Shown in pieces: positions 1-38,726 of a stretch of DNA of 38,726 nt. Origin of the DNA: a virus; the IMG/VR virus record IMGVR_UViG_3300045993_000264, positions 1 through 38,726 of that record; one strand, written 5' to 3'. Under the pieces are notes generated by a model. It worked only from the letters and a program-made list of their open reading frames with translations, ran no database searches and had not been told where the DNA came from. Made by a program: the position numbers and the translations under genes. Position 1 is the stretch's first letter, and each line of letters begins with the position of its first letter.

Positions 1-731
1 AGTTCACCAACGATAGGATTCCTTGCAAGAGGCTTAGCAAGTAAGTCGAGAGCACTACCTTGCATGAACTTATTACCAAGACCACTACCCATGACGGCGT
101 TCTTAACGTGGTGCATAGCTCCAAACAAAGCTGTTTCAGTAAGGGCAGCAGGAGCAGATCGAAGCATAGCTTCATCACTGTCCATACCTTGATTCATAAG
201 TTTATGTGTTAACTTTCCTTGTGTAGATAAACCAGCAACAACAGGTAAAGCACCGCCAGTTAAAACACCACCAGCGACATAAGGAATAGCACCTTCTACT
301 AAATCGCCACCAAAGTTAGTTATCGGGTGTTCTTTAGCCCACTCTTCGTTCTTAGCAAGCCCCATGTCAACAGGTTGAAACCTACCTTGCTGCACATCTC
401 TTTCTTGAGATGGGGCATAACCACGTGCCATCGCACCATACTCTTCAGCAGCAGTATCGAATAGCTTAGAGGCGGTATTGTTTTCAGGGTTTACACCTAT
501 TGCTCTTCCGCCTAAATCAGAGGCACCCATAAGAGCATTGTTAACTAGCTCAAGAGTACCCAAAGCACCACGACCAGCGAACTTAGCTAATTCAGTTCCG
601 GTAGATGATTTAGGCTTGACAGGTTGTGGTTGTACTGGCTGTGCTACTCCGAAAAGTTCATCCAACGAAGGCTTACCAGAAGAAACATCTTGAGATTGAC
701 CAAAGATTTCATCCAGTGAAGGAGTAGGCAT
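1..731 (-). CDS. Partial virion protein, possible DNA-ejection/internal protein
   Basis: Open frame starting at an ATG (729-731) and running off the left edge after about 243 codons, so the C-terminus is missing. The start lies directly after the stop of the preceding gene (TAA then ATG), which supports translational coupling. The N-terminus carries two similar short motifs, PSLDEIFG and PSLDELFG. A Gly/Ala-rich, partly hydrophobic segment follows (VAGGVLTGGALPVVAG). This composition fits large internal or ejection proteins found at the distal end of podovirus late operons. No catalytic motif is visible in the part present, so the role is inferred from position and composition. Confidence 0.6.
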   Translation of the reverse strand, partial: MPTPSLDEIFGQSQDVSSGKPSLDELFGVAQPVQPQPVKPKSSTGTELAKFAGRGALGTLELVNNALMGASDLGGRAIGVNPENNTASKLFDTAAEEYGAMARGYAPSQERDVQQGRFQPVDMGLAKNEEWAKEHPITNFGGDLVEGAIPYVAGGVLTGGALPVVAGLSTQGKLTHKLMNQGMDSDEAMLRSAPAALTETALFGAMHHVKNAVMGSGLGNKFMQGSALDLLAKPLARNPIVGE

Positions 732-1850
732 TTATTGAATCCCTTTTGATCTTTTATAAGCAGCTATCTGTTCGGGTGTATATCCGTGAGCAAGTGCAGC
801 AGCATGTGGGTCAGTTTTTGGTGCTTGCCATCCATATTCAGCTTTCTGTTCTGGTTGGTTTGCGCTAAACCAGTTCTTTACCGCAGGTATTGCAGGTTTA
901 GTCTGTACTTTTGTATATCCATGCTGTGCTTTCTGAAGTGTGTCTAATAGCTCAACAGTACGGTTTGGCACGTCTATGGCTGAATTTAACTTAGCTTCTT
1001 CTCTTGCAGCAGTAAGAGCTGCTTCAGAGTTGTGAGACATAAGAGCAGTGGCTTTATCTTCACTTCTCTGTTTAGAGAGTTCTTTCTTATCAAACTGTGC
1101 ATCAGCTTGTTTATTGTAAAGATTAGTATGCGCCTCTTTGTAAGCCTTCTCAGAAGCAAACATAGGATCGTTAAGCTTCGCTTGGTTCTGCATAACAAGT
1201 TCATTCTGTTTATCACGCATCTTGTTACCGTATTCCATGGCCTGTAGAGCAGGCTGCATACCGTGTAGATATGAGCCAGCACTTGCATCGTTATTATCCC
1301 TGATACCACCTGCAAGTTCCCCTGCTTGTCGTGAGGCTGCAATAGCACCTAATGGATTAGTAGCACCATCAGTACGTGTCCGAATGCGAGAATCAAGCAT
1401 ATCGTTCATCATCTTGTTATTAGCATCAAACTTACCTTGAGCTTTGTCTTGCAAACCGTTTACCATGTCAAAGTAAGAGGTATCTGTTTTTGGTAGAGCA
1501 GGTATAGCAGCGATAGGAGCGCCTTCTGTATGACTCTGTGGATGACCAACAGGAGCACCATCTGGTTGCTCTTCAACACTAACCTGTGGAGGTAGTGCAG
1601 GAGAAGCGGCAGAAGGTGGTGTATTTTGAAGTATACCTGTCTCAAGAACGGGACGACCATTGGGAAGAGCACCACCGGGAATAGCAGGTTGTGATGCACC
1701 TATGCCTTGTTTCTCACGAAGTCCTGCTAATTCGTTAGCACGATTTTTTGCCTTATTTATCCCAAACAAACCATCTATAGCCATTGCGCCATACTTGGGT
1801 ACGGCTAACTGTGGCATAAACATATCTTGTGCTAACGAAGCGTAATTCAT
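732..1850 (-). CDS. Putative ejection/internal virion protein, Ala/Gln-rich
   Basis: 372 residues, with AGGAG a few bases before the ATG. The N-terminal third is low-complexity and Pro/Ala-rich (about residues 50-120). The middle and C-terminal parts are rich in Ala, Gln, Lys and Glu and should be mostly helical or coiled-coil (about 190-310). It ends in a short positively charged motif (GYTPEQIAAYKRSKGIQ). It lies between two other late genes with almost no spacing. I recognise no named family. Long helical, Ala/Gln-rich proteins after the tail genes are typical of podovirus ejection proteins, so that is the working assignment. Confidence 0.6.
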   Translation of the reverse strand: MNYASLAQDMFMPQLAVPKYGAMAIDGLFGINKAKNRANELAGLREKQGIGASQPAIPGGALPNGRPVLETGILQNTPPSAASPALPPQVSVEEQPDGAPVGHPQSHTEGAPIAAIPALPKTDTSYFDMVNGLQDKAQGKFDANNKMMNDMLDSRIRTRTDGATNPLGAIAASRQAGELAGGIRDNNDASAGSYLHGMQPALQAMEYGNKMRDKQNELVMQNQAKLNDPMFASEKAYKEAHTNLYNKQADAQFDKKELSKQRSEDKATALMSHNSEAALTAAREEAKLNSAIDVPNRTVELLDTLQKAQHGYTKVQTKPAIPAVKNWFSANQPEQKAEYGWQAPKTDPHAAALAHGYTPEQIAAYKRSKGIQ

Positions 1851-1859
1851 ATATATCTC

Positions 1860-2879
1860 CTATTTCTTTGTTATTCCTATGACTGAGCCAGAAGCAGACT
1901 GTGCAATCGTTGAACTATGCTGTGCTATCTGTTGTAGTGCATTTAAGCGTTGTCCCATCTTTGTAATAGCAGCAGTTGAGTCATGCCCATATTTAGCTAG
2001 AGCTTCTTGTATTTCTATTGAGCTTCTTGATTGTTTGAGTGTTTCGTTAGTTTTATCAATCTCAGCAGCAACTTTGGCATAGTCCATGAATATCTCGACT
2101 TCTTTTGCCAAGAGGTTCACCGGAGCAAGAATCACTTCCATCTGTGCTTTGTAGCCTTCCAAAGCAGCCACAACCATTTCCTTATAAATCTGAACAAAGG
2201 CTGTGCAGTATTTATAAGTAAAGTCCATGTGCGCCTGTTCAAGCACAATCCCTTTGTCGGTTGCATGTTGGAAATTCTGCCTAGCCCATTCCGTAATTGT
2301 CTTAGAGATAGTCCGAGATACTTGTGTGCGGTCATACTGATACTTGACTTGTGCATCTATCTTGAGGCCATTCCCATAGTCGTTCGTATAAGTAAAACCA
2401 CGTGCACCTGTCTTGGCATCAGCAAGGTCATACTGATCGTTCAGAATTGACCTGTTACGCTCAAAATCTTCGTTAAAGATTGCATTCTGATACGTTACGT
2501 CTGGAATACCCATTGTGTCGATATACGACGAAAGGCTTGTCTTGATCTTCTCCGCAAAGGGGTCAGACCAAATCTGATGGTCTTGCATTTGGAAGTTAGG
2601 TGCATCCGGTATAATTGGAGCCTTAACGTTTTTTATCTGTACTATGTAGTCATCTATCTTCTGGAATAGAGGCTCAATATTAAACGGTAGTTTCAAGAGT
2701 ATTTCTTCTGGTTTGCCCGGATCATATTTAAGCGTATTAAGATCGAAGCCAGCGGGATTGCTATCAATATAGCCACCAGCAGAAGCATTTTTCAAATCCT
2801 TCATTGCATCTTGGGCTTTATCCCAAATCAACTTATAGGCTGCATCTTGTGAAGCATAGACAGTATCAAATGATGCCAT
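1860..2879 (-). CDS. Late structural protein, helical, tail-associated or ejection
   Basis: 339 residues, with AAAGG about 10 bases before the ATG. It is mainly alpha-helical by composition: long amphipathic stretches around residues 200-330 and a Ser/Gln-rich tail. There is no signal peptide and no transmembrane segment. It sits between a beta-repeat tail protein and the probable ejection proteins, inside the leftward late operon. A helical tail or ejection component is the most economical reading. No enzymatic motif is seen. Confidence 0.6.
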   Translation of the reverse strand: MASFDTVYASQDAAYKLIWDKAQDAMKDLKNASAGGYIDSNPAGFDLNTLKYDPGKPEEILLKLPFNIEPLFQKIDDYIVQIKNVKAPIIPDAPNFQMQDHQIWSDPFAEKIKTSLSSYIDTMGIPDVTYQNAIFNEDFERNRSILNDQYDLADAKTGARGFTYTNDYGNGLKIDAQVKYQYDRTQVSRTISKTITEWARQNFQHATDKGIVLEQAHMDFTYKYCTAFVQIYKEMVVAALEGYKAQMEVILAPVNLLAKEVEIFMDYAKVAAEIDKTNETLKQSRSSIEIQEALAKYGHDSTAAITKMGQRLNALQQIAQHSSTIAQSASGSVIGITKK

Positions 2880-2972
2880 AGGTCTTGTACCTTTTAACTC
2901 ACTGTGTAAGTAGAGAGTATATCGTTATTTTCTGTGTAAACTTAACCTAGAGACTTCTTCACCGAAAGACCG

Positions 2973-3893
2973 TTACCACTTGATACGTTGAAGCGGTCTT
3001 AGGAATACCTCAAAGGCATTGAGGTCGAATGCACTTCCATCTACATTTTTAATGGTGTACTGCCAGACGTTCCCTTTTAATCCTTTTGGTATCTTTACCC
3101 TGCGTCTGTGCATTCCGGTTCTATCGTCACTTATAATGTAAAATCCTTCAAACTGTTCGCTCTCGTCTATCGTAACAACTACTTCTATATCTCCATCAGT
3201 TCTTCCATAAATAATAGCATCCGAGCACTGTTTCATAACCTGTTCGCCAAACGCAGAAGCAGGTAGTGTTATCTGTGCGTTGATCTGGCTTTGATTTGAT
3301 TCACCGGAAAAATCTTTATCTCCGGTTATCTCGTAAATGCCACTTGTATTTATTCCGAACTGCTTTGTGCCTATTTTAAAGAACGAATCAAAGTCGTAAT
3401 TAGTGTATCGGGAGTGTGCTGTAGTGATTGTATTGAATGCCCAAGTTTGTTTAATTGTTGTAGCAACAAGCGACGCTCTAAAATCAATCCTAGGGGCTTT
3501 AAAGGTATTTTGAAGGGTGTAGTAAGGTGTTATGCCTGCTATGGCGTTAAAAGCGATATTTGGAAGCGTGAGGGATAATTGATAGATTTTAGGTATTCCG
3601 ACACTAAAATCGAGACTCGGAAGGCGTAGATTGTTATTAAGTGCAAATAATTGCGAAGGAGTAAGGATTGCTTCAACAGTTATATTCGGAAGAGTATAAC
3701 CAAAGATTATGTTGTAAGGAAGATCAGCCGAACTCGTAAAAGTAGGAAGCGATAATGTAGACTCAACTGTAAAGTCGTTAAGCGTTCCAACAAATGTAGG
3801 ATTACTTATAGTAACAGCTACGTTCCAATCACCTGTTGTAAAAACAAGTGTTGGATTAGAAAGAGTCTGTGAGGTTGTGCTATCAAATGCCAT
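2973..3893 (-). CDS. Repeat-containing putative tail protein (Pro-strand repeats)
   Basis: 306 residues, with AGGAG before the ATG. The first 140 residues carry at least six spaced copies of a short pattern: two or three hydrophobic residues, Pro, then a hydrophobic strand (SNPTFVG, SLPTFTS, TLPNITV, RLPSLDF, TLPNIAF, KAPRIDF), about 20-28 residues apart. This suggests a beta-solenoid or tandem beta-strand domain. The C-terminal half looks like a separate globular domain. A strong terminator lies just upstream, so this gene and those beyond it may have lower transcription or their own promoter. It is probably an appendage or tail-shaft protein, assigned by position. Confidence 0.6.
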   Translation of the reverse strand: MAFDSTTSQTLSNPTLVFTTGDWNVAVTISNPTFVGTLNDFTVESTLSLPTFTSSADLPYNIIFGYTLPNITVEAILTPSQLFALNNNLRLPSLDFSVGIPKIYQLSLTLPNIAFNAIAGITPYYTLQNTFKAPRIDFRASLVATTIKQTWAFNTITTAHSRYTNYDFDSFFKIGTKQFGINTSGIYEITGDKDFSGESNQSQINAQITLPASAFGEQVMKQCSDAIIYGRTDGDIEVVVTIDESEQFEGFYIISDDRTGMHRRRVKIPKGLKGNVWQYTIKNVDGSAFDLNAFEVFLRPLQRIKW

Positions 3894-3904
3894 AAACCAC
3901 TCCT

Positions 3905-3944
3905 AAAAAGAAGGGGAGAGGAAGCGATAAACTTCACCCTCCCC
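3905..3944 (-). terminator. Rho-independent terminator after gene 3968-4891
   Basis: On the minus strand GGGGAG pairs with CTCCCC, with an inner GAAG/CTTC extension, followed by TTCTTTTT. It lies between two leftward tail genes, so it probably reduces read-through into the distal late genes. Confidence 0.75.
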
Positions 3945-3967
3945 ACTAAGCCATTGACGGGTAAGCT

Positions 3968-4891
3968 TTAGGCAGAAGGAACGGTTAGAGCAAACGTACT
4001 GACAGTTTGTGAAACAGCAGACGTAATAGTTGTATTGGTTACAATCATATCAGCAGAAGACGTTCCGATGGTTCCATCAATACGTTGGATCAGATAAGCA
4101 TCGGTTCCCGTAGAAGCGATAGTTGAAAGACCAGTATCAAAGTTAGGAGTGCAAAGAATCCTGAACCATCCAGCGGTTCCGGTAGCACTTGCAGTACCAG
4201 ACCACGTGCCACCCTTTGAAACTAGTCCACCAACAGCAGGGTAGGTCAGGTAGAGGCCATTAGCAGCAGTAGTCTCAGCTCCAAGTCCATTAGCGGTTGT
4301 TCCACCGGTAGCACCGTTAGTAGCAGAGGCAAAGTTACCTGTTGCTGTTGTAGAGGCCACACCACCATTAAGAGCAGCAGTCGTTACGGTATTTGCAAAC
4401 AGAACTGTAGAAGCGTCAAGATTAGAACCACTATTTTTTGGTGCGAGAACATAAAACTCACCAGCAGCATTAGTTCCGTAGGTAACTGAACCGACAACAG
4501 AACCAGAGTCAATTGCGTAAAAGTCGGGATATGTCCAATTGGAGTTTATTGCTGCGATAACAGCGGCTTTAAGAAGAGCAAGCGAAGAGTAACCAGTAAC
4601 ATTGCCACCAGTGACAGACTGACCATTTACTTTCATATTAACAACATCGGCAGTTGATCCATAAGAAGCAAGGACAACACGACACCAAGCACGTTTTTCA
4701 GCAGTCAAAGCACCACTTGCAATCGTAAATCGTACAAGCTCGGTACTACCATTTGACGTAGCACCAACTTCAGGGCCAGCAGTAGGTTGAGCACCAGAAT
4801 AAACCACACAGGTACTACCTTTAATTACATCTCCCCATCCCTGTCCCATTGCCAAAGCATTTACAACACCCTGCGAGAATTTCAATGACAT
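3968..4891 (-). CDS. Putative tail/head surface protein, Ala/Thr/Gly/Ser-rich
   Basis: 307 residues starting MSLKFSQGVV, with AAGGGG before the ATG. It is extremely rich in Ala, Thr, Gly and Ser and low in charge, as expected of beta-rich virion surface or tail proteins. It lies directly downstream of the hub candidate (4937-5938) and is followed by a terminator. A GTGA-loop hairpin occupies its leader. It is not assigned to a named family. It could be a tail or decoration protein. Confidence 0.6.
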   Translation of the reverse strand: MSLKFSQGVVNALAMGQGWGDVIKGSTCVVYSGAQPTAGPEVGATSNGSTELVRFTIASGALTAEKRAWCRVVLASYGSTADVVNMKVNGQSVTGGNVTGYSSLALLKAAVIAAINSNWTYPDFYAIDSGSVVGSVTYGTNAAGEFYVLAPKNSGSNLDASTVLFANTVTTAALNGGVASTTATGNFASATNGATGGTTANGLGAETTAANGLYLTYPAVGGLVSKGGTWSGTASATGTAGWFRILCTPNFDTGLSTIASTGTDAYLIQRIDGTIGTSSADMIVTNTTITSAVSQTVSTFALTVPSA

Positions 4892-4905
4892 GTTAAACCC
4901 CTTCG

Positions 4906-4925
4906 CTATGTCTCACGACATTGCT
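4906..4925 (-). promoter_or_regulatory. GTGA-loop hairpin in late leader
   Basis: On the minus strand ATGTC-GTGA-GACAT forms a five-pair stem with a GNRA-type loop, extended by GC/GC beyond an A-A mismatch. It sits just before the Shine-Dalgarno sequence of the 3968-4891 gene. Similar hairpins are upstream of the capsid and portal genes. Confidence 0.5.
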
Positions 4926-4936
4926 TTTTCTTTTAT

Positions 4937-5938
4937 TTAGTAAGTATTTACATCTACCGTTATATCGGACTGATACGTGTTGTACTCATAACCGCTATCT
5001 ACATCGAAGCACGCAAGGTACTGCGAGATACCATGCTCGTTTCTGATTGTTGCTGTTCCGGTACTTCCTACGTCAAATGTTACTGTATTAAATGAATGAT
5101 TAGTATACTTGCCACCATTACCACCAGAACATATTCCAGCAGTTGTGAGGAATACAACGACATTGTTAGTTGCTTGTGCTTCTGGTATATACTCCGCGTT
5201 CGTCTTGCAAGCCGTTCCATACACAACCCCTGCTTTCGATACCACAATCTGTTCAAAACCACCTTCACGAATATCATCGCCTTTAAGGAAGTAGACGTAC
5301 TTTTCTGTTCCAATCCAAAGACCATCTTCTACACGCTTGCACATGGTAACTACATGAGGAAAAGTGGCAACACGATTATAGCGAACATCGGTATGCTCAA
5401 CATCAAACACATCAGAACAATACAAAGAATTATCTCTTGAATAGTAGAGTCGTCCATTGTAGAACTCTAGCGTCCTTCCTCCTAATGTCTGCGTCTTAAA
5501 TTCTTCCGAGTAAAGAGCTATCTGTTGACTAGAGTTACCAATCACACCAAAATCTGAGCCATTTGAGTAAACAACCACATCATTAACTTGCACGAATTCC
5601 ATACGATTGTTGGACGTGACTTGAATGATAGGATAGGGGGTTGTTACTCCGTCAAACTCATATATCCATCCGTTACTAACCATGTACGCTATTGATTTAG
5701 AATCATTACTCCACCCAGAATGATACGTGCCTGCAAAGGTCTTTACATATCCGTTTCGTCTGTTGGCGGAGTTCGTGTTATCTAGATCGACATTAATAGC
5801 ATCAACAAGTGCACCAGATTCAAGATCGAGATTTGTAGGATCAATAATGTTGTTAATGCCATCAAAGATGTACTGACAACCAGTAAGGTTGTTTTTCCAA
5901 TCCCTTTGAATACCAGATTTATTGGCTCGTTTATCCAT
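4937..5938 (-). CDS. Tail hub / beta-propeller-like stabilisation protein
   Basis: 333 residues. The pattern near the N-terminus (GALVDAINVDLDNTNSANRRNGY) and a series of WIYEFDG, VVVYSN, LYYSRDN and GLWIG blades resemble the beta-propeller hub proteins of podoviruses (P22 gp10-like) and related phage stabilisation proteins. It follows the adaptor gene (5940-6710) with TAATATG spacing, as expected for connector, adaptor and hub genes made together. The family is inferred from pattern and order; the fold was not computed. Confidence 0.6.
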   Translation of the reverse strand: MDKRANKSGIQRDWKNNLTGCQYIFDGINNIIDPTNLDLESGALVDAINVDLDNTNSANRRNGYVKTFAGTYHSGWSNDSKSIAYMVSNGWIYEFDGVTTPYPIIQVTSNNRMEFVQVNDVVVYSNGSDFGVIGNSSQQIALYSEEFKTQTLGGRTLEFYNGRLYYSRDNSLYCSDVFDVEHTDVRYNRVATFPHVVTMCKRVEDGLWIGTEKYVYFLKGDDIREGGFEQIVVSKAGVVYGTACKTNAEYIPEAQATNNVVVFLTTAGICSGGNGGKYTNHSFNTVTFDVGSTGTATIRNEHGISQYLACFDVDSGYEYNTYQSDITVDVNTY

Positions 5939-5939
5939 A

Positions 5940-6710
5940 TTATCGGAATGCGTCCATGCTGTTGTTAGGCTTCAAACGACTATCAAGCATCTCTTCTTCG
6001 CGCTTAATGTGGTCTACATCTTCCCTGTAGCGTGCTTGAAAGTCGAGTGTCTTTACCTGATCGAATGCCTGTGCATCTTGTTTCTCATACATCTGAGCAA
6101 GGATACCGTTAATCATGTAGTCGTGGTATTCCGTGCGGAATTCAGGAGAATCGGTATCGGCAGAAAGATCGGCAATCGGCATACGCCTTACGTGCAACTT
6201 TAATGTGTCACTCGTTGTAGACCTGAAGTTGAGTGCAATTCGATTGTTGTCAAGGTCAGTAGCAAACTCTGTTGCCATTGTTCCTACTACTTGTTCCCAC
6301 CACGGGTTAACCTGCCACTTGGCTACAGACACTTTATTAAGTTTCCACTGGACGGTTGACCATTTGGCTTCGTCGATTCGAAGGATTAACGGACTAAGAG
6401 CAAAGCTATAAGGAGTAACGAGTCTCTGGTAGAGCCACGACGTTGAATCGTTATACCAAGCATAGTCTTGTATAGACCAAACATCAGTAGCAGCCGAAAG
6501 AGCCGCAGAACTCGCAGGAGGGGCCACAGTGATACGACAGATACTTGTCGTCATAGAGTCACGAATACACCTGGTCTTTTTAGCTATAAAGCGATACACA
6601 CGGTTGATATAGCGATTCATCTCAGCAGTCGTCCAAAGACGCATAGCATCCGACGTACCTGTTTCTCTTGCTATATCCCATGCTTCGTTTCTTAGCTCTT
6701 TAAGCGTCAT
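5940..6710 (-). CDS. Head-to-tail adaptor (gp4/gp6-type connector)
   Basis: 256 residues. It begins MTLKELRNEAWDIARE and continues with a helical segment MNRYINRVYRFIAK, typical of phage adaptor proteins that dock on the portal ring. The C-terminus is charged and helical (QARYREDVDHIKREEEM). The start overlaps the end of the preceding gene by 11 bases. Its place between capsid genes and the hub fits an adaptor that extends the portal and closes the neck after packaging. Confidence 0.65.
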   Translation of the reverse strand: MTLKELRNEAWDIARETGTSDAMRLWTTAEMNRYINRVYRFIAKKTRCIRDSMTTSICRITVAPPASSAALSAATDVWSIQDYAWYNDSTSWLYQRLVTPYSFALSPLILRIDEAKWSTVQWKLNKVSVAKWQVNPWWEQVVGTMATEFATDLDNNRIALNFRSTTSDTLKLHVRRMPIADLSADTDSPEFRTEYHDYMINGILAQMYEKQDAQAFDQVKTLDFQARYREDVDHIKREEEMLDSRLKPNNSMDAFR

Positions 6711-7095
6711 GCTTTATCCCCTGATAAGCTCTATCAAGCATATTTTCGTCAACGAGAAATCCAACAATTGCCTGTACATTCTCTCTTGTATGTTTACCAG
6801 CTATAGTCATATTAGGCGGAAGTATGGCGATTGCGTTTCTCATCGACTGTAATTTATCATCAAAGTTCATACCCATGGATCTTTCTTCATGGGGAGTTGA
6901 AGGCTGTTCATTGTTAAACTGTTCGGTTCTGTTAATACTCAAGCCTTTAGGCTCTAACTTATTTTTTTGTAGTGTGTTTACTTTATTTTCAAGTTCTTCC
7001 ATCTTATCCATCAGTTTTGCTATAATGTCCGACAGCACTTCTATTTTTGCATTACTATCTTCTACCATTACTACTTCCTTCTTAGGGCGGGCCAT
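6700..7095 (-). CDS. Small coiled-coil late protein
   Basis: 131 residues from ATG 7095. A TTG at 7101 is also in frame and lies a better six bases from AAAGG, so the true start is uncertain by two codons. Residues about 15-45 form a strong coiled coil (MEELENKVNTLQK). The rest is polar. It follows a terminator and is coupled to the adaptor by overlap. It may be an assembly factor or a small neck protein. No family recognised. Confidence 0.6.
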   Translation of the reverse strand: MARPKKEVVMVEDSNAKIEVLSDIIAKLMDKMEELENKVNTLQKNKLEPKGLSINRTEQFNNEQPSTPHEERSMGMNFDDKLQSMRNAIAILPPNMTIAGKHTRENVQAIVGFLVDENMLDRAYQGIKHDA

Positions 7096-7118
7096 ATTCA
7101 ATGGTATCCTTTCGTGTT

Positions 7119-7150
7119 GTAAAAGAAGAGGGGAGGTTTTTACGCTCCCC
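7119..7150 (-). terminator. Terminator after the possible decoration gene
   Basis: On the minus strand GGGGAG and CTCCCC pair around a nine-base loop and are followed by TCTTCTTTT. It ends the capsid-region transcript after gene 7161-7622. Confidence 0.7.
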
Positions 7151-7160
7151 CACTACTAGG

Positions 7161-7622
7161 TTAAATCGTAAAAGTTGTATAAACAGCCGGTGATGTTCCA
7201 AGAGAGGCACAGATCAAAGCTACCTGTACGTTACAAACGACAAAGCCACCAGCCTGTGCTCCAAGGGTTGCGGTAATCTGAACGTCACTTGCAAGACCCA
7301 TATTAGCGTCAGCGTTAGTTACTGTTGCAGCCGTCCAAGTATCTTTAACAGGTGCAGTAGCAGCTACAAAGACTTTAGCACCAGCAGACAGAGCTACGGT
7401 CGTAGCGTTCGTATTGGTAGCATCGGTAAGGATGTAAGCACCAAGCACATGCGTTCCAGCAGGAATATATGCGTTGATAAGTCCTGCACCAGATGCAGCT
7501 TCAGCGGTAGTGAACTTGAGGTTAATGATACGAGTATATACACCACCAATAGCGGTGGCTTGTGTTGCATTACGAGTAACTTTTTTATCACTCGCAGTAG
7601 GGGTAGTTCCAAAAGCAGCCAT
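7161..7622 (-). CDS. Possible capsid decoration or head fibre protein
   Basis: 153 residues, Ala/Thr/Val-rich and almost certainly beta-rich, with AAGGAG before the ATG. It lies directly downstream of the major capsid gene and has a terminator just behind it, so the two genes may form a highly expressed pair. Small, Ala/Thr-rich proteins in this position are often capsid decoration proteins. No family-specific motif is visible, so the call rests on position and composition. Confidence 0.55.
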   Translation of the reverse strand: MAAFGTTPTASDKKVTRNATQATAIGGVYTRIINLKFTTAEAASGAGLINAYIPAGTHVLGAYILTDATNTNATTVALSAGAKVFVAATAPVKDTWTAATVTNADANMGLASDVQITATLGAQAGGFVVCNVQVALICASLGTSPAVYTTFTI

Positions 7623-7648
7623 AATTAAATCTCCTTGTAAGTGGTTGC

Positions 7649-7673
7649 GGTGGGGTTTTCACCCCACCTTTTT
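7649..7673 (+). terminator. Perfect hairpin with plus-strand T-run between capsid and next gene
   Basis: GGTGGGGT-TTTC-ACCCCACC is a perfect eight-pair stem followed by TTTTT on the plus strand only. Read in the late (minus) direction the loop is GAAA, a stable GNRA tetraloop, with no U-run. It could protect or process capsid mRNA, or stop antisense transcripts entering the capsid gene. Confidence 0.6.
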
Positions 7674-7685
7674 ATTAATTAGTGA

Positions 7686-8717
7686 TTAAGCGTTCTGCCA
7701 GAAATCAACACCAAGCAGGTTCGGCTTGATTACGTTGAAACCATAGACCTGAAGACCCTGCATCATCTTGCCGAATGCAAACGGGTTGTCGATAATACGG
7801 CTCTCAGTGATCTGGGTAGCAAACGTGGTTGAGTAGGAAGTACCAAAGATGATTGCAGTAGCATCAGCACTTGCATCAGTAGTAGCAGGAAGGTTATTAG
7901 AACCAATAATGTCAAACCCGTACAGTGAAGGTACTTTGTTAGCAAGAGCATTAGAACTGTTCTGACCTGTAGCGTAAGCCAGACCAAAGGTGTTATTAGT
8001 AGCGTCGATTGCTTTCAAGAGCTGCATAGCCCAGAAAGGAACGATGACGAAGCGACCTTCAGGTGGTGCGTTGTTCTCGTCAAGGTAACGACCATACTTG
8101 TTGATCTGTGCTGCAATCAGGTTGCCGGTATTTGCAGTTGTGCAGGTATCGGAAAGACCAAGAGAAACAGTCGTTCCTTTTGCAGTAGTACCACCATTAA
8201 CAAGAGCACCAAGCGCAGTCGTGTAGGAGATACCAGTGTTTGCGTTTGCATAACCAACAATAGTTGAAGAAGCTTTACCACCTGCTACTGCGCCTGCCAC
8301 TGCAAGAGAGGCAAGCACGTTACGATCAATAACCTGTGCCATCTGTTTAGTTGCATCTTCAGCCCAAGTGTTCATCAGTTTGATATCACTCTGGAACTCA
8401 TCAACCTTGTCAATAGCGAATGAGAAACCTTCGCCCTGATCTATCTTGAGGGTTACATAAGGAGACTCAGGATTCTGTACCGGCAGAACCATCCCCTTCT
8501 TGTACTTAAAGGTTTCGATGGTAGGACGAGTACGAATGTTTACGGTATCACCGTGTGACTTAATATCACCTTCATAGTCTGTATTAGAGATTTTGGAGAA
8601 GACTGTCTCAGGGTAAAACTTTTTGATGAGGAGTGCGCTATAAATAGCGGGAATGTACGCATTGGTACTGGTTGAACTATAATCCGGTGAACCGGCCTGA
8701 ACAGGATACACAGCCAT
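7686..8717 (-). CDS. Major capsid protein
   Basis: 343 residues, with an ideal GGAGG before the ATG. The start AVYPVQAGSPDYSSTSTNAYIPAIYS, the segment HGDTVNIRTRP and later FVIVPFWAMQLL resemble coat proteins of podoviruses and related phages of P22-type or HK97 fold. It follows a scaffold-like gene, and portal, scaffold and coat are in the usual order. The Ala/Thr-rich middle (about 135-190) may be a surface insertion. Two hairpins lie in its leader. The protein builds the icosahedral shell. Confidence 0.8.
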   Translation of the reverse strand: MAVYPVQAGSPDYSSTSTNAYIPAIYSALLIKKFYPETVFSKISNTDYEGDIKSHGDTVNIRTRPTIETFKYKKGMVLPVQNPESPYVTLKIDQGEGFSFAIDKVDEFQSDIKLMNTWAEDATKQMAQVIDRNVLASLAVAGAVAGGKASSTIVGYANANTGISYTTALGALVNGGTTAKGTTVSLGLSDTCTTANTGNLIAAQINKYGRYLDENNAPPEGRFVIVPFWAMQLLKAIDATNNTFGLAYATGQNSSNALANKVPSLYGFDIIGSNNLPATTDASADATAIIFGTSYSTTFATQITESRIIDNPFAFGKMMQGLQVYGFNVIKPNLLGVDFWQNA

Positions 8718-8731
8718 AACTAATTTCCTCC

Positions 8732-8750
8732 AACTGTCATCGCGACAGTT
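8732..8750 (-). promoter_or_regulatory. Seven-pair hairpin before the capsid ribosome site
   Basis: AACTGTC and GACAGTT pair around a five-base loop, ending directly before GGAGGAAATTAG and the capsid ATG. Its stem core CTGTC/GACAG is the one found in the other late leader hairpins. Confidence 0.5.
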
Positions 8751-8772
8751 TCTAGATGTTGAGATTTTCGGT

Positions 8773-8786
8773 CTATCTCACGACAG
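8773..8786 (-). promoter_or_regulatory. Second GTGA-loop hairpin in the capsid leader
   Basis: On the minus strand CTGTC-GTGA-GATAG makes five pairs (one G-U) with a GNRA-type loop. It lies about 30 bases upstream of the seven-pair hairpin, between the scaffold stop and the capsid start. Confidence 0.45.
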
Positions 8787-8802
8787 TCCGTTTGTTGATT
8801 TA

Positions 8803-9747
8803 CTATCTTATTCTTCCATCACTTGCGGCAGCTAACAGGTCGTTCCACATCGCCATTGAATCTTCACTTGAAAACTTGCCTCTTCGGTCTTCTCTTTGGA
8901 ATTCCTCTATGGCATCTTTTGTCCAGATACGCTTATCTGTTGAAGCAGGCGTTGTATGTGGTGTGTTCCTGCTTGGTGCTACCATTGCTTCTTTAGCAGG
9001 ATTCGGCTTTTGTTCTACCTTTACAGGTGGAGCATTAGCATCAAAGTATGTGTTAAAAACTTTGGTTAGCTTGTCGGCATCCCACTTATCGTTGTAAGCC
9101 TGTACAAGTTCTCCGTAGGTGTATAACCCGCTAGGGTCGGGCTGACTTAGGAACTCCAAGAACTTAGGATCATTACCAGACCAGAGCTGCTTCCAATCTC
9201 CCTTAACCTGATTGTCCAAGTAACCCATGAAGTTCTGCTGTGCAGCTTTAATCTGTGTGTCCTCTACCGAACTGACGTGCTGTTGAACAGGTGCGAGTGA
9301 TTCTTTGAGTAACGGATTAATCTCGGTTTTTAGCAGTTCCCTAATCGTCTCTACAAAATCATCGCCATAATCTTCCCTGAACTTTGACAGACGGTCACTT
9401 ACGACAGGCGCTTGTGTTTCTTCTTGCTTTGGTTGGGTTGTTATTGTGTTAAGCTTATCAAAGACGTTCTGCTTAAACTCTTTAAGTTCACTGTGAAGGC
9501 GTGGCACTTCGGCATCGTACTTTCCCTTCAATGACAGATAGCGTTCTTTGAACTTGCGTAACTCGTTAACATCATCATCGTGTGGCACATCGGCTTCTTC
9601 TTCGGGAGTAACGTCTGGTTCTTCTGAAACGGTTCCCTCATCACCTAGTGCTTCTGTTGTTTCTTCTTCGGCTGGCGCTTTGCTGTTCATTTGTTCAAAC
9701 AACTGTTCAGCTAGTTCTGCTGCCTCTGATGCTTGTTTTGGTATCAT
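8803..9747 (-). CDS. Scaffold-like head assembly protein
   Basis: 314 residues from the ATG at 9747, which has AAAGG five bases ahead. An in-frame GTG at 9774 would add nine residues. The N-terminal 60 residues are very acidic (EEETTEAL, PEEEADVP), a helical/coiled-coil region follows (LRKFKERYLSLKGKY), and the C-terminus is charged (DAIEEFQREDRRGKF). Acidic helical proteins directly ahead of the coat gene are typical scaffolds that template the procapsid and then leave. No protease domain is seen. Confidence 0.65.
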   Translation of the reverse strand: MIPKQASEAAELAEQLFEQMNSKAPAEEETTEALGDEGTVSEEPDVTPEEEADVPHDDDVNELRKFKERYLSLKGKYDAEVPRLHSELKEFKQNVFDKLNTITTQPKQEETQAPVVSDRLSKFREDYGDDFVETIRELLKTEINPLLKESLAPVQQHVSSVEDTQIKAAQQNFMGYLDNQVKGDWKQLWSGNDPKFLEFLSQPDPSGLYTYGELVQAYNDKWDADKLTKVFNTYFDANAPPVKVEQKPNPAKEAMVAPSRNTPHTTPASTDKRIWTKDAIEEFQREDRRGKFSSEDSMAMWNDLLAAASDGRIR

Positions 9748-9877
9748 TCCAACCTTTCTACGCTCCTGTCTCACGGTTCGCTAACACGAACTCTCGACGG
9801 TGCATGTGGGGGCGTTTTACCGTAATCCCCATTGTGTTACTGTTTTTTATTTTCCCGCCCATCAAAGGGTGAGGGTT

Positions 9878-10144
9878 TTAATATACTTCGCTTGTGTTTG
9901 GATTCCATAACTGCTGCATTGGAGGAAGTGCAGGGCCACCTATACCCATATTGGGAGTTGGTGTATCCATGTATCCTCTTGTCATACGTCCTATACTTGG
10001 CCCCTGCTGACTAGGGATAACCTGTTTAGCATTTGGTGTAGCTGGACGTGGCGTACCGTAAGAAGTACGACCTAGATTCTGGTTGACTATTTTGTCGTTT
10101 GCACCAAGTAAAAAATTCATCCACGGTGGAGTAGCGGCTAACAT
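9878..10144 (-). CDS. Small Pro/Asn-rich late protein
   Basis: 88 residues, with AAGGAG before the ATG. It is rich in Pro, Asn, Gly and Met, probably disordered, and has no charged domain. It lies between the gene following the portal and the scaffold gene. No family recognised. It resembles the low-complexity protein at 14671-15087 in composition, and both could be minor virion or assembly proteins. Confidence 0.5.
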   Translation of the reverse strand: MLAATPPWMNFLLGANDKIVNQNLGRTSYGTPRPATPNAKQVIPSQQGPSIGRMTRGYMDTPTPNMGIGGPALPPMQQLWNPNTSEVY

Positions 10145-10158
10145 GGTTATTCTCCTTC

Positions 10159-10413
10159 TTAATAATGTTCCGAAACATCAAGCTTCTGATTCTTTTCTTG
10201 GTTGGCAAGTATATCGACAGCACTATCAAGAAGTTTAATCAGCGAATCTATAGCTATTCCATAACCCTTGTGCATTTCGTTATACTGAGGGTTATCGTTC
10301 TTAAAGGCTTCGTAGTTTATAGACGACAACTCTTGTAGATATTCTTTTAATTCTATTCCTTCACCAGAAGCAGACAGACGGCTAAAAAGCCTTAAAATAT
10401 CATTATTATGCAA
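10159..10413 (-). CDS. Small helical late protein
   Basis: 84 residues. Its ATG overlaps the last codons of the portal gene by eight bases, so it is translationally coupled to the portal. The sequence is helical and amphipathic (IAIDSLIKLLDSAVDILANQ). No signal or membrane segment is visible and no family is recognised. It could be an assembly cofactor of the portal. Confidence 0.55.
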   Translation of the reverse strand: MHNNDILRLFSRLSASGEGIELKEYLQELSSINYEAFKNDNPQYNEMHKGYGIAIDSLIKLLDSAVDILANQEKNQKLDVSEHY

Positions 10414-12529
10414 GGTTTACACCCGCCTTAGAGCCATCGGGATTAGCACCTTGTGCTTGTTGTACTCCACCACCACCATTAGCTGATTGACCATTCATCT
10501 GATTAGGATCAGCTTCTTGTTGCTGTACTCCTGCTTGTGACATAAGAATTTGTTGTATCTGTGCTTCTGCATCCAAAGAACCATCAAGACGATCTAAGTC
10601 AGGCAGTTTTATGTCCTGGCCTTTGATGATCTGTGCCAAGAGTGCTCCGATGTTTTTTGCTCCGAGTATCTGCATGTAGGCAGGGTTAGCTACCATCTGT
10701 AGCAGTTCTATTTTTTGGTGAGACTGTTGTTCTCTTGCAAGTAATCCACTTACCCCTTTTGCTACAACACGTGCGTCACCCTTTATGCTTGGGTCGTCAC
10801 TGAACTTCATTTGGAAGTCGTAACACATCTGTATATATGGTGTGATAATGTCATCATCAATATTCGCTACAACTGCTTTAATACTTCTACTCGCAGCAGC
10901 AAGTAGCTGAGTAAATACCGTTGCAGTACCCGCTGTAACCCCAGACTGACTTGCACCTTGTGCGTAAGCCGGTACTGTCATCTCGTCTAATACTTTGCTC
11001 AAGAATTGCCATGCGCTAATAAGCTCCTGTAGGTGCATCTGTGGTTGATAGTAGTTGACAGCAGGGCCATCGTTTTTCATCTGCATAGAGGTAGAACGTA
11101 TCTTTCTCCACGGGTATATCGGTGTGTTCTCTTCGATACGGTCTTTGTCTTCTTCTACCATAGGCCCAGAAGCTATAGCAGCGTTGTTGATAAGAGCACG
11201 CATAAGAGCGTTCATTGCGTCTTCAAGAGGTGCAGCGAACTCAAGCAGACCTTCACCCCAGATTGACTCAGGATTCTTAGCCCATGATGAAACGTGGTAG
11301 GGTTTACGTCCAAGTGTATCTGGGTTGATAACAGCCTTGATAACGTGATCGCCTATCTTCCAGCAGTTAGCTTGGTACTGCATGTGCGGGTCAAGTTCAC
11401 CTTCTGCTCCCCAATCCAAAAGCAACTGCCCGGAAACAGAACCGTAGAACTCTTGTGCAAATATAGTATCGCTATTGAGGTCAGACGAATTAGAGGTAGG
11501 TGGTGTGGTATTCTGTGTCGCAGAGAAGTCTTTTGTTACTTGACGGACGGCTGTTTCATCTTCGATAGTAAACCACTTGGCTTTCAGATCGCCTTTACCA
11601 TACTTATCAAGGACAAGGCGTATCTCTTCTTCACTGTATCCCGGAACACCAATCAAGTCAGAAATAGCTTGCTTGCTAAGTTCGTGGATTTCTACTACAT
11701 CACCATCATTAATTGACTTCATCCCACGACTAGGAAAGAAGTTGAACGGGCTGACGCAATACACATCATTAACAAGGGTATCTATGGTGGTAAGTTCATA
11801 CCCGCCCGTAGCTTCATTAGGTTGCCACGTTTGCTTCTTTTTCTTGGTAAGAATTGGCCCTTTGATTACCCCTGCTTTAAGACGTATGAAGTAGTATAAG
11901 AACTCTTTAAAAGCGTCGTTCCATCCACCTTCTTGGTTCTGGTCGCGGATTACATCGGAAGCTCTTTTACAGCGTTCCTTTGCATCTTCAAGAAGATCTT
12001 CCTGTGCTTTATCAAGCTCTTGCTCATAATACTCTTGCATGAGCTTGGCAACTTCGTTAGGATCGGGCATCACCCCAGAAGCTATAATCTCTTGTTCTAT
12101 CTGTGCTGCTTGCTGTTGTGTCTGTTGCTGAATGATCTGGCGCGTTTCGTCGGGAAGTTCAGGTACAGCGGTAGGTTCTAGATTCCAAGGAAGGTCAGTA
12201 TCTCCACGGTAAATATCTTTTATCCAAGAGTCTGCTGCTCTAGCTTTAGCTTCACCAGAACGGATATAGGCTTCGCTACCTTTAAAGGCACGAATAGCAG
12301 CAAGCTTAACAGGATCGTATTCGCCTTTGACACGACGACAAAGATCAACCATCTTCTTACGGTTTTCTTTGTTTTCCTTTTGGAGTTGATCCCAGACCTT
12401 ACCAATACGGATAGCAAGCTTTTTAACTACTTGGTTATCCTGTTGTGGCTTAACTATGGCTTCGTGCAAGAAAGCTAAGTCACCGGCTGGATCAGGCTGC
12501 GTGTTAGGCTGATTTATAGGCAGGGGCAT
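10406..12529 (-). CDS. Portal protein (P22-type, large)
   Basis: 707 residues, close to the 725 of P22 portal. Recognisable features are the N-terminal helical segment KARAADSWIKDI with PWNLEPTAVPELP, a Gln-rich helical stretch (about 135-150), DGPAVNYYQPQMHLQELISAW, and a Gln/Asn/Gly-rich C-terminus. It forms the dodecameric ring at one vertex through which DNA enters and leaves. RBS AGAAGG precedes the ATG, and a CTGTC/GACGACA hairpin lies in the leader. It is the largest gene in the window and sits between terminase and scaffold genes as expected. Confidence 0.85.
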   Translation of the reverse strand: MPLPINQPNTQPDPAGDLAFLHEAIVKPQQDNQVVKKLAIRIGKVWDQLQKENKENRKKMVDLCRRVKGEYDPVKLAAIRAFKGSEAYIRSGEAKARAADSWIKDIYRGDTDLPWNLEPTAVPELPDETRQIIQQQTQQQAAQIEQEIIASGVMPDPNEVAKLMQEYYEQELDKAQEDLLEDAKERCKRASDVIRDQNQEGGWNDAFKEFLYYFIRLKAGVIKGPILTKKKKQTWQPNEATGGYELTTIDTLVNDVYCVSPFNFFPSRGMKSINDGDVVEIHELSKQAISDLIGVPGYSEEEIRLVLDKYGKGDLKAKWFTIEDETAVRQVTKDFSATQNTTPPTSNSSDLNSDTIFAQEFYGSVSGQLLLDWGAEGELDPHMQYQANCWKIGDHVIKAVINPDTLGRKPYHVSSWAKNPESIWGEGLLEFAAPLEDAMNALMRALINNAAIASGPMVEEDKDRIEENTPIYPWRKIRSTSMQMKNDGPAVNYYQPQMHLQELISAWQFLSKVLDEMTVPAYAQGASQSGVTAGTATVFTQLLAAASRSIKAVVANIDDDIITPYIQMCYDFQMKFSDDPSIKGDARVVAKGVSGLLAREQQSHQKIELLQMVANPAYMQILGAKNIGALLAQIIKGQDIKLPDLDRLDGSLDAEAQIQQILMSQAGVQQQEADPNQMNGQSANGGGGVQQAQGANPDGSKAGVNLA

Positions 12530-12545
12530 GTATTAAATTCCTTCT

Positions 12546-12559
12546 TGTCGTCACGACAG
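12546..12559 (-). promoter_or_regulatory. Hairpin in the portal leader
   Basis: On the minus strand TGTCG-TGA-CGACA (core CTGTCGTGA) lies about 15 bases before the portal start. It shares its sequence with the other late leader hairpins. Confidence 0.45.
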
Positions 12560-12572
12560 TAGGCTTTATTAT

Positions 12573-12992
12573 CTATTTAAGATTCTCTAGTTTATATGTC
12601 GTCCGAGAGTAAGAAGCCAAAAGACCATCAATTAGGTTATCAACCGGCTTGTATCCCATAGAAATGAATGTGCGATTATCATCTACCCAAGCAGCTTCAT
12701 CTTTAATGTGCTTTACTATATCACTAGGTACTTGTGCTGCGTCGCATTCCAACCCAGACAGCAACCCAAATTTACCCATGTAGACTTCGGCAATTTCATC
12801 CACCTTATCAATAATGTCATCGTACATCTCACCTAGTGCTTTGTGGGAAGCATACGACTTTGTAGACAGATGGGCGAAGTGTAGCAACGTGCGAGTCGTA
12901 AAGACCTTTTCAACTAGCTCGGCCATCATTGATTCTTTTTCGTCTTCCTTCGTGGCTAGTGCTAATTTTATAATCAGTTTAGGATTTGCCAT
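12573..12992 (-). CDS. Hypothetical late protein between terminase and portal
   Basis: 139 residues, mainly helical, with GAGG six bases before the ATG. It has no membrane segment and no recognised motif. Its place between large terminase and portal is one where phages keep small head-completion or packaging helper proteins. The function is unknown. Confidence 0.55.
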   Translation of the reverse strand: MANPKLIIKLALATKEDEKESMMAELVEKVFTTRTLLHFAHLSTKSYASHKALGEMYDDIIDKVDEIAEVYMGKFGLLSGLECDAAQVPSDIVKHIKDEAAWVDDNRTFISMGYKPVDNLIDGLLASYSRTTYKLENLK

Positions 12993-13022
12993 TGGGAACC
13001 TCGTTCACAAGCATCTTGTTCA

Positions 13023-13154
13023 TTAGCAACACCCCTTTTTAGCAGGAACCTCTACAGGGGCTACAGGAGCTTTACCTTTTGGTGGAACTGGCTTGCCTTT
13101 CGGCGGTGCGACCTTACCTTTTAACTTCATTAGTTGTTCCATTGGATTAGCCAT
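13023..13154 (-). CDS. Tiny Pro/Lys-rich protein with terminal Cys pair
   Basis: 43 residues: MANPMEQLMKLKGKV followed by repeated PPKGK units and ending KKGCC. The repeats APPKGK, VPPKGK and the Cys-Cys end are clear. Basic Pro/Lys repeats suggest a DNA- or virion-binding linker peptide. It lies in the gap between the terminase and the 139-residue gene, with an AGGGAGA site ahead of the ATG. The family is unknown. Confidence 0.6.
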   Translation of the reverse strand: MANPMEQLMKLKGKVAPPKGKPVPPKGKAPVAPVEVPAKKGCC

Positions 13155-13170
13155 ATATGTTCTCCCTTTA

Positions 13171-14652
13171 TCAAACCATTGCTTGCATGTAATTACGTAT
13201 ATCTGTCACTTTCTCTCTTTCTTTAATTTGTTGTGGATAACTCCACATCTGCGGTTCAGCATTAAGCAAGTAACGTAGGGCATCTAGGAGATGGTCGTTT
13301 GTCTTAGCTATCTTACCGCTTGTATCCCTATGGTAGAGACTCATCTCTCTCATAAGTGCTGTACACGACTTGAACACTTTGAGCCTTCCGCTAGTCAACC
13401 TTTCCCATACATTAAAGATACCGGCTTCCACTGCATTGTTAGCAGGATATATCTTCAAGCCTTCCTTTCGGTAGAGCGTATAAAGGCTTTGTCCATCTAT
13501 CTGACTACGCCCTCTAGCAGCCGGGTCAATAACACCTTTTATCCACTCTCCACGCGCCTTGATAGCTTTAGCGTGTATAACTGGTTCGGCTTGGCCTTGT
13601 TTATGTTCCGAGTAGATGTAGATCACATCATTGTCTTTATCCCAAGCACCAAAGCAACATGCTGTGTTATTCCAACCAACGTCCATCCCATAGAGTTTCG
13701 TGAAGTGTTTAGGTATTTGAAAGTCATCTACTGTTATGTTCTTTGGATCAACCGGATAGACCAAGCCTTCACCAACAGTAGGCTTACCTTCAGATCGTGC
13801 TTCTCTCAACTGCGGAGGAGTAGCAGCCAGCATCTTGGCTTTCATCTCTTCGCTTATGTGGGGTACGTCTTTCCATCCACATATCGTCACCCATTTAGGG
13901 TCTTTAGAATCTGTCTCTTGTGAGTTATCCAAGAAAGACAACACAACTTCAGTAAGACCAGACAACGGAGTAAAGGTCATTATCAAGCTACCGTTAGTCG
14001 TCATCAGTCGAATTAAGGCTTCACCGTATACGTCTTGTGGCGGCTCCTCATCCAACCAGATAAAGTCTACTTCAGCACCTTGCCAAGATACTCGTCCTTG
14101 CTCATACGACTTTAGGACTATTGTGCTAACACCACCCGTTATGTGCTTGATCCGAATAGTCTCTATAGCATCAGGTACGTTTCTGCGTGTCTTGTACTCT
14201 ACGATGCTATCCTTTGGTATCATCCCACTACCAGTATCGCTAATCTCCCCTAGTAGCTTTTTCTGTACAATATCTCTAAGAGTAGTAGCAGTATCCCCAC
14301 CGACCCAAATAAGCACAGGACGATTAAACCTAAGACCTTCCCACCATTCAGGATACATTCCAGTAGCATGACACGTTACCTCATAAGACCCTGCCTCTGA
14401 CTTTCCTACTCGGTTTCCTGCAATAAAGCCGCGTTCTGTGTACTTATTACCTGCTCCAAAGAACTCAATGTGCTTCGGGTAGAGAGCACGGTTGTACTCA
14501 CCTTCATCTGGAAAGTAGTTCTTGAACTTATTGTACTTCTGATCGTCAGCTAGAATCTCTAAGCACTCTATCAGCTCTGCTTGCTGTTGAGCGTCTAGCT
14601 GCGAAGCGTATGTGTCTATCAACGACTTGGTAAGGCTATCTAGCAAGCTCAC
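13171..14652 (-). CDS. terL: Terminase large subunit (packaging ATPase/nuclease)
   Basis: 493 residues from a GTG with GAGG seven bases ahead. Walker A is AGNRVGKS (residues about 78-85), Walker B is VDFIWLDEE (about 195-203), and a coupling motif TFTPLSG follows (about 226-232). The C-terminal nuclease has GMDVGWN (Asp about 324), VIDPAARG (Asp about 376) and NDHLLDALRY near the end. It cuts concatemeric DNA and drives it into the procapsid through the portal. It is followed by small genes and the portal, the usual order. Confidence 0.92.
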   Translation of the reverse strand: MSLLDSLTKSLIDTYASQLDAQQQAELIECLEILADDQKYNKFKNYFPDEGEYNRALYPKHIEFFGAGNKYTERGFIAGNRVGKSEAGSYEVTCHATGMYPEWWEGLRFNRPVLIWVGGDTATTLRDIVQKKLLGEISDTGSGMIPKDSIVEYKTRRNVPDAIETIRIKHITGGVSTIVLKSYEQGRVSWQGAEVDFIWLDEEPPQDVYGEALIRLMTTNGSLIMTFTPLSGLTEVVLSFLDNSQETDSKDPKWVTICGWKDVPHISEEMKAKMLAATPPQLREARSEGKPTVGEGLVYPVDPKNITVDDFQIPKHFTKLYGMDVGWNNTACCFGAWDKDNDVIYIYSEHKQGQAEPVIHAKAIKARGEWIKGVIDPAARGRSQIDGQSLYTLYRKEGLKIYPANNAVEAGIFNVWERLTSGRLKVFKSCTALMREMSLYHRDTSGKIAKTNDHLLDALRYLLNAEPQMWSYPQQIKEREKVTDIRNYMQAMV

Positions 14653-14670
14653 GCTTGTTCCTCTTCTCTA

Positions 14671-15087
14671 TTAATTTATCTTTAGGTATCCCGTGTCATC
14701 TTGAAACATACTTCCGCTATTAAGACCATTGCTAAGCATTGACTGCGATGGGTTTCCTAAAAGTGCAGGTGTCATAGCACCTTGAGGCTTAACCGGAAGA
14801 GTAGGTTGCATCCCTTGATTCATAAACATGCGCATTCTAGGAGTCATACCTTTAGGCGCATTAGCTTGCTGGCCCTGGTTCATTTGTGCCATTACTTGAT
14901 TAGGTGACTGCTGGGAAAAGGAAGGGGTAGTCGGCTGTCTAGGCATAAACTGATTGTTTGTTCCTGTGTCTATTGAAGGAGTGCTGTTTCTTTGGTCAGT
15001 GTCGTTCCATCCACTATAGCTATTTCCAGCAAAAGGATTAGGTGTTTCAGTTCCAGCAAAAGGATTTCTTGAAAAAGGATCAGCCAT
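14671..15087 (-). CDS. Low-complexity Gln/Asn/Pro/Met-rich protein between terminase subunits
   Basis: 138 residues with GAGGAG ahead of the ATG. It opens with two NPFAG motifs (RNPFAGTE, PNPFAGNS) and then is dominated by Gln, Asn, Pro, Met and Ser, so it is very likely disordered. It lies between the small and large terminase genes, where most phages have nothing. No family recognised. It could be a packaging accessory or a minor virion protein. Confidence 0.55.
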   Translation of the reverse strand: MADPFSRNPFAGTETPNPFAGNSYSGWNDTDQRNSTPSIDTGTNNQFMPRQPTTPSFSQQSPNQVMAQMNQGQQANAPKGMTPRMRMFMNQGMQPTLPVKPQGAMTPALLGNPSQSMLSNGLNSGSMFQDDTGYLKIN

Positions 15088-15104
15088 ATATAAACTCCTC
15101 TTTT

Positions 15105-15695
15105 TTATATTACTTGTGCTTCTATAGTAGGTGAATCCACTAATTGATTAAGAAGAAGATTAGACTTCAGCATCTCCAAAAGTTTTGGTGCTAACATAGT
15201 GATCTTGGCTCGTGCCTCTTCAGGTTGAATCTTCCTTATCTCTGTTACATTATTAGTGTCGGTCTTCTCTGCCCATCCAATGACGTTCTTAGCGTAAAGA
15301 CTCTTTCCAGCACAAAGACCCTTTGTATTGTAAATATCTGTCTCTATCCAGTTCGCTATAATCATCTGAGCGTGCGCCATTATGTTTGCGTACTCTGGAT
15401 ACTCCTTATAGGTATAGAACATGTCCTTGTACATCTTCAGATGGATCATCAACCCCTTAATAGATGGTAAGTCATCCTTTGCTTCGCACACCTCAAAGTA
15501 ATTGTTGATCTCGTTCTTCATCCTAGTAGGACTGTACTTCTTCTTGCGCCCGCCACGCTTTTGCTTACTAGGCAATATATCCGAATCAATCCTATCTATA
15601 GGACGGGTAACAATCTTATTACTCGCCTCTAGTGAAGCTCGTTGCAACTTATACGTCTCTATACTGTCATCTAGTCGTCTAACACTCTCTGTCAT
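15105..15695 (-). CDS. terS: Terminase small subunit
   Basis: 196 residues from the ATG at 15695, which has AAAGGAG four bases ahead; this is better than the in-frame start 21 bases upstream. After a basic patch (KQKRGGRKKKYSP) comes a helix-turn-helix region with the pattern IKGLMIHLKMYKDMFYTYKEYPEYANIM, and then NVIGWAEKTDT. This is typical of phage small terminases that recognise the packaging site on concatemeric DNA. It is the first gene of the leftward late block, so the late promoter must lie within about 15.7-16.1 kb. Confidence 0.75.
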   Translation of the reverse strand: MTESVRRLDDSIETYKLQRASLEASNKIVTRPIDRIDSDILPSKQKRGGRKKKYSPTRMKNEINNYFEVCEAKDDLPSIKGLMIHLKMYKDMFYTYKEYPEYANIMAHAQMIIANWIETDIYNTKGLCAGKSLYAKNVIGWAEKTDTNNVTEIRKIQPEEARAKITMLAPKLLEMLKSNLLLNQLVDSPTIEAQVI

Positions 15696-15794
15696 AAAAC
15701 TCCTTTCACAACGCACATCTTATCGAACATCTTACCAACTACTTAAATTAGCTCTTTAAGACAAACCTAGTCCAAGTGATTGCATCACCTTAAA

Positions 15795-15809
15795 AGACCA
15801 TTTTGGTCT
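15795..15809. promoter_or_regulatory. Palindrome upstream of the small terminase gene
   Basis: AGACCA-TTT-TGGTCT is a perfect inverted repeat about 100 bases before the small terminase gene, flanked by A and T runs. It is a candidate operator or a weak hairpin in the late leader. Confidence 0.4.
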
Positions 15810-15990
15810 AAAACTCTCTTTTTACTGATGTTGTGCACGATGAGTGTCTTCATCTGTAACAGCAGCCCCACCAAACGGGTATGGGGGCCGTGGGTGGGCA
15901 TGTCTTGTTCTACTGTGAGAGACAGCGTTACAAGAGACTAAGAGGGTATCTGTATCCAGCCCGTGAGAGGTTGTCACTTACGTTCGTAAC

Positions 15991-16019
15991 TTACTGTAAC
16001 TATTGTTCTACTGTATAAC
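15991..16019 (+). promoter_or_regulatory. Candidate rightward promoter
   Basis: TTACTG and TATAAC are separated by 17 bases, pointing to the genes at 16169. The -35 box is weak and the -10 box good. It overlaps the second copy of TTGTTCTACTGT. Confidence 0.35.
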
Positions 16020-16063
16020 ACGCTGTTGTATGTAGGTATATGTTGTAGCCGATACTACTCATA

Positions 16064-16092
16064 ATCTCTCTTAGGTAAGAGATGTCTTTTTT
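16064..16092 (+). terminator. Terminator-like hairpin followed by TTTTTTGTTTGGGGGT
   Basis: ATCTCT pairs with AGAGAT over an eight-base loop and is followed by a six-T run and GTTTGGGGGT. The 16-base tail is repeated exactly at 16515-16530 after a second terminator. Confidence 0.5.
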
Positions 16093-16102
16093 GTTTGGGG
16101 GT
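16087..16102 (+). repeat. 16-base direct repeat, copy 1
   Basis: TTTTTTGTTTGGGGGT, identical to 16515-16530. Both copies follow a hairpin and precede a short gene start. Confidence 0.7.
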
Positions 16103-16168
16103 ATCTCTACTTCGTAGCTACATCACCCTATTTCACTACTTAACTAAACTATTACAGGAGGTTAGCTT

Positions 16169-16303
16169 ATGTTCAGTATCTTTGAAGAACAGCACAGAGT
16201 GTGTGACGTGTGTGCATTCATCACGGTGATGTGTGTTTCGTTATCTGTTTTCTTCGTTACTTTGTACTTACTAGGTGGATTACTGAAAGGAGCTTCTATA
16301 TGA
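16169..16303 (+). CDS. Small membrane peptide
   Basis: 44 residues, with a perfect AGGAGG seven bases before the ATG. A single hydrophobic helix spans about residues 15-39, with a Cys-rich start (CDVCAFITVMC). It overlaps the next gene by ATGA. It is too small and too isolated from lysis genes to be named a holin. It could be a membrane-active accessory peptide. Confidence 0.6.
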   Translation: MFSIFEEQHRVCDVCAFITVMCVSLSVFFVTLYLLGGLLKGASI

Positions 16304-16437
16304 GCAGTCTGATGGCTTGGACGTTAGCTAATGAGCAGGCTGTATATGGGTTAGAGGGTTGTTTCCTTCCTGATCTTTACTTGGAGATTAGTTATTGGAG
16401 TAGGTATTCCAAAGGAACTACATGGTGGGCTAAGTAA
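16300..16437 (+). CDS. Small Trp/Tyr-rich peptide
   Basis: 45 residues starting MSSLMAWTLANEQAVYG and ending in TTWWAK. AAAGGAG lies seven bases ahead, and the start is coupled to the preceding gene by ATGA overlap. There is no membrane helix. The aromatic content is high. The family is unknown. Confidence 0.55.
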   Translation: MSSLMAWTLANEQAVYGLEGCFLPDLYLEISYWSRYSKGTTWWAK

Positions 16438-16480
16438 GCAGTCTTTTAGCAGGATTTTATGGAGTAATTATAGGCTTTTG

Positions 16481-16520
16481 AATCCTTTCTTAGTCTCTTT
16501 GGGTAAGAAGGGATTTTTTT
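16481..16520 (+). terminator. Strong Rho-independent terminator
   Basis: AATCCTTTCTTA pairs with TAAGAAGGGATT (12 pairs, one G-U) around an 11-base loop, followed by seven T. It ends the transcript of the two small genes at 16169-16437. Confidence 0.85.
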
Positions 16521-16530
16521 GTTTGGGGGT
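16515..16530 (+). repeat. 16-base direct repeat, copy 2
   Basis: Same sequence as 16087-16102. The following sequence also resembles the first copy (TTCATAGCT versus TTCGTAGCT), which suggests duplication of a terminator-leader module. Confidence 0.7.
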
Positions 16531-16635
16531 TGTGTTGTTTCATAGCTCAATTCCTTCCTTTTGAACGTGTTTTTAGCGGGTACTTATCCAATCGAAGAAG
16601 ATAAGACCTTAAATTTAGCAGTCGAGGAGTATCAA

Positions 16636-16968
16636 ATGAGCAGACAGATCGAAATCATGGTTAATGCACAGTGTTCGGGTGAAGTTACTCTTGCTCGTAT
16701 CCGTGGAGTACAGAATGCAAAGACGATCAAGATTACCAACGCAAAGCAGCTTGTAGGCTTGCCTAAGAACAGCGGAGCTATCATTTCAGTAGATGGCTTT
16801 GTTGAGCAGGGTAACTACCTTATTCCTACTAATTGTAAAGTTGTAGACGTGCACATTAGCGGGAAAGCAGTCGCACTTGATGATGTTCTTGGTACTACCG
16901 AACCCGACGCTAAGCAGGCGATAGCAGACGCAGGAGAAGTAGAAGTGGACTTTGAACCAGTCTTTTAG
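16636..16968 (+). CDS. Hypothetical phage protein, beta-rich
   Basis: 110 residues from the ATG at 16636, chosen because GAGGAG lies six bases ahead; an upstream TTG has no such site. Alternating hydrophobic strands (AIISVDGFVEQGNYLIPTNCKVVDVHISG) suggest a compact beta fold, and the C-terminus is acidic. No family recognised. It stands between two terminators, so it is largely a unit of its own with the small genes that follow. Confidence 0.6.
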   Translation: MSRQIEIMVNAQCSGEVTLARIRGVQNAKTIKITNAKQLVGLPKNSGAIISVDGFVEQGNYLIPTNCKVVDVHISGKAVALDDVLGTTEPDAKQAIADAGEVEVDFEPVF

Positions 16969-17053
16969 CAGGCTTTGAGCTAGGCATCTCTTTAAACTGC
17001 CTAACAATCCACAACATCTCGACAAGGCCAAATAACTTGTGAGGTGAAACCCT

Positions 17054-17116
17054 ATGGAAGCAGTCATCATATCAATGCTGTTGCTCTTTGCTATTTATAA
17101 GGTAGCAACAGCGTAA
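17054..17116 (+). CDS. Tiny hydrophobic peptide
   Basis: 20 residues (MEAVIISMLLLFAIYKVATA) that would form one membrane helix. GAGGTG precedes the ATG. Being so short it could be chance, but the ribosome site and clean hydrophobicity favour a real membrane micropeptide. Confidence 0.45.
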   Translation: MEAVIISMLLLFAIYKVATA

Positions 17117-17135
17117 CCAGACAAGGGAGATCGAC

Positions 17136-17261
17136 ATGAAAGTGCGTGAGTTAAACACAGGCAGGCTGATCGTATCACCTAATGCTAAGAGCTTAGACGG
17201 CAACGTTACAACGATTGTAGAGGGTAAGGTTTACGTAGCAAGCGACTATTACTACAGCTAA
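17136..17261 (+). CDS. Small beta-strand protein
   Basis: 41 residues with GGGAG ahead of the ATG and a strong terminator right behind the stop. The pattern KVRELNTGRLIVSPNAKSLDGNVTTIVEG alternates polar and hydrophobic residues and should be mostly beta. No family recognised. It is the last gene before the terminator at 17269. Confidence 0.6.
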   Translation: MKVRELNTGRLIVSPNAKSLDGNVTTIVEGKVYVASDYYYS

Positions 17262-17268
17262 GCAGCAC

Positions 17269-17311
17269 AAAGAAGCGACGACCTGTAGCGGGTTGTTGCT
17301 TCTTTCTTTTT
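17269..17311 (+). terminator. Strong Rho-independent terminator
   Basis: AAAGAAGCGACGACC pairs with GGTTGTTGCTTCTTT (15 pairs, two G-U) around a short loop, followed by a T-rich tail. It separates the 16.6-17.3 kb genes from the DUF932 unit. Confidence 0.88.
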
Positions 17312-17363
17312 CAACACCGTAGCTTCTTTTGTAATTATTGATACATCAAATCCTAACGTCTCT

Positions 17364-17430
17364 TTTCAATTCCAGTTTTCAACTTCTTTTCATTTTTAAA
17401 CAATACGCTTGAACTAAAATTGAATATGTA
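17364..17430 (+). promoter_or_regulatory. Half-sites of the putative repressor operator
   Basis: Two TTCAA (17365, 17378) and two TTGAA (17409, 17420) units lie in 60 bases. The last is part of AATTGAATATG, the same 11-mer found at 19635 and, reversed, at the repressor start. TATAAT follows at about 17439, but the spacing to TTGAAT is only 14, so a promoter is uncertain. Confidence 0.4.
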
Positions 17431-17468
17431 GTACACACTTATAATTAAAACTATAGGAGCGTTATTGC

Positions 17469-17621
17469 ATGATATGGGCAAAACATCTTCCAAGCGATAA
17501 GCGGGAAATCAATCGAAGACCTTTCAGATTCATAGCGGATTCAAGCGGTAGAGAAGTACCAGTTATACACAGCAAGTTTGGTGGCAAGAACCATAAAGCC
17601 TACGTAAATAGACAGCAATAA
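17469..17621 (+). CDS. Small basic protein
   Basis: 50 residues with AGGAG about eight bases ahead. It begins MIWAKHLPSDKREINRRPFRF and is basic throughout, with no membrane segment. It is probably co-transcribed with the DUF932 gene 16 bases downstream. A small DNA-binding or regulatory protein is possible; the family is not recognised. Confidence 0.55.
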   Translation: MIWAKHLPSDKREINRRPFRFIADSSGREVPVIHSKFGGKNHKAYVNRQQ

Positions 17622-17637
17622 AACCAAAGGAGAATAT

Positions 17638-18567
17638 ATGAGACTTTCTAGGACAGCAACAAGCATTACCAAGGAAGCAATCACGATTGATGCGTTTAAA
17701 GAGAAAGCTTTCTTTCAGGTGTATGAAACACCTAACGCTTATTTAGATCAATTCGGTACGTGGCAGAAATCACCGGATAAGAAATCGTTGATACATAGTG
17801 ATGGTAGTTACATCTCTACTGTAGGTTCTAACTATAGCATTGTAGATAATCAGCACTATTTTGAGTCAGTCATTAATGCACTCGATGATGGTGGCATTCA
17901 TTACGTTCCAAAAAATGTCTATGTTGATGCTGGTGGTAAGCGCACTACTATGGTTGTTACCCTTCCTCAGTTTAATCTATTCCCGCACACAAGCGAAGCA
18001 CAAGACTTTGAGCTACGTATTCGCAACTCTTTTGATACCACACTAGCAGCAGATACCATACTTGGCTTCTTGCGTCTTATTTGCACGAATGGCATGACTG
18101 CTTTTGATAAGTCATTTGAGTATCGGATGATCCATAAGGGCAACATCACAAGCAAAGCAGAAGGAGCTATTGAGCTTTATAAGCAGTTTAATGGTGTTTG
18201 GACAAGCACTAAGGAAAAGATCGAAGTAATGGCAGATAGCTTTGGCAATAAGAAGGCAGTCGCTAAGTACATTGGTGATGGTGAAGTGTCTCTTAACTCT
18301 ATGTTCAAAGGTGAACGGTGGGCAAAGAGGCTACAAGAAGAATGGCAGTCGCAGAATGAGACAACTAATCTCTGGGACATTTACAACATGATGACACACA
18401 TCATAAGCCACAATTACGGTTCTAACTATTCTAGCAAAATCAACAAAATGGAGGAGTTGAATCGTGAAGTAAAGAAATGGGACAGCATCTTTGAAGTTAC
18501 TCGTAACGTACCTACCTATGTTGATACCTATCATCAAGAAAAGGAGCTTATGTATGTTAATTATTAA
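17638..18567 (+). CDS. DUF932-type phage/plasmid-like protein
   Basis: 309 residues with AAAGGAG before the ATG. The layout matches the DUF932 (TIGR03299-type) family: an N-terminal GTWQKSPDKKSLIHSDGSYISTVGSNYSIVDN block, then RTTMVVTLPQF, LRIRNSFD, LRLICTNGM and an end with FEVTRNVPTY. These proteins are common in phages and plasmids, and their function is unknown. It sits behind a region of repressor-type half-sites, so it may be repressed in lysogeny. It overlaps the next small gene. Confidence 0.75.
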   Translation: MRLSRTATSITKEAITIDAFKEKAFFQVYETPNAYLDQFGTWQKSPDKKSLIHSDGSYISTVGSNYSIVDNQHYFESVINALDDGGIHYVPKNVYVDAGGKRTTMVVTLPQFNLFPHTSEAQDFELRIRNSFDTTLAADTILGFLRLICTNGMTAFDKSFEYRMIHKGNITSKAEGAIELYKQFNGVWTSTKEKIEVMADSFGNKKAVAKYIGDGEVSLNSMFKGERWAKRLQEEWQSQNETTNLWDIYNMMTHIISHNYGSNYSSKINKMEELNREVKKWDSIFEVTRNVPTYVDTYHQEKELMYVNY

Positions 18568-18685
18568 CAAAGTAGAGAATGGATTTATTGTGAATGACAC
18601 AGTTACTTCAAAAATGTGGGTAGCAAAAGGTTACTACGATGTAACAGACGTTGTACGAGAAGTATTTAAAGAAGATGAAGATTAA
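18554..18685 (+). CDS. Small acidic protein
   Basis: 43 residues, start chosen at 18554 because AAGGAG lies seven bases ahead. It overlaps the end of the DUF932 gene in another frame, so the two are coupled. The C-terminus is acidic (REVFKEDED). A terminator follows immediately. No family recognised. Confidence 0.55.
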   Translation: MLIINKVENGFIVNDTVTSKMWVAKGYYDVTDVVREVFKEDED

Positions 18686-18696
18686 TAAGGCAAACC

Positions 18697-18726
18697 AAGA
18701 AGGCGAGGGGCAACTCTCGTCTTTTT
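18697..18726 (+). terminator. Terminator after DUF932 pair
   Basis: GGCGAG pairs with CTCGTC (one G-U) over an eight-base loop, flanked by A and T runs and followed by TTTTTC. Confidence 0.7.
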
Positions 18727-18789
18727 CATTTGTTTTATTAACGCAGCGAGGTGCTACCGAGCAACACCAAATCAAAGGAGGTAAACAAA

Positions 18790-19032
18790 ATGATTAAGCA
18801 AACAACGGGGCCTTGGCATATTGGCAAAGACTTACGCATTATAGGCGCAGATAACGAAAGAATTGCAAGAATTGATAACAATATAAATGTAGATGGGTTA
18901 ACTAATGCCCGTCTAATCGCTGCTGCACCAGATATGTTAGAAGCACTGGAAAATCTTATTATGTTTCCGCTTGGTAACTTCCAAGTAGAAGCGGCACGAA
19001 AAGCTATATCAAAGGCAAAGGGGGAAATATGA
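18790..19032 (+). CDS. Conserved small phage protein (GPWHI...NARLIAAAPDMLEAL family)
   Basis: 80 residues, with AGGAGG ahead of the ATG. The pattern GPWHIGKDLRIIGADNERIARI, then NARLIAAAPDMLEALENL and AARKAISKAKG, is a widespread small family in phages and prophages. Its function is unknown. It overlaps the next gene by four bases. Confidence 0.8.
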   Translation: MIKQTTGPWHIGKDLRIIGADNERIARIDNNINVDGLTNARLIAAAPDMLEALENLIMFPLGNFQVEAARKAISKAKGEI

Positions 19033-19220
19033 GAGGTTTTAGAGGTTATGACGACTGGATATTTGGTCTAGGTGAAAATCAATTTGATAAAAGTGAAGAG
19101 TGCATAGATGAGCTTAATTGTGAATGTGATGATTGCACTTGTTCACGTAACCTAGCGGATTTAGAAGAATATGGAGATTATCTGTATGAGCAAGAGAAAG
19201 ACAAACGCTTAGGATTATAA
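19029..19220 (+). CDS. Small acidic Cys-containing protein
   Basis: 63 residues, coupled by ATGA overlap to the previous gene. It has CECDDCTC in the middle (a possible metal-binding knot) and is otherwise acidic. No family recognised. Confidence 0.6.
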   Translation: MRGFRGYDDWIFGLGENQFDKSEECIDELNCECDDCTCSRNLADLEEYGDYLYEQEKDKRLGL

Positions 19221-19229
19221 GGAGGAGTT

Positions 19230-19331
19230 ATGTGTGAATGGTGTAAGCACGAACCGTGTGACTGTGATGAGCAATACGAACGTTATAGAGAGTTTGAATA
19301 CATTGATAGGGTAAGTAGATATGGACATTAG
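19230..19331 (+). CDS. Tiny Cys/His knuckle protein
   Basis: 33 residues starting MCEWCKHEPCDCDE, with GGAGGAG before the ATG. The CxxC and CxC arrangement suggests metal binding. It overlaps the next tiny gene. Confidence 0.6.
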   Translation: MCEWCKHEPCDCDEQYERYREFEYIDRVSRYGH

Positions 19332-19398
19332 CACGACGGTAGGTTTCTGGTTAGTAGGAAGTTTTATGATGATCTGGATATTTAGTCTATACCGATAA
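19321..19398 (+). CDS. Tiny membrane peptide
   Basis: 25 residues, nearly all one hydrophobic helix (GFWLVGSFMMIWIF) ending in YR. It overlaps the previous gene by 11 bases and has no strong ribosome site, so it depends on coupling. Moderate confidence. Confidence 0.4.
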   Translation: MDISTTVGFWLVGSFMMIWIFSLYR

Positions 19399-19417
19399 CA
19401 ACACAGGAGGTAACACA

Positions 19418-19582
19418 ATGGGTAACTATATGTGCAGTCGGTGTGGATCAGCAGAGTTTGCTATTGATTCTCACTACAACCCAAAGAAGCTTGAAGAGCA
19501 GCTTGATGTATTTTGTAGGAACTGTAATAGCCATCAAGGGTTATTACAGCAAGCAATAAGGATATTAAAACTGGCAGCATAA
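19418..19582 (+). CDS. Small zinc-ribbon protein
   Basis: 54 residues with AGGAGG ahead of the ATG. Two CxxC knuckles (CSRCGS and CRNCNS) are about 26 residues apart, followed by a short helix. It should fold as a zinc ribbon and may bind nucleic acid or protein. It is one of at least six such small genes in this genome. Confidence 0.7.
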   Translation: MGNYMCSRCGSAEFAIDSHYNPKKLEEQLDVFCRNCNSHQGLLQQAIRILKLAA

Positions 19583-19634
19583 GCGTAAATAGCTGTCAGA
19601 CGCAGTGAGAGGCTGTTTAAGGCGTTTTTATTAC

Positions 19635-19660
19635 AATTGAATATGTGACTATGGGTTCAA
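19635..19660 (+). promoter_or_regulatory. Putative operator site
   Basis: AATTGAATATGTG followed by GGGTTCAA: TTGAA and TTCAA half-sites 14 bases apart. The 11-mer AATTGAATATG is shared with 17418 and 23439-23449. It lies in a 106-base gap before the zinc-ribbon gene at 19689. Confidence 0.4.
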
Positions 19661-19688
19661 CAATAAAACGGCTTTAAAAGGGCTTATA

Positions 19689-19877
19689 ATGGATTGTCCA
19701 AAGTGCAAAACTCAAAATGCCATATTCGGTTCATACGATTACTTGGATTCAAGGAACAAATGTTGGAGTTGTGGGTTATCACATGTACCGGGAAGTGAGT
19801 ACGCATCACTAGAACGACAGATAACTGGTAAGTGGAATCCTTTAGGCGGTGCGAATGAAGAAGCAGACTGCGCTTAG
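19689..19877 (+). CDS. Small zinc-ribbon protein
   Basis: 62 residues: MDCPKCKTQNAIFG, then CWSCGLSH, giving two CxxC knuckles about 24 residues apart, with a polar helical C-terminus (SLERQITGKW). No membrane segment. It overlaps the next gene by 23 bases. The family is the generic phage zinc ribbon. Confidence 0.65.
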   Translation: MDCPKCKTQNAIFGSYDYLDSRNKCWSCGLSHVPGSEYASLERQITGKWNPLGGANEEADCA

Positions 19878-20043
19878 AATATTAAAGGATTGCCTTACCG
19901 AAAAAGATCTACCAAAAGTCAAGCAACAAGCTGATTGGGTACTATGTGAAACACTGCTTAACAGAGGAGAGCACCACATAGTTACAGCGTGGATAGAAGT
20001 AATGGATAGGTTGCAACATTTAAGAGAGGAAGGGATGACATGA
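19855..20043 (+). CDS. Small helical protein
   Basis: 62 residues from ATG 19855 (an in-frame GTG lies two codons earlier). Helical and basic at the start, with two Leu/Trp helices. It overlaps the zinc-ribbon gene in front and shares ATGA with the gene behind. No family recognised. Confidence 0.55.
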   Translation: MKKQTALRILKDCLTEKDLPKVKQQADWVLCETLLNRGEHHIVTAWIEVMDRLQHLREEGMT

Positions 20044-20273
20044 ATAAAGATATGTTTGATGCTTTAGTACAGTGGCAGCAGGACTTAACAAGTGAACGAG
20101 CAGTTAGCATTGATATAGGTAAAGCAGGAGATCGTGATGCTATAAAAATATGGTGCTACGACATGAAAGCATCCACAGGTAAGTTTGTTAATAGCCCTAG
20201 TGACCTAGAAGGTCTTGATTTTGTTGCACTAAGGCGTGCTCAACTTGAAGAGCAATTGGCGATGCTAAACTAA
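20040..20273 (+). CDS. Small hypothetical protein
   Basis: 77 residues, ATGA-coupled to the preceding gene. It contains AVSIDIGKAGDRDAIKIWCYDM, beta-alpha-like, and a helical end (ALRRAQLEEQLAML). No recognised family. It is the last gene before the long non-coding stretch. Confidence 0.6.
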   Translation: MNKDMFDALVQWQQDLTSERAVSIDIGKAGDRDAIKIWCYDMKASTGKFVNSPSDLEGLDFVALRRAQLEEQLAMLN

Positions 20274-20345
20274 TTATGTATTTCAATAACTTTTGTTATC
20301 GATTTTTATAACAAGCTATATCAAATTTGATACAGAAAACAGATG

Positions 20346-20374
20346 TTGACAATTCAAAGTTGAATGTGTAAATT
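20346..20374 (+). promoter_or_regulatory. Rightward promoter with embedded palindromic operator
   Basis: TTGACA and TAAATT are 17 bases apart. The spacer contains the perfect palindrome ATTCAA-AG-TTGAAT (20352-20365), the same arrangement as the early promoter at 23468. A second pair TTCAA...TTGAA follows at 20373-20387. It drives the structured RNA region. Confidence 0.7.
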
Positions 20375-20380
20375 CAAGAA

Positions 20381-20503
20381 AGTTGAAACGAGGACGAATA
20401 GATATGTAACTGGTAGCAGCCAGACAATAGACCTTCCACCCTGATTGCAAAGCAAGATGGGATAAAAAGGAAACCTACTAGCTGCTACTAGTGGGTTTTT
20501 TTG
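20381..20503 (+). ncRNA. Structured leader RNA with competing helix and terminator
   Basis: No reading frame of note. CTGGTAGCAGC (20410-20420) can pair with GCTGCTACTAG (20481-20491) over 11 pairs. The latter overlaps the terminator stem CCTACTAG/CTAGTGGG (20474-20495), which is followed by seven T. A stacked hairpin lies between (CCC/GGG, a three-by-three UGA/GAU internal loop, then TTGC/GCAA with an AAA loop). The long helix and the terminator are mutually exclusive, as in riboswitches and attenuators. No known riboswitch class is recognised. It could also be a free small RNA. Confidence 0.6.
20474..20503 (+). terminator. Terminator of the leader RNA
   Basis: CCTACTAG-CTGCTA-CTAGTGGG (eight pairs, one G-U) followed by TTTTTTT. 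Confidence 0.8.
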
Positions 20504-20510
20504 TTTTAAA

Positions 20511-20865
20511 GTCTATGTAGTGCGGGGATAACCAGCGGGAACCATAGGCAGTAAGGCACTACCGGCTCCAAGGTGCAGCGCAAGCAAGAGGGAGATGCGT
20601 GGATAGGGCGATCACAGTGGTCGAATGCTCCCAACAACCTAACCAATAACTGTTGATGGTTAGGCCTTTACCAATCATACGAATACTCAGAGAGCTAAAG
20701 AAGACATCAAACTTCATAGCTTACGGTAAAGGGACTTAGGCATTCCAAGTATACGTCATTGTACGTGTGCTATAGGGATGCCTTTACCTAAAACACATCA
20801 CCAAAGCCTAGAGAGCTAAGAAAAGCAAAAGAAAGCTATAGCGAGCTATATAGAAAGGAACAATT
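20511..20865 (+). ncRNA. Second structured non-coding RNA region
   Basis: About 355 bases without a plausible gene but dense in stems: GTCTAT (20511-20516) with ATAGGC (20544-20549); GTAGTGC (20517-20523) with GCACTAC (20556-20562), crossing the first; GGGAG/CTCCC (20590/20628); CCTAACCA/TGGTTAGG (20638-20664); GAGCTA...TAGCTT with inner GAAG/CTTC (20692-20722); and a long arm 20725-20788. CCTTTACC occurs twice (20665, 20781) and GGTAAAGG once between them (20725), allowing alternative pairing. It may be a long 5' leader of the zinc-ribbon genes or a replication origin. Confidence 0.5.
20725..20788 (+). other. Long hairpin arm in the non-coding region
   Basis: GGTAAA/TTTACC, then after an eight-base bulge GGCATTCC/GGGATGCC, then AGTATACGT/ACGTGTGCT, closed by CATTGT: about 23 pairs including three G-U. 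The wobble pairs and bulge suggest an RNA rather than a DNA palindrome. Confidence 0.65.
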
Positions 20866-20964
20866 ATGTGCAGTTCATGGTGCTCAAAGTGTGGTGGAAC
20901 AGTACATATCAAAAACAAAAGAAACTATTGCGATAAATGTGGATACCAAGAAGGGAGTCGATAA
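20866..20964 (+). CDS. Tiny zinc-ribbon protein
   Basis: 32 residues: CSSWCSKCGG and CDKCGYQEG, two CxxC knuckles. AAAGGA precedes the ATG. The stop and next start share bases (TAATG). Nearly the minimal size for a zinc ribbon. Confidence 0.6.
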   Translation: MCSSWCSKCGGTVHIKNKRNYCDKCGYQEGSR

Positions 20965-21074
20965 TGTGCGCTAAAGGTGTCGGTGGGCCCATATGTCTTA
21001 GGTGTCGGAATGAGTGTGACATAAAAGGTGTAGATAACAAAGTGATATGCCCTAAATGTGGGTGGACACGATGA
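20964..21074 (+). CDS. Tiny zinc-ribbon protein
   Basis: 36 residues: CLRCRNEC and CPKCGWTR knuckles. It overlaps both the previous and the following gene by one to four bases and looks like a divergent relative of its neighbour at 20866. Confidence 0.6.
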   Translation: MCAKGVGGPICLRCRNECDIKGVDNKVICPKCGWTR

Positions 21075-21217
21075 TAGATAAAAAACATAGAAAATCTAAA
21101 AATGTAAGCAAAAACAGTAAGAAAGTAATACAAGGAATGCTTAAAGTTAATGAGAAGCAGACTGATATAAAACATAAATTGATGCAAAAGTTTTTACAAA
21201 AGATTGGAGTAGAATAG
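21071..21217 (+). CDS. Small highly basic protein
   Basis: 48 residues, nearly one third Lys (MIDKKHRKSKNVSKNSKKV), helical at the end. ATGA-coupled to the zinc ribbon. A nucleic-acid-binding peptide is plausible. Confidence 0.5.
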   Translation: MIDKKHRKSKNVSKNSKKVIQGMLKVNEKQTDIKHKLMQKFLQKIGVE

Positions 21218-21218
21218 C

Positions 21219-21461
21219 GTGCCTAGCATCGACATAACTTTCTGCCAAAGAGAAAATAACCAGTGCAAGAAAAGACTCAAGTGCTTCAGATATACTTATG
21301 TACCTAAACCGGAGGACTTAACGTGGTATGGGGATTACTGGAATAACTTTGGAAAAGAATGTAAAGAGTTTATTGAAGATAAAAACCATACGAGACAAGA
21401 AGTATATGGAATGGATCAAGACGCTACCGTGCATAATATGCCAAAGGAATACTCCTTCTGA
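21219..21461 (+). CDS. Small Cys-rich phage protein
   Basis: 80 residues from GTG. The pattern CKKRLKCFRYTYVPKPEDLTWYGDYWNNFGKECKEFI matches a small family seen beside HNH genes in phages (Cys pair, FRY, aromatic, KxCKxF). The C-terminal part overlaps the HNH gene in another frame by up to 134 bases. The function is unknown. Confidence 0.6.
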   Translation: MPSIDITFCQRENNQCKKRLKCFRYTYVPKPEDLTWYGDYWNNFGKECKEFIEDKNHTRQEVYGMDQDATVHNMPKEYSF

Positions 21462-21648
21462 TCCTCACCATACTAAAACAGGCGGCAAAGGTATCAAAGC
21501 GTGTGACTATACCTGCGTGCCTTTGTGCCACAAACACCACGTAGAAATACACACTGTTGGTACAAGAACGTTTCAGCGGATATATGATGTTGATTTTGAT
21601 ACAGTTTGCGAAAGATTGGTAGGTATCTACAAAAATGAGCCAATTTGA
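21328..21648 (+). CDS. HNH-type nuclease-like protein
   Basis: 106 residues as given; an inner ATG at 21406 is an alternative that reduces the overlap with the preceding gene. The core WIKTLPCIICQRNTPSDPHHTK...VPLCHKHHVEIH has CxxC, HH and CxxHH metal and catalytic positions, as in DUF968/HNH phage proteins that act on DNA structures or recombination. A GGAGG lies 12 bases before 21328. It is the last rightward gene before attP and ends before a terminator. Confidence 0.75.
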   Translation: MGITGITLEKNVKSLLKIKTIRDKKYMEWIKTLPCIICQRNTPSDPHHTKTGGKGIKACDYTCVPLCHKHHVEIHTVGTRTFQRIYDVDFDTVCERLVGIYKNEPI

Positions 21649-21666
21649 GCCATAATAGACAAGAAA

Positions 21667-21703
21667 AAAGGGGTTACGTTTATGGCGTAATCCCTTTAGT
21701 TTA
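21667..21703. terminator. Bidirectional terminator between HNH gene and attP
   Basis: AAAGGGGTTACG pairs with CGTAATCCCTTT (12 pairs, one G-U). On the minus strand it is followed by TTTTTTC, so it should also end the leftward integrase operon. Confidence 0.8.
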
Positions 21704-21704
21704 T

Positions 21705-21750
21705 TGGCGCGCCCGACAGGATTCGAACCTGTGGCCGATGCCTTAGAAGG
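21705..21750 (-). other. attP: attP core: 3' half of tRNA-Arg(UCU)
   Basis: Read on the minus strand: CCTTCTAAGG (anticodon loop with UCU), variable CGGCC, T-arm ACAGG-TTCGAAT-CCTGT, acceptor CGGGCGC, discriminator G, CCA. The sequence upstream of the anticodon loop does not continue as a tRNA, so this is the identity block by which integration restores the host gene. The terminator lies just beyond. The partner attB should be a host tRNA-Arg(UCU). Confidence 0.85.
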
Positions 21751-21786
21751 TATTAGTGCTGATTTCAAGTAATTGAAGTTGATGGA

Positions 21787-21972
21787 CTATTCGACATTAT
21801 TTTTGGTGCACGAGCTATCAACCGTTACAGACAAAATTGATCGTTGTGGTGCTTGTGAAGGATCGTAAAGAGAGTTAGGTCGGTTAAGCCAATCAATATT
21901 AGCGATAATACGATCACTCTCTTCTATAGCTTCTTCGACGTAAGACTTATCTTGTTTACGCTGCTTCATCAT
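21787..21972 (-). CDS. Small protein downstream of integrase
   Basis: 61 residues, start overlapping the end of the integrase gene by 17 bases. Acidic/helical (YVEEAIEESDRIIANIDWLN) with a polar tail. It lies between integrase and attP, a place where some phages keep excisionase, but it lacks a visible winged-helix or AlpA-type motif, so Xis is not claimed. Confidence 0.5.
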   Translation of the reverse strand: MMKQRKQDKSYVEEAIEESDRIIANIDWLNRPNSLYDPSQAPQRSILSVTVDSSCTKNNVE

Positions 21973-23080
21973 TTACCTCCGGTTTACTTTGCGCCTCTGG
22001 TTTAACTCTCGACAATCTCATTATCTCTTTTGTCAAGAAAGTAGGTATCAACTTAGTATACATTTCTGTTGTCTTGGAAGAACTATGACCCATAAGTAAT
22101 TGCACGCTTCTTAGATTAGCTCCTTGCATTAACATGTGCGTACCAAAGCAATGACGAAGTACATGGTGAGTAACGTGTGAGCTAATACCAGCTTTCTTAC
22201 AAAGGGTAGTCAATGACTTTTTAAGAGAAGTATAAGGTTTCTTGGTCTTAGGATTAGCGAAGAGCAGTCGTTGTGGATTCTTTAAAGATAATTTCATTCT
22301 AGGTTCTAGTAATTCCCTTAATTCGGGCGTGATAGGCACGATTCGATGCTTCTCGCCTTTACCAACAACTATCAGAAATCCATTGTAAAGGTCTACTTGC
22401 TCATACGTTATACCCCTAGCATCACCAATACGCAAACCACCAAAATACATAAGCTTGATAAGCGCACCCCTGTTATCGTCCGGCAGCAACTTTATAACCT
22501 CATCTATTTGGGTAGACGTGGGTAAAGTTTTGGGAGGTGGTTGCGTTTTGTTACTTGGAAATCGTTCAATCTTAAAACCAATATCGTTACAAAACCCTTC
22601 ATCTTTGCTGTATTTTATCATTACACTTAAATAGTTCAAGAGCTTATTAACGGTTGCAGGCTTAACCTTACGTGAAGCGTTACATTCTACGGTTCGGGTT
22701 ATCATGTGGGTTTTGAACTGAGTAATAAGCTGTTGTGTTATTTGGGAGAAATGTTTCGATCCAAAGAACGGCAACAAATCATGCTCCCACACTGTTTCAA
22801 AGTGATTGGTTGTGCTTGCACTAACCCGCAGCCTGTAGTTAGCTAAAAAATCAACGTACACATCACAGAGTCTTGGGTCTGCATGGATAGGCTTGATCTT
22901 TTTTGTTTGGCGGATTCGTCCCTGTTCATAGAGTTTCGCCTCTTCGTAGGAACATGGCCCTAGGATGATACGTTCTTTACGATTCTCACGCTTGCCTGTC
23001 TTAGGATTGATACCTCTACCATAAGGATAGTGCACGACGACATAGCAATTCTTTATGTCTGGATGGGGTGTTACGGACAT
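21956..23080 (-). CDS. int: Tyrosine recombinase integrase
   Basis: 374 residues. Catalytic set visible: Arg in GGLRIGDARG (about 217), Lys in GKGEKHR (about 241-244), HVLRH (His 306, Arg 309), GH (His 332) and the nucleophile Tyr 341 (KTTEMYTKL). The N-terminal DNA-binding and SAM-like domains (about 70-175) are complete. It joins attP to the host tRNA-Arg gene and, with a directionality factor, excises it. It lies one base after the repressor stop, so both are made from the lysogenic leftward transcript. Confidence 0.92.
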   Translation of the reverse strand: MSVTPHPDIKNCYVVVHYPYGRGINPKTGKRENRKERIILGPCSYEEAKLYEQGRIRQTKKIKPIHADPRLCDVYVDFLANYRLRVSASTTNHFETVWEHDLLPFFGSKHFSQITQQLITQFKTHMITRTVECNASRKVKPATVNKLLNYLSVMIKYSKDEGFCNDIGFKIERFPSNKTQPPPKTLPTSTQIDEVIKLLPDDNRGALIKLMYFGGLRIGDARGITYEQVDLYNGFLIVVGKGEKHRIVPITPELRELLEPRMKLSLKNPQRLLFANPKTKKPYTSLKKSLTTLCKKAGISSHVTHHVLRHCFGTHMLMQGANLRSVQLLMGHSSSKTTEMYTKLIPTFLTKEIMRLSRVKPEAQSKPEVNDEAA

Positions 23081-23081
23081 G

Positions 23082-23465
23082 TTATTTGGCCTTTTCTTCG
23101 CAGTCTAATTGTAAAGCTAACATAAGTAACTTCTTGCGTTTACTGTCAGGCCATTGAGCTAAGAGATTTTGAATCAGTTGAGTTTCTGGCGGCATGTGGT
23201 TTCCCCCTACATGAACAGTGTTGTTATCTCCATTGACTACACCAACACCTTTAATTTTATTAGCACGATTCATAATAAGAGGCGGAACACCCGTCTTACG
23301 CCAGTTTGAAACTGAACTAACTCCTCGATCTAATTGCATAGCAAGCTCCGTATCTGTTTTACAATCCAAAAAAGCCTTTAATTCCTCAACGCTCACATTT
23401 CCTTTGTCACTAACACTTCCCATATCATGTCCAACTTTCATATTCAATTTTATGTTCAAATTCAC
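23082..23465 (-). CDS. Short CI-type repressor
   Basis: 127 residues from a GTG at 23465. Later in-frame ATGs at about 23441 and 23420 are possible, and the earlier codons overlap operator half-sites, so the true start may be internal. The helix-turn-helix is TELAMQLDRGVSSVSNWRKTGVP, as in Phage_CI_repr proteins. A polar hinge (GDNNTVHVGGN) and a short helical C-terminus follow. There is no LexA-type peptidase domain, so RecA-driven self-cleavage is not expected. It is divergent to the early operon and co-transcribed with integrase. Confidence 0.75.
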   Translation of the reverse strand: MNLNIKLNMKVGHDMGSVSDKGNVSVEELKAFLDCKTDTELAMQLDRGVSSVSNWRKTGVPPLIMNRANKIKGVGVVNGDNNTVHVGGNHMPPETQLIQNLLAQWPDSKRKKLLMLALQLDCEEKAK

Positions 23466-23467
23466 TA

Positions 23468-23496
23468 TTGACTTATTTCAAATTTGAAGTTATATT
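23468..23496 (+). promoter_or_regulatory. Early rightward promoter with embedded operator
   Basis: TTGACT and TATATT are 17 bases apart. The spacer holds the perfect palindrome TTCAA-AT-TTGAA (23477-23488). On the opposite strand TAGACA and TATAAC (spacing 19) could serve the repressor-integrase transcript and overlap the same operator. Repressor binding here would block the early operon. Confidence 0.7.
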
Positions 23497-23570
23497 ATTT
23501 ACAGCCTAACTGTTGTCTATCACATCTGATGTAACTATGTAAAGAGATTTCTGAAAGGAGGTAAAGCACA

Positions 23571-23744
23571 GTGACTATGGAGGAAATTGACATGTTGGCA
23601 GACGCCATAGTTGCTAGGCTAAACAAGAGTGCACACACAAAAATTAATATGGATAAAGAAGTGTCTTTAACAATTGAACAAGTAAAGCAATTATCTAAAG
23701 AAAGATTGAAACTGTTACGTCAAGACAATTGTAAGAAGATGTAA
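23571..23744 (+). CDS. First early gene, small regulator-like protein
   Basis: 57 residues from GTG, nine bases after AAAGGAGG; an ATG two codons later is also possible. Helical and basic at the end (LSKERLKLLRQDNCKKM). It is the first gene after the early promoter, the place of Cro-like or early control proteins, but no clear helix-turn-helix is visible. Confidence 0.6.
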   Translation: MTMEEIDMLADAIVARLNKSAHTKINMDKEVSLTIEQVKQLSKERLKLLRQDNCKKM

Positions 23745-23767
23745 GTTTTGAAAAAGAGAGGTCTAAA

Positions 23768-23944
23768 ATGAAATTCCTCGTCGATGTTGAAAGAAAGTTG
23801 TATTGCATTAAAACGATTGAAGTAGAAGCCGAATCACTTGAAAACGCTGTTGAAAGCGCAATGGAGAAAGCAACAACCTCAATTTGGGATATGGGGAACA
23901 GCAAGATTAACTTCGGAGTCATACATGCTGGCATCATTAACTAA
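23768..23944 (+). CDS. Small early protein
   Basis: 58 residues with AGAGAGG ahead of the ATG. The pattern KFLVDVERKLYCIKTIEVEAESLENAVESAMEKA (a strand, then a helix with AVESA) resembles small phage proteins of an alpha-beta fold. It overlaps the next gene by 20 bases. The function is unknown. Confidence 0.6.
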   Translation: MKFLVDVERKLYCIKTIEVEAESLENAVESAMEKATTSIWDMGNSKINFGVIHAGIIN

Positions 23945-24401
23945 TACCACAAGCGACCTCACAGACAAATATATAGAGTATGACATTGATGATTTATTGG
24001 ATTTACGACGTGATTATTGCGACACAATTGAATTCATTCTTGAAGAATTACCAGATGTAAACTGGAATTCAAGAGTCGAAACAAAAGAATACTTCAGGGA
24101 CGAATATAACGTTTCTCCTTACTCACTAAAAATAGCAGATCTGATTGATTTAAAGGACGACCTTGAAGACGAAGAATACACAGAAGGCAACATAGGCCAG
24201 TGCAGAGAAGAGCTGCAAGGCCTCATAGAATTGTACAAGCTGAAATACACCATAAAAAATCATATTGACTGTGCACTTAAACACCAAAAGGACGGCAAAG
24301 TTTATCTCAGAGAGGTTAATGGAGAGTTGAGATTGCCGAATCGACAGCCCCTGACGTACAGCATAGATATACAGCGCTGTATTAAGAAAACCCACATTTA
24401 A
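23925..24401 (+). CDS. Hypothetical early protein, acidic and helical
   Basis: 158 residues from ATG 23925, chosen because CGGAG lies about seven bases ahead. Strongly acidic in the first 110 residues (YDIDDLLDLRRDYCD, IDLKDDLEDEEYTE), with a basic Arg-containing end. No motif recognised. It lies between the first early genes and the ssDNA-binding gene. Confidence 0.6.
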   Translation: MLASLTNTTSDLTDKYIEYDIDDLLDLRRDYCDTIEFILEELPDVNWNSRVETKEYFRDEYNVSPYSLKIADLIDLKDDLEDEEYTEGNIGQCREELQGLIELYKLKYTIKNHIDCALKHQKDGKVYLREVNGELRLPNRQPLTYSIDIQRCIKKTHI

Positions 24402-24433
24402 CCAAGCACACACAACCCAAAGGAGAAAACCAC

Positions 24434-25048
24434 ATGGCAGCAATCTACAGGTCGGAAAACACACAGAGCACTAAATCTTACGAAGTAGCACAAGCAGATC
24501 AGTATCCCGCCCGTTGCATTCAATTTGTTGACCTCGGAACACAGAAGAACAGGTTCTACAATCCAAAAGATGAAGCATCAAAAGAATATCAACACAAGTG
24601 CATGATCGTATTTGAGCTTTCAGAGCTGATGGAAGATGGACGACCTTTTACTGTCAAGCTCGACCTTACATGGTCAATGGCAGAAACGGCTTCGCTTAGA
24701 AAGATGCTTGAAGCTTGGAGAAAGAAACCTTTCCTTGAGAACGAGACAAAGGAATTCAACTTCTCCAATATTCTCGACAAATGCTGCTTGATTAACGTCA
24801 GTGTCACAGAGCCTAACGACAAAGGACGAGTCTACAACAGTATCAAGTGGTCAGATGTTAAGCCGCTGCCTTCCAAGATGGAGTGCCCGGAACGCATCAA
24901 CGAACTTGTTGACTTTGGTATCAACGATATTGGTACACCGGAATTCGATAAGCTGTGGCCTTGGGTAGCTAAGATCGTGATGGAATCCAAAGAAGGTAAA
25001 CGCTACGAAGTCAAGAACGAATCAAGTATCGTAGAAGACGCATTCTAA
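24434..25048 (+). CDS. Single-stranded-DNA-binding-like replication protein
   Basis: 204 residues with AAAGGAG ahead of the ATG. The arrangement KCMIVFELSELMEDGRPFTVKLDLTWS, ASLRKMLEAWRKKPF, CLLINVSVTEPNDKG (here CCLINV) and WSDVKPLP matches a family found next to phage helicase genes and thought to bind ssDNA. The acidic C-terminus (ESSIVEDAF) resembles SSB tails. A terminator/attenuator follows. Replication module with the next three genes. Confidence 0.65.
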   Translation: MAAIYRSENTQSTKSYEVAQADQYPARCIQFVDLGTQKNRFYNPKDEASKEYQHKCMIVFELSELMEDGRPFTVKLDLTWSMAETASLRKMLEAWRKKPFLENETKEFNFSNILDKCCLINVSVTEPNDKGRVYNSIKWSDVKPLPSKMECPERINELVDFGINDIGTPEFDKLWPWVAKIVMESKEGKRYEVKNESSIVEDAF

Positions 25049-25066
25049 AGCAAATCAATAGCGAGT

Positions 25067-25103
25067 AAGGGGCTAAGAGCGTTATGCGTCTCTAGCCCCT
25101 TTT
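25067..25103 (+). terminator. Intra-operon terminator/attenuator
   Basis: AAGGGGCTA pairs with TAGCCCCTT around an inner AGAG...TCTC stem, followed by TTTT. It sits between the SSB-like gene and the replication organiser, so it may set the ratio of SSB to helicase transcripts. Confidence 0.75.
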
Positions 25104-25124
25104 ACGCAGCATAGAGAGGTATGT

Positions 25125-25535
25125 ATGAACTTCTTAGAATGGCGATACAAAGAATATCCAGAAGACCAGCTAAGCGACAAAGGTTTAGCGTATATGGAAG
25201 CTGCTTGGAATGCCGGATACGAAGAACAAAAGAAAAAGAGAATAGCAGCAAAGCTTAAAGTAAAAGATTTAGGTGGATATACCGAACACTTTGAAACTTT
25301 CTGGAAAGACTACCCGAAACGTGTAGCAAAAGGGGCAGCTTATCAAGCTTGGAAGAAGATTAACCTAGACGAAGCTTTCTTGTTGCTATCGTGTCGGAAT
25401 GCTTTGGAATGGCAAATTCAATCCAAATCTTGGAAGGATGGCTATATCCCTAATCCAGAGACATACCTTAATCAACGTAGATGGGAAGACGAAGCACAAA
25501 CAATTCAACGAAAATCGCTCGGTGACTTAATATGA
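25125..25535 (+). CDS. Replication organiser / helicase-loader-like protein
   Basis: 136 residues. The C-terminal part FETFWKDYPKRVAKGAAYQAWKKI ... WKDGYIPNPETYLNQRRWEDE is the conserved end of many phage replication initiators and DnaT/O-like loaders. The usual N-terminal winged-helix DNA-binding domain is missing, so it is short. It overlaps the helicase gene by ATGA, which supports a joint role. Confidence 0.7.
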   Translation: MNFLEWRYKEYPEDQLSDKGLAYMEAAWNAGYEEQKKKRIAAKLKVKDLGGYTEHFETFWKDYPKRVAKGAAYQAWKKINLDEAFLLLSCRNALEWQIQSKSWKDGYIPNPETYLNQRRWEDEAQTIQRKSLGDLI

Positions 25536-26410
25536 GCACCGTCAGAAGAACATCTGACTTCTACGATAATCTGGTGGAGTATTCAAAAAATGACTTTGGC
25601 AGAGATGGCTTCCTAAGTGGAATTACTTGTATAGATGAATTCACAGTTTTTAGAAAAGGAATGTTAGCAGTCTTTACCGGCCACAGCGGTAGCGGGAAGA
25701 GTGAGCTAGTAGATCAACTCTGTATGCAATGGGCGATGTTGCACGGCTTTAAGACGTTGTTCTTTTCACCAGAGAATGCTCCTTTAGCTAGTCATGCCAA
25801 GAAGCACATTGAAAGATACTTTGGCAAGTCTATACGTCAACTTAAACCTACACAGATTAAAGAAGGTTGTGCGTTTATAGATGATTACTTTGGGATGATT
25901 GACCTCGGAGAAGAAGAAGTAGCTTCTATAGACATGCTACTTGAAGTTGCCAAGAAAGAAATGAAAGAGCGTCCTTTCGATATTATTGTCTTTGATCCTT
26001 GGAATGAATGTGATTTCGGGTTAAGCGATAGAGAAGACTTGTACATCTCCAAGAAGATTACCCAGATCAAAAAGTTCCTCAGAGCAAACAAGACGCTCGG
26101 TATCATCGTAGCGCACCCACGTACACCTAGAGAAAAGGTAACAGACGACAAAGGGCGTATGGACTACCCACCACCAAAGTTGCACGAAATATCAGGTGGT
26201 GGTAACTGGAAGAACAAATGTGATTGGGGTATTAGCTGCCACCGTCATCCAGAAGACAACGAACTAAGAATCCAGCTACAAAAGGTTAAAGACCGCACGC
26301 TCGGTGTTATGGGCGAGCTTTGGTTGGACTACGACAGAACAACCGGAAGATTCAAATGTAAAGGCGATGAAGGCTTTTATCTGCCAAATGAGATTGAGCC
26401 TGCGTTTTGA
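25532..26410 (+). CDS. DnaB/RecA-fold replicative helicase-like ATPase
   Basis: 292 residues. Walker A GHSGSGKS (about 50-57), Walker B DIIVFDPWNE (about 150-158), and HEISGGGNWKNKCDWGI matching the arginine-finger/hexamer region of DnaB-like and gp4-like helicases. It has no N-terminal primase part. It unwinds DNA at the fork, working with the CHC2 protein encoded next. Conserved phage AAA/RecA helicase family. Confidence 0.8.
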   Translation: MSTVRRTSDFYDNLVEYSKNDFGRDGFLSGITCIDEFTVFRKGMLAVFTGHSGSGKSELVDQLCMQWAMLHGFKTLFFSPENAPLASHAKKHIERYFGKSIRQLKPTQIKEGCAFIDDYFGMIDLGEEEVASIDMLLEVAKKEMKERPFDIIVFDPWNECDFGLSDREDLYISKKITQIKKFLRANKTLGIIVAHPRTPREKVTDDKGRMDYPPPKLHEISGGGNWKNKCDWGISCHRHPEDNELRIQLQKVKDRTLGVMGELWLDYDRTTGRFKCKGDEGFYLPNEIEPAF

Positions 26411-26417
26411 GGACACT

Positions 26418-26867
26418 ATGTATGACACGTTCAGGATGGCTAAAAAACTTAATAAGAACAAAATAGCAGCAGCACGAATACGAGCACGCTACTTACAAGA
26501 CCAACTAGAGGTTTACATACAAGACGGAAGTGACTTGGCTCTTCATTGGGCGTGGGAGAATATAGCTGAACTGATATATTTATTCGATAAGTGCCAGTTT
26601 GAAGAGAAAATATGCACGAACGGACATACCAAGATTACTGATGAAATGAAAGAAACAGCTTTGCAGTATCCCATTAACACGCTTGTACAAAACACAAAAG
26701 GTAAAGCAACTGCTTGGTGTCACAACGACAAGAACCCCAGCTTACACATCAACCTAATCAAAAACAAAGCTTTTTGTAACGTGTGCAACAAAGTCTTTAA
26801 TCCAATAGACGTACTTATAGAGCGTGATGGAATGAAGTGGAGCGAAGCAGTAAAACACCTTAACTGA
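26418..26867 (+). CDS. Stand-alone CHC2-type primase zinc finger protein
   Basis: 149 residues from ATG 26418, just after the helicase stop with GAGG ahead. The C-terminal part has C101-H102 and C120-xx-C123 (WCHNDKNPSLHIN, FCNVCNK, then PIDVLIERDGMKWSEAVKHL), the zinc-finger motif of DnaG-type primases. The N-terminal half is helical with no match. No TOPRIM domain is present here or in the neighbours, so it cannot be a complete primase. Confidence 0.7.
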   Translation: MYDTFRMAKKLNKNKIAAARIRARYLQDQLEVYIQDGSDLALHWAWENIAELIYLFDKCQFEEKICTNGHTKITDEMKETALQYPINTLVQNTKGKATAWCHNDKNPSLHINLIKNKAFCNVCNKVFNPIDVLIERDGMKWSEAVKHLN

Positions 26868-26877
26868 GGACATAATC

Positions 26878-27267
26878 GTGAAATGTGCAATCAAGTATTT
26901 AGACGGCACGAAATGGAAACAAAAAGACGTAAGAAGTCTGCAAGGAAAATCGGTAGCAACCTATCTAGCTTTCGCTAAAGAAACAGCTATAGCGGCGATC
27001 CTTGACAACGACAAACCAGTTCTTTTTGTATCCAACGACAACAAAATATTTGAGCCTGATACAGAAGGGCGCAACGCGTACAAAGATAAAGGTTTGTGCA
27101 TAAACGTAGCAGATTTGATGCTTCTTTTAGGAAGTGAAATCTTACCTGATATAGCAATAAAGGTCTTTCCAAATGCAACATTCGTATCAATCGAAAGTGA
27201 GGAAGAGAAAGCAGGCGATAAGCCTGCGAGGGAGCGACAAGCATGGTGGAACGAAAAGAGAGAGTGA
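26878..27267 (+). CDS. Hypothetical early protein
   Basis: 129 residues from a GTG (GAGGACATAATC ahead). Alternating strands in the first half (AIKYLDGTKW, VLFVSNDNKIFEPD). The C-terminus is acidic then basic and overlaps the transglycosylase gene by 25 bases. No family recognised. Confidence 0.55.
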   Translation: MKCAIKYLDGTKWKQKDVRSLQGKSVATYLAFAKETAIAAILDNDKPVLFVSNDNKIFEPDTEGRNAYKDKGLCINVADLMLLLGSEILPDIAIKVFPNATFVSIESEEEKAGDKPARERQAWWNEKRE

Positions 27268-27740
27268 TAAAGAAGCTTGCTGTAGGAGTCCTAGGAGCCT
27301 CTTTAATCAGTTGGGGGTTAGTAGGGTACGGGTTCCACAAAGAAAACATCACCACCAGCCCTATGCGAAGCGACAAGGACAAAATAATCGACAAATCAAT
27401 CTATAAGATGGTTGGTGATAAACATATAGCAAACACTTTAGCGTGTTCAAAGTATCCAAGAATATTAACGGCAATCGCCAAAGTAGAGTCAGATTTCAGA
27501 CCTCAAATAGTAGGAGATAGCGGAGATAGCGTTGGCTTATTCCAGATTCAACCAAAACACCACGGCGCTGTCCCTGAAACTATTGAAGGCCAAACAAAAC
27601 ATGCTGAGAGAATACTGGATGAGCTTATTCGACAACATGGAATGCCAAAAGCAATTGAAAGATATAACGGAAAAGGACAGCAGGCAAGAAGATACAAACA
27701 AAAAGTAATAGCAATAATAGATGAAATGGAAAGGTCATAA
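27243..27740 (+). CDS. Membrane-anchored lytic transglycosylase (SLT domain)
   Basis: 165 residues. One N-terminal membrane helix (about residues 12-31, LAVGVLGASLISWGLVGYGF) after a basic start acts as signal anchor. SLT catalytic motifs: AKVESDF (Glu about 82) and GDSVGLFQI (about 94-102), then YNGKGQQARRYKQKV. It cleaves the glycan strands of peptidoglycan. It lies in the early operon, away from virion genes, so it could be the endolysin of signal-arrest-release type or serve a different purpose. Confidence 0.8.
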   Translation: MVERKERVIKKLAVGVLGASLISWGLVGYGFHKENITTSPMRSDKDKIIDKSIYKMVGDKHIANTLACSKYPRILTAIAKVESDFRPQIVGDSGDSVGLFQIQPKHHGAVPETIEGQTKHAERILDELIRQHGMPKAIERYNGKGQQARRYKQKVIAIIDEMERS

Positions 27741-27741
27741 C

Positions 27742-28029
27742 ATGACAGACTTTGAAGCGTGGTGGGAGTTGCATTACGTCACGATGGACGGTTACTACAG
27801 ACTTGACAAGGACGAGTTTGAAGCCGCTTGGCAAGCTAGAGATGCTGAGGTTGCATCTCTTAAAGAAGCGTTAGCTTCATCGAGGGAACAGGCACTTAAA
27901 GAAGCGGCAGAGGTGGCAGCACAATATAAACCGGACGTATTCCCGAATAATAAATATTGGGTTAACGCTTGGTCAGAAATCAGGGTCAGCATCGCCGCTG
28001 CAATCGAGAAGTTAGGAGGTAAGGGATGA
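27742..28029 (+). CDS. Small accessory protein, Ea22-like style
   Basis: 95 residues from ATG 27742 (AAAGG seven bases ahead). Begins MTDFEAWWELHYV, with FEAAWQARDAEVASLKEAL and AAAIEKL, the Ala/Glu/Trp pattern of small mosaic accessory genes of enterobacterial-type phages. It overlaps the next gene by ATGA. Start of a block with more GC-rich codons. Confidence 0.65.
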   Translation: MTDFEAWWELHYVTMDGYYRLDKDEFEAAWQARDAEVASLKEALASSREQALKEAAEVAAQYKPDVFPNNKYWVNAWSEIRVSIAAAIEKLGGKG

Positions 28030-28565
28030 CGATTAAAGGGTGGCGGCTGAACCGTCCGCCAGTCTTTGGGCGGTCGGGTCGTGCCGCTGGTTATGATGCG
28101 AAGGGGGATCTGATGCAAGAAAATTGGAACGAGATAAACAACCTCAAACCCTGCTTTGATCTGGATGCGCTGATTGGTTCTGACGTGATGCACATTGAGC
28201 CTGAGTGGATGTGGAACGTAGTTAATCCAGAAGGCACCGCAACGTGTTTTTCTGGTGATTCCAAGGGCGAATGTGAACACTGGCTGGCTGATACCATTCA
28301 GCGTTGTCCTGATACCTGGCTGAAAGACTATCACGTTGACAAGTGGCCGCGGTGGCCTCGGTACTCCACCGATATTTCCGCCGCATGGCAGGTAGTGGAG
28401 AAGATGCGGAAAGCCGGTTTTGATGTGAGTATTTGGGCGTATGACTCCCCCTATAAAGTCAGGGTGACAATCGAAAGTTCAAGCCACGGGCCGCAATTCT
28501 CTTTCAAAGCGGATTCAGCACCGGAAGCGATATGCAAAGCGGCGCTCATGGTAGTCAGTAACTAG
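28026..28565 (+). CDS. Phage ABA-sandwich-like protein, GC-rich gene
   Basis: 179 residues as given; an ATG at 28113 would start at the domain itself. DLDALIGSDVMHI, YSTDISAAWQVVEKM and APEAICKAALM fit the phage ABA-sandwich family of unknown function. Base composition is clearly higher in GC than its neighbours, suggesting recent transfer. The first about 29 residues (RPPVFGRSGRAAG) may not be part of the original protein. Confidence 0.65.
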   Translation: MTIKGWRLNRPPVFGRSGRAAGYDAKGDLMQENWNEINNLKPCFDLDALIGSDVMHIEPEWMWNVVNPEGTATCFSGDSKGECEHWLADTIQRCPDTWLKDYHVDKWPRWPRYSTDISAAWQVVEKMRKAGFDVSIWAYDSPYKVRVTIESSSHGPQFSFKADSAPEAICKAALMVVSN

Positions 28566-28580
28566 AGCATCATAACGGTT

Positions 28581-28615
28581 CAAGCATGACCGGTTCTTCA
28601 TCCGGTCGATGCGTT
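28581..28615. other. GC-rich hairpin between accessory genes
   Basis: GACCGG-TTCTTCAT-CCGGTC (perfect), extended by CAA-GCAT / ATGC-G-TTG. No T-run, so not a terminator. It lies between 28565 and 28641 at the end of the GC-rich gene and may mark a recombination junction. Confidence 0.5.
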
Positions 28616-28640
28616 GGTTATCTACGAAAGGAGCGACAGC

Positions 28641-28835
28641 ATGAAGATAGTTGCAACAGTTTCAAATTGTGTCCAAGTCGGAATGGATAATTTCAGGGAC
28701 ATAAATACCAGCAGAGTGTTTGACGAAAACAGAACCATTAGCGACGTTTTGCGGTGGGCATCCACTGAAACAGGTAAACCAGTTACCAGCATCGGCATGA
28801 TTCAATTCAGCGACTACACAGGAGAAAGCATATGA
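28641..28835 (+). CDS. Small hypothetical protein
   Basis: 64 residues from ATG 28641 (GGAG about nine bases ahead). Contains a strand-helix pattern (KIVATVSNCVQVGMDNF, TISDVLRWASTETGK). ATGA-coupled to the next gene. No family recognised. Confidence 0.6.
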   Translation: MKIVATVSNCVQVGMDNFRDINTSRVFDENRTISDVLRWASTETGKPVTSIGMIQFSDYTGESI

Positions 28836-29032
28836 GACAGCCGGACATTTGGACAGCAGGAGCAATCCAAAACTACAATGTAACAAGGTGCATCCATTCG
28901 GTGCATACCGGTGGTGATTTATGGCTACCGGCTCGACCAGAACCGCACAACGCTTTCTCATTTATGTGGCGTTTCAAACTGGCATGGAAAGTTTTGACAG
29001 GTGAGTATGACGCGATGCGATGGGAAGAGTAG
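28832..29032 (+). CDS. Small hypothetical protein
   Basis: 66 residues, ATGA-coupled. Trp/His/Arg-rich (MRQPDIWTAGAIQNY, FMWRFKLAWKVLTG). The last third resembles small phage proteins ending FKLAWKVLTGEYDAMRW. Function unknown. Confidence 0.6.
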   Translation: MRQPDIWTAGAIQNYNVTRCIHSVHTGGDLWLPARPEPHNAFSFMWRFKLAWKVLTGEYDAMRWEE

Positions 29033-29046
29033 ATAACATACATTAT

Positions 29047-29187
29047 CCCGCCAAACCTTCCGTATAACAACACAACGGAATTGTGCAACGTGTCGGAATG
29101 TAAGGGCAACAATATGATTGTAGTGATTGCACTTATAACACAGGCGTGGCTAATCAGGCGTTGGGGAAGATAAGGGGGGAGGGATGA
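29047..29187 (+). pseudogene. Broken zinc-ribbon gene remnant
   Basis: Frame one reads NCATCRNVRAT and then stops; the next frame reads QYDCSDCTYNTGVANQALGKIRGEG and ends in a TGA that overlaps the following ATG (ATGA). Together these give the two CxxC knuckles of a zinc ribbon. A one-base shift near 29106-29112 separates them and no start codon remains upstream. The intact overlap with 29184 suggests the gene was once functional. A programmed frameshift is less likely. Confidence 0.55.
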
Positions 29188-29375
29188 AGTCACTAGAGAT
29201 ACTACTGAAAAACCTGCTGAATGCGTGTCCAATACATTGCACTTGCAACGACATGCACCACAGAGCATCAGAACGGCATGACTACGGCGAAGAGTGTAAA
29301 CCTCTCACAAGATACGAGCAGGCTGTTGACGAAGCATCACTGTATTTCTTGGCTAAGAAGGAGGCGCAAGGATGA
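29184..29375 (+). CDS. Small Cys/His-containing protein
   Basis: 63 residues with GGGAGGG ahead of the ATG. Contains CPIHCTCNDMHH, a possible metal site. ATGA-coupled to the next gene. No family recognised. Confidence 0.6.
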   Translation: MKSLEILLKNLLNACPIHCTCNDMHHRASERHDYGEECKPLTRYEQAVDEASLYFLAKKEAQG

Positions 29376-29944
29376 AGCGATACAGGCTAGCAATAGACAG
29401 TAATGACAACGCTTATGGGTTTGAGGACGATACCGGCGAGTGGGTGCGCTGGGAGGATGCGGAGGCTATTCACCAGGAGCTAAAACAGTTCCGTGAAGTC
29501 AACCGAGATCTATTTGAAACAGTACGAAAATACAGCATGGGGTATCAGCACCTACAGCAGCAAGCGGAGATAGCGAGGCTAAAGGAAGTTCTTGAGGTGA
29601 TCCGTGCTGAGGACAACAACACGGATGGACTAACATCGTACAGTCGTAAAATATTGGAAGCGGCGTTGGAGGGGGGTATGGGTGAATGCACTAATCTAAA
29701 ACACAGTACGATGGATATAAGCGATTGTTTTGAATGTAAACTCTCCGATCTCAAGGAGCAACTAGCAACCGGACGCATGTCTGCTGACAAGACGTTGGCA
29801 CATAACAACAGGCTGATAATCGAGGTGGATAGACTGCAAGATGCGTTGAGGAGGATAGCATCAGAAGAAGTAGATGACGGAAACTATATTGCTAGCTACG
29901 TTACTATGAAAGACATAGCAAGGGAGGCACTAAATGACGAATAA
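29372..29944 (+). CDS. Coiled-coil protein with repeated module
   Basis: 190 residues. Strong helical segments (AEAIHQELKQFREVNRDLFE, LQQQAEIARLKEVLEVI). Two similar modules, L-KEVLEVIRAEDN...SYSRKILEAAL and LQDALRRIASEEVD...YVTMKDIAREAL, point to internal duplication. A CxnH...CxxC cluster lies between them. The next gene carries a third module. Function unknown. Confidence 0.6.
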   Translation: MKRYRLAIDSNDNAYGFEDDTGEWVRWEDAEAIHQELKQFREVNRDLFETVRKYSMGYQHLQQQAEIARLKEVLEVIRAEDNNTDGLTSYSRKILEAALEGGMGECTNLKHSTMDISDCFECKLSDLKEQLATGRMSADKTLAHNNRLIIEVDRLQDALRRIASEEVDDGNYIASYVTMKDIAREALNDE

Positions 29945-30188
29945 AGAGTTTATAAACTACATCAGAGGCTTTGAGGTAGACCACACGCCTGAAGGTTGGC
30001 CTGCAATCAAGATGGGTGAGGTATCGAGATTGCTTGATATGGTGGATAGGTACAGGGAGGCGTTGGAAATTACTGTATCAGCATTGCAGGACATATCAGT
30101 TGGTGAGCTTGTCAACAGGCATTACAAAACTGTTGCAAAGCGAGCCTTGATTTTTACACAGAAAGCGATTAGGAGGGAACAGGAGTGA
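29934..30188 (+). CDS. Small coiled-coil accessory protein
   Basis: 84 residues. YREALEITVSALQDI...YKTVAKRALIFTQKAI repeats the module of the preceding protein, so the two probably share origin. It overlaps both neighbours. Function unknown. Confidence 0.6.
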   Translation: MTNKEFINYIRGFEVDHTPEGWPAIKMGEVSRLLDMVDRYREALEITVSALQDISVGELVNRHYKTVAKRALIFTQKAIRREQE

Positions 30189-31096
30189 ACTATACCAACA
30201 GAAGTAACCTGCCAAAAGAAATCGTGAGGGCTATCACGAAGGACAGATATTCGGATTCAAACGATAAGCCTTCCGATTACTCCGCTTCAACACTTAAAGC
30301 ACCAGTACAGATGACAACGCTTAAAAGACGCTATCCTAATAAGCTCATCGTCCCTGATGTTATGGATTTATTCTTCCAGTTCAAAGGATCAGTAGGACAC
30401 CAAGTGCTAGAAGATGCGTGGCACGAAGATATGGGTAGTCAAATAGAAGAACGTCTTTATATGGAAGTAGCTGGAAAGACTTTAAGTGGTAAGTTCGACT
30501 GCTTTCAAGGCGAAGAGTTGCGTGATTACAAATTTACAAAAGTGTATAAATACTTGAAGCAAGATTTTGAAGAATATGAAACACAGTTAAACATCTATGC
30601 AGCACTTTTAAGGGCAAATGGTAAGAAGGTTAGTAAGCTGGCTGTATGGATGTTCCTAGAGGATTTTAAGCGTCATGAGGCATGGAAGAAAGGTTATCCA
30701 AAGGAACCTATCGTCTCAATAGATTTACGCTTGTGGAGCGATTCTGAAGCTTTAAACTATATAAGCTCAAGGGTAGGCTTACTAAAGAATGCTGAAAGTG
30801 TGCCAGATGAATATCTCTTGGAATGCACACCTAAAGAACAGTGGTGCGACGTAAAAGATTGGGCAGTTGTCAAGAAAGACGGTACTTCAAAAATTGCAAA
30901 AAAAGTATTCAATTTTGAAAAAGAAGCATTGACATATAAGTTAAAGAGTGATGAAATGCTTATTAAGAGAATGACGAAAAGAACAAGATGTTTCGAGTAT
31001 TGTGACGTAAGAGGAATCTGCACTCAACACAAACGCCAAACACTAGAGGAGGAAGGTAAACTTGGGAAGAAGCCTGAACAAGGAGTTATATTTTAG
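30185..31096 (+). CDS. RecB/Cas4-like PD-(D/E)XK nuclease with Cys cluster
   Basis: 303 residues from GTG. GHQVLED (His 72, Glu 76), GKFD (Asp 105), DYK (Asp 114, Lys 116) and YETQLNIY (Gln 134) form the RecB-type nuclease site. Cys 214, 221, 269, 273 and 279 at the C-terminus could hold an iron-sulphur cluster as in Cas4 and AddB. It probably degrades DNA ends or prepares recombination intermediates. It precedes the endonuclease I gene. Confidence 0.8.
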   Translation: MNYTNRSNLPKEIVRAITKDRYSDSNDKPSDYSASTLKAPVQMTTLKRRYPNKLIVPDVMDLFFQFKGSVGHQVLEDAWHEDMGSQIEERLYMEVAGKTLSGKFDCFQGEELRDYKFTKVYKYLKQDFEEYETQLNIYAALLRANGKKVSKLAVWMFLEDFKRHEAWKKGYPKEPIVSIDLRLWSDSEALNYISSRVGLLKNAESVPDEYLLECTPKEQWCDVKDWAVVKKDGTSKIAKKVFNFEKEALTYKLKSDEMLIKRMTKRTRCFEYCDVRGICTQHKRQTLEEEGKLGKKPEQGVIF

Positions 31097-31307
31097 AAAG
31101 GAAATACAGAATAAACCCACCGCACAATCCTACCTAGAAGCCCTGAACAATAGCCCTTACAAAACCCATAAGAGAATGGCAGTAGCTTTAGCACAGCAAG
31201 GCGAGTTCATACTACAACAAGCCGCCGAGCACTTTAAGGAGTCACATGAGTCGTCGGATGAACGTACCAAAGGAATTCCAGATAGCAGGACTGAAAGTAA
31301 CAATTGA
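31062..31307 (+). CDS. Small helical protein, TTG start
   Basis: 81 residues from a TTG with GAGGAGGAAGG close ahead. It overlaps the end of the nuclease gene by 35 bases and the next gene by 62. Helical and polar (KRMAVALAQQGEFILQQAAEHFKE). No family recognised. Confidence 0.5.
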   Translation: MGRSLNKELYFRKEIQNKPTAQSYLEALNNSPYKTHKRMAVALAQQGEFILQQAAEHFKESHESSDERTKGIPDSRTESNN

Positions 31308-31569
31308 ATCAAATAACGAACTAATCAAAACGAGAAGCATCATAGGAGAAGCAAAGTACAACGATCAGAAGATAGTCTTAGACCTTGAATCAGCACCAAC
31401 AGAAACAGTAGAGCAAGCGTTCTTGCACGAATTGGTACACTGGATACTTTACGTAATGAACGAAGACGAACTGAGGAATAATGAGAAGCACGTCGATTTA
31501 TTTGCTCACCTTCTATATCAGTCCCTAAAAACAGGAGGATTTGGATTAGAGGAGGACACAACTGGATGA
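31246..31569 (+). CDS. HExxH zinc metallopeptidase-like protein, copy 1
   Basis: 107 residues. HELVH at about 62-66 (FLHELVHWILYVM), an acidic residue later and LFAHLLYQSLK fit small ImmA/IrrE-like or phage metallopeptidases. AAGGAG lies ahead. The start MNVPKEFQIAGLKVTI matches that of the protein at 37206. Targets are unknown; ImmA types cleave repressors. Confidence 0.7.
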   Translation: MSRRMNVPKEFQIAGLKVTIESNNELIKTRSIIGEAKYNDQKIVLDLESAPTETVEQAFLHELVHWILYVMNEDELRNNEKHVDLFAHLLYQSLKTGGFGLEEDTTG

Positions 31570-31750
31570 AATAGCACTGAATCTACAAGAACTTCGACCA
31601 CACTTCGACAGAGTTTTACGACATGCACTCAACAAGAACAGCAATGTAATCAGTAGGGCAGCAAAAGAAAGATTGAGAACTGTTTTAGAAAGAAAAGGGA
31701 GTACCTACCTAAAAAGGACTCCCTTAAAAGGAAAGCTGCCAAAGGACTAA
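31562..31750 (+). CDS. Small basic protein with probable CTG start
   Basis: The frame opens right after a stop and has no ATG, GTG or TTG. The only candidate is CTG at 31562, six bases after a perfect AGGAGG. It gives 62 residues (LDEIALNLQELRPHFDRVLRHALNKN), helical and basic, ending before the endonuclease gene. Its start is within the end of the metallopeptidase gene, as for other coupled genes here. Confidence 0.55.
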   Translation: MDEIALNLQELRPHFDRVLRHALNKNSNVISRAAKERLRTVLERKGSTYLKRTPLKGKLPKD

Positions 31751-31753
31751 TAT

Positions 31754-32287
31754 ATGGCACGAAAGCCCAGGTTCAACAAAAGAATATTACGTAGTGGATT
31801 AGAAGACAAAGTAGCAGCCGACTTAAAAGAACGAGGAATAGCTTATGTCTATGAAGGAATCAAACTCAAATATGTCAAAGAGTGCTGTCCCCACTGCGGA
31901 GAATCTGTTTCCGTCTGCACCTACACCCCCGATTTCATTATCGAACGACACGATAGAATACGGCTTATCGTTGAGTCTAAAGGCTATTTCCCTAGTAGTG
32001 ACCGGACGAAGATGCAAAGAGTCAAGCGAGACAACCCTCAAGAAGATATACGAATTCTTTTTCAACGAGATCAACCAATTAGAAAAGGAAGCAAAACAAC
32101 TTACAGGACGTGGAGTTTAAACAACGGGTTCGACTGCGCCTTTGGATCATCAATACCTAACGAATGGATACTAGGTGAAGACACGAAGACACCACAACAA
32201 CAAGGGAAGACGACAGATACAAAGAGGAAAGACCGAGCAACAAGTAGAAAGAATAGCACGAAGACTGCGAATACCACTCTGGACTGA
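31754..32287 (+). CDS. Phage endonuclease I (Holliday-junction resolvase)
   Basis: 177 residues. SGLEDKVAADL (Glu 17), YVYEG (Glu 34), YTPDF (Asp 60) and VESKG (Glu 74, Lys 76) are equivalent to the Glu 20, Glu 35, Asp 55, Glu 65 and Lys 67 set of T7 endonuclease I, with DRTKMQRVK and the final DIRILFQ strand. An extra Cys cluster (CCPHCGESVSVC) is inserted before the Asp, probably a zinc knuckle. It resolves branched DNA before packaging. Confidence 0.85.
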   Translation: MARKPRFNKRILRSGLEDKVAADLKERGIAYVYEGIKLKYVKECCPHCGESVSVCTYTPDFIIERHDRIRLIVESKGYFPSSDRTKMQRVKRDNPQEDIRILFQRDQPIRKGSKTTYRTWSLNNGFDCAFGSSIPNEWILGEDTKTPQQQGKTTDTKRKDRATSRKNSTKTANTTLD

Positions 32288-32302
32288 TTGGAACTACTTT
32301 AA

Positions 32303-32506
32303 ATGCCTCTCTACAAAAAAGGAAACACAGCAGCATTCAACGCTTGGAGAAAGAAATACAGAGAAAGAAAGCAAGAAGAAGGACTTTGCAGACGTTGCTT
32401 TAGACCATTAGTAGAAGAAAGCGGATTAAAGAATTGCGTTAATTGCATTGAAGAAGGAATGCAAAGATCAAAAATGTCAGAGGAGTTTTACCGTGGAGCT
32501 TATTAA
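32303..32506 (+). CDS. Small zinc-finger protein
   Basis: 67 residues: CRRCFRPL...NCVNCIEE, two CxxC knuckles, with a basic helix ahead (AFNAWRKKYRERKQ). Widespread small phage type. It overlaps the phosphoesterase gene in another frame. Confidence 0.65.
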   Translation: MPLYKKGNTAAFNAWRKKYRERKQEEGLCRRCFRPLVEESGLKNCVNCIEEGMQRSKMSEEFYRGAY

Positions 32507-33359
32507 AGCCGAAGGTATGCCAGAAAACTTCATATTATGCGACATGAGTGATTTCCATCTTGGAAGTCCTAATTGTGCAGAAGAAACACTAGAAGAAACA
32601 GTAGCTAAGATTCACGATAATACAACCGCATATATGATCTTCAAAGGAGATGCCATAGAGTGCATTTTGCCTAGTGATAAGCGTTATATGCACTCCGCAG
32701 TCAAAGACAATCTCAAATCACCAAAGGAGCAAGCAGACAGAGTAATAGAAATAATGCAACCAATTAAAAATCGAATATTAGCTTGGGGAATAGGCAATCA
32801 CGAAGTGAAACTTTGGAACACAATGGATTTCGGTAAATACATAGCTGACTCATTGGGCGTGCCATACGGTGCTTACAACTACAAGATTACATACACAGAC
32901 ACAAAGAATCGCTTGATGTTCAAGACCTACCATACACACGGAATGGGTGGAGTAAGTTCAAACGCAAAGGATCAGATACAATATGACGCAAATAGACGGG
33001 CTGGACTCAAGCACAAGCTTAGCAAATCTGGACACGCCGACGTTATTTACATGTCTAGAGGACACGACCATCAGCTTATTACAGTTGATCCAACAGCGGA
33101 AAACCAAATCTACCTCACTGATGATGGACAGGGACTACATCAGCACTATAGAGTACTGCCTCCACAGAACACAAATTATATACCGCCAGATAGCCGCTGG
33201 TACGCCACCACAGGTTCGTTCAGAAAGCTCTACTCAAAGCCTGGAAGCTGCGTAATAGACTATGGAGAGGTAGCAGGTTACTCGCCTTCAGAAGTTGGTT
33301 ATGTGCAGGTCAACGTCAACGATAGCAACATAACATCTATTGAGAAAGTCGTATGCTGA
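32493..33359 (+). CDS. Calcineurin-like metallophosphoesterase
   Basis: 288 residues. Start chosen at GTG 32493, seven bases after AGGAG, because an upstream ATG would overlap the zinc-finger gene heavily. Motifs: CDMSDFHLG (Asp 20, His 22), KGDAIE, GIGNHEV (Asn-His-Glu), YHTHG and SRGHDH: all two-metal phosphoesterase sites. Possible substrates include RNA 2',3'-phosphates, nucleotides or protein phosphates. An RNA ligase lies 1.2 kb downstream. Confidence 0.85.
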   Translation: MELIKAEGMPENFILCDMSDFHLGSPNCAEETLEETVAKIHDNTTAYMIFKGDAIECILPSDKRYMHSAVKDNLKSPKEQADRVIEIMQPIKNRILAWGIGNHEVKLWNTMDFGKYIADSLGVPYGAYNYKITYTDTKNRLMFKTYHTHGMGGVSSNAKDQIQYDANRRAGLKHKLSKSGHADVIYMSRGHDHQLITVDPTAENQIYLTDDGQGLHQHYRVLPPQNTNYIPPDSRWYATTGSFRKLYSKPGSCVIDYGEVAGYSPSEVGYVQVNVNDSNITSIEKVVC

Positions 33360-33499
33360 TTCGCTGTTCGGAGTGCGAAGAAAGCTTTATGACAAGTCTA
33401 GGTTCTACAATGTTCTGCCCTGAATGTGGTCATGTAGAATCAGTGTATATGGCAAGTGACTACGAAATGCTTTACGGAGAAGATTATGAGCAACCATGA
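33353..33499 (+). CDS. Tiny zinc-ribbon protein
   Basis: 48 residues: CSECEES and CPECGHVES, two CxxC knuckles. Starts within the end of the phosphoesterase gene (ATGCTGA) and overlaps DUF3310 by 14 bases. Confidence 0.7.
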   Translation: MLIRCSECEESFMTSLGSTMFCPECGHVESVYMASDYEMLYGEDYEQP

Positions 33500-33767
33500 A
33501 AGAGCAATAAAGCAAATGTTCGAAGAGGAAGTAACTAAGACAAGTGCTCTACGCAATCAAGTAGCAGGGGATCACTACAAGAAGTGCGCTATACAACCAA
33601 TTGAATACATCTTTGCTAACCAACTCGGATACGCAGAAGGGAATTGTATAAAGTATTTGACACGTTGGAAGGACAAGGGAGGGATTGAAGACCTCCGTAA
33701 AGCCAAGCACTACATAGAGCTTCTGATTGAAAGCGAGGACACTGGTGATATTAGATTCTCAAGGTAA
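33486..33767 (+). CDS. DUF3310 protein
   Basis: 93 residues from ATG 33486. VAGDHYKKCAIQPIEYIFANQLGYAEGNCIKYLTRWKDKGGIEDLRKAKHYIELLI is the DUF3310 core (SaV-like nucleotide-binding family). Frequent in phages near nucleotide metabolism genes, as here. Confidence 0.85.
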   Translation: MSNHERAIKQMFEEEVTKTSALRNQVAGDHYKKCAIQPIEYIFANQLGYAEGNCIKYLTRWKDKGGIEDLRKAKHYIELLIESEDTGDIRFSR

Positions 33768-34110
33768 TCCACTTAGTCAGCATGTACCAGATTTACAGAT
33801 GCTCAATCACGACCTCACAACTCTATATCTTTTAGCACGCACGACATTACCAAAAGACATGCTAGATGCAATCCTGTACGGAGAATTTGAAGATCCATCG
33901 GAGGAAGACCTTGAGAATGCTCAACAACTGGTCGCGGCTAACAGAGGAAGAGATGATGAACAACAGAAGGAAAGGGGTTCCTCAGAATGTTCACATTCCA
34001 GCCGAGATACAGGTGTTCAAGGATGCTCTTGTAAAGTGCGAAAAGGAGTACCTGTACAAAAACCGGACGGACTTTGGTGTGAGCCAGAATACAACGGAAT
34101 ATATGAGTAA
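33745..34110 (+). CDS. Hypothetical early protein
   Basis: 121 residues from GTG, six bases after GAGG. The first about 75 residues look well formed (LQMLNHDLTTLYLLARTTLPKDMLDAILYG); the rest, overlapping another frame, is Cys/Ser-rich and irregular, so the true end may be misjudged or this region may carry two coupled genes. Confidence 0.5.
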   Translation: MILDSQGNPLSQHVPDLQMLNHDLTTLYLLARTTLPKDMLDAILYGEFEDPSEEDLENAQQLVAANRGRDDEQQKERGSSECSHSSRDTGVQGCSCKVRKGVPVQKPDGLWCEPEYNGIYE

Positions 34111-34147
34111 CGAAGATAAAGAAAACCACTACCTAGCAGGAGAGTAA
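33953..34147 (+). CDS. Small helical protein overlapping the previous gene
   Basis: 64 residues from ATG 33953 (GAGG five bases ahead). Contains VPQNVHIPAEIQVFKDALVKCEKEYLYKN, a convincing helical segment, while the overlapping frame is irregular there. One of the two is probably not translated to its end. Confidence 0.4.
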   Translation: MMNNRRKGVPQNVHIPAEIQVFKDALVKCEKEYLYKNRTDFGVSQNTTEYMSNEDKENHYLAGE

Positions 34148-34151
34148 CTTT

Positions 34152-34586
34152 ATGTCAGCTATTGTTAAATTCAGACCTACAAAAACATATACAAAGCTTC
34201 CAACAAAAGGTTCAAAAGGTGCAGCCGCTTTTGATTGTTATATTCCAGAAAATTATCCAGCTTTGAATCCGGGTGAAATCAGAATTGTTAATCTTGGATT
34301 CCAAGTTGAAGTACCAATTGAATATGAGCTTCAAGTACGTGCAAGAAGCGGTCTAGCATCTAAGGGAATAATGGTAGCAAACGGAGTAGGTTGTGTTGAT
34401 TCTGATTATAGGGGTGACGTAGGGGTTATCCTTTGGAACGCTAGTGGAGCTATACAACCACTTAATCAAGGTGATCGTATTTGCCAACTAAAGCTCTCCT
34501 ACGCCCCTAATATCGTATGGGAGATGGTAGACGTAGTAGAAGAGACTGAACGTGGTAGCGGGGGATTTGGGAGCACTGGACTATGA
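34152..34586 (+). CDS. dut: dUTPase
   Basis: 144 residues. All five motifs: AAFDC, RARSGLA, NGVGCVDSDYRGDVGV, GDRICQL and RGSGGFGSTG. Trimeric enzyme that turns dUTP into dUMP and PPi, keeping uracil out of DNA and providing dUMP. ATGA-coupled to the RNA ligase gene. Confidence 0.93.
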   Translation: MSAIVKFRPTKTYTKLPTKGSKGAAAFDCYIPENYPALNPGEIRIVNLGFQVEVPIEYELQVRARSGLASKGIMVANGVGCVDSDYRGDVGVILWNASGAIQPLNQGDRICQLKLSYAPNIVWEMVDVVEETERGSGGFGSTGL

Positions 34587-35515
34587 TACCTTCAAGCTTT
34601 CCAAAGATAATGCAACTTGGTTTAAAACCTGTTCAATCTATCTTTCAAGATGAAGTTGAAATAACAGAAAAGTTGGATGGTTCTCAATTCGCTTGTGGGT
34701 TAGTTGATGGTGAATTGAAGTTTCGTTCAAAGGGTTGTGAGATATTTGATGGGCAAGTGCAAGACTTGTTTATCCCTGTTGTGGAGTATATCAAGTCAAT
34801 CAAACACCTCTTGCACAACAATGTCTTCCTCTACGGTGAGACTTTCAAGAAGCCGAAGCACAACACTCTTTGCTACGACACGATACCAACACACCACTTT
34901 GCACTCTTTGGTGTCTACGATCTAACTATGGATCATTGGTATGGATATGAAGGGATAATAAGCATAGCAAGGGCTATCGACATAGACGTTGTTCCACTGC
35001 TATTCAAGGGTAAAATAGCAAGCGATTGCACAATCAAAAACGTATTAGAAGAATTCTTAGATAGAACCTCATATCTTGGTGGCGCGAAAGTAGAAGGAGT
35101 TGTCATAAAAAACTATTCACGACAGATGTGTATAGCAAAAGATATTTATACACCTTTTATGGCGGCAAAGTATGTAAGCGAATCTTTTAAAGAGGTGCAT
35201 CGTGGCAGATGGAACAGTGAAGAAAGGCCAAGTGGAAAGTGGGAATCCTTCTGCGCAACATATAATTCTACCGCTAGGTGGGATAAAGCAGTCATTCATC
35301 TACAAGAGCGAGGACTGCTCACTGATTCGCCTAAAGACATTGGACTGCTGCTTAGAGAAATCAACAACGACATAGAGAACGAAGAGAAGAATATTATCTG
35401 TAACTTTCTTTGGAACATCCACAAGAAAGAACTGCTTTCGGCTGCTACAAAAGGCCTTGCAGAATACTATAAGCAAAGATTGATTACAGACACGTATGGA
35501 GAAACAAGATGTTAG
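34583..35515 (+). CDS. RNA ligase (Rnl2-like)
   Basis: 310 residues. Nucleotidyl-transferase motifs: EKLDGS (Lys 30 is the AMP-accepting residue), FRSKG, YGETF, FALFGVYDL, EGVVIKN and MAAKYVS. It seals RNA breaks with ATP. The C-terminal about 100 residues are specific and helical. No end-healing kinase is seen, but a metallophosphoesterase is close by. Overlaps its neighbours by four to seven bases. Confidence 0.88.
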   Translation: MIPSSFPKIMQLGLKPVQSIFQDEVEITEKLDGSQFACGLVDGELKFRSKGCEIFDGQVQDLFIPVVEYIKSIKHLLHNNVFLYGETFKKPKHNTLCYDTIPTHHFALFGVYDLTMDHWYGYEGIISIARAIDIDVVPLLFKGKIASDCTIKNVLEEFLDRTSYLGGAKVEGVVIKNYSRQMCIAKDIYTPFMAAKYVSESFKEVHRGRWNSEERPSGKWESFCATYNSTARWDKAVIHLQERGLLTDSPKDIGLLLREINNDIENEEKNIICNFLWNIHKKELLSAATKGLAEYYKQRLITDTYGETRC

Positions 35516-37209
35516 GTAAATTCAAGACCTCGTTCAGCCATGATATTTTCCATTCCAAATATGCGATGACCCAAAATGAAACTTGGGAAGATAGATGCAA
35601 CATAATGGTAAACGATGTTTGCGGAGATAGAAGCTTAACAGCAAAAGACACAACACAATATCTTATGAGTCCATCAGATCAAGCAGAATTAGCACAGTAT
35701 ATGATCGACATGAAGTTTATTCCGGGAGGTCGTTACATTTACTATAGTGGTAGACCTGCTGGCTTCTTTAACAATTGCTTTGTACTAAAAGCAGAGGAGG
35801 ATACGCGTGAAGAGTGGGCAAGATTATCAGCGGCTGCAACTAGCTGTCTCATGTCTGGTGGAGGAATTGGAGTCGATTATAGTATCTTGCGACCTTCTGG
35901 ACGTTTTCTCAATAGAACTGGAGGAATCTCATCAGGCCCTATTCCGCTCATGCACATCATCAATGAGATTGGACGTAATGTCATGCAAGGCGGCAGCAGG
36001 CGTTCTGCAATTTACGGTAGCCTCAATTGGCAACACGAAGACATAATGCACTTCCTCTCTATAAAGGATTGGGAAGCACACCACAAAGAGAGGAAGCTGC
36101 TAGACTTTAACCACGCTGCTCCTCTTGATATGACTAACATATCTATTAATTGGGATACAGCGTTTATAGAAAAGTTTTGTAAGGGATATGGCAACCACCA
36201 TGTTAGATATGATTCTTTGGATGGCGAACTGCCATATGAGAATATCCCGCAACTCTGGTATGACTCTGTGCGTAAGATGTGCGAAACAGGCGAGCCGGGG
36301 CACTCTTATAACTTTTGGGAGAACGAAAATGACACAGGGCGTAACGCCTGCACAGAGTTTACTAGCGAGGATGATAGTGACGTTTGTAATCTCGGTTCTA
36401 TCAATATGGGTAACATTTCTTCCATTGACGAGTTACGGGATGTTGTTAGCCTCGCTTCTAAGTTTCTTGTATGTGGTACTCTTAGAGCAGAGTTGCCGTA
36501 TGACAAGGTTAAGTTGGTTAGAGAAAAGAATCGTAAGATAGGTCTTGGTTTAATGGGTGTGCACGAATGGCTACTACAGAGAGGATATGATTATGAAATG
36601 GTTGGAGAGCTTAAAGAATGGTTGGAGATATATAAAGCTGAGAGTGAAGCGAGTGCGAACGAACACTGTGACCGCTTCTATATCTCTAGACCAAAGAAAT
36701 ATCGTGCTATCGCTCCCGCTGGAACCATTGGAATACTTGCCAGCACTACTACTGGAATTGAACCATTGTACGCAGTCTCTTACAAAAGGAGATATTTGGA
36801 AGGCGGCACTCGGTGGAAGTATCAATATGTTATTGATTCAACAGCTCAACAACTCATTGATACATATGGACTCAATCCAGAGGAGATTCAAACTGCTGCT
36901 TCCCTTGCTTATAGTCCAGAGCAAAGAATAAAGTTTCAGTATGAGGTACAGAAATATGTCGATATGGCAATCTCATCAACTCTCAACCTTCCTGCGTGGG
37001 GTACGGAACATAATAATGAGACTACTTGCAGTAATCTTGCTAATACCCTTCTTAAGTATTGCCACGGTCTACGAGGTGTCACGGTATATCCTGATGGGTC
37101 AAGAGGAGGTCAGCCGCTAACTACTGTGCCTTACGAAGAAGCGGTTAAGCACAAAGGAATAGTGTTTGCTGAAGAAAACTCATGCAGTGGCGGAGTGTGC
37201 GGGATATGA
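35509..37209 (+). CDS. nrdJ: Class II (adenosylcobalamin) ribonucleotide reductase
   Basis: 566 residues. NNCFVL (Cys 90), the catalytic N-A-C-T-E (Asn 279, Cys 281, Glu 283), VCNLGSINM, and APAGTIGILASTTTGIEPLYA match class II enzymes, with a C-terminal redox pair CSGGVC. No NrdB-type subunit is present, consistent with a B12-dependent enzyme. It makes deoxynucleotides for phage replication and works with dUTPase. Overlaps ligase and metallopeptidase genes. Confidence 0.9.
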   Translation: MLGKFKTSFSHDIFHSKYAMTQNETWEDRCNIMVNDVCGDRSLTAKDTTQYLMSPSDQAELAQYMIDMKFIPGGRYIYYSGRPAGFFNNCFVLKAEEDTREEWARLSAAATSCLMSGGGIGVDYSILRPSGRFLNRTGGISSGPIPLMHIINEIGRNVMQGGSRRSAIYGSLNWQHEDIMHFLSIKDWEAHHKERKLLDFNHAAPLDMTNISINWDTAFIEKFCKGYGNHHVRYDSLDGELPYENIPQLWYDSVRKMCETGEPGHSYNFWENENDTGRNACTEFTSEDDSDVCNLGSINMGNISSIDELRDVVSLASKFLVCGTLRAELPYDKVKLVREKNRKIGLGLMGVHEWLLQRGYDYEMVGELKEWLEIYKAESEASANEHCDRFYISRPKKYRAIAPAGTIGILASTTTGIEPLYAVSYKRRYLEGGTRWKYQYVIDSTAQQLIDTYGLNPEEIQTAASLAYSPEQRIKFQYEVQKYVDMAISSTLNLPAWGTEHNNETTCSNLANTLLKYCHGLRGVTVYPDGSRGGQPLTTVPYEEAVKHKGIVFAEENSCSGGVCGI

Positions 37210-37520
37210 TAAAAATACCTAAGAAGTTTAACGTAGCAGGACAGACCTATACTGTAGTTATGGATACCGGGATACAAATGGAAGAAGATGGTATCCTTTA
37301 CGACTGTCACGGTTTATGTCAACCACAATTCAATAAGATAACAATCAACAAAGAAGCACAGCTCGACAGAAAACATGTGACGTATTTGCATGAACTCACT
37401 CACGTAATCCTACATGAAATGGGACATGAGTTATATCACGACGAGACATTTATATCAGTGTTCTCTGGACTCTTACATCAGGTATTCATAACCAGCAAAG
37501 GAGAGCACGCGTGCGTATAA
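37206..37520 (+). CDS. HExxH zinc metallopeptidase-like protein, copy 2
   Basis: 104 residues from ATG 37206 (ATGA with the reductase). HELTHVILHEMGH gives the HExxH with a third His; IPKKFNVAGQTYTV parallels VPKEFQIAGLKVTI of the first copy, so the two are likely paralogues in one operon. Function unknown. Confidence 0.7.
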   Translation: MIKIPKKFNVAGQTYTVVMDTGIQMEEDGILYDCHGLCQPQFNKITINKEAQLDRKHVTYLHELTHVILHEMGHELYHDETFISVFSGLLHQVFITSKGEHACV

Positions 37521-37705
37521 TATATTGCGAAGAATGTGATAGAAAGATGGGAGAGATTAGAGACGCTTCTTTGCACAAAGAAATACTCTACATTTGCAAA
37601 GGATGTTACTACCCAGAAGTCAAGCCTAAAACAAATAAATATAATGAAGGCGATGCTGCCGTACAACATTTAATGGGAATATTCGGAATGAGCAATAAAA
37701 GATAA
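37511..37705 (+). CDS. Small zinc-ribbon protein
   Basis: 64 residues from GTG (GGAGAG ahead). CEECDRK and CKGCYYP give two CxxC knuckles about 22 residues apart; the end is a short helix. Last gene of the early operon. Confidence 0.65.
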   Translation: MRIIYCEECDRKMGEIRDASLHKEILYICKGCYYPEVKPKTNKYNEGDAAVQHLMGIFGMSNKR

Positions 37706-37740
37706 AAAGAAGAGACAGGCACTAGAATACGAACAAACGT

Positions 37741-37822
37741 AAGGCCGGTAGAAGCGATAAAAGAAAGAAAGACATAGTAGTCTATGCCTTTTTATCTAAA
37801 TCGTCTCTATCGGCCTTATTTT
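37741..37822. terminator. Long bidirectional terminator
   Basis: AAGGCCGGTAGA pairs with TCTATCGGCCTT; inside, GATAAAAG pairs with CTTTTTATC and CATAG with CTATG over a TAGT loop. T-rich tails on the plus strand. It separates the rightward early operon from the leftward gene at 37848. Confidence 0.8.
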
Positions 37823-37847
37823 GCGTTTAAACGCTATATCTGTGTTT

Positions 37848-38645
37848 TTACCACCGATACGACACATCAACCATAGCTTTTGCTGCTGGCTTGACAGTAA
37901 TATTCGTATTAATCCCTGCCTCACCGTACACCGCTGTATAAACCCCACCTATCCTTAATATATCCTGCCGCGTATATACTGTTCCTTCTTGCCCACCTGA
38001 TGTTGTAAGTCCTGCCCTTATCCCCACTTCTGTCTGTCCACCAAAGCTAAACAAAGGTCGCTTCTGTTCTTCTGCCAATATAGTTGATTGGCCGGTCTTG
38101 GGATCATAAAGCGACACTGCCTTATATCCACCATCACTAGGTTTGAGTGTAGCACTGGCTGTTATCTTTGAAGATGTTGGAGTGCCAAAAGGCAGCTTGA
38201 GCTTACCGTTACCTTGATATACTACTACGTCTTTACCCTTGAGAGTTATCTTGGGTACGTTACTAAGCTCCTTGACAGGAACCGTAGGCTGCAATCCTTG
38301 CTCTCTTTGTGTTGTTTGAGAAACACTAGCTCTATGTGACCACCAATAGCCCAATATACAAAACACTAGCAGGCCGAGTAGAATGTACATACGCACTCTG
38401 CTATCAGCTTGTGGCATAAACTGGATAGCGACCTTCTGGGCTTGTTGTGGTATAGCGTTAAACCGAGACTTAGCTTCCAGTAAAGCTGCATCTATTCGTC
38501 TCTGTATGTCTAGTTCGTCTGGTGTCAATTTCTCTCCTGCGTTGCAGCGAGGTATGAGGCCCCATACACAGGCAACCACATTGTTATATCCGATAGTACC
38601 AGCACCGTGGCAAGGCTTACCCAGCAGCCCATGCACATACGACAC
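37848..38645 (-). CDS. Membrane-anchored hypothetical protein, convergent to early operon
   Basis: 265 residues from GTG 38645; the frame is open a little further up to a stop, without a better start. A single membrane helix at about 85-104 (MYILLGLLVFCILGYWW), a Cys-containing N-terminal part (GLLGKPCHGAGTIGYNN, CVWGLIPRC) and a C-terminal beta-rich domain with Gly/Thr/Val repeats (GEAGINTNITVKPAAKAMVDVSYRW). Could be lysis- or envelope-related, but no family is recognised. Confidence 0.6.
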   Translation of the reverse strand: MSYVHGLLGKPCHGAGTIGYNNVVACVWGLIPRCNAGEKLTPDELDIQRRIDAALLEAKSRFNAIPQQAQKVAIQFMPQADSRVRMYILLGLLVFCILGYWWSHRASVSQTTQREQGLQPTVPVKELSNVPKITLKGKDVVVYQGNGKLKLPFGTPTSSKITASATLKPSDGGYKAVSLYDPKTGQSTILAEEQKRPLFSFGGQTEVGIRAGLTTSGGQEGTVYTRQDILRIGGVYTAVYGEAGINTNITVKPAAKAMVDVSYRW

Positions 38646-38726
38646 GACCAGAACCTGTGCTTTGGCCTGATGCTGTCGAAGATACTACCCTTTGTTAAGA
38701 CAAGGGTTACTATGTAGCTTGATAGG
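38646..38726. other. Right-end leader of gene 37848-38645
   Basis: 81 bases without a gene. On the minus strand this is the leader of the preceding gene, with an in-frame stop (TAG) upstream. CCCTTGTC-TTAA-CAAAGGG (minus strand) forms a short hairpin. No match to the left end of the window is seen. Confidence 0.4.

Follow-up and report, generated by a model that had tools for sequence, protein, structure and literature searches.

A terminated phage leader RNA with two nearly equal predicted folds, possibly a repressor-controlled attenuator

What is the role of a short, gene-free and terminated transcript that lies between a good phage promoter and a block of small genes? We addressed this question in a virus record that was analysed whole (38,726 bases; hereafter referred to as the window). 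The 123 nt at positions 20381–20503 had been singled out from the sequence as a riboswitch-like leader RNA under repressor-type control. As our best reading, held with slightly less than even confidence, this segment is the leader of a repressor-controlled, bistable transcription attenuator.

Structural genes lie to the left of 16 kb on the minus strand, and the plus strand from 23.5 kb carries replication and nucleotide genes. The genes that orient the map are the following.

7686–8717, minus strand: major head protein
10406–12529, minus strand: portal/adaptor-like protein
13171–14652, minus strand: terminase
21956–23080: tyrosine integrase
23082–23465, minus strand: candidate repressor, a 127-aa HTH protein with a weak Phage_CI_repr match
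25532–26410, plus strand: helicase
31754–32287, plus strand: endonuclease I
34152–34586, plus strand: dUTPase
34583–35515, plus strand: RNA ligase
35509–37209, plus strand: ribonucleotide reductase

The tyrosine integrase and the 127-aa HTH protein mark the phage as temperate. The match of the latter to Phage_CI_repr (E 0.02) falls under the curated cut-off, and its structure, predicted without an alignment, was too poor for use (pLDDT 34.5). Lambda CI carries a C-terminal cleavage domain; since the candidate repressor has just 127 residues, such a domain is unlikely, and induction may require an antirepressor. Beside the integrase gene, a tRNA-Arg(UCU)-like sequence matching the 3′ half only (21705–21749, minus strand) is probably the attP core of the attachment site. 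A search for a host by this tRNA pattern found none in 369 genomes of the class.

The control of the leader was assessed from a promoter scan and from the palindromes associated with the promoters.

20319–20332: palindrome TATCAAATTTGATA, a possible second operator some 13 bases ahead of the −35 element
20346–20374, plus strand: sigma-70-type promoter, TTGACA-17-TAAATT
20353–20364: operator-like palindrome TTCAAAGTTGAA inside the spacer of this promoter
23468–23496, plus strand: PR-like promoter, TTGACT-17-TATATT, its spacer featuring TTCAAATTTGAA (23477–23488)

The promoter at 20346 has the top score between 18 and 23 kb and is among a handful at 10/12 in the window; its spacer contains ATTCAAAGTTGAAT. 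Its description as a good promoter with an embedded palindrome was thus borne out. The PR-like promoter points away from the HTH gene and towards the early genes. The window contains three exact copies of TTCAANNTTGAA, whereas 0.1 would be expected from shuffled sequence. The 17-bp spacers of both good intergenic promoters (20346 and 23468) hold one copy each, and the third, at 30908, is within a coding region. The promoter of the leader and the immunity-region promoter therefore carry an identical candidate operator, and the upstream palindrome TATCAAATTTGATA has a TCAAATTTGA core in common with the PR-like operator. The exact recurrence of the spacer palindrome beside the HTH repressor gene supports, at the level of sequence, the repressor-type control that had been proposed.

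A similar layout is known from the Qin prophage, in which DicA (135 aa) controls the dicBF operon and has operators at the immunity-region promoter and at a second, PL-like promoter making a regulatory RNA (PMC10448788). The phage protein is close in size to DicA, and the operator-like sites at two promoters suggest that a single repressor could likewise bind PR as well as a second promoter. A difference is that DicF is cut from a long mRNA (PMC10448788), whereas the phage leader has its own terminator right behind the promoter.

Transcription from 20346 would enter a gene-free stretch that starts about 7 bases after the −10 element; no ORF of at least 60 aa covers the plus strand from 20274 to 20865. 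The elements of this stretch, and those that follow it, are listed below.

20390–20409, plus strand: SD-like GAGGA followed by an AUG-UAA start-stop, beside the 5′ strand of the long helix
20409–20420, plus strand: 5′ strand of the long helix, antiterminator-like
20410–20423, plus strand: hairpin 1, CUGG-UAGCAG-CCAG
20439–20461, plus strand: hairpin 2, from fold prediction
20467–20502, plus strand: intrinsic terminator with 15 pairs (some GU/AU), a hexaloop and T7
20481–20492, plus strand: 3′ partner of 20409–20420 in the long helix, covering the loop and upper 3′ arm of the terminator
20504–20865, plus strand: second structured non-coding stretch (fold z −3.3)
20866–21648, plus strand: downstream gene block

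The anticipated 120 or so bases without a gene, ending in a strong terminator, are therefore present as 123 nt with a terminator whose arms (20467–20481 and 20488–20502) enclose the loop 20482–20487 and whose T7 tract occupies 20496–20502. The stacked hairpin of the original prediction was also recovered: hairpin 2 consists of CCC/GGG, a three-by-three UGA/GAU internal loop and UUGC/GCAA around AAA. The minimum-energy fold of the whole leader is −32.7 kcal/mol (z −2.8), and the 140-nt segment starting at 20371 ranks third of 1104 genome-wide by folding z-score (−5.7).

Such a compact three-hairpin fold, combined with an own promoter and terminator, the lack of an ORF and a U7 tail, would also suit a stand-alone sRNA of about 120 nt, made under repressor control, with the terminator as its 3′ end and with RNAs or proteins of the phage or the host as its targets in trans. 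Repressor-controlled prophage sRNA operons are known, dicBF under DicA being an example (PMC10448788). We nevertheless regard this explanation as somewhat unlikely. The best duplexes between the RNA and the rest of the phage were no better than those of shuffled RNA, leaving no complementary target above the controls. The usual Hfq module is expected to have a U-rich stretch ahead of the terminator; here, despite the U7 tract, only 2 U are present among the 20 nt that precede the terminator stem. An sRNA function would, moreover, leave unexplained both the near-equal alternative fold described below and the promoterless genes at 20866–21648.

The P4 CI and P1 C4-type RNAs are small, terminated phage RNAs with self-complementary loops, encoded near an immunity function. 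The leader resembles them in being small, terminated, self-complementary in its loops and close to an immunity function, but Rfam has no match for it and the phage offers no second target complementary to it, its repeat being intramolecular only. The suggestion of a P4-like immunity RNA thus finds no support.

We then consider the long-range helix, which had been described as 11 pairs between 20410–20420 and 20481–20491. This helix is real and gains one further pair, giving 12 pairs (11 Watson-Crick and one GU) between 20409–20420 and 20481–20492. When the alternative fold was computed by penalising terminator-internal pairs, the fold containing the long helix reached −32.4 kcal/mol, so that, in the energy model, a gap of only 0.3 kcal/mol separates it from the minimum; hairpin 2 is present in both. 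As a control, the 86-base segment preceding the terminator was shuffled 2000 times. A gap so small arose 27 times, an alternative fold so stable 9 times and a helix so long 3 times, figures that are not strict probabilities for a feature picked by eye beforehand. The corresponding gaps of the window's five other terminators with a hairpin stronger than −15 were 4.7, 8.5, 9.4, 10.2 and 10.9. The energy model thus gives two comparable, mutually exclusive folds, one of them an intrinsic terminator, and the predicted near-isoenergetic pair, in contrast to the other strong terminators of the window, supports computationally the attenuator geometry that had been claimed for this locus.

Partial transcripts were folded as well. 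At 105–120 nt, while the terminator is still incomplete, the long helix is partly or completely formed in the minimum fold; the terminator is preferred only at the full length of 123 nt. Masking of 20389–20419, as by a ribosome, abolished the long helix and left the terminator alone. The GAGGA and AUG-UAA motifs may be a ribosome site by the 5′ strand of the long helix; we hold this site as a candidate only, because it was noticed after the fact. The window has just a few AUG-UAA sites accompanied by an SD-like motif, this being one of them.

Are the two folds strictly exclusive? The top of the terminator reads CUAG-CUGCUA-CUAG, and its loop, CUGCUA, can pair without mismatch with UAGCAG, the loop of hairpin 1 (duplex −6.4). 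Since the two hexaloops are exactly complementary, a kissing contact could coexist with an intact terminator. The earlier statement that only one of the structures can form is correct in that the long helix takes terminator bases, namely the loop and the upper 3′ arm, but is too strong in view of this contact. Kissing could also be the natural first step towards the long helix. In a fuller version, kissing of UAGCAG and CUGCUA would zip into the 12-pair helix and a ribosome at the start-stop might read the switch, as part of a new kind of leader that is repressor-controlled and has a second structured RNA of about 350 nt before the first gene; taken as a whole, this version seems to us decidedly improbable.

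Helix and loop complementarity amount to one 15-nt inverted repeat (87%). Because the reverse complement of a hairpin is itself a hairpin, a single inverted duplication could account for both the helix and the complementary loops. This fits an insulation role, in which the terminator would close the plus-strand block at 18751–20273 and a leaky promoter transcript, whereas the inverted repeat would have arisen incidentally from two similar small hairpins, or would serve a kissing contact with no effect other than to stabilise the fold. The surroundings are in keeping with such a role, as the plus strand from 16 to 21.7 kb consists of small gene blocks in series, each with an intrinsic terminator at its end (16.5, 17.3, 18.7, 20.5 and 21.7 kb). 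We judge insulation unlikely, because the helix length and the energy gap go beyond both the shuffles and the other terminators, and because it would leave the genes at 20866–21648 without a promoter.

These genes comprise two very small Cys-rich (zinc-ribbon-like) ORFs, a 48-aa ORF, an 80-aa ORF and a DUF968/HNH nuclease gene. The plus strand from 20400 to 20866 has no promoter-like site of 8/12 or better; we therefore infer that they probably need readthrough from 20346 or from further upstream. The intervening 20504–20865 is 362 bases without a gene, and its G+C content (0.53) is the peak of the surrounding 7 kb. A predicted closing helix of 10 pairs (20512–20521 with 20845–20854; probability 0.83–0.98 per pair) stops just 5′ of the SD of the gene at 20866. 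Three strong hairpins lie one after another within this stretch, for which neither an Rfam match nor a homologue was found.

In the attenuator that we favour, promoter 20346 would be closed by the repressor in the lysogen and open during lytic growth, when it would produce the 123-nt leader. In one fold (hairpin 1, hairpin 2 and the terminator), transcription would stop at about 20502. In the other, the helix 20409–20420/20481–20492, formed around hairpin 2, would capture the loop and upper 3′ arm of the terminator, so that polymerase would proceed into 20504–20865 and the genes at 20866–21648. The choice would be made during transcription by whatever covers or frees the strand 20409–20420. 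A candidate signal is a ribosome at the SD/AUG-UAA site, occupancy of which would favour termination; other candidates are a second RNA or an RNA-binding protein of phage or host origin.

In attenuators of bacteria and plasmids, the 5′ leader of a gene block can adopt two mutually exclusive folds, of which one is a terminator. The phage leader is like these terminator/antiterminator systems in having two such folds ahead of a gene block. It is unlike them in that the 5′ strand pairs with the loop and 3′ arm of the terminator rather than with its 5′ arm, and in that neither an aptamer nor a long leader peptide was recognised. Several points weigh against the attenuator. Hairpin 1 folds first and competes with the long helix; nothing in the inverted repeat speaks against a loop-loop contact sparing the terminator; and, beyond the SD and AUG-UAA, no sensor in the form of an aptamer, leader peptide or protein site was recognised.

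A short terminated leader with two hairpins near its 5′ end, right behind a putatively repressor-controlled promoter, also recalls processive antitermination of the lambda/HK022 type. The leader RNA or early-transcribed DNA would load a factor, or the RNA would act directly like put RNA, and polymerase would then ignore the terminator at 20503 and later ones. HK022 putL is a comparable element with two stem-loops in about 70 nt, located just downstream of the early, repressor-controlled PL and ahead of a terminator (PMC9378689). A long helix to the terminator is not among the put features considered here. In a comparison with HK022 from 27.0 to 33.5 kb, a stretch picked to span PL and PR in which put sites are neither annotated nor located, no similarity to the leader was found beyond short words at chance level. 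In addition, boxA and boxB are lacking from the leader (at least 4 and at least 7 mismatches, respectively), which argues against a lambda N/nut system, and a non-exhaustive look recognised no N- or Q-like protein. We thus consider antitermination quite unlikely.

We also searched for families and relatives of the leader. At the gathering score, Rfam had no match in the window, and a search of 20250–20900 at E up to 10 gave at best E 0.39, far under the cut-off. These results uphold the statement that no known riboswitch class fits; with no Rfam family and no homologues featuring a conserved aptamer, the label riboswitch-like is not sustained in its ligand sense. The proposed blastn comparison of the region against phages and plasmids returned nothing, or chance words of about 20–43 bases, and hence no homologue of 20381–20503. 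One 24-base match to the promoter/operator, in a single genome, was rejected as chance, lying within an apparent histidine-kinase coding sequence. Relatives were sought by the terminase (110 found, 80 kept), portal, integrase, helicase, DUF932, 77-aa and HNH proteins. Structural relatives were found (terminase identity 60–74%), none of them with the leader RNA or its neighbouring genes; many are fragments short of the equivalent region. A Neptunomonas marina prophage (terminase 60%) gave no match. When viral contigs were scanned for both arms of the helix, 21 stretches came up, none with a terminator layout. The collections searched thus offer no homologue and hence no covariation, which counts against the attenuator.

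If the attenuator reading is true, an RNA decision step is added behind the phage repressor switch, part of the lytic programme is set by nascent RNA folding together with the repressor level, and the downstream structured stretch of about 350 nt is an undescribed phage RNA.

The plus strand from 16000 to 21700 also holds several tiny Cys-rich (zinc-ribbon-like) ORFs. The sequence TTTTTTGTTTGGGGG occurs at 16087–16102 and 16515–16530, each time directly behind a terminator-like hairpin. Near-identical copies of TTGAAC(A)TAAAATTGAATATG are found at 17409–17430, upstream of the gene block at 17.4 kb, and at 23433–23455 on the minus strand, at the start of the repressor gene.
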